NCBI GenBank assembly: GCA_027627225.1
Contig: CM051032.1
Span: 63,872,637-63,936,636, forward strand
DNA from: Congeria kusceri
Lineage: Eukaryota; Mollusca; Bivalvia; Myida; Dreissenidae
DNA: 64,000 bases
Direction: 5' to 3'
The notes beneath the pieces are model-generated. The model was not told where the DNA came from. It saw nothing but the letters and a program-made list of their open reading frames with translations, and ran no database searches. Below, in pieces: positions 1-64,000 of this stretch; the stretch's first letter is position 1, and every line of letters begins with the position of its first letter. The translations under genes were made by a program, and so were the position numbers.

Positions 1-362
1 CCATTTTTGACGTCTGCTGAGATCTGATGGTCAAACACAAACTGTGAAAGTTTGGTTAAGATTGGATGGAAAATAAAGTCTATACGTTGGAAAAGGGCAC
101 TTTTGCACTTTTTTGCATGAAAAAGGGGCAAAACTCTGGTGTTACTGGTGTGATCTTACCAAATAACAATCCCATCCAGGATTTTATGGTCTTACACGAA
201 CTGTGCAAATTAAGACAAGATTGAATAAAAAATGTAGTCTTTATCACGAAAACGGTCCAAACTGTTGACGGCACATTGACGACGGACGATAGACGGCAGA
301 CGCTGCCGAAGAGGTCCCCTATACCAATAGCTCACCAAGCAATACGTGCTCAGGTGAGCTAA
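1..362 (-). mobile_element. end of a tandem-core, hairpin-tail repeat element (truncated by window edge)
   Basis: It ends with the tail 'gaggtcccctataccaatagc...gtgctcaggtgagctaat' at 300-362. The preceding text ('gtgaaagtttggttaagattggatgga') matches the units at 62985-64000 and 13860-14552. Confidence 0.8.
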
Positions 363-517
363 TAAAATACAAAGAGAAATCGTTGTTTGTTTACCGCATG
401 TTCAAGTATAAAACAAATGTTTATTTTAACACAAGTTACAATTCTAACAGCACATTCATACCTTAAATCAGTATCAGTGATGATCAAAACTCTTACAAGC
501 ACTATAAGTATACACAC

Positions 518-681
518 CTCTACAACGAAGCCTTTCTTGCTGCGTCGTACGTGATGAAACCGCTTGATGAAGATGGCTATGAACTGCCGCAGCGTGAGTC
601 GCCATCCTGTCACGCGCTGGTGCTCACCGTGACTGAACCCGTGTTCACTGTAATCACTCACTGGCTGGGAAACTACTGACT
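518..681 (-). CDS. ABCA1-like: ABCA exon 28: start of second half
   Basis: Residues 1424-1478, ending [19 protein letters not shown] and [13 protein letters not shown], the conserved lead-in to the first helix of TMD2. Acceptor tgcag, donor GTGTGT; phase 1 in, phase 0 out. The next exon is outside the window. Confidence 0.92.
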
Positions 682-3600
682 CTGCAAAATACATGTAGGT
701 GAATAGTTAAAGTGGTGTATCCACAGTAGGTCGACAAAGATATTTGCAAAAATACAGTTCATTTACAGAGAAATAATATTAAAGCATTGTTCAACTCAAT
801 GATTTTGTTTCTATAAACATTTGGCAAACATATATTATTTTATTACATAAACAGTTGTCATTGGTGACAATTTGTAGTAGTAGTAAAATCATTATTTATG
901 AAATATACATGAGCTTCCATTATCCGCATGCGCGCCATTGATAATTTGCATAGCATGGGAAAGTTTCCATTGATGAGCGCAAATTTGTAGGCATGAGTTT
1001 GAATCCTACTGGAACCATGTCTCCCAAAATTATTTTTGTCTTTGCATAAACTTTTGTCTTAACGATTCCATCAATATATGTTCTTTATTTGAAAAACACA
1101 AGGGAGAAAAATAGGGAATTGTCTTGTTTTAATATGTCTATATGCATGCAAAACACCTTTGATATGGCCCTTTAAGAGTCTTTCAAAACAAAACTTAATC
1201 TCATATAACTTTATCTCATCATCAAGTCTTGATGAAAATAAACCCCTTATGAATAAACATAGCTTTAGACTAAGGATGACATAGAGGATATTTGTTTAAT
1301 TCAGTGTAAGATCGTATTTTATTTCATGAGTGGTCATAGAAACAATATTTTCATGAGAGGCGCGCAGCAAAGAGTGAAAATATCTAGTTTCTATGACCAC
1401 GAATGAAATAAAAAATGATTTTACACTGTATTAAACAAATTTTCTTGTTATTTCATGCTTTTGAACGATAAATAAAAATATGCGCGAGATATGCTGAAGT
1501 GTCACAAGTTTTGTGTATTATGACGTCATAAATATGACGTCATTATAATTACAAAATTGTCGAACACTGTTGTAGTGGGAAAATAGTGCCAATCTTACTG
1601 CGTCATTGTCACTAAATTATATTTGTATTAAATTTTAGTATGTGTTTTCTGTTTTTTAAAAAGGCCGATGTTTACACTGACAATGAAGGTATTCACATAC
1701 TTTCAAAAAATAAGCATAAAAACAAAGTTAAAAGTAGTTCCATATAATCAAGAGTGAAATGATCAAACGTTATCATTTAACTCGACCTAGAGTGAAATGA
1801 TCGGGTTATCATTCACTGGTATTCTCCACTCATTTTCACCGCATAGCATGAAATAAAAAAACTGTTTGAATATTTCGGGAAGAGTGTTATATGAAGATAC
1901 AAAAAGTCATACACAGTAGTTACATGCTGTTGACTAGATCACTAAGCTTAAAGTATTTTATACTAATATTTAAATATATTAATACTTAATTCATCTATGG
2001 GAATGTTTGAATATTCGATTGAATGAAAAAGTGAATATTCGAAAATCAAATTTGGTATCTATAAAACACGATACAGAACAGAAACAAGATTCTGTGTTTG
2101 ATGAACACACATGCCCACGGTTGGTGCTGGATAGCCCATTTCTTAGTCCAAATTAGGTCAAGATCAAGGTCAAAGTGAGGTTTGGTAATATGGGTGGATT
2201 GGGGATAGTCATAAGCAACAACTGTGTAAGTATCCAAGTGTTCTAGAAAGCGGTGTTGGTGCTAGATGAAACGGTAAAATCTAGTTAACCAAGAAACAGC
2301 CCATTTGAATTATTCTAAGTGCAAATTAGGTCAAGGTCAAAGTGAGGTTGGGTGATATGGGTGGACAGGACAATCACTATGTGCCTCCCGCATCAAGATG
2401 CAAGGGGGGCATACAAATAATACAACTGCATGCCATCCATATAATATACAGTTCAAAGTAAAGTTCAGCTGTACAAGGATCAAAATTGTATAATTCATTC
2501 TAACTTCATTCTCAACACTAATATTCAATGGCAACACATGTATATATATATATAATATTTAAAAAGGTGCAGATTTAACAAAAATGCTTGACAAATTCAC
2601 ATGAAAGGTGTCAATTGAACTAAAAGTGAGCAAAATAACAAAAATATTTTGTAACAACATTATTGCACAGTTGTCCTACTGGAATAGTCTCTTATGCATG
2701 TTAGCTTTAACATTTGGGGAGTGTCGTGGGAAAACCGGGCTTAATGTATGTGCGTAAAGTGCCGTCCCCGATTAGCCTGTGCAGTCCGCACAGGCTAATC
2801 TGGGATGACACTTTCCGCTTTTACGGTATTTTCTTTTTCAAGGAAGTATCTTCTAAACATACATACAATCTAGGCGGAAACCTTTTTTCCCAGGACACGC
2901 CGCATTTATTCATGAATATTGCTGATTTAAAATGCATACCAAACACAAATTCATTGTAAAGCTAAATCATGCCTGCATGCTTATACATGCTACCATACGA
3001 GAACAAAGACATCGTTCAAAGGAGACAATAATACCTCCGCCTATCAAACGTGTTTGTACTTTATAAAGATATATAAATATCTTTACAACTATCAATATCC
3101 AATGCATGAAATATATATATTGATCTATATTTTGTGGACAACTATTTAACATTATATATAGCAATGTTCAAAATTCACATCAATAGCAACACAAAAGTAG
3201 ATTGAAATCAACACCAACTCAAAAGTACCAACTACAAAACTATAACACTATATTATGTGAAATTTGAGTAAGACATCAAACTTGATACATCATAATCATC
3301 ATCATCATCAATGGTTATTTTTGATGAACATGCAGGTGTAGGAGCATTACACCACATTAGTGGGCCCCCTTCCAGACAGCTGGCTAGCTTCACGCATGGC
3401 AGATCTCACACCCGATCTCCAGGGGTCTCTGTCATGAGGGTCGATGGCTGAGAGCCTCGAATTAACAAATCTTATCATGTTTTCATATTATATACCCTTG
3501 TTTAAATTGAGACTGTTTGTAAACTGTGGTCATGTATGCTCTGTTGTAGCAGCAAAAGTCTGGCCATATCTCCACAATTTCCACTGTAAGGCATTAAACG

Positions 3601-6600
3601 AGGCGTGTCGTGGGAAAAATGGGTTTAATGCACATGTGTAGTGTCATCCCGGATTAACCTATGCAGTCTGCACAGGCTGATCCAGGACAACACTTTCCGC
3701 TTTTATTATATTTTCTGTTTCAAGGAAGTCTCTTCTAAACATAAATCTACTGAAGGCAGAAAACATCATCCCGGATTAACATGTGCGAACGGCTAAACCC
3801 GGGTTGCCCATGACACGCCTCAAATTAATTTAGCAAAGAGAAGGACTTAAGGAGAAGGAAATACTACTCCATACCTGTGTCTTGGTCTGCCACGAGGTCG
3901 GTGGTGCTGTCCACACGGTTGGTCTGGCTACGTCCCAGCAGTGACAGCTTCTTCTTGCGCTTGAAACTCAGTCGGGTCACGTTCCTAGCAAGTCTGCCAC
4001 CTGTCAAAGATGTATAGCACCGAATTGTAAATTTAATTTCCACCATGAATCAAACATGTGATAAAATTGAGACTGCAGCTTTTCATATACTTGATTGTGC
4101 TATTTATATATAAAAAACAACAATCGGGTCACGTTCATTGCAAGTGTTCCACAGATGCAAATGACTGTATGATAATGGTCTTCTGATTCCATTTCAATTT
4201 TCAAAATATTGATGTGACACTGCAGCTATTAAAATACTTTCTTTTGAGCAATCTAATTCACAAATTAAATGGTAAAAATGCAAGTCAAAATATTCATTAA
4301 CTTCTCACCGTCTGCCATTTCTTCCAATTTGTTGCGAGTGATTTCATCAGAATCATCATAATTCTCTTCTGCCACTTTCAAGAATACCTGAAAAAATAAT
4401 TAGCTTGAATCAAACAAATTAAAAATAACATTTATACCTCCAGCAAACAATATTGCAAAGAAAAATGTAAGTAAAAAAAAATTAAAAATTATATGCTTAA
4501 ATAGATACAGCAACAAAAGGCATCAATGAGTAACAAATGAACGAAGGATAGTTTGTGTTTAAAATCCACTAACTAATAACAAATGAACGAAGGATAGTTT
4601 GTGTTTAAAATTCACTAATAAAATGTTTAAATAAACTAAGCACTTTTAATAGTATTTATTGCTGTTATTATCCCTGTCCATTAGTGTTTAGGCATAGTTC
4701 AGGTCTTACCATGATAACATACATATAGCCCAATGCTTTATCACATCACCATGCGTTCATTGATGAACATTATTTTGAATGATTTAAGATGAGGTGCGTC
4801 AAGGGAAAACCTGACTAATCCGGGACGACACTTTACGCACATGCATTAAGTCCGGTTTTCCCACGACGCGCCTCATATGTTATTTTTACAAAAAGGACAG
4901 AAAATGATCGGATAAATACTAGGTAATTCATTCATCACTAGCCTAGTATTCTCCATTTTCACAAAAACATAAAACTTCATCCATACCTCTTCCAAACTGG
5001 TATCAGAAATTCCGAAGCTAGATACGCCCAGGTTGTCATGTGACCTCTCCAATTCCAAGAAGAGACGTTCAAAGTCGCCCCGTCGCGCTGCCTCGTCTGG
5101 CAGCTGGTAACTCAGCTCGGTCACATTATCCTCCACAAGCTTTGCTTCGGGAACGTATTTCTTTACAAACGAGGTCACTTTCTTCACAGAGAAGCCTGAA
5201 AAAATACCAATAAAGTACAGAATATATCCCATATCGCTAAATGACTCCACCAACTTTGCTTTGGGAACATACTTCTTTACAATGAGGTCTTCACAGAGAA
5301 TCCTGAAAAATAAGAATTTAGTACAGAATATCACCGGATAATCCCGTGTATAATTAAATGACTCCACAAGCTTCCCTTCTGAGATGTATTTCTTTACAAA
5401 TGAGGTCACTTTCTGTACAGAGTAGCCTGAGCATTTACCAATGAAGTACAGAATATATATCCCGTACATAATGACACTCATTTTTGCAATGTACAATGTT
5501 ACAAATTATATTTTATACATCATCAATTACAAACTGTGTCAGCACATACAGTATTTAATAATGATCAAATAATATTCTACGCAAATGAATGCTTGAGGTA
5601 GCAGTGGTGTAATGGATATGGTGTCCGCCTTGTGATCGGAGATCGTGAGTTTGATCCTATTCTGGAAGCGTTTGAAGGGTCTTTCTTAAGGCATCAAGTA
5701 CTGGTTCTACCCAGGAAAAGGATTCGAAAATGTCTCAGTAAACCTATGACTTGCGACACAATCAAGCTAAAATAAATAAGTTTAAACTAAACAAAACAAG
5801 AATTGTCACATGAGTGACCGATATACCCCCATAATATGGCCTTGTCAGAAAACTATGGCATCCATTTGAAAGAAATGGACACAATGAGAATGCTTTAATT
5901 TGTGAATGTTTAAGAGTGTATTTGGAAAAATTTAATTTCAATAGGAGCCATAACTCTGTCAACATTTAGTGGTTTGTAACCAAAGTCGAACCTGACCTGC
6001 ATTTTATGGTGTTACACCTACCTGGTATGTGCCAAAAATAATTTAAATATGACGAGCCTTTCATTAGTTATTGTCCTGAAAGGGAATTTTAGTCAAAAAA
6101 GAAGCCATAACTCAGTCAAAATTTAGTGGTTTGTAACCAAAGTAGAACTCGACCTGTATTTTATGCTGCTACATATGTGTACCAAAAATTATTTGAATAT
6201 GTCAAGCCATTCTTGTGTCATCGTCCAGAAACCATGCTTTTAGGGAATTTAAGTCCAAAATGGGCCATAACTCTGTCAAAATTTAGTGGTTTGTAACCAA
6301 AGTCGAATTTGATTTGTATTTTATGATGCTACAAATGTGTACCAAGAATTATTTGAATATGTCAAGCCATTCTTGAGTTATCATCCGGAAACCAGAAAAC
6401 CAACAGACCGACAAGCTCACTCCTATATACCCCCTCCAAACTTCGTAGGGGTATAACCAAACAACAAATTAAACAAACCAAACAGTGTGTTTTGTACAAA
6501 TGTATAAACATGCAAGATGTACACAGACACGGATGCCCCTACCACACGTTTGGACATGACAAAAGGCATGTCGTAAACACAAGAGCTGTCGGACGATCCC

Positions 6601-9600
6601 AAGAGAGGTCTCGATATAAGGAATCTATGTATAAAGTTTCATTAAAATATCTCTCAATGTGTTCTCAAGTTATTGAGCAGAAACCGTTTTCCTATTTTAG
6701 TTACAGTGATCTTGACCTTGACCCTATACGCAATCGCAAGTGAGGTCTCGATATAAGGTATGTATGTATTAAGTTTCATTAAAATGTCTCAATGCATTCT
6801 CAAGTTATTAAGAGGAAATGTTTGTCTATCTTTAGTAACAGTGACCTTGACCTTGACCCCACCCACCGCATATGAAATCCCAACCGAGGTCTCGATATCA
6901 GGTATGTATGTATAAAGCTTCATAAACATATCTCAATTCGTTCTCAAGTTATTGAGCGGAAACCATTTTTCTATTTTAAGTAAAAGTGACCTTGACCCCA
7001 CCCTCCCATAGGCAATCCCAAGCGAAGTCTTGATATAAGGTATATATGTATAAGTTTCATTAAAATATCACAATGCGTGTTCAAGTTATTGAGCGGAAAC
7101 CATTTTTCTATTTTTAGTAACAGTGACCTTGACCTTCACCCCCCCAACCACATATGCAATCCCAAGTGAGATATTGATATAAGGTACCTTTGTATTACGA
7201 ATTATTAATATAACTCTCTCAACATTTAGTGGTAAGTAACAAATTTCGAACTTGACCTGTATTTTATGATGTTACACGTGTACCAAAATTTATTTAAATA
7301 TGTAAAGCCTTGAAAAACCCTAGTTATTTTGTTTGTTCATCATAACAGTAGAAGTATGTTTTGTTGATGGTTGTTTAAGAGAAGAGTGGAATAGGAGCTT
7401 AAAATGGTCAGATCTGACTTTTTTAGGAAATGGTCTGTCATCCATGAACTGTCAACTGGGGGGTACACTATGGGCTACTCACCTAGATATGCGGCCTCTA
7501 TGCCTGGAGGGGTGGGGGGATCGCTCTCTGATTTCCCCTCTGTGAACCCCTCATCCACCTCACTGGTAACCGAGGGCTGTTATAAAAGTAATGTCAACAT
7601 TAAAATTACACATCAATTAACATCGTAATTTACCTTACGACGAGATTTGATTGATAATGTGTTTAGCCATTCAGAAAGCCAGGAGTTATTGTTTGACGGA
7701 CGTGGTTTGTAAAAACATTCGTTCACTCTCAAAAGTGTTTGACAGACTTTATCCTAGGTAGGCGTGGTTATTAATCCCATAGTGTATCTTCAACTGGTAG
7801 GGGGAGAAGGGCGATTTCCCCTCTTTAAACCTCATTGATCACTGAGAGCTGATTAAAAGCAGTTGAATTTAGAGCAATAACAATACACAATCAAGTTCAC
7901 TCCTAAAAACACTGTTGGAGAAAACATCATATAACATTCACATATTATTTTTAAATCGGAGGCACTACATATTAGTATTAACTACAGCTATCACTAAAGG
8001 TGATTAATACCTCCACATACCGCTTTGACGCAGATGAAAAGGTTTACAGTAGGGCGCTTGTTTTGACTGAAGAAATGACCTGCATAGGAGGAACAAGCAC
8101 TATCTTTACAAGAAGGCGCTTTACAGGACATTTGACCTCAAAGTATGACCTTGACCTTTAAAGTAGCGATCTCGTTTATGTGTGTAACACACCGTCTCAT
8201 TTTAAGGTTAAGATTTGTGCCAAGTTATTTCAAAACCCTTCAACGCATGGGGGAGTTATGCATGAGGGAGTTATGCATGGGGGAGTTATAGCTCGGATAA
8301 GTGCTATTTTGACAACAAAGCATTTTGTTTTGACCTTTGACCTCAAAGTATTACCTTGAACTTAATGGTAGCCATCCAGTTCTCCACACCGTCTCATCTA
8401 GGTTAACATTTCTACCAAATTCTTCAAAATCCTGCCATGCATTGGGAAGTTAGAGCCCAGACGAACAATATTTTTACAATAAAGTGCTCTATTTTGACCA
8501 ATGACCTCAAAAGTATAACCTTCTTAAAGGTAGCCATCAGGTACTTGCGCGCGACACACCGTCTCATTTAGGTTAAGATATGTGCAGAGAAATTTCAAAA
8601 TCCTTCAATGCATCGGGAAGTTCGGACAAGTTTCAGGACAGACAGCCCGAAGGGAAGACCGATAGACAGACCAAGGACAGACAGACTGATAGGACAAAGT
8701 GATTTCTCTATAATACCTACTAGTGGTAAAAAACATTTATATACATGACAGGAACTTTCTTTGTTTAATATTGGTGCTGTTCAATTATAGACGTGTTGTT
8801 GTTGTTTTTTTTCCTATAGATAACAAAAAATATTTTCGACTTTTAATGGTACAAAATAATTAAAATAAATTAATACTGAATGAATAAATCTGCGAAACAA
8901 ATTGTTAATGACAATGTGAATTCTGTTCCTAAGGCTATTTTTTTTTATTTCTTGGTTCTCGGATCTCGATTTTTTCCAAAAAGCAAAAAAACAACTAAAA
9001 ATGTGTAGAACCGATATTGTTAAAATGACCTTGTGAAAGGGTTTCAACCTGTTACATGGAATGAATTTTTTTTTTATGTAGCATGCATTGTGACTGTATA
9101 TCGCTGTATGATTCATATGATCTGCTCTCTGTTATTTTATACATCATGCAACACTTAAAGTCAGAAGAAAATACTTAGTAAAACAAATTAAGATCTTAGA
9201 ATAATTGTATTAAATACACATACATAATTTACATCAATATTATAATTTAACAAATTTCATTGGTGTATATTGATTTGTTAATAAGATAAATTTAGTTAGT
9301 TTTCACTTCATTAAACATGTTGTTATACATATAATATAGCACTTGTCAAGCAATATCTGACGTAGGCCTACTGTGTTTAAGTGGGAGCATATTTTAACAG
9401 TAGTTTTTATATGATAAACACTGCCGTTTAATGTTACTGTTATTAGTATTAATGTCATGGTTATCATGCAGTGATTAAGTTAATGTTGTGTTATATGATT
9501 TTTGTAAGTAATAATTTATAAGATTTTAATATCACTGCCCATTTCCATTTGTGAAATGCTTGTCATTAGTTTACTCAAGTCTGTGTCATTTTTTTATTTT

Positions 9601-12600
9601 CATTTTTCCCTCCTCCAACCGGATACTATTCCAAATTTGTTGAGAACCAAGTAATAAAAAACTCTGGCCTAAACACCTGTAGTTTCATAACATACATACA
9701 TACAATGTGGAGGCACTTGAATATTTACCAATAAGCAGGTGCGTGCATCCGCGCTTCCAGTTATTTACAATTGTGTGTGTGATTGCTGGATGTGTGTGAT
9801 TGCTGGGTGTGTGTGATTTCAATGCATTTTTTTTTGTATTTTGATCCGTAAAATGTCCATAGAAACGATTTCTTCAAAGTTTTAATTTTATTAACATATT
9901 TCTGGGATGGTATTCACAAAGCTCCTAAGGGAAATCTTAACTAAAGTTGTACTTCAGTGAAAATTTTAGATCAAATTTTCTATGTGAAATCCAATTATTT
10001 ACGTACAAAGAAGGCTGCAATACGACACATATAAGCAATATTTACAAGTTTACAACATTTTAATGTTGAAAGACCTGTACACGAAACTGCCACAGACTTA
10101 AGGAATTTTATGAATTTAAGGAATTTACTTAAGTTATCCCTAAGGAGCTTCGAGAATACGGGCTCAGGTCTGGTATATTTCTGGACTGCTCCTTTAACTA
10201 TGAAATTAGCTTGCAAGACCAGGGCCTGTACTCATCAACCTATTCTTAGACTTATAGACTTGCGGTATAACTGAAGACCAATCTCATTGAAATATCTTAA
10301 GACTGACGCTACTTTATTATCCGCTGACTGGATCTGATGACTTAGCATTAGGGGTCACGTTCAGATGACCTTTTGAGGAGCCAATCGAACATTTGCCTTC
10401 GAAATGTTGTGGTATAACTTAATATCAATCTCATTAAAATCATCTCCAGTCTGACGCTACTATATTATTCGCCGACTGGATCTGATGACTTTGCATTAGG
10501 GGTCACGTTCACATGATCTTTTGAGGGGCCAATCAAACTGTTGCTTTCAAAATGTTGTGGTATAGCTTCATATATAAACCACACATACTATGCACAAAAT
10601 TACCGTGAACTTTGGATGTTTACTCGCTTAAGGTACCACTATATCCATTGTTATCCACTTGAAAATTAACTGTAAATGATTTATTCCCGAGGATCAGCTG
10701 AAAATGCATCACTTTTCAAAAACCGTGGCCAAACATTGTTGTGCAAAAGGCAATTTCATTGGGCGCAGCAGGGCTGATATTTTTATTGTTCAGAAGATCA
10801 TTTTAACGTGACCTGTCATACGATGTCTTCAGATCCTAACAATGTTAGGATTTGATTTCAATGAGATTGACTTAAGACTAAATGAACAATGAAACTGTTT
10901 TCTTCTAAGAGCGCTGTAAATTGAGAATACTTTGCATCCTACTCTGATTACAGCAGTCTTAATTTAAAACGAAGTGTTAATGAGATTAGCAAATGCAGAA
11001 GTATATTTTCTTGAGTCTTAGTCTGTTCTTTAGTCTTAAGTCTACGACTGGGTTAATGAATGTGGTTCCTGCAGTGGTAATTTTGAGATTCTCAGAAATA
11101 TTAACTCATAGCGAGTTTGCAGCATGTTATGGAGCTCAAGTAATAATATTAGAATTTGGGCTTACATGGTTAAACTGTCTTGTACAACCATCCATAATAG
11201 GTTTAACTACTCGAACTTTGGATTTCATATAAAATGATACCTCACCTAATCACATTAGCTTTTATTTGTGTATTTCAAAAACATGGAAAAGACGTTATTT
11301 AAATACTTCTTTCTGTTTTTGTTTTCTGTTTTCCCGACATACTAGGGATGTCAACGAATAGTCAAATATTCCAATATATAACCGAATATTCAAATATTAC
11401 ACGAATATTGGAATAGACAAAAAGTAACAATTACATTGTTTTTTTTAAATAAGAAACCATTTCAATTTCATTCTCTGAAAACACAATCTGCTGTAATGAC
11501 AATGTGCCATTTTGACACGTCAGTTAACACCTTGGAGACCTGGGTGCACAACTCGTGAAAACAGATTATGACTGATCATCAGGGTCCCACACATTGGGGA
11601 CACCATGTGAATATCTGTAGAACAAAATTAATAATGTATTCATAAGCAATCACCAAAATGTAGAAAAGGTTTACAGTTTGTTGAGTTGGCAAGATGATGA
11701 TGATGATGATGGTGATAATGATGATGATTGATGATGATGGTGGTGATGATAATGGATGATAATGTGATGATGAGGAGGAGGTGGAGAAGGAGGAGGAGGA
11801 GAACGAGGAGGTAAAAATGAAATTAACATATAATAGGACCAAATATACGAATAATATTCAAATAATGAATTAGAATATTCAAATGGTGTTTTAGTATTCG
11901 TTGCCATCCCTATTATATACACCTTTACAAATGTAACAAAGCACATGGCAGCATGCAATATACAAGCCGTCTTGCCGAAGAAAGTGATGAACATTGCTAC
12001 ACGATTAAAACTGTGACAGCTATCTTAACAAGATTTATGGCTTACTTGACTGTTATTTTCCTGAAGCTAAAGATTGACATATATAAACATTAGAGACTGA
12101 AATGCACTCTGGACTGAAATTAATCAATGTTATCTGAAATATTTTTGTATAACACAATTCTATATTGTTTGCAGAATAAACAACACATGATTTTTAATAA
12201 TGCAAAGACAAAGACAAACCACTGAATCAGCCACTGTAATTGTTTTACTCTTTTAAGTTAGAAAATTGTTAAATTCAGCACAAACAACAGGTGAGCTTTT
12301 CAGTACTGGTATTCTATTTAATAAACTTAAATATGCTAACATATCCAAATAACACACAAAATGTTTTCTACTGAGGTTGATACAAGCTATACTAACACCT
12401 AATTATTACTTAAATGGACTAATTCACACGAGCCAATCGGCAAATTTCATGTGTGTTAAGTTCTCAGTTCTGCAGCAATAAGAAAAAGTAGTTTGCTATT
12501 GACAGGTTGTCCCATTTTAAGTCATGGCAATAAGCAATATTTTACCTTTTTTTCTAATTTTTATGGTGATTTAACATTTACTCAATAAGTTTTGATGCTT

Positions 12601-15600
12601 CATTTTTTTTCAAGTGTTAGATATTACAAAATCTACAAAGAGTTCCCATTAAGCATACACAGACACTTACCAAAATCTTCGTTATGGACCTCACGCTACT
12701 TGCAGATGTCGGGCGTGGCTCAATGTTCGTCATCAGCTGCTCCTTCAAGATGGCCTCCTCGTCTATGTCCCTGTCGCTACGCACCAGGGTCAGGTAGTAA
12801 CCGTTGCCATAGCGATTCTTCAGGAAGAGGCTCGAGCCCATGCAGCAGAGCTGACCTTGGGAGATGATCGCAATTCTGTCGCCAAGGACGTCTGCTTCGT
12901 CCATGTGGTGGGTGGAGAGGATTATGGTGCGTCCTTAAAAAGTTAAATATAACAAACATTATACGACCATGTTTGTTACAAACATAAATACATACATGTA
13001 AAATGATGTTAACACTTTTTAAATTTAGTCATAGTTTTTAAGACAAACAAACAAATAAGAGCATTTCATATGTGCCTTACACAATGAGACCTAGTTGAGA
13101 AAACAAGCACCCAAAACCCATATACTAATTCCTCTTTTGTATTTTTTCTTAATTTCCTGAAGTTCTTTAAATCTTAATTTGTAACAGAGCACACTAGGGA
13201 AGAAACATCAACAATATTAACGTTAATATATTATTAAATAAAAACTTTTTTTGGTTAAATTAATCGAAGTGTTAAAATTATACATACTTCTAATAGCTGC
13301 AATAAACAGGATAGCCAGAATAAAAGTATTTTCACCTATATAAATGTATAAGTCTGAAATGACTAATGAAAATTTGGACATGGGACATGCAATTTAATGA
13401 TACAGAATTACAATTTTTAAACAAGAGGGCAATGATGGCCCAAAGCGCTCACCTGAGAACTGGTACAGATGAAGACCATACTGTTGTGACAGGTTTCAAA
13501 ATTAAGGTATATGAGCAATACGCAAAGGGGGATAGGATCAATTTGATTTAAAACATTGGTTAGTGCAATGGGCTAACTGAAGTACGAGTTGGGTAGTGGA
13601 TGTGCGGTGTTTGCCCTAATGGTTCTCAAATCATTTTTCTCGATATTCTTACCTGACCCTTTTTCATTAAGTCAGTGACAACTCTGGAAAATGCAGAAAC
13701 AGTAGATTTTGATGTCTTTTTCGCAGACAGTTTTAGAGAACTAGTTGCAATGCGATGATTGCGATGGCTGTGCTATAAGGTCAAGTTTTGTTTTTTCTTT
13801 GATACTTTTCTGTAAAATGATGATATTACGGCAGGCTCTGAAGACATCAATCTTGCATGTACAAATAACTGCATGCAAGGTTTGCAACTGTTTGAAATCA
13901 AATTTTATCAATCAATTTTTATGGTCATATGCAAACTGTTTAAGTTTGGTCAACATTGAATAAAAAATCGTGTGTGCAAGCCAATCATTTATAACTTGTT
14001 GATGTTTTTTTCCAAATACAAGGGGCAATAACTCAGGTGTTTCTGGCCTGATCATGCTTATATTCAACTTCAACTGTAGTCTTCTGATCATAGACAAACT
14101 ATGCACGATTGGTGAAGATTGGATGAAAAATGAAGTCTCTATCCTGAATAATGTCCATTTTTGTATATTTTTTCACAAACAAAGGGCAAATTAATCTGGT
14201 GTTTCTGGCCCAATATTGCTCTTATTCGACTTCACTTTTAATCTTATGGTCATAGACAAACTGTGCAAGACTGGTGAAGATTGGATGAAAAATGAAGTCT
14301 CTATCCTGAATAATGTCCATTTTTGTATATTTTTTCACAAACAAAGGGCAAATTAATCTGGTGTTTCTGGCCCAATATTGCTCTTATTCGACTTCACTTT
14401 TAATCTTATGGTCATAGACAAACTGTGCAAGACTGGTGAAGATTGGATGAAAAATGAAGTCTCTATCCTGAATAATGTCCATTGTTGCATTGACGCAGGA
14501 GAGGTCCCCTATACCAATAGCTTACCGAGCACTTCCTGCTCAGGTGAGCTAATTAAACCAGTACTACACCTTTTTTTAGCTTGAGAAGCAGCTGCCATAT
14601 TGCCCTTCTTGCATACGGGTCCACCCCCGCTGTAGGCTCGTCCAGAATAACCGTCTTTGAGTTGCCGACAAACGCTATGGCAACCGATAGTTTCCTTTTC
14701 ATACCACCTGTCAAAGAAAGAAATAAGGTGAACCAATTATATAAAACAATATATACATGTATATTAAGTCATTTTGAAATAACGTAGTATTTAAAGGTTT
14801 GAACAGATTTTCTATAATCAAATAATTATATTCAAGGAATTTTTATTTTAAGGTAGAACATGCAATCAGCCCTTGTTGATAATCATAGAGGAGAAATTAT
14901 GGTAAAAATGTATAATGGTAAATACATCCTTTTTGTTTCTACACATCCCAAGATTTTGATTATGAAATATTTTTGTTTTTACCCTTTTTTTTCGCTGAGA
15001 ATTTAGGGTGGGGAGCTCCATAGTCATGATAAAAACAAACAAGATGAAGACAAACTGATTTGTTAACATTTGTAAAGTCAAGCACAGTTAACACTTCACA
15101 CGAGACAGTTTATAAGAGCTATTTACTTTTTTCAAGAAAGAAAAAAACAACATAAAAAACAACATCAATTAAAAAAAACCCAGATAATTCAATTTCATTT
15201 TTTCCCCCACATTTTGTTATGACGAGTTGAAACAAAAATTGAGCCAACCCAACAACTGTGTGAGCACTTTACCGGAGAGGTTGCTGGACATCTCCTGTCG
15301 TTTGTGGGGCAGCCCAACGTCCTTGATCATCTGCTCCATTTCTTGTTTTACCTCCTTAGGCGACGCCCCTTTTAGACGGGCATAAAACCACAGGTGTTCC
15401 TCTACTGTCAGCCTGTTGTAATAGAACATGCATACTGAAATATTATCAGTGTCATTTGTAAAACTCTTCTGCGTATTTCTGACATTTGTGGCAGAGCATG
15501 ATTGCTTACGGCACTAATGTGAAATTATTGCCGAAGGAAAAACAAATATTTCAAGAAAAATACATGGTGAAAATATGTTTAATAAATGTCAAGCTAATTA

Positions 15601-18600
15601 TACTGTAATGTCTTGCTCAGTGTATTAGAGCAGAATTAGTCACATTTCCTAAGACAACCCCCAATTAAAAATGTTTGCTATTCCTTTACTAATGAATAAA
15701 GAATCATCACAATGACTTAAAGTGACATTACTTTTAACAGTTATTTATATTCTATATACAATAAATGTGAACTGTTTTTATTCCATCAAAGTCTACATGT
15801 ATGTCGTAATTTACATTTGCATACAAACATTTAAATCCATTTGCTAATACAGCACTCGAATTTAAATATTTCTGCATCTAGTAAACACTTGCAAGTGGCT
15901 TAAATTTTTCACTTGCAAACATTATTTTCTTGTCACAATTCAATTAAGTATTAGTATGAATAACAACCCATAAACGTTCTATCTGTATTATGTGAAGTTA
16001 GAATAAGACATTAAACATAGAACGAACATGATTTTTGTTATTTTTTTCACATAAAACTGAGCATTTCGTGTTGTTTATGTATGTTTGTTTTAAATTCTGT
16101 CAAATATTTTGGTATAATTAGCATTTTTCCATGACATTTTCATTAAAACTGATTGTGTCTTTGATCATTTTTACTGCATTTATAGACTGTGTTCATGCAC
16201 GCATGGACACAATTCAATTTTGTGTGTGAAAATTTTGTAAATGCACACAAGTATACAGCTTTGTGGTAAAATCAATTTTACTGATGCAGTTATATATGCA
16301 GGTGTCTATTGCACTAATTACTCTGCAAAATTCTTAAATTACAAATGGTAAACTGAATATAAAACATTGCTGCCATAAAACAGTGTATTCTATGGTTGAC
16401 ATCTTATTCCAACTTCAGATAACAGTGTGTTTACTGTACTTTTTCAAAAATCAGTCAGTACAATAATTTCTGTAGAAATAAAATCTGTTTTTCATTAATG
16501 TGCGAAAAAAAACAACGAACAAATAATTTCGGACCAATAAAGACCCGTGGCATACACATATTTTTCACTTTTTTTTTTTTTTAAAGCAACCGAAAAAATT
16601 AACTTGCAAAACTAATTTTTCACTTGCATTTTGCAAGTGCTAAATTCGAGCCCTACTAATAATTATACATATATTTCATAACTGCATTATGATTGTGACA
16701 GGGAGTGTCCCAATTTTAATCCATACACAAATTACTTGATGCTTGCATGTTGTGATGCACTGTGCAATGTAGTTATACATTTAATGTTGAAATAAATCCA
16801 TCTAGCAGACAATCCTTAACTCACCAGTCAAAGAGGACATTATGCTGCGGACATGTTCCGAGGTTATGTCGAATTTGGTCCATGTCGTAACGAATGTCCT
16901 TGCCGTGGATGTACGCCGTGCCATCAGTTGGCGGGAATAATCCCGTCAAAATGGACCTGGAAATTCAATAGAAATTTAACACATTCCTATTATATATATA
17001 CCTGTAATAAGTACATTTTTATTTTTCAAATCATTAAAAAATACTGTTTCTGAGTCAATAAATAACATTCCAAAACCACTTTAGATCATTTAAAATAGGT
17101 TCCTGACAAAACCAAAGAATGTTTACATGGAAGTGATTTTGCCCATGCCATTGAATAGTACAGTGTGGTATTTACATGGTAGTGGTTTTTCCCGCGCCAT
17201 TGTGCCCCAGGAAGGAGGTGATCTGGTCCTGGTAGAAGTTGAGATTCAGCCCATCTACAGCTGGTTTCTTGCTCGACGAGTACTTCTTCTTCAGGTTCCG
17301 TATTGCAACTCCGATCTTTTTGTCTTTTGGCTCGGCTTCCATAGTGTCTGTGTCTAGAAAATATGGTTTAACCCACTGATGTGAATTCAGTAACATTTAA
17401 GAGGAGGCTACACTACACCAACAACCACCCCAACCTCCTGCCACAAATGATCTGACAGAACTCATAATTTCCTATCAGATCCAGCCAATTTAAGTGCTTC
17501 TTGAATTGGTATATAAAATTTTATCTAAAAAGAGCTGTCTCAGGTCAGCGTGCTAGACTATTCATACCGCTTTGTCAGAGTCATGGGTCTTGGCCTGTGA
17601 CCTTACATAATGACCCTGACGATATGTATGGAGTTTCAATTGAATATCTGTTACAGGAGTAGTTACAGAGCTATGTACTTCTTGCACGCAAACCTTAATC
17701 TGAATTTTCTAAGTACAAAAAGGGGGATCACTCTGCTAAATTGCAGGTCAGAGTTATAGGCCTTGGACAGTGACTGTACCCCAAAGACATGCGTCAAGTT
17801 TCAATTGAATATCTGTAGTTGTTACAGAGATATGAACTTGTTGCATGCAAACCTTAACCAGAGCATTAGGCCAAGGAATGGGTGAGTAGAATAGCTCGGA
17901 CTATTCAGTGAATAGTCGAGCTAAAAAGGAGGAAAAAAAAAGAGAGTATCACATTTCTGTTTACCTCAAGCATTCATCAAGGAATACTGAGTTGAAATTT
18001 CAATTTACTTGTTTTTGCATTTTAAACCTTAAGGCGCTCAACGTTAACTTTTGAAACTACTTGTCCGGTCGGACTAGTAGCCCAAAATTTCACGTGTCCT
18101 GACCAAAAAGTTACTTGCCCTGACCTTCAAATACCACTTAGGCACAAACTCGTGTTTTTTCGTTTTTTCATAATTACATTTTGTTTCTTTTCGACCTTTA
18201 GGGGATTTTTTGATGTTTCTGCTGATTTTGACGAGGAAAAACCAAAGGAAAATAAAACTGAAATTTTAAGCAGACGACATGGTACTTGAATGTGTAACTA
18301 ACATAAATAAACCGCCACTGAGAATGATGACGTAAAATAATATATAAGGGGAGTAACCGTGTCAGTGCGGTGAACTAAAAAATGTAAGATTTATTTCCCT
18401 TGTAAACAGTACGGTGTAGTATTACATGTAAGCATCGGACTACCACGCGCTTTATCGTTAGTATGTAAACAATAACTTGTCGAAGGAAATTCAGCAAAAC
18501 TACTGGATTTTTAAACAAATTTTGTTACTACATAATAAGAGATAAAGAACACTTGTCCCGTGGGACTAGCAGATACTTTTTTTAACTTGTCCGGACCAAC

Positions 18601-21600
18601 AATTAGGTTGTCCGGACAGTCGGACTACCGTTAATGTCGAGCCCTGCTTACAGACATATTTACATGTCCATCCCTGGGTAAAACCAGTACATGGTGTCGT
18701 TTTGAAGATCACCTTGCCACTGTGTGTAAACACCATACCTGGAGCCCGCCCTGAATGCCAAATGTATTTGAGGCATGTCGTGAGAAAACCGGGCTATATG
18801 CATGTGCGTAAAGTGTTGTCCCGGATCAGCTTGTTCAGTCCAACAGGCTGATCTGGGACGACACTTTCTGCTTTTATGGTATTTTCTGTTTCAAGGGAGT
18901 CTCTTCTAAACATAAATCCACTGTAGACGGAAAGTGTCATCCCAGATTAGCCTGTGCAGACTGCACAGGCTAATCTGGGACGACACTTTACGCACATGCA
19001 TTAAGACCAGTTTTCCAATTATACGCATTATTTCATGTTATGTAGAAAATACTATTGAATGATAACGTGATCACTGCACTCCAATAACATATAGTTTAGT
19101 GTTTATGACGCAAAAAGTAAGGCACTATTTTCCCACTATAACAATTGGTGAAATCAACAAATATCCTATATATCACACTTATTACACAATTGTGACCTTC
19201 TTCTACCTCAAGAACTATACTTTTAATAAGGGACTCTACAAGTCTGTATAAAAATATAGTGATTATCATAAAATAAAACCATCCATATACTTTAGGTAAG
19301 CCAGTATATTTTTTAAATAAAATTATAATACATGTTGAGAAAAACTTATGGTTAGAAATGCATATCAAAAGAGAAATTTAAGACTAAAATAATTTTCTAC
19401 TGCACAGTAAAAAATTATAGCACATGTATGTACAGCATCTCGACAAGTCAGACCAATTGTTCGTGCATTCGCATTCTTATTGTCCTAATTCAAAACCGAA
19501 CATAGCCATTGGTGTAGGATAAAAGGGTCTTTATCGTCAGAAAATATTTTCGTTATTTTTCGTTGAAGTTTTTTATGTTACATAAAACTGTATTTGAGTA
19601 GAACAGAGACTTTCAAATAAAGGTATAAAAATCAGACAGTCCCAGTTTAAACCATGTGATAACAAGACTTATGTCAACAGGTGGTCCGTACCTCGTGGGT
19701 TTAGGTTGGTCATGCCCAGCTGATTGTCAGACCTGTCGTGGTTAGACCCTCCAGTCCCGCACCAGTACGACTTGGTGAACGGGAAGTAGAACGGCTTAGG
19801 AATTCCGTACTGACCTGGCAAACAGAATTCGTCACAAGGTAATTGTTGCATTCAATAATTAAATAATAGAATGTTAAAAATGCCATACTGACGTAGAAGA
19901 TGAATAAGACACAAAGTAATTGCGACATTCAATATTTAAATAACTGAATGGCTTCAAAATCCTATATTGACCCATAATAATATAAACTGTGTATCATCAA
20001 CTATTTAAATAAGTCAGTTAAAACAACATAAAATAAACTCATCAATACAACTCATTTTCTTGATGATGAAAACCTGAATTGTAATTTAATAGGTCTACCC
20101 AAGTACTTTCTTAACATACAATGTAACTTACAGATATTACTTTTTTAATCAAGGATTTTTTGTCATGAACCATACATGTTTTTTTGTTTTTGTTTTTCAA
20201 CTAGAACTTATCAATTTCTATACCGTATTGATATTATGTAGAAAATGTATCAGACGTCCTGAAGAAAATCCACAGAACAATTCCCATGTGCTGATATTGA
20301 TATGTCCGTCAGAACCCCTGACGGTAAATTTACATATTCTGCTACAGAATTTTCAATGATTTAATTATAGATAATGATAAAACACTAATCTTGGGAAAGA
20401 TCTAGGATCAGAAAAGGTACCCGGTGCTGCTAAAAAGAAAAAAATTATATAAGTTCTTTGAAATTTTCTAACAAATTTTGTTCTGGTTTTTTCCCCTACT
20501 ACACTGTAACTCCATTATATTGCGATTCCCGGGGTCCACGGATCGTGATCGCGATATATCCGGATCACGATATAACTTGCTAGGCCATTCAGTAGATATA
20601 GATGTATACATTAGCCTGTTTTTCCCCGATCTCAAACATAAATGTAATTAAGTAAATAACTCACCCTTTTCAATGTAGTTAACATCCATTATGTATTAAA
20701 TCCACATGTAAAATATTCCATTTGTATATGAAAATATAATATTATTCCTTTAATTCTGTTGAATTAATTTCAAATCGCGTATAAAAAATATAAAGTCCGA
20801 AACGCCTATCTGAATTTCACTATTCATGTGAAGTAAACATAAATTCTATTAACAATTACAACACACATGTATTTCGTGTCAACTCTTTGTTCTGTTAGAA
20901 AAAGCGCGCGAAAAATTGCTGACACAAAGGACATTGTCATGGGTGGCACGCGCGCTGTTAGCTGATGACGTCAAACTGTTACACTTTGATGTTAAGCGAG
21001 TCGGCGTATTGTTTGTCGCACTACAAGAGTGTGAATAAAAGAGACGCCGTGAAGGCACAAAAATCCTGATCAGACTGGATTTATTTATGAGCATTTGGTA
21101 ATAGGAAAATATTGAAGTACATGAAAAAAATTGGGATCCAAGGCCGATTCGCGATATACTGGACATCGCGATATAACGGATCGCGATACAGCGGATCTGC
21201 ACTGTACTCTACACAAGAACAATTAACACAAACCTGGGAAGACGGCCTCAATGTACCAAGTCAGAAGCCCATAAAGGATCATGTCAATGATCATCATCGT
21301 GATGCAGTGGATCATGTTGAAGTCGTCATCGTTGACGGGACTGATTCCCATGTTGCTCCACTGAAGACCGATCGCCTGCTCCTCCCACAGTGCGATGAAG
21401 TTACAGCCATATCCAAATGCCACGTTGGATGACAGGCCCTGAATAAGTGATGAAGTTACAGCCATATCCAAATGCCACGTTGGATGACAGGCCCTGAATA
21501 AGTGATGCATGGATGATCATTTATCGATTAGCTGTAAGTAAACATTTTTCGATGGCGAGTATCGATGTGACATTTACAAAATCGATCATCGTATTAGACG

Positions 21601-24600
21601 TATGAAAATGGGTCTGGGTTGCCCAGTTACGTTTGTTGAAACTTTGTTCTGTCTTTCTTTCTTTTTTATCACTGAAGCAAATCAAACTTTTTCGGAAATA
21701 AAAGTTGTTATTGTTTACCTTTATTACTGATACATAAAAGAACCAAATACACACCAATATTTAAGTACCTATTATAGATTTAAAGAATAGATATGAGGCG
21801 TGTTGTTAAATAACCGGGCTTGATGCAAGTGCGTAAAGTGTTGTCCAAGATCAGCCTGTGCAGGCCGCACAGGCTAATCCGGGACTACACTTTCCACCTA
21901 CAGTGGATTTATGTTTAGAAGAGACTTTCTTGAAACAGAAAATACCATAAAAGCGGAAAGTGTCGTCCTGGATTAGCCAGAGCGGACTGCACAGGCTGAT
22001 CCAGGACGACACTTGACGCACATGCATAAAGCCCGGTTTTCCCACGCCACGCCACATATACGTATTGTACAAACTAACTCTTGAAACTGATTATAATCAG
22101 TTAAATCGCATCTGAAGTGGCGACTGATTCCAACCGATGATCGATTGCAATTTAAAACAGATGTCCCAACACTACCCTGAATGTTTTAATTGCTGATGAG
22201 GAGAAACTTAGAAAGCAGACATGTAATTTCAAAAGTATTTTTCAAGTATGAAAGTATGCTCCGCCCCCAAAGAGTTCAACAAGAATTCTGGAATATATAC
22301 AGAATTCTGGGAACTTGCTAAAAAAAGACTAAGGATGACAACCACTCCTAGACAGAGTTATGTTTGTCAAGCTAAAGGGAAATAACTACTCGTATACAAC
22401 AAGAAGGCCATAAGGCCTTAGGTTGCTCACCTGAGGGGCTAAGGAATTCTGAGCAAGTCACATGAAGATTTGGCTATAAATGTGGCCTCTAGATTGTTCG
22501 CAAGCTTGTTTTTTTCAATTTGGCCTGGTGACCTAGTATTTTACCACGTGACCTGGGTTCGACCTTGTCCGAGTTATCATTGCGACAAATGTTTTAAGAA
22601 AGTTTCATGATGATTGGGATACAAATGTGGCCTCTAGAGTGTTCACAAGCTTTTTCTATAGCCATAAACCGTAATTTCTCGCGTAGAAGCCACAATTTTT
22701 TCAGCCAAAATTCGTAGCATTTTTCGGTGCGTCTTATACGCGGAAATAAGCAAAAACTCCTAGTTTTTCTATCATAAATATCATCTGTGGTGTTTTGGGC
22801 GCCATTTTGAATAGACACTCGATCGACATCACTAAGACGCTTATATAAGCAAGTATTCGTACCGGATACGTTTCACACTGTTTTATATTGGGATCTTTTA
22901 AAAATATATCATTATATAATATATTCCTATTTTGTGTGTTTTATATTCTTAATTCTTATCTTTAGGAAATATATATGCAATAAAACATAATACATAAGAA
23001 ATAAGAACCAGCGTTAAATGAACCGTAGTGTAAACACCACCTGACATACTACTTCACACATTTTATACTGCTATGAAACAATATGGATGGTGTCATTGAT
23101 GATACTTGCAAAACTGACTGTGTTTGTCAAACAGACAATTAGCGCTTATGGCATAATTAAAGGTGTTGACACTTGAGACTTCTCAACACCTCTGAACATA
23201 TCTAGTGTTATGTATCCGCATTTCGATTTTCACAACAAAAATATTTTCAGTGTCAATAAACAATAGACGCAAATTTACGATTTTGATGTTTAGAAGCTTT
23301 CAAATCGCAGATTTTTTTTCCACAAATTAGGATCTGAATTTTAAGGTGCGTCTCAAACGCAAGGGCGTACCATACACGAGGATTTATGGTAAGGAACACT
23401 GCCCCACCCCCTGTCGGCCATGTTTTTCAACGGACCGGAGCCATTTTCGAACTCGGTGGAGATTTCAATAGAACAAATGTTCTGAGCAAGTTTCATGATG
23501 ATTGGGCAAAAAGTGTGACTTCTAGGATGTTCACAAGCTTTTTCTTCAATTTGACCTAGTGACCAAGTTTTTGACCCCACATGACCCAGTTTTCGGCCGA
23601 GATATCATTGGGACAAATGTTCTGACAAAGTTTCATGAAGATTTGCCAATAAATGTGGCCTCTAGAGTGTTCACAAGGTAAATGTTGACAAAGCACGACG
23701 GACGGCGGACAAAAGGCGATCACAAAAGCTCACCATGAGCACGTTGAGCTCTGGTGAGCTAAAAAGGGACTCAGAGTTGCAGTTGTCCCCCTTGTAATCC
23801 TGTAAGAATGTCGCTAAAATAATAATCTCTAAACAGATTCACCAAAGTTAAGCACTTCTTGTAAATACAATTGAGGTGCGTCGTGGGAAAACCAGCCTTA
23901 ATGCTTGTGCGTAAAGTGTCGTCCCGGATTAGCCTGTTAAGTCTACACAGGCTAATCCGGGACAGTGCTTTCCGCCTTTATGGTATTTTCTGTTTCAATG
24001 AAGTCTCTTCTAAACATAAATCCACTATAGGCGGAAAGTACTGGCCCGGATTAGCCTGTGCAGACTGTACAGGCTAATCCGGGACGACACTTTACACACA
24101 TGCATTTAGCCCGGTTTACCCACGACATTCCTCAATTTAGCATCCAAAAGGAGGAAATCAACTGAGGTGGAAAAATCACATCCCTGGGAACAAACACTGT
24201 TTGAATGTGCAAACCATAGAGAAACCAAATGTTTAATACCAACATCATTACAGTGTGTATGTACGATCTTTCATGTCGATTATTTTCATATGAAAGTGAC
24301 AATAAAACTTGAAAGCAAACAGAAAAACACAAAAATGACGAAGGAAACACTTCAATATCAAATAAATCAACATGTACTAGTGTCGACTTGTGCATCGTTT
24401 ATTAGTGTTGTGTAACCTAAACCAACTGTCAATTAGACGTATATAAATGTATTTGAGTTTCCGCTTGAACAGACGAAAACTATTTGGTGATTAAAAACAA
24501 GCTTATGTGCATTTTAAAAGCATTTTAATTTTTATTCCAGTTTAAATTGAAATATATGTTAATTAACTTTATTTTTTTAATTGTATTTATGCCACTATTT

Positions 24601-27600
24601 CTGTTTTTAGATCGTACATACACACTTCAACAACAGAAGGATTGTAAAATCTCAAGCAAAAATTAAAATAACATATAAAACAGTGTTGTTGTTTTCAGAA
24701 AAAAGTTACATACCAGGAATGACTTTGGTATTAACAAAAGCTCAGAAAGATATTCTTAGTCATTCACAAAGTCGAAAACTTAACTTAAATTGCATTTTAA
24801 AATATGAAGTTTTAATTGGATTCAAAATTTTGGAATAAAACAGGTATTACAACAAAAACCAAAAGTAAGCTGGTTTTACTTGTGATATAAATATTATATT
24901 TATTAAATAGTTGTTGTTGGGTCCGGCTGGCTCAGTTGGTAGAGCGCTAGACTATCAATCTGGGGATCATGAGTTCGAACCCCAGCCCAGCCACATAACT
25001 TGTGTGGGGATTGGTCATGAAATTGTTTGTATGGCCATTCTCCCCCTACCTCTGATTCAAGTAGGGCAGCTGTCTGTTACTGGCATAGATATGTGCACTT
25101 AGTAATGGTAAACCGCTTAGATCGGCTAAGCTTGCCCAGGAAAAGTGTGAGTAGGTTAACTGACCGCTGTGATATGACTGAAATACTGTTAAAAACGGCG
25201 AAAAATCCAAACAAACAAACGATTAAATAGTTGTCCACTTCTAAGGTTATGGTCTTACCCTATTTCTAAACTTGTTCTAACACAACTTACCACAGCCATT
25301 TTAACTTTTCTCGTAAGAACATCGTCAAACTGTAACATCAACATGTACGGGAGGTAACCCAGAAAATATATAAAACCGGCGCAGCATGCAGCGAGGTTCG
25401 GGCGCGAGAAGAAAACGCTGATGAGGAAGCAGAAGACGATCGTCACGGTTGTAAACAACGTCAGGAAAAACAGCACCGCAGACGGGTCCGAATGCTCCAG
25501 GACTTGACCAGTCTGAAATAAAATAATACAAAAATTCATGATAATACTGCAGAGAATAATAGTGATGTAAGCAAGCTATAATAAAACTAAACTATAAAAG
25601 TATTATGACAAGTATATTAAATATGATATTGCCTTTCACTATAATTGAACGCTACATAAATGTCAAAAACACTTCTCTTGTCACACATACAACACTAAGT
25701 GTAAAACTATCATCAACAGCATGTAAAATATAAGGGCTGTTCCAGGAAAAAAGGTGATGAGGTGGTGGAACGCTGATGTATTAAAATTTGGTGGGTGGGG
25801 GTGATAGAGAGGATAAAACGGATTATAAATTTTCAAACTGGCGTTCCGCCCCCCCCTTTACCTTTTCCTGGAGCAGCCCTGAGATGTAAATGCAATGTTG
25901 AGGCATCGAAAATAAATGTGTACATGCTGTTTCGAATATATCGAGTAGATTACAAGCTACAACGTCCACCCCTGACAACCATTATTACCAATATAATATA
26001 AAATAAACTTGATAGTGTTCTTTGCAAATAAACATTTGCACCATAACTTCTTTAGACAATGTGTTCTTATAAGATTTTTGTATCCAGATTTTAACTGTAC
26101 CTACCCACAAACATACAATAAGACGTAAAAAAAATAAAAAGTTTGTTTCAGGTTACCCGACCTACCCTAAAAACAATGCCCGACCCTAAAACACTTTTTT
26201 GTTTATTTTACTTTTTTACAATAATTAAATGTTTTGTTTTGATAGCTTCCACTTCAAAACAATGTTTTATGATATTAGAGACATGTTTTCAATATTCTTT
26301 CAGTTTTAGAATCGTCAAATTGACCATTTACCAAATAAAAAATAATAATAAACAAGAAGGGCCCTAGGACGCTCACCTGAGACCTTGTAACCCAATTGGA
26401 ATTTGCATTCCAGAGGCATGGCTTATTTTTATCTCAGGGGCAGAAGTTGAACAACTTGAACAAACTTCTGGGCTTTGCGGTTTCAGGTAAAGATTTTTTA
26501 AGTCATTTTGCTATTTAAGTCTATATAAACTATGTGACCCCTCACGGGGTGGCCAGATTTGACCCCAGGGGCATAATTTCAACAATCTTTGGAGAGGACC
26601 ACTATGCAATGTTACATACCAAATATAGGAAAGCTGTGGGCCTTGCGGTTTCAGGTACAGATTTTTTAACTCATTTTGCTATTTAAGTCTATATAAACCA
26701 TGTGACCCCTCGGGGGTGGCCAGATTTGACCCCAGGGGTATAATTTGAACAATCTTTGGAGAGGACCACTATGCAATGTTACGTAACAAATATAGGAAAG
26801 CTGTGGGCCTTGCCGTTTCAGAGGAGAAGATTTTTAAAGTCATTTTGCTATTTAAGTCTATATAAACCATGAGACCCCCGAGGCGTGGCCAGTTTTGACC
26901 CCTGGGGCATAATTTGAACACTCTTTGTAAAGGACCACTATACAATGTTACACACCAAATATGAAACCTCTAGGCCTTGCGGTTTCATAGGAGAAGAATT
27001 TTAAAGTCATTTTGCTATTTAAGTCTATATTAACCATGTGACCAATCGGGTGTGGTCTGTTTTGACCCTATGGGGCATAATTTGAACAATCTTTGTAGAG
27101 TACCACTATAGGATGTGAAATACAAAATACGAAACCTCTGGGCCTTGCGGTTTCAGAGAAGCAGATTTTAAGACGTTTTGCTATATAAGTTTATATAAAC
27201 CATGTGACCCCCTCGGCGTGGCCAGTTTTGACCCCGGGGGCATAATTTGAACAATCTTTGTAGAGGACCACTATAGGATGTTACATACCAAATATGAAAC
27301 CTCTGGGCCTTGTGGTTTCAGAGGAGAAGATTTTTAAAGTCATTTTGCTATATATTCTATATAAACCATGTGATCCCGGGGTGTGGCCCGTTTTGACCCT
27401 AGCGGCATACTTTGAACAAACTTTGTTCAGGACCACTAAACAATGTTACATACCAAATATGAAACCTCTGGGCCTTGCGATTTCAGAGGAGGATTTTAAA
27501 AGTCATTTTGCTATATATTCTATATAAACCATGAGACCCCCGGGGGCGTGGCCAGTTATGACCCCATGGGCATAATTTGAACAATCTTTGTAGAGGACCA

Positions 27601-30600
27601 CTATAGGGTGTTACATACCAAATATGAAACCTCTGAGCCCTGTGGTTTCAGAGGAGAAGAGTTTTAAAGTAATTTTGCTATATATTCTATATAAACCATG
27701 AGACCCCCGGGGGCGTGGCCAGTTGACCCCATGGGCATAATTTGAACAATCTTTGTAAAGGACCACTAAAGGATGTTACATACCAAATATGAAACCTCTG
27801 GGCCTTGCGGTTTCAGAGGAGAAGATTTTTAAAGTCATTTTGCTATATATTCTATATAAACCATGTGACCCCCGGGGGAGTAGCCCATTTTGACCCCAGG
27901 GGCAAAATTAGAACAATCTTTGTAGAGGACCTCTAGAGGATGTCACATATCAAATATGAAAGGTCTGAGCCTTGCGGTTTCATAGAAGAAGATTTTTAAA
28001 GTTTTCATTTTTTAAATCTATTTTTAGCTCTGGTGACCTGCATATTCAGCGGATCGGAAAGATTTGAACAACTTTGAAAGAGGTCCACTCAAGGATCATT
28101 GCTGTGAAGTTTTGGTGAAAATCTGCCAAGCGGTTTAGGAGGAGATGTTGTTGGAATGAAAAGTTGACGACGCACGCACACACACACGCATGCATGCACA
28201 CACGCACGACGGACAACGGGCAATCACAAAATCTGACCATGAGCACTTTTTGCTCAGGTGAGCTAAAAACAATAATACCCTACCTATCTACCCTAATTTT
28301 TGGGGGCATGTAACCTGAAACTAACATAATTTTTTTTTACGCCTAAGGTAAAACCATTACCTTGAGTATATTCATAAGCAGCCAGTTGGCTTACATACAA
28401 ACAACACAGTAAAACCTGGGCTCGAATTCACCAACCCTTTCTTTGACATAAGACATAAGAATAAAGAATATTCTTGAAACTGTTCTGTTCTAAGTAGTAT
28501 GTTTATTTAAATCTTACTAGGTATTTACCAATGATAATTACAGCATTATTTATTTAGAACAACTTATCAATGACATAAGCGACTCTGGTACCCAGCATAT
28601 TTGCGAACACACACATTTTATTCTTGAGTCTAAGTCTGGGGCCATATTCCAGAAACATCTTCAGTTTATCTTAAAATATATTCACTTAAGTTCCAATTTG
28701 TGTAAGATGATTTTTTAAAATCTTCATATAACTTAATGATTCCAATTACAGTTAAGTAAAAAGTAGTCAATTATAATTTGATAATTAATTAACACTTGGC
28801 AGAATTTCATGCATACGTGGAATAAATACCTTAAGAAAAGTGATGATTTTAAGGCTACGGATAAGATTTCATTTAAGATGTTTCTGTTCTGTATTCTTAA
28901 GTCTAAGAATGGGTTCGTGAATACGTACCCAGTACATGATTAAACCAGTACCTTGAGTATAATCACCAGCAGCAGGTTGGTCAGGAACATTATTACGAAG
29001 GCGTTGATAAACCACGCCATCCAGTGCACGCCGTTACCGAGGCCCATAATCTTCATGATCTCCTTGAGACGCCGATCCTTCTCGTAGACGATACTCTTGC
29101 ACAACATGGCCGTCGTGAGAATCCACGCCAAGATCATGAATAGCGGTAACATTCTCGATATGGCGTTGATAAAACTGAAATTGTAGTTCAGGACAATTCT
29201 AAGGACTTTATTGATATTGCATAGGTTACAAGGCTAGAGTTTTTAGTTTTAGTTTTAATACCCATAAAGAAATCAACATTTGTGGAAATATATGACTTTT
29301 CATTAGAGGAAATATGAGTTTTATAAATATTTGGTGTATTATATATACAATATTGACTTTGTCTCAATTTTCTTTTAAATTTAACAAAAATTGGGTCAGC
29401 AGATTCAAGAAACTACAAGGCTAGAGTTTTTATTTTTAGTTTCTCGGACATGTCTGGACATCTGTCCAGTCGGAAGGCAAAAAAAAAAAAAAAAAAAAAA
29501 AAAATGGAATATAAACACATTTTTTCGCAATATACCGGGGTACATGCGACAATAACCAAAATATTTCAATGAAATGTTTGTTATGTGCACATGCATATCA
29601 AATCAACATGATTTAGTAGTACATATTAATATCCATTTCACATTATATTAAAGAGTTGAAAAAAAATCAACATTTGTGGAAATATATGAGTTTTCATTTG
29701 AGAGAATATGAGTTTTATCAATATTTGGTGTATTATATATACAATATTGGTTTTGTCTCAATTTTCTTTTTAATTTAACAAAAATTGGGTCAGCAGATTC
29801 GAGAAACGAAAAATCTACAAACTCTGACCTAAGTTTATTGATTTGGTGTACATGAACCTGGAATATTTCAGGAAATGTTTATGCACCTATCAATATATTC
29901 CCCCAGGGGGGAAGCGGCGGGCTGTCCCAGGGGAATTTGACAAATTTTATTTGTTGGGGTCTAATTCCCCATCCTAGAGTCAAGCATATTTGTTAAATCC
30001 CCTAAATGGGAGATGCTATGCCTATCAAATGGCCCAGGGGCCTGTATTACCAGGATCTATAATCCAACCAGTCTATTACCCCCTGACCCAGAATCCTTCG
30101 GAATGTCAAATTCCCGCCTGTCAGGAATCGCTTTCAGTCTGCCCACCGCTCCCCCCCCCTGGGGGAAAACATTGATCGGTGCATTATTATCATCTATATT
30201 TATGTATATCTTAAGATATGTTTTGAAAGAGAAATACAAATTTAGACTAACAATTTTGAACTAACTTTTTATGACAAGAATTCCTTATTAAATAAAGATA
30301 TGCACAGTATGTTCTTTAAACAAACTGTTATAGTTTGTTACATAACTTTATGTGCAACTAATATTTAAATGTTCATGCTAAAACTGCATTTAAAATTTTT
30401 GAAATTTCGAATCTATTATATCATATTTAGTTAGCCAACAAGCTTATTTTAACAATACCAAGTGAAAAAGGTCAATTGTAATTATGTATGCATATTGATC
30501 ATTTTACCAATAAATACATGTATACATCACTGTCCACATTAATTTCTGTCCTTTAAATATATGTTTAATTGTTTGTCGTAAAGATAAGTTCAGCGTGTAC

Positions 30601-33600
30601 TTTATATTATCAGAGACATGTATGTTACAAAATACAAATTAGCTTATTCCTCGGTTAATCAGTGATTATAATCTTGACAGAGTAAAAATAAATCCATATC
30701 ATGTCAATCTCAGCTGCTTTTTTAAATTTGATATTATGCATGATATACAACTTAATACACTGCAGATCCGTTATATCGCGATTCGCATGGATCGAGATCG
30801 TGATATAGCCGGAGTGCGATTTAACTTGTCGGCTCATTCATGTACATATAGATATACATATATTCACTAGCCTATGTTCACGATCTCTAATAGTAATTAA
30901 CTCACCTTTTTCATTGTTGTTAACATCCACAATGTGTTACATGTATATCCATATATAAAATATTCCACTTATATAAAAAATTATAATATTATTACTTATA
31001 ATTAATTTCAAATTGCGTAGAATAAAATGCAAAGCCAAAACGCCTATCCGAATGTTACAGTTCACATGATGTAAACACGATTTCTATTTACAATTAAACT
31101 GCACGTGTATTTCGAGTAAATCCTTTGTTCTCCTAAAAATAGCGCGAAAATGATGCTGACATGTACAACGTCACGTCATCCGCATGGAAAGCGTGGGTGT
31201 ATTGCTTGTCGTATAAAAACTTTGTAGCGCAGAGAACATTGAGATCTTTACTTTTTTATAAAAGTTTTGTAGCGCATAAAAACTAAATTGGGTATCAATA
31301 TTGCAAACGATGTGCAGTTAGCATTTCCTCTTAAACAAAAAAGAAACAGTTACGCCGTATCGATAACATTATTGTCGTTCAGATAGGTCAGTATTGATCT
31401 ATGAAATACAGTTACTGTAAACACCCTACACGTGGACGGCATGTACATCGGCTGCTAATTACAGCGACAGCAGTGAAAGGCCGTTGTCATGGGTGGCACG
31501 CGCAATTTAAGCTGACGATGTCAAACTGTTACACTTTAATGTTGAGCGGGTCGGGTTATTGTTTTTCGCACTACCAAGGTGTGAATGAAATAGTAGGCAG
31601 CAATGTAGGCACAAAAAACCGGACCAAACTGGATTTATTTTTGAACGTCGTGTAATAGTAAAATATTGAGTACATGAAAAACAACGGGATCCACGGTCAA
31701 TATGCGATATATTGGATATCGCGAAATAACGGATCGCGATATAACAAATCTGCAGTGTATGCACTATACTCTGCTGAATATAGCATCATTAGCGAAAGAA
31801 GAAGCTAAGAAGATTTAAGAAAATGTAAGTAATTAAAGAATAAAGTTACAATATTATAAAACAATACGATGTAAGTGATGCAATAACCTTTAAAAGAAGA
31901 AGCAAATATTAGGCCATCCTTAAAAAATTGTTTGTTTGCGGTAACATGACCGACTCCCGAAATTGGGCCCGACTCACAAGCTTTTATAGGTGTCCGTGAA
32001 TTTTTTTTCCTATTCGAAATATCTGTTATATATTCCTCATATTTTGTTCGTGTTATATATTCCTCATATTTTGTTCGTAATTAATTCATAACGTTTTTAT
32101 ATTAACTAAACACTGCATTCTAATAACCTTGCAATAATATTTCCAATTTGAACAAAGAATATACACTAAGCAATGTGTTTTGCTCTTGTATTTTGTGTTT
32201 AGACAATTTGTTACCGCAAACAAACAATTTTTTAAGGATTGCCTTATTTTCCAATAGACATACATGTACACTACAAAGGATTTAACAGGCAAGAACTGTC
32301 TTGACCTCTACATCATACTGATAGCATTAAAGGGACTTCTTCACAGATTTTCGTATTTTTAAAAGAATGCCATTTAATTTCTGCAAAAACTTAAGCAGTT
32401 AGACTAGCAAAAACAAATATTATATAAAGAAAATAAAAAATCAATGATTTACCGCTCGGCCATTTGGAATAACGATTATAGCAGTGAATTTTTAGCGCTA
32501 TGTAAGTAAAACACGTGTTTTCCAAAATACAGATGAAAAGAGTTACAAACGCTTAATAATTTTATTCATTTTGATTGATGAATTTTCACAAACAACAATA
32601 TATTTCCAAAACATCTCTTTGCTTGTTTATATATAATTACTGTATATTTCTTTTTGGGACCTATGACAAAATTTTTGAAAATGTCAATTTGACAATCTGT
32701 GAGCAGGTCTACTGTTACCCAGTAATAATTAGTAAGATATATAGGATCTGACATGAGTTGTCATTTCATACTATATATTGTTAAACAAGTTTAGGAATTT
32801 TGTTAGTAAGCGAGCCTTTGGCGAGCTTACTAATGAATTTCCAGGACTATTTTAATAAAATATAGTATGAAATGACGAGTGTTAGATCTTTTTTATCACA
32901 TGCTTTAAAAAAAAAGATGTTTATAAATCCTAAAAGTTGTGTACTGACGAGACGTCATTTCATGTTGACGACGTCATTTTATCAAAATAACGTCATGCGA
33001 TTGTTCAGTCAAAGAATATGCAGCCAATGAAAATGCTCGTAATGTTATCATACATGATGTAGTATACTGCAATATTCTGATTTTGACGATGATTATGATG
33101 ATGATGATGATGATGACAATGATCGTGGCCGTGACTATGACGCCGACGCAGATGCTGAAGACGAAGATGATGGTGTTTTTGATGATGATAAGGGGCGGCG
33201 AAAAAAGGTAACGAAAAATTGGTTTTTATTTTTGTTCGTACTGAAAAAAAAAACGACCTTTACACAGAATTTATATTTACAAAAAATTTCATCAAAACTG
33301 TAAAAAGAGTTTCATGTTGCAAAACATCTGTTTTACCAAGACATCAAACATTCTACTCACTTATCTTCGGTGTAACAAGGGTAAGGAAATTGCTGGGTTA
33401 CGATTCCTACGTCCTGCTTTAGCCCAGTTTGCAATTTAATCACTGCGTGATCAAGCATGTCTTGGATATATACAAAGCCGTAGAGGAAGTATTTGAGATC
33501 GGGCCAGGGGCGTCGCCGCATTCCGGGGCGGGGATACCTGAACAAGAATGGCAGGGGAGATAATACAGATGAGAATGATGATATGTATGGGTGTGAAATT

Positions 33601-36600
33601 GGGGGTCGGAAAGCGTGTTAAGAGACGCCACAGCAGCACTGGGAGGTATGGTTTTCTGTCTCACCTGTCTATGAAGAGCAACTATGTGAAATCAATAAAT
33701 ATGCATGTGCATAGCATCCAGAATTAAATTGTATTTATTTTTTTTATTTTTCTCATTATCTGAAATTACAAGACTATATTTTTGTGTTTGTTAATTTGCT
33801 TTCCAGAATGTTTCGGCCAAAAATTGTGTGTTTTATGAGATGTATGTCTTGTAAATCTATTTGAAGAGTATTGATATGGATACATGCATTTATTGATTTC
33901 ACATACACAACTACTGCCATGAAAATGAGTGAGTTTGCCATGAAAATGAGTGAGTTTGCCATGAAAATGAGTGAGTTTGCCATGAAAATGAGTGAGTTTG
34001 CCATGAAAATGAGTGAGTTTGCCATGAAAATGAGTGAGTTTGCCATGAAAATGAGTGAGTTTGCCATGAAAATGAGTGAGTTTGCCATGAAAATGAGTGA
34101 GTTTGCCATGAAAATGAGTGAGTTTGCCATGAAAATGAGTGAGTTTGCCATGAAAATGAGTGAGTTTGCCATGAAAATGAGTGAGTTTGCCATGAAAATG
34201 AGTGAGTTTGCCATGAAAATGAGTGAGTTTGCCATGAAAATGAGTGAGTTTGCCATGAAAATGAGTGAGTTTGCCATGAAAATGAGTGAGTTTGCCATGA
34301 AAATGAGTGAGTTTGCCATGAAAATGAGTGAGTTTGCCATGAAAATGAGTGAGTTTGCCATGAAAATGAGTGAGTTTGCCATGAAAATGAGTGAGTTTGC
34401 CATGAAAATGAGTGAGTTTGCCATGAAAATGAGTGAGTTTGCCATGAAAATGAGTGAGTTTGCCATGAAAATGAGTGAGTTTGCCATGAAAAACAAACGA
34501 GGAGTGGTAAAACCGAGCTTAATGCAAATGTGCAGTCTGTACAGGCTAATCCAGGATGACACTTCCGCTTTCATGGTATTTTCTGATTCAAGTAAGTCTC
34601 TTCTAAACATTAATCTACAGTAGGTGGAAAGTGTCGTCCTGAATAAGCCTGCGCGGACAGTCGTGGGAAAACCGGGTTTCATGCACGTGCGTAAAGTGCC
34701 TCAAATACAATACTGGCCTTCAGCTGATATGACATTTTGGACAAAACCTATTTTCTTTTACAAGTACCAGACACCAAACCTCAATGCAGAAACACAAACT
34801 CACTTATTGTCAAAGACTGATTAAATAAAACACTACAAAGCAGAAGAAGCGCACAGGTATATTAGTTACACATGTGCCAACACACTGCATATCTGCAGCT
34901 ACACGTCTCATTTCGACATACTTGTCTTCTATGAAACACGGGTAGGGGAATTGTTGGGCAACAATCCCGACCCCCACGTCGATGCTCGTCTGCATCTTGA
35001 TGATGGCATGCTCAACCATGTCTTGTATGTACACAAAGCCATACATGAAATACATCAACTGCCAGGGTTCGCGACTGGGCCCCGGCTTAGGATACCTGTA
35101 ACCATGGTTATTGTTTCAAAAATATTAACAAGAGTTGTTTGTAAAACTGGTACTGTATGCCCACTTTAGGTCCTGAGCAATATTTAAAATATCAAGTTTG
35201 ATGAAGATCCGATGAAACTGTTGCACTTAGATAGAAGAGAGCAGCTAAAAAGGCCAATGTTATATCATTCAAAAGGCCTAAAGGTAATTTGGTCAAGATA
35301 TTACACAAAACATTTTCATCAAGATTTGATGAAACCTGCTTAAAATTCAAAGAAAATGACTTGAATAAGATGATCTTAAGAACAGATTAAAATTTGTTTG
35401 AGATAGAAGCCATTCATTTAAGTTAAAGATCTTTTATTTTACTGTTCATCTGAATTAAAAGTAAGAAATACTATATGAAATTTTCGCATGAATTATTTTG
35501 GCATATTTTGTTGATCAAAAATTTGTAAAAAAACAATACTTTCATAATATTGTGCAGTATTAATAAATTTAACAAAAGTATTTTTGATAAATGTCTTTGG
35601 AGACAACTACCATGGCAATACTAATGGAACAATTATTAATCATACATTTTTATTACAATTTAATAAACATATATGGTTAAACATGTTTTAAAGTTAAATA
35701 CTTCAATTACTATTGTTCAGCCATATATGGACTATCAAAATTAAACACAACACCTGAAAAAGGGAATTGACGGGTATAATTTAAACCAATATATAAACAG
35801 CATGTAAAGGAATCCATCTATCTATCTACCTTTGCACAGCGAATAATTCAACCAAATAATTTTCCGCCTTACATGCATTCCAAGCACAATTATGAATTCT
35901 AAAAAAATTGAAATACTCAGTCGAAAATCAAGGTTTCCAAAGTGCTGCAAAATGGACATCATATTAATATAAACAGCACAACTATAAACAACAGTGAAAA
36001 TGTTCCATGACAGACAATTTTTATGCAGAGGGCACCAAATATAAATCACATGAATATTACCGGTATTTAATCACATAAATTAATGTACATAATTCACATT
36101 CTGTTAAAAACAAATAATTAACAAGAATCTGAACATATTTTACATGGCCAACACTATATGCCCCGCCCCTCTATCATTGATGGTGGGGCATAAAAAGATT
36201 ATTCTTCAAATGTTACCATGGCATTCAACTGTAAAATACATGTCTGCATTTATTACATACACTAATTAATGATAATTTGCCTAACATATGATACAACTTT
36301 ATATTATATAATTATTTATACCCCCCCCCCACAAAGAATGTTCTTGCGGACATTGCATATCTATTAAGTTTTATATGAAATTTGTTATAAAATTTGTGGC
36401 GCGTTGTGGGAAAACCAGTCTTAATGCATGTGCGTAAAGTGTCGTCCCGGATTAGCCTGTTCAGTCTGCACAGGCTAATCCGGTACGACACTTTCCGCCT
36501 ACAGTGAATTTATGTTTAGAAGAAACTTCCTTGAAACAGAAAATACCATACAAGCGGAAAGTGCCATCCTGGATTAGCCTGTGCGGACTGCACAGGCTAA

Positions 36601-39600
36601 TCCGGGACGACAATTTACGCACATGCATTATGTCCGGATTTCCCACGACGTGCCTCATTTATTTTTTAAATCTCAGAATACTGTCACAAGCCTGTCTTGC
36701 TTGACTAAAACAGTAAACATAACCATTCTTGCTAACTTTGCAATTTATGGGGCAAATCAACAGAATTTCTAACAAATATGGATCACAAGTATATTTTTCA
36801 AACAGCAGCAACATATTGATAGAATCATTAAGAAATAACATGTTTACAAAGATAAAAAAATTATTTGGATACATGGTTCAGCAAGATTCAAACTCACATC
36901 TTCATAATTGTGCTCTTCAATGAACATTTCCATATGCTATACAACGTTTATCAATGTCCTTATGCAATTCGCTACCTATCGTTGATATGCCCCTTTAATA
37001 CGTTATTTAATATGAACCAACCGTTAAAAACTTACTTATCCCGAGTTCTTTTGGTAGAGTCCACTTTGTCAACATCCATTCGTATCTTGTATTCAATTTT
37101 CTTTGGCATTGTGCTAGTGGTCAGATCCATTCCTACGAACTCAATGGCTGCCCAAAACAAGTCGTTCTCGATCATTTTTATTCCGTCGTCCATCATCTGC
37201 TTCTCATCTTGGTACGGAATGAACTTGTCAAAGTTGAAACACTGAAATATTGTTTGACATGCATAAACAATTTAATTAACGGTGTTGCTATCATGAGTAT
37301 GTATCAAATTAAGTAATTAAGTATCAATATCTCGAGTCTGGAGAAAGAATACTGAAATATTGGCTCATATCAAAATCATGTATATTAAAATCATGCTAAT
37401 AATGAAATTATGTCTCATAATGAAATAAAGTCACATAATAAAATAACTTCTCATATAAGGATTCTTAAATGAAGTAACCTTGATGTAGACTCTTAAATAA
37501 TGACACTGACTGAAATAGTGTTTCATGTACATACTGAAGTAATTTCTGATATTGAAATAAACGATGTCTAAAAGAGAAATATGGCAATCACACTTTACTG
37601 TATCAATAAATATTCATTTTCAGAAATTTTAAACTATGCAAAACAATTAGTTTACACTATTTTAAGCTATGGAAAACAATTAGTTTACACTATTTTAAGC
37701 TATGGAAAACAATTAGTTTACACTATTTTAAGCTATGCAAAACAATTAGTTTACACTATTTTAAGCTATGGAAAACAATTAGTTTACACTATTTTAAGCT
37801 ATGGAATACTAAGTTTTGTCAGTATGCTTCACATCTGAATAAACCGAGTAATTAAATATTCTCGAAATAGCATTAATTCGTAGTGGACCTTGTGCCTTTA
37901 AATGTGGAAACTAAAACCTTGCCTCAAAAAAGAATCGATGCATCATATTTGTGGTTTCTGAAATAACGACTCTGTGAAAAATGAAACAATGATTTATATA
38001 GGTTGAATCTGAAAATAGGTCCATCATACAAATAATCAAGGATTATATCTTACATCCATGTAGTCGCTGACGTAGCCAAATATCTCGTCTATGAATCCAA
38101 GGGCAACCCTCCAGTCATAACTGGTCATATCGGGACCGTTATCCAGAAACTGTTTCAAGAATAAGCAAGTCGACTCCGCGTTACCTCCTGTTGAATTTGT
38201 GACTCCTGCGGTCTGCATTACACGTTCAGCTAAGCTGACTAACGTTTCACACGTGTTTCCAGAATCAACAAGGCTCTGTTCCAAAACAAATTTAAATAAA
38301 AAGAGATAATTTATACATTTCAAGATACCATATTATTTAGCAGTATATGTAACTTGTAATTAAGCAGTTCTCATGTAACACAATCAATATACCGATATCT
38401 GTGCACATATTACAAACATTTAACATACTTTATTGTTAACAATTATATTATTTATTTAAAAAATACCGAAAAAAAGCATTTTGATAAAATTATAAAACAC
38501 AAGTTTTCTTTTACAAATGTATGAATATGGAAATGTTACATGCACCTCAAATACTACCTTTTTTTCTGACAAACGCAACAGTTCAGTTATGATGTGCAAA
38601 TGACCATTCATACCAGTGCGTATAAGTCTTTAACTGATTTCATCCGCTTATTCTTTAACAACATTTCAAACTCTAAATAACTTACCCGAAGGCCGTTTGT
38701 GAGATCACTGCTGTTCAGGAACGTGTAAACGATGGGGCTATAATCCTCCCAGGCGTCGGCTAGATCTCTCAGGCTTTCAAGGTCGCGGAAAAACTGCTGC
38801 GTCTGGAATCAAAGTGGTTACATTCCACTTTAGACATTCTGACCATAATTGTGTGTTTCACATGTAGATATCCAATCAATGAAAATAATATGAAGCGTGT
38901 CGTGAGAAAACCGGCCTTATTTGCATGTGCGTAAAGTGTGGTCCCCGATTAGCCTGTGGAGTCCGCACAGGCTAATCCAGGACGGCACTTTCCGCTTTTA
39001 TGGTATTTTCTGTTTCAAGGAAGTCTCTTCTAAACATAAATCCACTGTAGGCAGAAAGTGTCGTCCCGGTTTAGCCTGTGCAGTCCGCACTGGCTATTCC
39101 GGCATGACACTACGCAAATTCATTAAGCCCGGTTTTCCCACGACATGCCCCATATACTAAAATATGCATAAGGATCTGAGGACTACCAGTATGGCACCTT
39201 CTGACAACCTTTTAGTCAGCCTATCACAGACTTGACAACCTTTTAGTCAGCCTATCACAGACTTGACAACCTTTTAGTCAGCCTATCACAGACTTGACAA
39301 CCTTTTAGTAAGCCTATCACAGACTTGACAACCTTTTAGTCAGCCTATCACAGACTTGACAACCTTTTAGTCAGCCTATCACAGACTTGACAACATTTTA
39401 GTCAGCCTATCACAGACTTGACAACCTTTTAGTAAGCCTATCACAGACTTGACAACCTTTTAGTCAGCCTATCACAGACTTGACAACCTTTTAGTCAGCC
39501 TATCACAGACTTGACAACCTTTTAGTAAGCCTATCACAGACTTGACAACCTTTTAGTAAGCCTATCACAGACTTGACAACCTTTTAGTCAGCCTATCACA

Positions 39601-42600
39601 GACTTGACAACCTTTTAGTAAGCCTATCACAGACTTGCTTTCATTTTGAAGGTTAAAGTAAATTACTGTACACACTCCTCGTTTTTATTAACATGTAAAT
39701 AGACGATCGCTTATTAAAATGTATGTATCAGGCCTCCTAGCAGACCTCAGTGAAAATAAAGGTTTTTATAAAGATCCAAATTTCGCAAAATAAAGGCTTT
39801 TTAGGGAGATTTCGGTAAATTTAAAGAGCAAATAAAGGCTAATTTTGTCCATATAATTTAATCGATATCTAACAAAACGTACCTGAATTGACGAAATTAT
39901 CCTAAATTAAACATGAATATTAAACTGACATTAGACAATTTCTACTTGTTGGTAAAAAAGTCACTTTATATAAATGTTGAATTAATATGAACTTTAAATA
40001 AAACAAAATAAACTATGTACGCTATTTAACACAGCAAACAGTCAAAATCCATATGGAAAAAAAAACATACTGGGAAACATTAAGAACAACAGAGCAGGGC
40101 ATTTCACGGGTGTTGTACAAAAGCCCCTTGGTCTAATCAAAACGCTGACAGCATTGAAAGACTGTTGGCGACAAAAGAAACTAAAAGCATGTGAATTATG
40201 AGTGCATTCCTTTTTTGCTAAAAGCAAATGTTTGTTTGAATGAAGTTCAATTTCCCACCTTTAACTTTATAATTTGGCTTCTTATCAATAGTATTCAACA
40301 TCTTAATGAAAACTAATTTGTAAGTAACGACAACATATTTTGTTCGAGCTAATTATCTTATGCAAACGGAATTATATGCATGCTAGTTAACAAGTCAATC
40401 TGCATGGGCCAGAATAACTGATAAAGCGTAGTAGTTAGGCGTACCGATTGTTAGTGCTTCTTAGCCAAAGATCTATAAATAAACATGTTTATTTATAGAT
40501 CTTTGTTCGTAGCCTACTGAGTAAAAATAGATCATACGATGAAAGCTCTAGATTGTCCATAGAACAGTTCAAAATTAATAAATTGCAGTAATTTGGTGTC
40601 AAAATATTCAGAATGAGAATTGGTAACAAGAAAAAAACACTTTCGCAACGAGTAAAACATAACCGATGTAACGCATTAATTTGGTGGCCTTTTTCCAGGA
40701 CACTCCGGTAAATATTTTGGTTACATACAAGTAAATAGCAAAAGTAGGGGTGTCTTTAGTTTAAAGTTATTTTGTTATAAATTGACCTTCTTACAAACTG
40801 TAATTGTAATAAATCACATGATATATACGTTATAATACATATTACAGACATTATCTTAAATAACTGAAATGTAAGAAAACGGGTGTGAAATTTCGCTGTT
40901 TTGAAGAAGGACCCATTCTTGTTTCGATTTACTGACAGATAGCCTGCAAAGAAAAGAAGTAGTTTTCCGCGATACCTGTTCTGAAAATTCCCCTCTCAAT
41001 AGACCGTTGGCTTCCACCAACAGTTTAAAAATGCACACATGGACATAAGCCCCACTGTATATTTTTTTTTGACAGAGTGTACATAAGCCCATTGGTAGAT
41101 TTAACAGAGTGGACAAAAGCCCCTTGATGATTATGAATTAGTGGACAAAAGCCCCTTTCTGATATTGTATAGCGTGTATGCACTTCAACAGAAAATTCCA
41201 TCTAAAATATATTAATTGCAATTAACTGCTGACAAACAGACGAAAAACCTTGCAAAACGTGATAATTAACATTAAATTCATCAAGGGGCTTTGGTCCACT
41301 CTGTCATATTTACCAAGAGGCTTTTGTCCATCCTGTTAAATCTACCAAGGGGCTTATGTCCACTCTGTCAAATATACCAAGGGGCTTATACCCATATGTG
41401 CATTTTTAGACCAAGGGGCTTTTGGGCAAGGGGCTTTTGTCCTTGTGAATGTTCAACATCCGTTTAAAGTCTATACCGGTATCTTAACAAAGCATAGTCC
41501 AAATCCATCAATTCTTGCTCTTGTCATAGTACAAATCCATCCATTCTTGCTCTTGTCATAGTACAAATCCATCCATTCTTGCTCTTGTCATAGTACAAAT
41601 CCATCCATTCTTGCTCTTGTCATAGTACAAATCCATCAATTCTTGCTCTTGTCATAGTACAAATCCATCAATTCTTGCTCTTGTCATAGTACAAATCCAT
41701 CCATTCTTGCTCTTGTCATAGTACAAATCCATCCATTCTTGCTCTTGTCATAGTACAAATCCATCCATTCTTGCTCTTGTCATAGTACAAATCCATCCAT
41801 TCTTGCTCTTGTCATAGTACAAATCCATCCATTCTTGCTCTTGTCATAGTACAAATCCATCCATTCTTGCTCTTGTCATAGTACAAATCAATCAATTCTT
41901 GCTCTTGTCATAGTACAAATCCATCAATTCTTGCTCTTGTCATAGTACAAATCCATCCATTCTTGCTCTTGTCATAGTACAAATCCATAAATTCTTGCTC
42001 TTGTCATAGTACAAATCCATCCATTCTTGCTCTTGTCATAGTACAAATCCATAAATTCTTGCTCTTGTCATATGCAAATAAAATTTAAGTTGATATGCTG
42101 AATGCTCCTAAAAATGAAATTGGTCAAATGATGGCAATGAAATGAGTTATTTTTTAAAATAAAATCACTAAGATATCAGTGAAAAAGATGGATGCTGTGC
42201 AGAAATGCATACTACACAAGCATAAAGAGTTAATTCTTATTCTTACAGTGTGGAAGTTAAAGTAAAATGAAGCTACACTGTATTAACAAATTTTAGCACT
42301 AACGTAGTGTAGACGAGTGAAAAATTCTTTCATTTCATGTCGTGCCCGCATCACAAACTGGTCACTGCTACTTTCAAAGCCAAGACTGTTTTGTCTTCTG
42401 TTTTGTCTAACTTTCTTGCTCAGAAATGTATTCATTTTGCTAAATATTACTACAAACTTGTAAACTGGAGACTTACTTCTGACTAAGTAACTTACAACTG
42501 TTAAGACATTTGTAATTCAGCTGTTTGTTACTGTTTATAGTTTTGTTAGATTTTACACGACTTAGTTAAACATTAAGTCTCTTCATTATCATGTACATTT

Positions 42601-45600
42601 TGACCAAAAAAAAAAATCAATATTCCTGAGTCGACTAACCCAGAGAGGCAGTAGTGGAAACCAGCTGGTTTGTTCTGGAACTTCTATGGTCTTCCATGAA
42701 CAAGTTCAGAGTATTAAACGATAACTTCAACAATCCAACAAGTAATTAACTTACCCACAATGATAATATTGTTGTTGATATTCAGAGTTACAGAGATAAT
42801 GCTGTTGACAAATATTTAGGGTTAGTGCTCCACTGCTGTACATGTATTTTTACAAGGTTTTGTCTTATTTTGTAAAATTCCAGATTCATACATGATTTGA
42901 AATGTTATTTATAACATTTGCATGAGTCTTGTATGTGCCTGTTTTAATATACATTACTGCAAAAAGATGTGACAAACTAATTAAAAAATAATGATTTTCG
43001 GAGTGAATTACAGGTTTTTAGAGGTTTTCCAGGAAAAATAAAGGTTTGAAAGGATATTCCATAAAATAAAGGTTTATAAAGGTTTTAAAGGTTTCACTAA
43101 GAGGCCTGATGTATGTTAGACAGCATCAACAAATGAAACCAGGCTCGTCACAGGATGTGACGTATGCCCCCAAAGCATATGCTTGTCAGAGGAAGGCAAC
43201 ACAATGTCACAGTTAAGTATTATGCCCTGGACAAATATCTTGAGATTTCAGCAACAGAGCTGTTTGTTGTGTGTGACACACTGCCTCAAAAAGTTCATTC
43301 TAATATTTGACCTTTAAGTGTAACCTTGAACCCACAGACCTTGACCGAGGAACATGTAAGTGGCATGCGACACATCGTCTGGTCATGGGAAAAAATAATA
43401 ATAAGTAATATTAAAATCCTTCCAGGCTTTTGGAAGTTATAGAGCAGGAAGAAATTTTCTTGACCTTTGACCTTGAATTGTGACCTTGACCTTTGACCAA
43501 GAACCATGGAAGTTGTACACGAAACATAGCCTGGTCATGGGAAATAATAATCCGAAGTAATATTAAAATCCTTCCAGATGTTTAAAAGTTATGGTGGAGA
43601 AACAGAAATCCATGACCTTTGACCTTGAATTGTGACCTAGACCTTTGACAAACAAGCATGAGAGTTGAATGCGACACATTGTCTGGCCATTGAGAATACC
43701 TAATAATCTGAAATAATATTTAAATCCCTCCAGCATTTAGAAGCTATGGAGTGGAAACAAAAATAATTGACCCTTGACCTTGAATTGTGACCTTGACCTT
43801 TGACCGACAATCATGGAAGTTGTACGTGACACATCGTCTAGTCATGGATAATAATAATCTGAAGTTATATTAAAATCCTACCGAGCGTCAAGAAGATACA
43901 GAGCAGAAACCAAAAATCCTTGACCTTTAACCTTGAATTGTGGCCTTGACCTTAGACCAACAAGCATGTGAGCTGTACGGGACACATCGTCTGGTTATGG
44001 GGAATAATAATCTTAAGTTATATTAAAATCCTTCCAGGCGTTAAAAAAGTTATGGAGTGGAAACAACAATTCATGACCTCTGACCTTGACCTTTGACTGA
44101 TGTGCATCTGAGTTGTACGCGACACATCGTCAGGTCATGAGGAATAATAATCTGAAGTTATATTAAAATCCATCCCGGCATTAAAAAGTTACAAAGCGGA
44201 AACGAAATCAGGACGGACGCACCCAACCACCTACTGACGGACGGTGCGACTACTATATGCCCTCCTTCGGAGGCATAAATAGAACTCACATTATTGATAA
44301 TGTCATCTGTTACAGGATTCTGCGGGTAGTACGGAATGCAGCCTCGAATGAACGGCTTGATTTGTCGCCATAGGAACCGAGTCTGAGTACCGCTGTTCTC
44401 GAGTGAACTAAACAGTGCCTTGCATCTGGGAGCTGAAACGATGATATGAGGTGCATCGTGGGAAAACCGGACATAAAGCATGTGCGTAAAGTGTTGTCCC
44501 GGATTAGCCTGTGCAGTCCGCACAGGCTAATCCAGGACGACGCGCCTCGTGTGCAGTTTCCTTACATGCACAGGTACATACAACTTGGAAAAATTTACCT
44601 GACACTGACCTATATGCATAAATATGTAGTAGAAAACTAAGTAGAAAACTAAGTAAGTTTCTTTACGGAAATAATCTTAATTCGATACATGTTGTTGAAA
44701 ATCTGTTATAAGACTAATGCGCCTCAACATCATTGTAAACTAAATAAGCCGAAGTTAAATATAGGAAATAATTCAAGCAAAAAATAATGAAAATATCAGA
44801 CACCAGCTATACCATTTGTTACTGCCACCATTCAAGCATGTTTAAAGCTTGAAGAAACTGTTTGTTGTTGTTGTTGTGGTTTGTGTATGTCATACAAAAG
44901 GCAAACAAAAATGTTAACAAATTTTTTTGTACGAAACTGGGACTTAAATAAATTTGAGGCGCGTCGTGGAAAAACAGGACTTAATGCATGTGCGTAAAGT
45001 GTCATCCCGGATCAGCCTGTGCAGTCCACACAGGCTAAGCCAGGACGGCACTTTCCGCCTACAGTGGATTTATGTTTAGAAGAGACTTCCTTGAAACAGA
45101 AAATACCATAAAAGCGCGGACTGCACAGGCTAATCCAGGACGACACTTTACGCACATGCATTAGGTCCGGTTTTCTCACGACACGCCTTATTTACAAAAA
45201 GTTTTCAGCTTACAGGTTTCCCTTACACATGCCCGGTCCTTTAACACATCTGGTGTGCTGTTGTTCCTGTTAGCAGACCCTGGGGAGGGTGTTGGTGCTG
45301 ATGCTGGTGCTGATGTTGCTAGGAAACAAAAAAAACATCAGTTGAACAATAGTTAATAACACACAAGAATGCATATTTTTATGTTTAAAAAAACAATTAA
45401 CAGCAAACCAGATGATGGAAATATTTTTTAATATTCACATCCTTATTGTTATTAGCAACTTTTTTATTAAAACAGTTGGGCCAAAAGTCATTTTCATTAT
45501 TTTTATTTGTATGTGGTGCAAGAGATTCCAACATTTTCACAGCATGTTTTTTTGTTGTTGTTTTTTTTTAAATAAAAATTAAAAGTTGCAAATCACAACC

Positions 45601-48600
45601 ACACAAAAGCATACTTTTTGAAAGCCCTTCATCAATGGGAACTTTGTCATTTTCGTTGGAGGATTTCGCCTCATTAGGATTCACGTTAAACAATGACCCG
45701 TTTCTTCCACACACGAATATCCCGAGAAGCTGGTACGCAGAGTTTGCTGACGTGTTGAGGGGCATGTTTGCCGTCTGGTTACGAATATCCATGGCAACAT
45801 TGTATAACGCATAGAATGGTTTCTGCCAGGTTGTGTTGTTTCTCAGCTGAAAAAACATACATGTACATGAACATGTTGGTACAGATATTTAAAATTAATT
45901 ATTCACAACAATCAAAACATTCTAGTCCATATATATAGGATCTGACTCTCATTGTCATTTCATACCATATTTTATTAAACGAGTTCAGGAATGTTGTTAG
46001 TAAGCTAGCCTTTGGCGAGCTTACTAACGAATTTCCTGAACGAGTTTAATAAAATATGGTATAAAATGACAACGAGTAGCAGAACTTTTTTATCCCATGC
46101 TTTTAAACGAAACAAAAATCTTCTAATTTTACAAAAACATGTTGATAAATCCAAAAAGTTGTGTACTAACGTGACGTCATTTTATGTTGACGACGTCATA
46201 TCACCAAAATAAAGTCATCTGATTGGTCAGTCAAAGAATATGTAGCCAATGAAAATTCTCAAAATGTTATCTTACACGTGTAAGATAGAAATATTCGTAA
46301 TGGTTGTATTACACGGGAAACAAGGTATAGCCTGTGATAAATCTTTATTATTTGGTTATGGTAATTATTATCTTTGATTTTATGATTATGCAATGCACAC
46401 ATTTTTAAAGAAATTTTGCTAAAATAAAGTGGGGGGAGAAAGAACAATATTCAAATTTTGTTCACATATAAGTTGCATCGTTGTACAGTCACAGGCACAA
46501 ACATTTTGGCAAAAAGTTGCCATCCTATACACGGACTACGGTATTGTACACATTCCGCAACATTTGCGAAAACAAGAATGGGCAGCAACTCCAGAAATAC
46601 TTTAGACAGAGTTATGTTTCTTGCACTATGAACTTCCACTTAATGCTTTCTATCATTACATGAGGTTTCCTTAAAATCACTTCAGAAGTACTATCAGGGC
46701 CATAAAACAAACTTGTAAATGCAGAAAATTCAACCTGTGTGTACAACAGCAGGAATTGATCAAAAAGTTCCATCTGGATATCCTGGCCAGTGTTCTGCAG
46801 CGCAAAGTCATTCAACTGAAAAGAGCCGATGTTGTTTTCATTAAATACATTTTTATGTCCAGATTAATGAAACAATTATCTTGGTAATAAATAAAATGCC
46901 TGACAAGTCTTTAAAGGTTTACACAAAGTTTGATTCCGAATATTTAACAAACTTTATGTCTTTCATCAGGGGAAATATTAAAATGCATTAAAATAATATT
47001 TTAACAAAATTCATAAACTATCACTTGATGTGTAGACATTTTTTATCGGAATTGCTACAGCGTACTTACAGATGTCAGAAATCCTGTAGTATTGAAATCT
47101 GCAAGGAACGTTTCAAAGACATTTCTAAACTGTGTCACTGTCAAATTACACAACTCATCGTGGACCCAGTTTGACACAGTCTTGTTGGGGAAGTGCAGGA
47201 TTTGATCCAAACGATCCTCATTACAAATGTTTGTTCGCACGTTGTCTATGACTGAATTCAGTGTCTGATTTATGGTGCCGCCGCCGGCAATGATTCCCGC
47301 AGTGTTTTCAAGAAAGGAATCCACAATAAGAAGGATGTCTAGTGCGTTCAACCCCTGATCTAAAATCTGAAACAATACACAGCAATATGAAAATTCAAAT
47401 TTCTAATTTTAGTTGCTTAATAAAATAATAAAACATGAATATATACATCTTGCTAACAAACACATTGCAGAATAGGCATAAACATATTAAAACAAATTAT
47501 TTTCTTTTAATAATGCTTCTTCATTTCTTCAATGAACGTTATATGTGGCGCGTCGTGAGAAAACCGGTCTTAATGCAAATGTGTAAAGTGTCGTCCCAGA
47601 TTAGCCTGTGCAGTCCGCACAGGCTAATCCGGGATGGCACTTACCGCTTTAATGTTTTTTCTGTTTCAATGAAGTGTCTTCTAACCATAAATCCACTTTA
47701 GGCGGAAAGTGTCATACCGGATTAGCCTGTGCAGACTGCACTGCGCCTCATATATACTATATACATTTTAATATCAATGGTAAGAAACTTGTTCAACATC
47801 TAATCCAATATCGTCTACAAAACACTTCATTTGACAAAATTATACAGGTAAAGTGCACATAGAAATACTTATTTATTTCTTACTTATATAAGTGTTATTT
47901 ACATATAATTATAAGTGCACATCTATATACAAAAACGTTTGTAAGCTATCTCTTTAAGAAATGTACCGTTCTGTTACTGATGGCTGCTATCAACCAGTTG
48001 GTTGTATTGGTTGAGAGACCCTGACTGACTAGAGACTGTGTTAGATTTTGCACGTCTATCAGGTACTTTCCAACTGTCAGAGAGCCTGGTAAACAATACA
48101 GAAAAGATTTAAATGGTATTATTAGCCATTATTTTTCTTTGTGTGTTTTGGTTCCACCCAAAAATAAAGCTACAATTACTTGATAATGAAAATTACTTGT
48201 TATATGGTATTTTTTATGTATATTCTAACATGACAAGCACAGATTTGGCTATAGAGAACAACCAAATCCACCATTGTTAAAACAACACACACAGAAAGTC
48301 CTGTGACTGACATCTCTTGGCTCAGGTTTTATAAATGAAGAGACATAACACTGAATTTGTTTTGTTTTTATTAAACCAGCAGGGGTGTGGAGATCTTATG
48401 CCCGACCTGTCCGATGCGGGTAATTTTACTGTCGGACAAATGGATTTTTCCTGTCTACTTGTCCATGTACAAGTACATGGACCAGTACATTTTCAAGGTG
48501 TAAAAATGATGTTTAAGTTGATGTAAATGTGATAGCTACCATTTGCCCGTCCACTTTGCACGAGTCGCACCAGTTCGCCATACAATGAGAACTCCTGCAC

Positions 48601-51600
48601 GAGGTCGTCTATCAGCAACGTGTCCACGTTGTCCTGTAAAATCCCTTCCAGGGCAGTGAGTGCCTCCGCTAGACTGCAACAATTAGAAAAGCATGAGAAG
48701 TAAGTTCAAAGTCAGGCAATAAACATGTTTTATATATAATATTAAATGAGTCGTGTCGTGGCAAATCTGGGCTTAATGCATGTGCGTAAGGTGTTGTCCC
48801 GAATTAGCCTGTGCATGTGCATTATGCCTGGTTTTCCCGAGACACGCCTCATATGACGTTTTTTCTCAAACTCTGTTATAGCCTCTGCTAGACTGAAATC
48901 ATTACAGGGGTATTTGAGAAATAATTATTTAAAATGTAAAAATATGCTTTAAAATCCTGTCTAAAGATGGCAATGTTTGTTACAGAGCTATAATAATGGA
49001 ACAAACTGAACAAGAAAGATAATTAATGCTTATAACACTAACTCAGTGTTTTGAAAGGGGTTTGCGATGTTGGGACGTTCGTCGGGTGTGGAGGAGTTGT
49101 GGCACTCGTTGTCGAATGTACAGACGAACGACTGCAAGAATGGAAGTATTCCTGCAGAGGGCATGGCCTTCCCATCAAAGTGGCCTGGAAAGGGTGTATT
49201 AATTATGTAACTGTTTAATTTGTAATACTTTTTTCTCTAATGAAGCACAATACAGTGATTTGTTTGTCACAGCTTTAGAAATGGGTACCCATCAAATTGG
49301 GAATTTCACATCGAGAAATCTTGCAACTGGGAAAAAAATTATGACAGAAATTTAATTAAAATTTAATTAATGAATTACCTACGCTAGTGTTATATTGGTT
49401 GAAATTATGCTAGCAGCAAAAGTTTTAGACTTGGCAGAAAATGGTTTTGTAATGTAACAAAATAAATATCTTGTTGAACAAGAGCTCTTCTCAGGACAGC
49501 GTGCTTGACTATTCAACCGCATGTCAGAGTTATGGGCCTTTAGCACTACAAAAAAAGGGCATAATTCTGCTAAAATGCTGGTCACAGGTGCCTTGGCCAG
49601 TGATCTTACATAATGACCCTGAAGACATGTGCGAAGTTTCAACTGAATACCTGTTGTAGTTACAGAGGTATGTACTTGTTGCACGCAAACCTTAACCTTA
49701 ATTGTCAAAGTACAAAAAGGGGCACAATTGTGCTAAATTGCAGAACAGAGTAATGGGCCTTGGTCAGTGACCTTATACAATGACCCTGAAGACATGTGTG
49801 AAGTTTCAAATGAATATTTGTAGTAGTTATAGAGATATGGAGTTGTTGCACGCACAATTTAACCTGAATTTCTAAGTACACAAAGGGGCATAATTCTGCT
49901 AAATTGCAGGTCCGAGTTATGGGCCTTAATAAGTGACTTATAAAATGACCCTGAAGACATGTGTCAAGTTTCAATTGAATATCTGTAGTAGTTATAGAGG
50001 TATACAGTTGTTGCATGCAAACTTTAACCTGAATTTCTAAGTAGAACAAGAGCTGTCTCAGGACAGCGCGATCTACTATTCAACCGCTTTGTCAGAGTTA
50101 TGGGCCTTTATCACTACAAACAAGAAAAATATTGAGCGGAAACCATTTTTCTATTTTAAGTAATAGTGACCTTGACCCCACCCACCCCATATGCCATACA
50201 AAGCGAGGTCTCAATATAAGGTATCTATGTATTAAGTTTCTGTAAAATATCTCAATGCGTTCTCAAGTTTTGAGGGGGAACCTTTTTTCTATTTCTAGTA
50301 ACAGTGACCTTGACCCCACCCACCCCATACGTAATCCCAAAGCGAGGTCTCGATATAAGGTATCTATGTATGAAGTATCATTAAAACAGGTCAATGCGTG
50401 CTCAAGTGATTGAGCGGAAACAGTTCTTCTATTTTTAGTAACAGTGACCTTGACCCCACCCACCCCATATGCAATCCCAAGCAAGGTCTCGATATAAGGT
50501 ATTTATGTATAAACATTCATTAAAATATCTCTATGCGTTTTCAAGTTATTTAGGGGAAACCGTTTTTCTATATTTAGTAACAGTGACCTTGACCCAACCA
50601 CCTCCATATGCAATCCAAAGCGAGGTCTTGATATAAGGTATATACGAATTAAGTTTCATTAAAATATCTCACTGCGTACTCAAGTTATTGAGCGAAAACA
50701 GTTTTTCTATTTTTAGTAACAGTGACCTTGACCTTGACTCCACCCACCTCATATGCAATCCCAAGTGAGGCCTCGCTATAAGGTATCTATGTATGAAGTT
50801 TCATTACAATAGCTAGATCAGGTCTTGAGTTAAGGAGTTGTTGCACACAAACTTTAACCTGAATTCATAAGTGTAATAAGGGGCATAATTCTGCTAAATT
50901 GCAGGGCAGAGTTATGGGCCTTGGTCAGTGACCTTATATAATGACCCTGAAGACATGTCTGAAGTTGCAATGGAATATCTGTAGTAGTTATAGAGATATG
51001 GAGTTGATGCACGCAAACTTTAACCTGAATTTCTAAGTACAAAAAGGGGCATAATTCTGCTAAAATTCGGGTCACAGTTATAGGTCTTGGCCAGTGACCT
51101 TATATAATGACCCTAAAGGCATGTGTGAAGTTTCAGTTGAATATCTGCCGTAGATATAGAGATATGGAGTTGTTGCATGAAAATTTTCACCTGACTTAAG
51201 TATAAAAAGGGTCGTAATTCTGCTAAATTGCGATCAGAGTTATGGGCCTTGATCAGTGACCTCACATAATGACCCCGAAGACATGTGTGAAGTTTCAAAT
51301 GAATATCTGTAGCAGTTACAGAGATATGGACATGTTGCACGCAAACCTTAACCAGAGCATTACGGGAACGCCGACGAACTGGTGAGTAGTATAGCTCAAA
51401 CTATTCAGTGAATAGTCGAACAACAAAATTAAAGTAAAAAAAAAAGAGACTTCGCAAGAATGACTATCAATTTTATATAGGTCCATACATTTTAGTACTT
51501 ATCTGCTATTTTTTGCTAATATCATTAACCATATGCATAATTTTTTAAATAATATTGCACAATATCATATTAATAGTGTTTCCACTACTTTTCATAAATG

Positions 51601-53821
51601 GAGGTTCACCCCCACCCACCCCTAACCCATGCATAACTTCCGTATGGAAATTGTAAGTAAAATGTGAATTTTTATGGGGTTTTAATAAAAAATGTCACTT
51701 AAACTGTAGGTTACACATGAAGGCTTTTGGGGACACTGATTAATAGCATACAAATAACAATTACTATTCAATAAAACCTTTTTATTATTATTATTATCTT
51801 AAAGGCAACCACCACTACATTATAAAACAATGAAACTAGTTGATATTGATAACAACTTACATTCAGCATGTTTCACTTTAAGGTCTGGCTTGGTGACTCT
51901 TACTATCACAAGAATAAAGAACAGCGCGAGCGGAAATATTATCTCTGCAGCAAGTCGTAACTGAAATGTACGAAAGGGTTAATAATTTAACATATACCGT
52001 ACCTATAAAAAATTAAATGTTAGTGTACGTTTATTGAAGATGTCCATAGATGGTCAATAAATATGTATGCAGCTAACGCAAAAGGTCTGAAAAATATTAA
52101 TTGAACGTATATTGCAAAAAGTACAGATGTTGGACCATCAGAAGAGAAGGCATAAAGAATGTTTACTTAACATATTTACAGCTTGAGACACAAGTGACTA
52201 CAGTACTTATAAATATAGTTTTTTTGTTCACCTTTGGGGGAAGGTGGTGGGGCCCTTTAGATGGGGAATTTTACGACAAAAGGGGATTTTTTTTTAGATG
52301 TTTGTATTCTACTTTGTCATAAAACATTCATGAATCGCTTTGCTACAAATAATAACTTGTTTACGAAAAATCCTCCATCTTAGTCAATTTTTGTCCGATT
52401 TTGGTCAATTTTTGTTTTAAATAAAGCTTACATTCTGAGTGGAATTTTAAGGTAAATACGGGGAAAAAATGTATACTTTTGAAGCAGGGGAATGGGGCCG
52501 AATTTCGACCCCAAATTGGCTCTAAAAAAACACTGATTAAATAGTAACCTAAGGCACATAATTATACCTTGATAAGCTACATTGTGTTTTATTTAATTAC
52601 ATCACATTAAAGATTTCAAATAATTTTTGCTTCTTAACTGTTTAACTTTCGTAACATACATCACTACTTGAACTTCAAAACACTTCTCAAAGTTAACATT
52701 GATGTTTAATTTTCAATTGATGTGGCAAAATTGTGAAGGTTACAATGTGGAACACACCATTTCGCAATGCTCAATTCATAAGCAACGACAAGTTATTTAT
52801 AGCCATATATCGTGCATATAAACTCAATGGCAAAATTCTTAAAGTTACAAAGTGGTACACACCATTTCGCAATGCTCAATTCATAAGCAACCACAAATTA
52901 TGTATAGCCATATACCATACGTATAAAATCAATAAAATCTATGCATGTGACATGCAAACTGTGGCATTGACAATTTACTGCCATTTAGATCAAACATTCT
53001 ATAAAATATTTATAGAACAATCCTCTGGAAGTACTTAACAGCAATATGATTTATAGTGTAACAGTACAAAGCCTTCATTAAAATCTTAAATAGGATTGTC
53101 TTGAAGTATGTATGCTTTTGATGCTTATGGTGATGATGGTGATGATGATGATTATATGATGATACTTATGATGACGATGATGAAGATGAAGAAGCAGAAG
53201 AAGAAGATGATGACAATAAAGATGATGCTTATGATTATGCTTTAGATGATGATGATGATGATAATGTTGATGATGAACAATAACCATAAGTTGCACACAT
53301 AAAACAACCAGAACTGTTATCAATATTATTCATATTCAAAAGTAAAACCATTTGTTAAAATCAATAAACACCTGAAGTGGTGGGTATTTCATTTCAAGTT
53401 CATTTTGTATTCAAGTGGTTTTAAGCAGTTTTATCTTTGTAAAGAATTTGAAGTTGCTTCTTATTTTTCTATACTTAAAATAAAAAACATAGATTTTCAC
53501 ACAGAACATTTTAGTTGAACTTTTGACTGCATGCCAAGTTTTTCCTAGGAGCATTCGAATAAAACCCCATTTCATCCCTAATGTAGTTGAATAAAATTAT
53601 AATTGTTCTTAATCTTTCAAAACAGTACAAATTACAAGTGCCAGGATACTTCAAAATGTTTGCATGTTACTAGAGTACAAAATTTCCCCCCAAAACATAC
53701 TACATGTATAGATCTTCTTCGTAAATTCTCACTATTCTGTGTCATTATTGGATACCTTTTGTCTTTTTCGCAGGGTGAAGTTCTTCCATAGCAACAGCAG
53801 AAGCTGGTTGAAAAACCCCAT
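518..53821 (-). CDS. ABCA1-like: ABCA1/2/4/7-type ABC lipid transporter, N-terminal half (28 exons, gene continues left of the window)
   Basis: A full-size ABCA transporter moves lipids across the plasma or an endomembrane using ATP. Chaining 28 GT-AG exons with matching phases gives 1478 codons. In order: cytosolic N-terminus with [11 protein letters not shown] (1-22); TM1 (about 26-43); a cysteine- and N-glycosylation-rich extracellular domain (about 45-715); TM2-TM7 (about 718-930); NBD1 with Walker [11 protein letters not shown] (K1026), Q-loop CPQHN (Q1067), signature LSGG (1119-1122), Walker B ILDEP (D1143, E1144) and H-loop STHHMDEAD (about H1175); linker; and the start of the second half ([11 protein letters not shown]). 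The long extracellular domain and the [12 protein letters not shown] motif near its start point to the ABCA1/2/4/7 group, not ABCA3 or ABCA5. I cannot choose among these paralogues by eye. TMD2, the second extracellular domain and NBD2 are outside the window. The ATG is chosen because it fits the family N-terminus and has a good context (aaccATGG). Confidence 0.95.
682..2717. other. left-flank intron between exons 27 and 28
   Basis: It holds the foldback at 1298-1438 and a two-copy motif, 'ggtcaaagtgaggt...gatatgggtgga' (about 2155 and 2331), from a decayed repeat. Nothing else is recognisable. Confidence 0.6.
1298..1438. repeat. foldback hairpin repeat
   Basis: Arms 'agtgtaagatcgtattttat...tggtcatagaaac' and 'gtttctatgaccacgaatga...ttacactgt' pair over about 55 nt. 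Downstream, 1520-1545 has two TGACGTCA motifs and 1750-1850 has 'gagtgaaatgatc' repeats, possibly the same element. Confidence 0.75.
2718..2904 (+). mobile_element. foldback MITE, copy 1 (internally deleted)
   Basis: It starts gtgtcgtgggaaaaccgggc and contains the hairpin cctgtgcagtccgcacagg. The right arm is mostly lost before 'ggacacgcc'. The short open frame over it is a repeat artefact. Confidence 0.85.
3600..3821 (+). mobile_element. foldback MITE, copy 2
   Basis: Ends gaggcgtgtcgtggg and catgacacgcctc; central 'tctcttctaaacataaatc'. Diverged. Confidence 0.88.
3875..4000 (-). CDS. ABCA1-like: ABCA exon 27: basic/regulatory linker
   Basis: Residues 1382-1424. It holds [18 protein letters not shown], a basic stretch with serines in basophilic-kinase-like context (inference). 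Acceptor gacag, donor GTATGG; phase 1 on both sides. Confidence 0.85.
4309..4387 (-). CDS. ABCA1-like: ABCA exon 26: VFLKVAEE
   Basis: Residues 1356-1382. VFLKVAEE completes the TSLEEVFLKV motif started in exon 25. An acidic stretch follows. Acceptor tttcag, donor GTGAGA; phase 0 in, phase 1 out. Confidence 0.92.
4527..4618. repeat. 44-bp tandem duplication
   Basis: 'aacaaatgaacgaaggatag' then 'tttgtgtttaaaat' occurs twice in the intron between exons 25 and 26. Confidence 0.92.
4791..4874 (+). mobile_element. foldback MITE, copy 3 (short, arms only)
   Basis: Only the two outer arms remain: gaggtgcgtcaagggaaaac and cggttttcccacgacgcgcc. It lies in the intron between exons 25 and 26. Confidence 0.88.
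4987..5195 (-). CDS. ABCA1-like: ABCA exon 25: C-terminal part of NBD1
   Basis: Residues 1286-1355. It encodes [39 protein letters not shown] and [15 protein letters not shown], the family's post-NBD1 fold. Acceptor tttcag, donor GTATGG; phase 1 in, phase 0 out. Two further partial copies of its acceptor and first codons lie immediately upstream (to about 5460). Confidence 0.93.
5196..5470 (-). pseudogene. ABCA1-like: tandem partial copies of exon 25 (acceptor plus first codons)
   Basis: Two extra copies of the unit made of 'ATTCTGTAC', pyrimidine tract, AG and the first 60-70 nt of exon 25 precede the real exon. Their acceptors are at about 5303 and 5427. The 5427 copy encodes [20 protein letters not shown] and keeps exon 25's phase. 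The middle copy has a deletion ([19 protein letters not shown]). From 5426 to the real exon start is 231 nt with no stop, so use of the far acceptor would insert 77 residues in frame. Confidence 0.85.
5594..5780 (+). mobile_element. tRNA-derived SINE, second family
   Basis: The head is 'aggtagcagtggtgtaatgg' with B-box-like 'gagtttgatcc'; the 3' end is 'caatcaagctaaaataaata'. The end joins the next repeat, and no clean target duplication is seen. Confidence 0.78.
5795..6462 (+). mobile_element. tandem-core repeat element, third core family
   Basis: The head is 'aacaagaattgtcacatgag' and 'gatatacccccat'; the tail is 'tataccccctccaaacttcg' and 'taggggtata'. Three to four units of about 120-180 bp carry 'atttagtggtttgtaaccaa'. 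Confidence 0.75.
6571..7190 (+). mobile_element. tandem-core repeat, 'gaggtctcgatataagg' family
   Basis: It begins 'cacaagagctgtcggacgat'. About five units of 115-140 bp follow, with 'gaggtctcgatataaggtat', 'ttctcaagttattgagcgga' and 'cagtgaccttgacc'. The same core recurs at 50130-50800. A short copy of the 'atttagtggt' family follows to about 7320. Confidence 0.75.
7483..7576 (-). CDS. ABCA1-like: ABCA exon 24: short acidic Pro/Ser linker
   Basis: Residues 1255-1286, [20 protein letters not shown] then [11 protein letters not shown]. It has no strong family motif. It is called because exon 23 ends in phase 0 and exon 25 needs phase 1, and this is a clean acceptor (aacag) to donor (GTGAGT) block that converts one to the other. 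In vertebrate ABCA1 the same place is a variable Ser/Asp-rich loop. Confidence 0.78.
7786..7870 (-). pseudogene. decayed duplicate of exon 24
   Basis: On the minus strand, aatcag then CTCTCAGT, GAGGTTTAAAGAGGGGAAAT and a C-rich stretch align with exon 24's aacag, CCCTCGGT, GAGGGGTTCACAGAGGGGAA. An in-frame TAA and lost donor mark it as a relic. Confidence 0.65.
8036..8705 (+). repeat. tandem-core repeat, 'caccgtctcatttaggttaa' family
   Basis: About three units carry 'acaccgtctcat', 'ggttaagattt', 'aatccttcaatgcat' and 'tttgacctcaaagtat'. It ends in a run of 'agacagac' before 'gtgatttctctataatacct'. Confidence 0.65.
9904..10168. mobile_element. small inverted-repeat element
   Basis: 'gggatggtattcacaaagct' then 'cctaaggga' is inverted in 'ccctaaggagcttcgagaat' then 'acggg'. 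Confidence 0.75.
10215..11073. mobile_element. inverted-repeat element with internal 155-bp tandem duplication
   Basis: The ends pair 'ctcatcaacctattcttaga' with 'ctacgactgggttaatga'. Inside, 10275-10415 and 10430-10565 are near-identical ('gactggatctgatgactt', 'gcattaggggtcacgttca'). Confidence 0.68.
11344..11912. mobile_element. inverted-repeat element with 'tagggatgtcaacgaata' ends
   Basis: Ends agggatgtcaacgaata and tattcgttgccatccct. The interior has 'gaatattcaaat' motifs and a GAT/GAG microsatellite (11692-11815). Confidence 0.8.
12671..12933 (-). CDS. ABCA1-like: ABCA exon 23: H-loop and end of NBD1 core
   Basis: Residues 1167-1254. It contains [18 protein letters not shown] (H-loop), [19 protein letters not shown] and [10 protein letters not shown], all standard ABCA NBD1 sequence, then a variable acidic stretch. 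Acceptor taag, donor GTAAGT; phase 1 in, phase 0 out. Confidence 0.95.
13424..14553 (+). mobile_element. tandem-core, hairpin-tail repeat element
   Basis: The head is 'aacaagagggcaatgatggc' followed by 'gctcacctgag'; the tail is 'ccgagcacttcctgctcaggtgagctaa'. Between them are three near-copies of a unit of about 130-150 bp ('agacaaactgtgcaagactg', 'gattggatgaaaaatgaagt'). The head and tail carry inverted gctcacctgag/ctcaggtgagc. It ends about 18 bp from the donor of exon 22. Confidence 0.8.
14570..14707 (-). CDS. ABCA1-like: ABCA exon 22: signature end and Walker B
   Basis: Residues 1121-1167. It completes [15 protein letters not shown] and holds Walker B and D-loop, [20 protein letters not shown]. 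Acceptor gacag, donor GTGTAG. A repeat element ends about 18 bp beyond the donor (14552). Phase 1 on both sides. Confidence 0.95.
15273..15412 (-). CDS. ABCA1-like: ABCA exon 21: NBD1 helical subdomain
   Basis: Residues 1074-1121. It encodes [15 protein letters not shown] and, at its end, LSG, the first part of the ABC signature, which is split over the intron. Acceptor aacag, donor GTAAAG; phase 2 in, phase 1 out. Confidence 0.94.
15850..16655. mobile_element. inverted-repeat element with 'gcactcgaatttaa' ends
   Basis: Ends cagcactcgaatttaaa and ctaaattcgagccct. 'cttgcaagtg' and 'tttttcacttgcaa' repeat near both ends. AT-rich, no gene. Confidence 0.7.
16825..16956 (-). CDS. ABCA1-like: ABCA exon 20: NBD1 and Q-loop
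   Basis: Residues 1030-1074. It encodes [20 protein letters not shown] and CPQHNVLFD, with Q-loop Q1067. Acceptor ccag, donor GTGAGT; phase 2 on both sides. Confidence 0.95.
17176..17353 (-). CDS. ABCA1-like: ABCA exon 19: NBD1 start and Walker A
   Basis: Residues 971-1030. After an acidic linker ([19 protein letters not shown]) comes the A-loop tyrosine region ([16 protein letters not shown]) and Walker [12 protein letters not shown]1026. Acceptor tctag; donor GTAAAT falls inside the ATG codon of TTTM. Phase 1 in, phase 2 out. Confidence 0.95.
17528..17925 (+). mobile_element. tandem-core element, 'agctgtctcagg' family, short copy
   Basis: The head is 'agagctgtctcaggtcagcg' and 'gactattcataccgc'; the tail is 'gctcggactattcagtgaat' then 'agtcgagct'. 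Two core units. Longer relatives lie at 49478-51420. Confidence 0.75.
18034..18647. mobile_element. inverted-repeat element with 'cttgtccggtcggact' subterminal repeats
   Basis: The left end 'gctcaacgttaac' and right end 'gttaatgtcgagccc' are inverted. 'ttgtccgg' and 'gtcggacta' recur at both ends. No transposase frame. Confidence 0.72.
18770..19016 (+). mobile_element. foldback MITE, copy 4
   Basis: Full internal region with both hairpins. The right terminus decays after 'accagttttcc'. Confidence 0.88.
19692..19814 (-). CDS. ABCA1-like: ABCA exon 18: link from TMD1 to NBD1
   Basis: Residues 930-971. It begins [17 protein letters not shown], the conserved post-TM motif, then a variable Gly/Asn/Asp-rich linker. 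Acceptor gccag, donor GTACGG; phase 1 on both sides. Confidence 0.93.
20502..21204. mobile_element. TA-flanked terminal-inverted-repeat element (Tc1/mariner/pogo-like, nonautonomous)
   Basis: Ends CACTGTAACTCC and GGATCTGCACTG with TA on both sides. Subterminal 'tatattgcgattcc' and 'gatcgcgata' repeats. No transposase frame. It sits in exon 17's downstream intron, 29 bp from its donor. Confidence 0.82.
21234..21438 (-). CDS. ABCA1-like: ABCA exon 17: last helices of TMD1
   Basis: Residues 862-930. It contains [27 protein letters not shown] and [16 protein letters not shown], the family's end of TMD1. The acceptor attcag at 21439-21440 is in frame. An identical acceptor 55 bp upstream, in a tandem copy, would frameshift to a stop. 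Donor is a weak GTTTGT; phase 0 in, phase 1 out. Confidence 0.93.
21394..21503. repeat. perfect 55-bp tandem duplication across exon 17's 3' splice site
   Basis: Positions 21394-21448 and 21449-21503 are identical. On the minus strand each holds the acceptor ttattcag and the first 45 nt of exon 17. Only the proximal acceptor keeps the frame. Confidence 0.97.
21795..22054 (+). mobile_element. foldback MITE, copy 5
   Basis: Full length, both arms present, inverted centre ('cagtggatttatgtttagaa'). Confidence 0.9.
22391..23764 (+). mobile_element. tandem-core, hairpin-tail repeat element
   Basis: The head is 'caacaagaaggccataaggc' and 'gctcacctgag'; the tail is 'accatgagcacgttgagctc', then 'ggtgagctaaaaa'. 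The core repeats 'gtttcatgatgattggg...tgtggcctctagagtgttcacaagc'. An unrelated block (about 22670-23390) appears to interrupt it. Confidence 0.7.
23873..24133 (+). mobile_element. foldback MITE, copy 6
   Basis: Full length. Flanks 'caatt' and 'aattt' suggest a short AT-rich target duplication. Confidence 0.9.
24915..25221 (+). mobile_element. tRNA-derived SINE with 13-bp target-site duplication
   Basis: A tRNA-like head at 24919-24993 has an A box (gctcagttggtagagcg) and B box (gagttcgaacccc). The body ends 'atatgactgaaatactgtta' and 'aaacggcgaaaaatccaaac'. The target-site duplication 'attaaatagttgt' is seen at 24902-24914 and 25222-25234. Confidence 0.92.
25291..25512 (-). CDS. ABCA1-like: ABCA exon 16: TM4 and TM5
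   Basis: Residues 788-861. It contains [20 protein letters not shown], the conserved [13 protein letters not shown] and [13 protein letters not shown]. Acceptor tttcag, donor GTAAGT; phase 0 on both sides. Confidence 0.95.
25732..25884. mobile_element. small inverted-repeat element
   Basis: Ends agggctgttccaggaaaaaa and tttcctggagcagccct. About 150 bp in the intron after exon 15. Confidence 0.75.
26122..28343. mobile_element. PIF/Harbinger-like MITE with TAA target duplication, split by a nested element
   Basis: Ends GACGTAAAAAAA...tttcaggttac and gtaacctgaaac...TTTTTACGCC, flanked by TAA (26119-26121 and 28344-28346). The MITE's own sequence is 26122-26351 plus 28267-28343. Confidence 0.82.
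26352..28266 (+). mobile_element. tandem-core, hairpin-tail repeat element, about nine 166-bp units
   Basis: The head is 'aacaagaagggccctaggac' and 'gctcacctgag'; the tail is 'gagcactttttgctcaggtg' then 'agctaaaa'. The landmark 'ggaccactat' recurs near 26595, 26762, 26930, 27100, 27266, 27431, 27596 and 27759, with a diverged one at 27926. It is nested in the inverted-repeat element 26122-28343. Confidence 0.85.
28415..28935. mobile_element. inverted-repeat element next to exon 15's donor
   Basis: Ends 'gggctcgaattcaccaaccc' and 'aatgggttcgtgaatacgta'. An inner pair is agaaacatctt / aagatgtttct. Its end is about 17 bp from the GT of exon 15's donor. Confidence 0.65.
28952..29174 (-). CDS. 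ABCA1-like: ABCA exon 15: TM2, coupling region, TM3
   Basis: Residues 713-787. It has [17 protein letters not shown] (TM2), the cytosolic [16 protein letters not shown] motif conserved in all ABCA proteins, and a third helix ([16 protein letters not shown]). Acceptor tttcag, donor GTACTG; phase 2 in, phase 0 out. Confidence 0.95.
29270..29808. repeat. pair of 143-bp direct repeats
   Basis: 29270-29412 and 29666-29808 match closely ('aatcaacatttgtggaaata', 'gggtcagcagatt'). The 253-bp spacer holds a run of about 25 A (29480-29504). Confidence 0.88.
29809..30757. other. intron between exons 14B and 15, unassigned
   Basis: It contains a GC-richer inverted block (29890-30170: 'attcccccaggggggaagcg', 'cccctgggggaaaac'), probably another foldback fragment. 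The rest is AT-rich with nothing recognisable. Confidence 0.55.
30758..31757. mobile_element. TA-flanked terminal-inverted-repeat element, second copy (1000 bp)
   Basis: Ends CACTGCAGATCCGTTATATC and CAAATCTGCAGTG, flanked by TA. It shares internal blocks with 20502-21204 ('catgggtggcacgcgc', 'gtcaaactgttacacttt'). Confidence 0.87.
31910..32248. mobile_element. inverted-repeat element, 'ttaaaaaattgtttgtttgc' arms
   Basis: 'aggccatccttaaaaaattg' at 31911 is inverted at 32210-32246. 'atattcctcatattttgttc' is directly duplicated inside (32031-32078). Confidence 0.8.
32745..33050. mobile_element. foldback element, second copy
   Basis: The hairpin 32745-32888 has 'ttagtaagcgagcctttggc' at its turn. 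The tail shares 'gttgtgtact', 'gttgacgacgtcat' and 'cagtcaaagaatatg' with 45938-46285. Confidence 0.8.
33085..33200. repeat. GAT/GAC-rich microsatellite tract
   Basis: 'gatgatgatgatgatgatga' passes into imperfect gay/gac triplets. It lies about 160 bp downstream (minus sense) of exon 14B. A similar tract is at 53110-53280. Confidence 0.9.
33361..33537 (-). CDS. ABCA1-like: ABCA exon 14, copy B (downstream): alternative version of the same segment
   Basis: Fifty-nine codons, phase 2 on both sides, acceptor ttcag, donor GTGAGT. It encodes [29 protein letters not shown] and [12 protein letters not shown]. It is one codon longer than copy A, with most change in the basic RRRPW stretch and the TGLKQD loop. 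No stop or broken site is seen, so it looks functional. Mutually exclusive use with copy A is the simplest reading; inclusion or skipping of both would also stay in frame. Confidence 0.88.
33916..34492. repeat. 21-bp minisatellite, about 27 identical copies, between alternative exons 14A and 14B
   Basis: The unit is gccatgaaaatgagtgagtt plus t. Because 21 is divisible by three, both strands stay open (MKMSEFA on plus, FMANSLI on minus). There is nothing else to suggest a protein. Confidence 0.97.
34499..34702 (+). mobile_element. foldback MITE, copy 7 (truncated)
   Basis: It abuts the 21-bp minisatellite. Parts of both hairpins are missing. Confidence 0.82.
34922..35095 (-). CDS. ABCA1-like: ABCA exon 14, copy A (upstream): membrane-proximal extracellular domain 1
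   Basis: Fifty-eight codons, phase 2 on both sides, acceptor tacag, donor GTATGT. It encodes [29 protein letters not shown] and [12 protein letters not shown], the stretch just before TM2. A second intact exon of the same type lies 1.4 kb downstream (33537-33361). The two share [16 protein letters not shown] and splice phases but differ across about 40% of residues. Confidence 0.9.
35096..36396. other. intron between exons 13 and 14A, unassigned
   Basis: AT-rich. There are traces of 'atcaagatttgatgaaacc' repeats (35200-35340) and a poly-C run at 36321-36330. No gene seen. Confidence 0.6.
36397..36655 (+). mobile_element. foldback MITE, copy 8
   Basis: Full length with both hairpins, ends 'ggcgcgttgtggg' and 'cccacgacgtgcc'. 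Confidence 0.9.
37036..37241 (-). CDS. ABCA1-like: ABCA exon 13: extracellular domain 1, KYKIRMD region
   Basis: Residues 587-655. It contains [11 protein letters not shown] and [17 protein letters not shown], equivalent to the conserved KYKIRMDIDNVERT segment of vertebrate ABCA1. Acceptor tttcag, donor GTAAGT; phase 0 in, phase 2 out, feeding either alternative exon 14. Confidence 0.92.
37636..37803. repeat. 33-bp minisatellite, five copies
   Basis: The unit is gaaaacaattagtttacact plus attttaagctatg. It lies in the intron between exons 12 and 13. Confidence 0.95.
38054..38275 (-). CDS. ABCA1-like: ABCA exon 12: extracellular domain 1
   Basis: Residues 513-586, from [12 protein letters not shown] to FGYVSDYMD, with a cysteine pair and a sequon (NST). 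Acceptor aacag, donor GTAAGA; phase 0 on both sides. Confidence 0.87.
38686..38802 (-). CDS. ABCA1-like: ABCA exon 11: extracellular domain 1
   Basis: Residues 474-512 ([20 protein letters not shown] and following). Acceptor ttccag, donor GTAAGT; phase 0 on both sides. Confidence 0.88.
38892..39151 (+). mobile_element. foldback MITE, copy 9
   Basis: Full length, immediately upstream (minus-strand sense) of exon 11 and next to the 31-bp minisatellite. Confidence 0.9.
39199..39641. repeat. 31-bp minisatellite, about 14 copies
   Basis: The unit is cttgacaaccttttagtcag plus cctatcacaga, with gtcag/gtaag variants interspersed. Confidence 0.95.
40467..40504. repeat. perfect 38-bp palindrome
   Basis: aaagatctataaataaaca is followed directly by its exact inverted complement, with no loop. 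It lies inside the 3.4-kb element. Confidence 0.95.
41026..41410. repeat. foldback repeat with 'accaaggggcttttgtcca' arms
   Basis: The left arm (41026-41150) has 'aaaatgcacacatgg', 'cataagccc' and 'acaaaagcccctt'. The right arm (41277-41410) is its inverted copy, ending 'catatgtgcattttt'. Related pieces occur at 40114 and 41410-41440. Confidence 0.8.
41505..42072. repeat. 32-bp minisatellite, about 18 copies
   Basis: The unit is catagtacaaatccatcc plus attcttgctcttgt. Variants differ at ccatcc/ccatca/ccataa. There are no spacers. Confidence 0.95.
43138..44281 (+). mobile_element. tandem-core element, 'tgaccttgacctttgacc' family
   Basis: The head is 'ccaggctcgtcacaggatgt' and 'tatgcccccaaagcata'; the tail hairpin is 'tatgccctccttcggaggca'. 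Six or seven units of about 150 bp carry 'gacacatcgtctggtcatgg' and 'aataataatctgaa'. Several perfect DR1-type motifs are present. Confidence 0.78.
44290..44432 (-). CDS. ABCA1-like: ABCA exon 10: extracellular domain 1
   Basis: Residues 426-473, including [11 protein letters not shown] and [18 protein letters not shown], which matches the ABCA W(K/R)A-KP-L-GKI-YTP region in position. Phase 1 in, phase 0 out, donor GTGAGT. The acceptor lies only about 16 bp from a MITE copy (44448-44548). Confidence 0.88.
44448..44548 (+). mobile_element. foldback MITE, copy 10 (short)
   Basis: About 100 bp: left arm plus one hairpin, then 'cgcgcctc'. On the minus strand it reads into exon 10's acceptor region. 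Confidence 0.88.
44956..45188 (+). mobile_element. foldback MITE, copy 11
   Basis: Ends gaggcgcgtcgtgg and tcacgacacgcctt. The right end is 25 bp from exon 9's donor. Confidence 0.9.
45214..45318 (-). CDS. ABCA1-like: ABCA exon 9: low-complexity loop of extracellular domain 1
   Basis: Residues 391-426. It begins with an Ala/Ser/Pro/Thr-rich stretch ([14 protein letters not shown]) and ends [10 protein letters not shown]. Acceptor tcctag, donor GTAAGC. A second in-phase donor (GTGTAA, 15 nt earlier) would remove five residues; the GTAAGC donor is the better match. Phase 1 on both sides. Confidence 0.8.
45615..45846 (-). CDS. ABCA1-like: ABCA exon 8: extracellular domain 1
   Basis: Residues 314-391. 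It contains [28 protein letters not shown] and FNVNPNEA. Acceptor tttcag, donor GTATGC; phase 0 in, phase 1 out. Confidence 0.88.
45938..46285. mobile_element. foldback element with 'ttagtaagctcgcc' hairpin and TGACGTCA-containing tail
   Basis: 45938-46092 is a long imperfect hairpin (aacgagttcaggaat / atttcctgaacgagtt). The tail has gtgacgtcat and gacgacgtcat. Homologous to 32745-33050. Confidence 0.8.
46735..46815 (-). CDS. ABCA1-like: ABCA exon 7: extracellular domain 1
   Basis: Residues 287-313 ([20 protein letters not shown] and following). Acceptor tttcag; the donor is a weak GTTGAA after CAG. Phase 0 on both sides, so skipping would keep the frame. Confidence 0.8.
47070..47366 (-). 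CDS. ABCA1-like: ABCA exon 6: extracellular domain 1
   Basis: Residues 188-286, the longest exon in the visible gene. It has several sequons (NQT, NKT, NLT, NTT) and two cysteines. Acceptor tttcag, donor GTAAGT; phase 0 on both sides. Confidence 0.9.
47545..47749 (+). mobile_element. foldback MITE, copy 12 (right arm shortened)
   Basis: Left arm and centre intact; the right arm breaks at 'gcagactgcactgcgcctc'. Confidence 0.87.
47967..48085 (-). CDS. ABCA1-like: ABCA exon 5: extracellular domain 1
   Basis: Residues 148-187, including [12 protein letters not shown] and NTTNWL with N-glycosylation sequons. Acceptor taccag, donor GTACAT; phase 1 in, phase 0 out. Confidence 0.85.
48540..48673 (-). 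CDS. ABCA1-like: ABCA exon 4: extracellular domain 1
   Basis: Residues 103-148, an amphipathic helical segment ([12 protein letters not shown], then [12 protein letters not shown]). Acceptor ttgcag, donor GTAGCT; phase 2 in, phase 1 out. Assignment rests on phase, splice sites and position in the chain. Confidence 0.85.
48748..48850 (+). mobile_element. foldback MITE, copy 13 (short, arms only)
   Basis: Arms 'gagtcgtgtcgtggc' and 'gagacacgcctc' with almost no interior. Confidence 0.87.
49043..49184 (-). CDS. ABCA1-like: ABCA exon 3: start of extracellular domain 1
   Basis: Residues 56-103. It contains [16 protein letters not shown], the conserved motif just after TM1 in ABCA1/4/7-type proteins, and cysteines expected to form disulfides. 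Acceptor ttccag, donor GTTAGT; phase 1 in, phase 2 out. Confidence 0.9.
49478..51424 (+). mobile_element. compound tandem-core element, 'agctgtctcaggacagcg' family with a nested second core
   Basis: Heads are at 49478 and 50044 ('aacaagagct'); the tail 'actattcagtgaatagtcga' ends near 51420. Core units of about 165 bp ('atgaccctgaagacatgtgt', 'ttgttgcacgcaaac') flank a block of 115-bp units of the 6571-7190 family (50130-50800), suggesting one element inserted in another. Confidence 0.75.
51861..51960 (-). CDS. ABCA1-like: ABCA exon 2: TM1
   Basis: Residues 23-55. It encodes a hydrophobic segment around [14 protein letters not shown], the first transmembrane helix, followed by the charged start of extracellular domain 1. 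Acceptor tttcag, donor GTAAGT; phase 0 in, phase 1 out. Confidence 0.92.
51961..53755. other. intron 1 of the coding region
   Basis: It holds the 103-bp duplication and a GAT/GAA microsatellite (53110-53280). Otherwise AT-rich without a recognisable feature. Confidence 0.6.
52730..52925. repeat. tandem duplication of about 103 bp
   Basis: 'cacaccatttcgcaatgctc' then 'aattcataagcaac' occurs twice, with shared flanks. Intron 1. Confidence 0.9.
53756..53821 (-). CDS. ABCA1-like: ABCA exon 1: start codon and cytosolic N-terminus
   Basis: Twenty-two codons from ATG, beginning [15 protein letters not shown] and ending RKRQK, the amphipathic N-terminus shared by ABCA1/2/4/7. It ends in phase 0 at donor GTATCC. 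The start context is accATGG. Upstream on the minus strand a weak acceptor (gtagcag, about 53871) could begin this exon after a 5' noncoding exon. Confidence 0.92.
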
Positions 53822-55520
53822 GGTTGTCGAGGGAATTCCCTATCTGGGAACCCTTTAGTTTGATACTGCTACCACAGACAAATGCTCTCGCTATAGACTG
53901 GTTAGAAATCTCGATGAATTATCTTTGCCAATCGCAGTCTACTGACTCCAATTCTGAAAACAATAGAACAGTATTTTTAAATATCACTAAAACAAAACTA
54001 GGGCTCCCTGGTTAACAATTGTCTTTAGCCCATTTTATTGTAATAAATTAAAATCCTATTCATATTCGGTCTTTTATTAGGTTTTTATGAAGAAACAGTT
54101 ATAGTCAAACAGGATTTTCCTTAGCCAAATTTTCAAACAAGTAGCCACTGGCTAATATGGCGAATAGCGAGTGAGACCTGACAACTGCTGTGAAACATTT
54201 TGTAACATTACTGTAGTAGGGGTAACATACAGAGCAACATAACAGGTTTCTGCCCCAGTCTGGCATAAGCAAAATTATGCACACCTGCCACAAAATTACT
54301 AAGCATAATTTGAGTGTTTTGTTTACATTAAAACCTTCATACCATACAATAACTACTTAAACACAGTTTGTTTCACATCTTATTCCCTGTTATGTACTAC
54401 GATAGTTTCCAAAATATTATTTACATTGTTATTTAATATCTATCAAATACATTCTTGCCTCTTTCCATCTATCCAAAACAGTGCATTTACCATTAGTTCA
54501 ATGTTCTTATAAATGACCTGTTATAAAACTTGTTTCGCAATTACATGTTATACAACTTGTTTTATAATAACGTATGTCACATGGTTTGTTTTCGGAGAAC
54601 CTGTTTTCAATGTATACCTGCACCTAACTTGAACTATCAAATTTCCTTCCTTATGCCATAAATAACAGTCATACAGTCATTATCATTTCTGCTGTTTTGC
54701 CATTTGTGAAATTATTCACACAAATATTGATGTGAGTAAAATTCTATTACACATAGTGAATATAAATATAGTTGACAAATTCAATGAGGGTTACTGAAAA
54801 TATGGGAAATCATGACTTTCTTTTTATAATCACGCTGAAATCTTCTGTATTTATAAATCGTAAGATTTACCAGAATATAATCATCCATGTTCATAAAGAT
54901 TCTTACATGTACATGCATTTAAACCGACTTTACAACTATTTATGAACTAATTCAGAAGTCCACATAAGATGCGTATCTGCGTAAAATACGCATGAAAAGT
55001 TTATAAATACGAATGAATTTAAATTTCAGTGAGTTACAAAACTCATGGTAAAATCCACCATACGCATTGTGTGCTATTATCAGGCATACTTCCATTGCCT
55101 ACTTCGTATTTTTCAATCAGCTGTTTTATAATTGCACTTCCATGTAAACACGACTGATCCCGTTCTTCATTCACACATTGTCAGGTTTAGCTGGAGCTGT
55201 CCACAATTACAGTCAAGGTCACAGAGACGCTGCCTTCTTTTGACGAGCGTCTGCATGTTGTGTCTTACAAGTTTGACAGATCATGGCGCGCCAAATGAAC
55301 AAGCTCGATTTCTGTCAATATCGTTGGCAATTAGTTCAGAAAAGATCGTCGGTCCCATTATTAATAATCTTATATTTTACGTTATAAATTGTTATGATGC
55401 TTTGAGGGTGAGATAAACTACTCCTGAAAAATCTTTGTGTTTGAATTTAATAATCTAATAATTTCATGAGTGAAATACCCTTCGACTGAAAAAATTATCT
55501 GGAGCTCAGACAAATTCTCT
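53822..55520. other. upstream of the coding start, unassigned
   Basis: No gene, clear promoter or repeat family is recognised. It is AT-rich and may be part of a 5' UTR intron. Confidence 0.55.
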
Positions 55521-56119
55521 ACTGGCGAGGTAGGTAAATCCGGACAGTACTTAAATCCGGACAACGGCAAAAAATGTGTTTGATGTTAATACCAGTAATT
55601 CAATGGTATTGATTGATGCACACGCCTGTCTCAGCAATGTATGTCAATTTTCAACAGAATGGATAGGGTATTAATACCCTTACTTAATATTTTTTTTACT
55701 TCCTTTTAAATATAAACATTTACACGTGGGGGGTTGAAGTCGAAACAGTACCTCCGATAAATAAAGCTTTACGGAGAAAATCTTGAAAGTAAATACCAGA
55801 AAAGGTTAAACAAGAACTCTGACGAAGAAGGTGTAGTTTAAAGTTTAGTTGTATTTGTTATTTTGAGAATAAATATATTTAAAGAAAAGTGTCCGGATTT
55901 AGGTACTTTTCATCCGTAATTCGATATATTTTTTACATGCCTTTTTTAAACGCATCATTCAGTTACTTTTAGACAGTAGTTTTCATTAATATTTTGACAA
56001 AAGCTTAAGATTAAACTCTACTTTTATTATGTTGAACTTTTTATTTTTGTTTGATGCAAACATTCAGAGAAATTGTCCAAAAACCAGCAAAAGTGTCCAG
56101 ATATACATACTTCGCCAGT
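55521..56119. mobile_element. inverted-repeat element with 'ctactggcgaggta' ends
   Basis: Ends ctactggcgaggtaggtaaa and acatacttcgccagtag. Internal 'aatccggaca' motifs. No gene. Confidence 0.65.
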
Positions 56120-56590
56120 AGCTGTTGTTTTATGAAACACTGCTAATAGTAACAGGTGCAATTTAAAGCTGGTTAGAATTTTGCTACTTTTCTTGTTGTT
56201 TCTCATTTTACAATGACAATGATCTGTTTAGCCGAAAGCCTTCTACCCCTAAAAAGTTATTTTATATGTATATCGAGGGTTGAGCGTGAAACTATTGTAT
56301 CTGATATGGAATGGTAAAGCAGATACAACAGTTTCATGCTCATCCCATGATATATGCAAATATTTTTAGATGGTTATCAACATTAAACAGGCCAAAGGGG
56401 ACATTATTTTGTCAAGGTAACCAATATATTATCATATAAAAATTAACTTTCTGCACAGCATTCTAACTCAATCATACAGGTCATGGATGATAAGCATTCA
56501 GTTGGGATTTTAACCTGTGTATGTTTAACTAATACAACATACTAGCCATGTCTATGAAGTCCTTGTGAACCTCTCTCATCTATTACTTAC

Positions 56591-57104
56591 GGTGGCATAG
56601 ATGGACATGTGCATGTTTTTATTTATGTCGTTCCCACGACATATTAAGTCGTGGGAACGAGATCTTATCTCATGGGAACGACATAATTATGTCGTGGTAA
56701 CGACATATAAAGTCGTGGGAACGAGATAATTAACTCGTGGAACGACATAATTAACCAATCAGAATACACATTGTTTAAAAGCATGTTTTAAAATGGGTGA
56801 TACAAGAGACGCTTACGTAATATCGTATTTCAATGCTTGATTAAGATATAAAGAAATTGTTTATGTTCTGCGAGAGCAACATGGAATTTGATTGGCTCAT
56901 TAAGTCGTTCCCTCAACAAAAATATCTTGTTCCCACAACATAATTATGTCGTTCCCACTAGATAAGATCTCGTTCCCACGACTTAATATGTCGTGGTAAC
57001 GACATAATTATGTCGTTCCCACGAGATAACATCTTGTTCCCACGAGATAAGACCTCGTTCCCACGACTTAAATTAAAACATGCACATGTCACATCCATGC
57101 CACC
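56591..57104. mobile_element. foldback MITE with internal 'tcgtgggaacga' array
   Basis: Ends ggtggcatagatggacatgt and acatccatgccacc are inverted. The interior is repeated 'tcgttcccacga' and 'gacataattatgtc' units in both orientations. Confidence 0.85.
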
Positions 57105-57598
57105 ATAATTACTGGTTTTACCTAATGGAAGGCAATTTTTTTGGGTCATTAATATCGGTATGAAAGGAACACTTACACTTAATTGTAAAAAAATCAGACC
57201 AGAAAGCTGCTAACAAGACTTGTGTTTCCAATAACATAAATGGAAATGGAAATGTACCAATGTCCCCTGACATGTCCATGTTGGTTGACCAACCAATGAA
57301 TGGTAGAAGTTGAAACAAGGACAATTACTATAAAATTTTATGGATTGAAAAAAACAAAGAACAACTGCTGTTTCTAACAAGAAAAGACTATAATTTTTCC
57401 AAACACAGTGAATCACTGTTCTTTCCAACAATGTTAAACCGAATTACTCATTATTTTACTACAGATTTAGGAATTCTTGCATTTGAATTGCGAAATAAAT
57501 GCCTTTTTGGCTAGGGGTCCTTTTACCAGATTCTGACAAAGAAGGAAACAAAAAATTTTTGGTGAACAGATCCAGGATGAAATGCGATCATGCAGGTA

Positions 57599-59253
57599 CA
57601 GGGTTTCCCGCAGGCCCGTATCGCTTGTGGGCGCCGACAAGCCTTCAAAGCAGAACCCTATTTGCCGACATGCTTTGATTTTGCCGACAACCCTTTTATT
57701 TTATAGCGACAAGCCTTAATCCGCCCGTTAAACACACGCGTCATCGCCACTAATCGGTGTATCAATGTGATAATAAAGCTTAATTGCACAGCAGGACAGC
57801 GTCTGAACGTGTTACTCCGCCCCTAGAACCATAGCTATTTAATCAGATGCGCGTTAACAGGGTTGTCGCTATTCCAGCCGAAGTCAATTACGTTCGACAG
57901 TTTGTCAATCAAGACGATAAGAAGCTTTAAAATTCAAGCTACAGTATCGTAAAAACAAAAAGTTTAAAGATAATACCAACGCTATAATTTGTTTGAACCG
58001 TTTGAACGAATCAACTGAATACATTTTTGTAATCAACATCATTTATTCACATGCCGATAAATAGTATCGCTCGCACATTATTACGCAGACATGTATACAT
58101 CACATCATTTTTATATGTCAAATAATAAACCAATTTCAGTTTCGTATAAGATTAATACTACTAATAATAATAATACATGTAGTAATGATAATAATGACAT
58201 ATAAGACTTATAATCATCATGACAAAAACATATCTTATTTTCATAATTGTTTTAAACATAAAGCGTGGAAGTGAAACAGATACTTGCGCAAGAACTTAAA
58301 ACACATGTGCATACATTCACATAGTTTTTATTCACAAATTAATCTGTCAGTTGTTATCATTTCTTTCAATAACATATATATGCACAGTGTCCAGATGCAT
58401 ACCCAGATGGTTTAAAACACACAGAAACGATTGTAGCTATGTAAGTTACAGAGATGGCGATTTGTTCAATTAAAATTTAAAATTATTTGTAAATACTTGA
58501 AGTTGCGGCAAAAACAGACGACGCTCACACGACAGTTAGGAGTGACAAATGGCAAACGCCTGTGCAATTGCAGATCACATAGTCTTACTCAAAGTTATCA
58601 TTTTCATTCATTGTAGTAGAATGCGCTTCGGCCAAGTTCAACTGATGTAGGCTTACGTAAAGCACGTGGATATCGTGCACAGCATAACTGTTTGAACTTC
58701 GATAACTAATGCGCGATATCTTACAGAATAAATCTGTCTGATGGAAATTCTTAAACAATTTTAAGTATTTGCACATAAAACAGAACGCATCGAAACGTGT
58801 ACATACACTTTCCCATTTACGGCACACAAACACTAAAACTTTTTTTATGTAATTGTCAAGATTGCTTGTGACACAATTATAATTTTGAGCATTTACTCAT
58901 CGAACGAGGGTCGGCGTCACATCAAAGGCTTGTTTTTGCATTTTGACGCTAAGAATAGCCCTGTGTTGCTTTATCAAAATCGTGTCAAAATGAGAGTTTG
59001 GCATTACTCACAACAGGTCATTAGCAAAAAGGTCCGCAAGTAAACATAATTATGATGAGTGAATTGTCTTAAAATTTGATTGCAATGAAAATGAAGGTAC
59101 GAAGTATGTTATTGTTGTTGTTGTTTTGCTGTCGTTTTTGCGTGTTTAATGTGTGGGTGGGTAGGTGGGGGGGGGGGGGGAGTAGAAAGATGTGGTCAGG
59201 GTAAGGGTCGGGTGTTGACGACAAGCCTTCAAGAAATTCTGCTGGAAACTCTG
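57599..59253. mobile_element. hAT-like inverted-repeat element, 1.65 kb, no transposase
   Basis: Ends CAGGGTTTCCCGCAG and CTGCTGGAAACTCTG are inverted with few mismatches and flanked by direct 'aggta'. 'gacaagccttcaa' occurs near both ends in the same orientation. A poly-G tract lies near 59165-59180. Confidence 0.68.
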
Positions 59254-60514
59254 AGGTACAAAGCCTTCAAGGGTAGATGGACAAGCTACAGTTCTAAATA
59301 GACTATGAAAGAAAATAATTAATGACTTCTGAATTTATATTGCACAAAACTGACATTTCAAACCCACCTTCATACGTTTTTCTGTTGTTGTTTTTCTGAC
59401 AATTATTTGTGTAACCCGTGTACAGTTATGTGTGTTAGGTGATGTGTGAATGAAGTGTGATAGGTTTTCACTGTCGTAATTGGTTATGAGCACATTTTAA
59501 TGTAATCCCCATACCAAGCACATTTTAATGTAATCCCCATACCAAGCTATCAATTAGCTAACATGTCCCTTTTTTTAACAAGAAACCCAGCACATTCTTA
59601 CGTTTGTCACCAGAGACTTCAGTCACTTATTATACATATAAGTATCCTGCAAAGGAATAGTGATCAAGTCATTTTGCCCTGCTTGGTATGATTTGTATTT
59701 AATTTTTGTCTGTTATATAAAAAGTAATATGCATTGAATATATTATAAATTCCATAACTTAATTATACAATAAATTCAACAATACAATTCATTAACCAAA
59801 TAAGTTAAATGCATAAATCTTTATATAAGAGTATAAAAGTATTTTAACTTTTTTAGACATTTGTTTTATGATGTTCCAGTTTTTAAACCTCAGTAATCTG
59901 ATACTTATTTATGAGGAAAACTGCGCATGTTACGTAATATATAAAATGCACATTAACAGCCCTTCGGATATACAAAAACAACTGAATTCTCCATTGTTAT
60001 GACCAGAAACAGAATCAGTTTGAATAAAAGCATGTAAGCGTTGTGTAACTTACCAATAACGTCTTCAAAATGGCATGACAGTTGACACTAGTTTGTTTAC
60101 ACTGGTTCCTGTATCCGGTATAACAATAAAAAGCGCGTTTGTGAGAATCACTTTACTTCCGTTTCCGTGTTTACAAAATTATATTATATTTGTTTGCATA
60201 TTAATTATCAAAATAAATGTTTTAAATTACATATTTACAGGTTCATTTACACGCGTTAGTGTACTAATAACAGTGCTTCCCAGTGAAGTGAATTATTTAT
60301 ATTGTAATTCACATCTGTTCAATGCTGTTTTGCAGAAGCAGTTGTTACTTGTCTTTTGTCGTAGTTTTGATATAAACATTAACAAAACCATGCCATACAA
60401 TGAAGGTGGCGTCTTTAATACAAGTGTTTGTGTTTGGTAAGGATATATTATGTTTTACTTATTCATACACATGTTGCAAAGTCATCATGCCTTGCAATAT
60501 TCACAGTGCCAAAT
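59254..60514. other. upstream region around the possible 5' exon
   Basis: A 31-bp direct duplication ('gcacattttaatgtaatccc', 59490-59548) is the only repeat seen. It includes the candidate donor at 60053. Confidence 0.5.
60054..60130 (-). other. possible 5' noncoding exon of the ABCA gene
   Basis: A strong donor, TTATTG|GTAAGT, occurs on the minus strand at 60054/60053, 6.2 kb upstream of the coding start. The sequence before it has an ATG followed at once by a stop, so it would be noncoding. Vertebrate ABCA1 also has a noncoding first exon before a long intron. The upstream boundary is arbitrary and no TATA box is seen. Confidence 0.22.
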
Positions 60515-61290
60515 AACCTGAAAAGAATCCGGGACCATTCTCCCCAAATGATGTTTCGCCCTGGGACCATTCGCGCCGAAATAGGTTTCCCCCTGAGACG
60601 TTTCGCCCTGAATATTTCAGCGATTGGGTATCACAATTTGCAATAATGTGAATCAATAATGTGAATTGATCAATTGAATTAAACTAAACGTGGAATAATG
60701 ACATGCCGATTTCACTTATTTTAATGATCAGCATCCAGTAAAAACTCTTTGATAGACAAAGTACTCTATTCAAAAATGTTGACAAAAAGCAGACATTTAT
60801 TCAGTTATCTTTATCAGCTCATTTAACAAATTTAACAAAATTAAATATGATAATACATGCATATATATTGATGTAACATTTTTTAAATATAAATGAAACC
60901 GAAAACAAAATCAGGAATCCTTATTTATAGTATAGGAATATGATAACACCTGCCTAAGTTAATCTTTTTGCTATATATGGTTTAGAAAAGAACGATGCTG
61001 TCTCATAATTAACACATAACTCACAATTATCTGCGCAGGTAGTTTAAAGAGATCATGTTGCAAGAACACAAACAGGGCAACTTTCACAGTTTGATAAGTG
61101 ACACATAATACACTACCACCCCTCAACTAGGTGTTGGGGCACAGTGTTGTACAAACATCCTGCTGTGACATGATGCACATACTGGCCTAATTGTTGTTTA
61201 TTCCCAATAATTAGGGCGAAACGTCCCAGCGTGCAAAGTCCCAGGGCGAAACATGTTTCAGGGCGAATGGTCCCGTTACCCCTGAAAATA
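60515..61290. mobile_element. inverted-repeat element with 'gtttcgccctgggacc' arms
   Basis: The left arm 60525-60613 (gggaccattc, gtttcgccctggga, gacgtttcgccctga) is inverted at 61212-61285. The interior is AT-rich without a gene. Confidence 0.75.
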
Positions 61291-61817
61291 TAGCTCGAAC
61301 ACATTAAGCTGACACTATTTATAAGATGTGCAACGAATTTAGTGTTACTTTTTATATAGGGCTAAATTCATTGGAACCTTATTCGTTATCGCCAAAGGAC
61401 CTTTTATGTGGTGGAAACCTGAAAGTTTAAATTTTTATCAATTCCTATATTTGCAACAATAAAATTATCCATAAATGTAGTTTACATGGACTATAACCAA
61501 ACTGCTTAACATATGCTGAAATTTACCTGGGAAATGCATAAATTCCGATTTAAACCTGCATATTTATCTACTACATTTATGTACAGACCATCATTATTTT
61601 GCCTTGTAAACACCTTCATCTTTATTAATAGAATCAACTGACCAATAGAAATGACGCAAAATGCCCAGAGTTAGCAGATTTATCGATAAAATTGAACACA
61701 CTGATACACAGTGGCAGTTATCAAGATTTATTTAAAATGCAAAGGTGTGTAGGTTTAAATTGTTCATGCATGAAAAATGAGGGTCTCATTATAAAAATAT
61801 TTATGGAACATTAATTA

Positions 61818-62428
61818 GGCGTAAACAAAAATATGTTTGTTTCAGGTTAGGCCACCCCCCCCCTCCAAAAAAAATGGTCCCGTTTCTGGTCTCCCGACCG
61901 ACCCTTTACTTTTGCTGCCGACCCTACATATTTTTGGTCCAAAAATAATAAAGACTGAAAAAGACTGTTACCGTGTACAACACAAACCATTCTCCCATCA
62001 TAAAAAAATAAAATAAAATAAAGAAAATCCCTACCGGCCCTATTTTTTGGGGCAGGAGACCAGAAAGGTTTTGGGGGCAGGAGACCAGAAAGGGAACTTT
62101 TTTTTTTTGCCGTACCTGACCTACCCTAAAAAAATGCACCAACCCTAAAAGGCTAGAACATTTTATTGATTGGGTCAGATGTTATTTGGTTTATTTTACT
62201 TTTTTCCAATAATTAAATGTTTTTTGCATAAATAAGTGTTTTGTTTTGATAGCATCCACTTCAAAACTATGTTTAATTATATTAGAGACATGTTTTTAAT
62301 ATTTATACTGTTTAAGAATCTTCAAGTTGACCATTTTTACCAAATAAAAATAAGTAATAATAATTCCCTACCCACCTACCCAATTTTTTTGGGCATGTAA
62401 CCTGGAACAAACATTATTTTTTTACGCC
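61818..62428. mobile_element. PIF/Harbinger-like MITE, uninterrupted copy, TTA target duplication
   Basis: Ends GGCGTAAACAAAAATATG and TTTTTTTACGCC, flanked by TTA (61815-61817 and 62429-62431). The three-base TWA duplication and inverted ends fit PIF/Harbinger. It aligns through the site where the other copy carries its insertion. It also holds an extra 'aggagaccagaaagg' block. Confidence 0.82.
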
Positions 62429-62977
62429 TTAGGAATGGTTTATCTGCCCAGGTATATAACTTTTATTGCAATCCGTTTGCAATAACTATTTAATTTCTGG
62501 ACGTGAAAGTTGTGATCAAAATCCTGTCGGAACAATATAGACAAAGAAGGAAAACTTTCCACCACATAAATGGTCCTTCCCCAGTTATGTGCTGCAGCGA
62601 ATATTGTCCATATAAAAAAATAGCTCCATATTCGCCCAGCGCTAACAAGTTATGCTACCCGACACTTGAGAACTCTATGAGCATAAATTACACGCTTGAA
62701 TTGATTCCTATATTTATACTTTGTTTTGTTCCTGTACGTGTTTCACAAGCTTAATGATATCCAAACTGTATTGTCAGGGAACTACTCTTTCATTGATTTA
62801 ACTAGAATTCAGTACGAAAACTAATATATTCATCGTAGCGGATTTGTAATATATTCATGTATAAAGGTCAGTATCAGGTTAAAGTGTCCAAGCTATAATA
62901 ATAAATAATAATGTTGAGTTATCTTTTTTAATGACGCTTCATTACACAAACTTAATTTTTTTCTAATTTTAATAATT

Positions 62978-64000
62978 ATTTTTAGCTCACTGATCTCAAA
63001 GTGCTCGGTGAGCTATTGGTATAGGGGACCTCTCCGGCGGCGTCCATCATCCGTCGTCCGTATGCTGTCAACAATTTGGACTGTTATCGTGATAAAGACT
63101 ACATTTTTAAATCAATGTTGCTCTAACTTGCACAGTTTGTGTATGACCATAAAATCTCGGGTGGGATTGTCATTGGGTCAGATCACACCAGTAACACCTG
63201 AGTTATTGCCCCTTTGTCATGCAAAAATGCCCTTTTCCAACGTATAGACTTTATTTTTCATCCAATCTTAACCAAACTTTCACAGCAGACGCCAAAAATG
63301 GTCCAGATCGTGTTTCAAACACCAGAGTTATTGCCCTTTGTTTATTAAAAAAAATACAAAAATGGACATTATTCAGGATAGAGACTTCATTTTTCATCCA
63401 ATCTTCACCAATCTTGCACTGTTTGTCTATTACTATGAGATTACAGTTGAAGTCGAATATAAGCAAGATCGGACCAGAAACAATAGAGTTATTGCCCTTT
63501 GTTTGTGAAAAAAATAATGCAGAAATGGACATTATTCAGGATAGAGATTTCATTTTTCATCCAATCTTCACCAATCTTGCACAGTTTGTCTATGACCATA
63601 AGATTAAAGGCGAAGTCGAATATAAGCAAGATCAGACCAGGAACACCAGAGTTATTGCCCTTTGTTTGTGAAAAAAATATGCAAAAATGGACATTATTCA
63701 GGATAGAGACCTCATTTTTCATCCAATCTTCACCAATCGTGTAAAGTGTGTCTATGAATGTAAGGCTACGGGTGAAGTGGAATAAAAGCATTATCGGGCC
63801 AGTAACACCAGAGTTATTGCCCCTTCTGTTTGGAAAGAAACATCAACAAGTTATCAATGATTGGATTGCACACATGATTTTTGTTTCATTGTGACCAAAT
63901 TTACACAGTTTGGGCATGACCATAAAAATTGACTGATAAAATTTGATTTCCAACTGTTGCAAGACTTGCATGCAGTTATTTGTACATGCAACATTGATGA
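62978..64000 (-). mobile_element. tandem-core, hairpin-tail repeat element (truncated by window edge)
   Basis: It starts with the reversed tail 'tagctcactgatctcaaagt' and 'gctcggtgagctattggtat', then 140-150-bp units ('ttttcatccaatcttcacca', 'tatgaccataag'). It is the inverse of the 13424-14553 element and runs off the right edge. Confidence 0.82.

What the first reader, a model, noticed from the sequence alone, without database searches (positions are those of the whole stretch)
33361..35095. Two intact alternative versions of the exon just before TM2
Exons 34922-35095 and 33361-33537 encode the same segment of extracellular domain 1, with the same phase (2/2), good splice sites and no stops, but about 40% residue difference. 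The framework ([16 protein letters not shown]) is kept, while the basic RRRPW stretch and the loop before VGIV differ. This suggests alternative splicing to switch the membrane-proximal gate of a lipid transporter. I do not know of this arrangement in vertebrate ABCA1. All four splice combinations stay in frame.
Basis: partly seen in the sequence, partly recalled or inferred. Interest (0 to 1): 0.85.

Follow-up and report, generated by a model that had tools for sequence, protein, structure and literature searches.

The report
Swappable lipid-gateway exon in mussel ABCA1
A mussel lipid-pump gene carries two intact, long-diverged versions of the exon that forms the upper part of the pump's lipid entry gate, which suggests that the animal can choose between two gates by splicing, although no RNA reads were available to prove the choice.

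Summary
Exon A (34922-35095) and exon B (33361-33537) lie head to tail between the same two exons of an ABCA1-like gene; both are phase 2/2 with GT/AG borders and no stop, and differ in 20 of 58 columns (34%, not 40%). The window is from a mussel 89% identical to Dreissena polymorpha over 498 aligned columns. The D. polymorpha isoform X3 model has a B-type exon alone here; representative Mercenaria, Ruditapes and Mya models have an A-type exon. A and B differ at codon positions 1/2/3 by 15/8/39 of 57, so neither looks like a relic. The exon encodes human ABCA1 residues 573-630: 20 of the 29 residues of the published lipid 'gateway' plus the run to TM2. Four positions separate 8 A-type from 3 B-type rows: 581, 584, 585 and 590, all gateway sites where human mutants lose lipid efflux. 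But the typing rests on those four columns: without them the tree no longer separates the types, and a dreissenid-only duplication is not rejected (p-AU 0.18). Best reading: a splice-selected lipid gateway of uncertain age. Use of A in Dreissena, mutual exclusivity and the lipid effect remain unshown.

The parts
34922..35095 (-). Exon 14[27 protein letters not shown]...[12 protein letters not shown]-type gateway exon, one residue shorter; acceptor with a poor pyrimidine tract
33361..33537 (-). Exon 14[28 protein letters not shown]...[12 protein letters not shown]-type gateway exon, the type in the D. polymorpha isoform X3 model
37036..37241 (-). Exon 13, constant upstream neighbour; encodes the residues aligned by eye to 564-572 of the gateway
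28952..29174 (-). Exon 15, constant downstream neighbour (TM2 and following). The model ended it at 28967; the match to P0121 runs on to about 28949, which favours the listed donor at 28952 (15 nt later, same phase)
25291..25512 (-). Exon 16 of the same gene
53756..53821 (-). First coding exon ([22 protein letters not shown]); the gene runs leftward past the window start
33915..34492 (-). 21-bp minisatellite, 27.5 identical copies, in the intron between 14A and 14B; 82 YCAY tetramers on the gene strand in 578 nt (mean of 1269 sliding windows 10.1). Possible Nova/Pasilla binding hub, unproven

Best explanation
This is a pair of tandem-duplicated, functional alternative exons in a dreissenid ABCA1-like gene. 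Splicing joins exon 13 to 14A or 14B and then to exon 15. Exon 13 supplies the constant lower (capture) part of the lipid gateway; 14A or 14B supplies the upper part (573-592), which hands lipid towards the annulus of the extracellular tunnel, and then the run to TM2. A and B differ in loop length (584 absent in A), in charge (581: Glu in A, Arg in B; 585: Gln in A, Asp in B; 587: Met in A, Lys in B) and at 590 (Met or Leu). The likely effect is a change in which lipids are extracted, or how fast, in different tissues or conditions. Shown: two intact exons, constraint on both, a B-type exon in a D. polymorpha model, A-type exons in other clam models, and the map onto gateway residues. Inferred: that one animal makes both transcripts, that one exon is used per transcript, and the change in lipid handling.
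For: Both exons are intact with matching phase, borders and flanks. Differences fall 15/8/39 of 57 on codon positions 1/2/3. A copy drifting neutrally for half of the third-position distance showed on average 60 differences at positions 1+2 (0 of 5000 simulations at or below the observed 23) and a stop in 93%. P0121, D. polymorpha isoform X3, has a B-type exon and no second copy between exons 13 and 15; it differs from the window's B at 4 of 58 residues (my count). Of 31 segment rows 8 are A-type and 3 B-type, among them P0198 from an unnamed source, whose ends fit the same splice borders. The positions with no residue shared between the types are four: human 581, 584, 585, 590, all in gateway 564-592. 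In human ABCA1 D581K/E584K/D585K cut cholesterol and phospholipid efflux by 80-85% and F583K/W590E cut cholesterol efflux by 95%, at normal surface expression (passages of PMC9381790). 186 of 206 retrieved proteins carry the segment motif once and 0 carry it twice.
Against: No RNA reads could be examined. P0121 is a predicted isoform, and the other 8 members of its 90% cluster are hidden, so use of A in Dreissena is not seen. The count of 206 proteins says little about exclusivity, since most come from animals not known to have both exons. A and B types were named by eye partly from the four positions; when these columns are left out the tree still holds the 11 rows together (99/98) but no longer separates A from B (4% of bootstrap trees). 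The AU test does not reject a dreissenid-only duplication (p 0.18). Nothing found in the sequence enforces exclusivity. Position 590, Trp in human, is Thr in 16 of 20 other rows, and PMC4156994 notes that Leu is often seen there in alignments, so gateway chemistry in molluscs may differ from human. A's acceptor is weak by my simple score (1.0 against 3.0 for B), although exon 12 (0.6) and exon 13 (1.0) are no better.
Confidence: 0.68

Rival explanations
1. Exon A is silent or rarely used in dreissenids, which use B, while other clams use A and have lost or silenced B (reciprocal loss in progress).
For: The D. polymorpha representative has a B-type exon only and the Mercenaria, Ruditapes and Mya representatives an A-type only; A's acceptor has a poor pyrimidine tract; A has private changes at sites mostly kept in the A-type rows (Met at 587, Ser at 579).
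Against: A has no stop, intact borders and a third-position-biased difference pattern; drift for a quarter of the divergence gave 23 or fewer differences at positions 1+2 in 0.1% of 5000 simulations and a stop in 88%. A recent loss would escape this test.
Confidence: 0.2
2. Both exons are often included together, or both skipped, so the duplication lengthens or shortens the gateway instead of exchanging it.
For: The four combinations keep frame and no passive block was found.
Against: P0121, the one protein at hand from an animal close to the window's, has a single copy; 0 of 206 retrieved proteins have two. Two gateway segments in a row would be expected to harm the fold (inference).
Confidence: 0.07
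3. The duplication is limited to dreissenids and kin, not shared with other clams; the A-like gateway of other clams is then parallel. This changes the age, not the function.
For: Not rejected by the AU test: p 0.18 for window A + window B + D. polymorpha, 0.24 with P0198 added. Without the four gateway columns the tree does not separate the types.
Against: With these columns the best tree puts window A with the other A rows (A rows 91/73, B rows 97/74; neither starred). The 584 deletion is in 8 of 8 A rows, 0 of 3 B rows and 0 of 20 others. Third positions of A and B are near saturation (39 of 57). P0198, B-type, differs from the window's B in 14 of 59 columns, so B is not only in close Dreissena kin.
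Confidence: 0.3
4. Assembly artefact: two haplotypes or a misjoined paralogue placed in one intron.
For: None found; bivalve genomes are often highly heterozygous (general knowledge).
Against: 39 of 57 third positions differ, far beyond allelic difference, and the neighbouring exons match P0121 at one place each.
Confidence: 0.02

Closest known systems
Tandem duplicated exon substitutions (mutually exclusive exons), among them ABCC9 / Drosophila mrp / C. elegans mrp-1 (PMC9741552: abstract and passages read)
   Same: Adjacent homologous exons of near-equal length and same phase in a membrane transporter, conserved residues kept
   Different: Those ABC cases are in subfamily C; 'abca' occurs 0 times in that paper's main text. 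Here the swapped part is the extracellular lipid gateway of an ABCA protein, and exclusive use is not shown
NALCN alternative selectivity filters (PMC3557258: abstract read)
   Same: One gene whose alternatively spliced exons swap the substrate-selecting residues; expressed in a snail
   Different: Ion channel, with isoform expression measured by its authors; here a lipid gateway without expression data
Human ABCA1
   Same: Same transporter family and segment (residues 573-630), aligned at E below 1e-10
   Different: I know of no second copy of this exon in vertebrates (recalled, not searched); human is acidic at 581, 584 and 585, mussel B has Arg, Pro and Asp there, mussel A has Glu, nothing and Gln
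Intronic VNTR that affects ABCA7 splicing (PMC5954066: title and abstract start in a listing only)
   Same: A tandem-repeat array in an ABCA intron linked to splicing
   Different: Human ABCA7, no duplicated exons mentioned in the listing; whether the mussel array acts on splicing is unknown

Membership tests
Tandem-duplicated alternative exon pair | Two adjacent homologous exons between the same constant exons | tested here: met
Tandem-duplicated alternative exon pair | Same phase, in-frame lengths, intact splice borders | tested here: met
Tandem-duplicated alternative exon pair | Both copies under protein-level constraint | tested here: met
   (codon-position counts and a simple neutral simulation, not a codon-model test; dS was saturated)
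Tandem-duplicated alternative exon pair | Transcripts carry one copy or the other, not both | tested here: inconclusive
   One D. polymorpha model with a B-type exon only; no RNA from the window's species
Tandem-duplicated alternative exon pair | Tissue- or condition-specific choice | not testable with these tools
   No expression data
ABCA1-like transporter | Sequence match to ABCA1-like proteins through ECD1, TMD1 and NBD1 | tested here: met
   Pfam accessions listed for P0121 include PF00005 and PF12698; my own Pfam scan failed
ABCA1-like transporter | ATP-driven phospholipid or sterol export | not testable with these tools
   Inferred from the family

The most novel reading that the evidence does not exclude
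Some clams evolved a splice-exchangeable lipid gateway in ABCA1: an old exon duplication gave a second gateway whose loop length (584), charge (581, 585) and residue 590 were changed at sites that handle phospholipid in human ABCA1, while the rest of the exon stayed alike. The choice is set by RNA-binding proteins acting on the intron between the exons, perhaps a Nova/Pasilla-type factor on the 82-YCAY array downstream of A.
Probability: 0.35. Interest if true: 0.78.

Novelty: new variant of a known kind. Interest (0 to 1): 0.62.

Why it matters
How ABCA1 takes up lipid is disputed: extraction through an extracellular gateway, or flipping across the membrane (PMC9381790, abstract). An animal gene that keeps two gateway versions, differing at residues the gateway model names, is a natural swap experiment: the two forms can be expressed side by side and tested for lipid class and rate. 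It would also extend splice-selected substrate filters, known for ion channels, to a lipid transporter.

Tried and rejected
Own-genome search for other copies of the pair: not answered eight times. Docking/selector RNA pairs: exact complementary stretches of 12 nt or more between the three introns (best 8 per pair of introns printed); 5 between intron 13-A (36460-36582) and intron A-B (34552-34637), which look like copies of one dispersed repeat, 1 between A-B and B-15, none between 13-A and B-15; no conservation could be tested, so no case for competing RNA structure. U12-type incompatibility: rejected by reading the donors against a recalled U12 consensus. Too-short intron: rejected (1384 nt). 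Tandem gene duplication: rejected. Third exon copy: none found. Of six splice-factor motifs counted in the array only YCAY is enriched. Control that went against the reading: the tree without the four type-defining columns does not separate A from B; I therefore raised the dreissenid-only rival and lowered the best explanation and the novel case a little.

Literature: nine searches, most with capped listings (for instance 20 of 74, 20 of 56, 12 of 32,427); no listed title or abstract start describes duplicated alternative exons in an ABCA gene. Six papers were opened, none read whole: passages of PMC4156994, PMC9381790, PMC10792246 and PMC3165201; abstract and passages of PMC9741552; abstract of PMC3557258. 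The library lacks most subscription journals.

The first protein search admitted 737-2345 aa by the stated length rule and so missed the 2495-aa Dreissena protein; it listed 120 of 1569 hits. The second, with a longer query, found it. The 31 tree rows were chosen by hand from 206 proteins plus the two window exons; rows in which my motif search failed (7, 3) and many near-duplicates were left out.
Full report
What is there. The window carries, on the minus strand, the first part of a large ABCA1-like gene. Its first coding exon lies at about 53.8 kb and the gene runs off the left end. D. polymorpha 'phospholipid-transporting ATPase ABCA1-like isoform X3' (P0121, 2495 aa) aligns along it in exon-sized blocks. 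Over 498 aligned columns around the finding, with exon B in place, identity is 89%, so the window is from a relative of D. polymorpha, not that species; a quagga-type Dreissena is my guess and was not tested.

The two exons. Exon 14A (34922-35095, 174 nt) and exon 14B (33361-33537, 177 nt) lie between exon 13 (37036-37241) and exon 15 (from 29174 down), with introns of 1940, 1384 and 4186 nt. Both are phase 2/2, have AG/GT borders and no stop, and read into exon 15 in frame; so do A+B and neither. P0121 matches this segment at two places, B at 92% and A at 60%, and exons 13 and 15-18 at one place each. Each exon alone matches ABCA1 over the same residues. The alignment has 20 differing columns of 58, one of them a gap. 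My model ended exon 15 at 28967; the P0121 match runs about 18 nt further and favours 28952. This does not touch the finding.

Are both alive? Codon positions 1/2/3 differ at 15, 8 and 39 of 57; dS could not be computed because synonymous sites are saturated. In a simple simulation, one copy drifting for half of the third-position distance showed on average 60 differences at positions 1+2, in 0 of 5000 runs 23 or fewer, and a stop in 93% of runs; for a quarter of the distance 0.1% of runs were at or below 23 and 88% had a stop. The model is crude (equal base changes, B as the start) and cannot see a recent loss.

Relatives. Three protein searches listed 120 of 1569, 95 of 95 and 10 of 10 hits, 206 proteins in all. 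P0121 has a B-type segment and no second copy between exons 13 and 15. Mercenaria (P0122), Ruditapes (P0123), P0124 (source 'lgn', unnamed) and Mya (P0001, P0125, P0126) have an A-type segment. Three short reading frames from unnamed ENA sources look like the bare genomic exon, since they begin with the Arg that AG|G would give and end one residue past the donor: P0197 and P0199 are A-type, P0198 is B-type. In a tree of 31 segment rows the 11 A and B rows form one side of a branch (98/90), B rows 97/74 and A rows 91/73 within it, neither starred. The 584 deletion is in 8 of 8 A rows, 0 of 3 B rows and 0 of 20 others; 19 of the 20 others have Asp or Glu at 585. Three cautions. The AU test does not reject a clade of window A, window B and D. 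polymorpha (p 0.18). I named the types by eye, partly from these very columns; without the four columns the tree keeps the 11 rows together (99/98, bootstrap rough) but does not separate A from B (4% of bootstrap trees with one change). And proteins are clustered at 90% identity, so sister isoforms of P0121 (9 members), P0122 (3) and P0125 (3) are hidden. So an origin before these clams split is the simpler reading of the deletion, but it is not established.

Where the exon sits. PMC9381790 (abstract and passages) defines a gateway, residues 564-592 of human ABCA1, that extracts phospholipid from the outer leaflet and passes it to the annulus of the extracellular tunnel. Residue names given there (Y573, W574, D575, R579, D581, F583, E584, D585, R587, W590) match the human segment aligned to these exons, which start at Y573. 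Exon 13 gives 564-572, with Arg at K568 and Asp at D571 (aligned by eye); 14A or 14B gives 573-592 and on to 630. R587W, W590S and Q597R, linked to Tangier disease or low HDL, lie in this segment (passages of PMC4156994). Positions where no A row shares a residue with any B row are four: 581 (E/Q/N versus R), 584 (absent versus P), 585 (Q/H/N/R versus D) and 590 (M versus L). All lie among the 20 gateway residues of this 58-residue exon; four random positions would do so in about 1% of cases (my arithmetic, 4845/424270), a figure weakened by the way the types were named. In human ABCA1, D581K/E584K/D585K reduced cholesterol and phospholipid efflux by 80-85% and F583K/W590E reduced cholesterol efflux by 95% at normal surface level; in PMC10792246 six of seven natural gateway variants tested had reduced function and V589I was normal (passage). 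In the window's copies the net charge of 573-592 is +1 for A and +4 for B (counted by eye). Against a simple transfer from human: 590 is Thr in 16 of 20 other rows, and Leu, as in B, is said to be frequent there (PMC4156994).

How the choice could be made. Frame and intron length leave the four combinations possible, and the donors are not U12-like. In a simple score of my own A's acceptor has 1.0 and B's 3.0, other exons' best acceptors 0.6-3.0, so B looks like the default and A like the exon that needs help. The A-B intron holds 27.5 identical copies of a 21-bp unit, which give 82 YCAY tetramers in 578 nt on the gene strand against a mean of 10.1 in 1269 sliding windows (windows overlapping the array included), and 14.2 per 100 nt against at most 3.0 on that strand in 13 other arrays that I picked from the 52 rows; on the opposite strand one of them reaches 7.8. 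YCAY clusters bind Nova; Nova and its fly orthologue Pasilla enhance an exon when bound downstream and silence it when bound within it or near its splice sites or branch point (passages of PMC3165201). The array begins about 430 nt below A and ends about 380 nt above B, so it could favour A; it is too far from B for the silencing rule to apply directly. The array is identical throughout, hence young, and one unit that happens to hold three YCAYs explains the count. I rate this as an idea only. No competing RNA stem was found.

Judgement. Tandem-duplicated alternative exons are a known kind, also in ABC transporters of subfamily C (PMC9741552, passages). What seems new, as far as nine library searches with capped listings show, is the place: the lipid gateway of an ABCA protein, with the type-defining residues at sites that handle lipid in human ABCA1. 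RNA evidence would settle the main question quickly.

Noticed in passing
21394-21507: A perfect 55-bp tandem duplication spans the acceptor and 5' end of exon 17 (21234-21438), giving a second acceptor 55 nt upstream (21493) that would shift the frame.
   Followed up: partly
5202-5505: Partial copies of the 5' end of the exon at 4975-5202 lie upstream of it (one at 5362-5427 matches P0121 at 77%; another is seen by eye), possibly alternative acceptors or decaying exon pieces.
   Followed up: partly
33915-34492: About 27 perfect 21-bp copies between the two alternative exons; probably variable in length between animals.
   Followed up: partly
36438-36630 and 34552-34637: Sequences that look like copies of one dispersed repeat with inverted-repeat ends lie on both sides of exon A and could pair with each other; similar reading frames recur in the window by eye.
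   Followed up: partly
   Followed up: no
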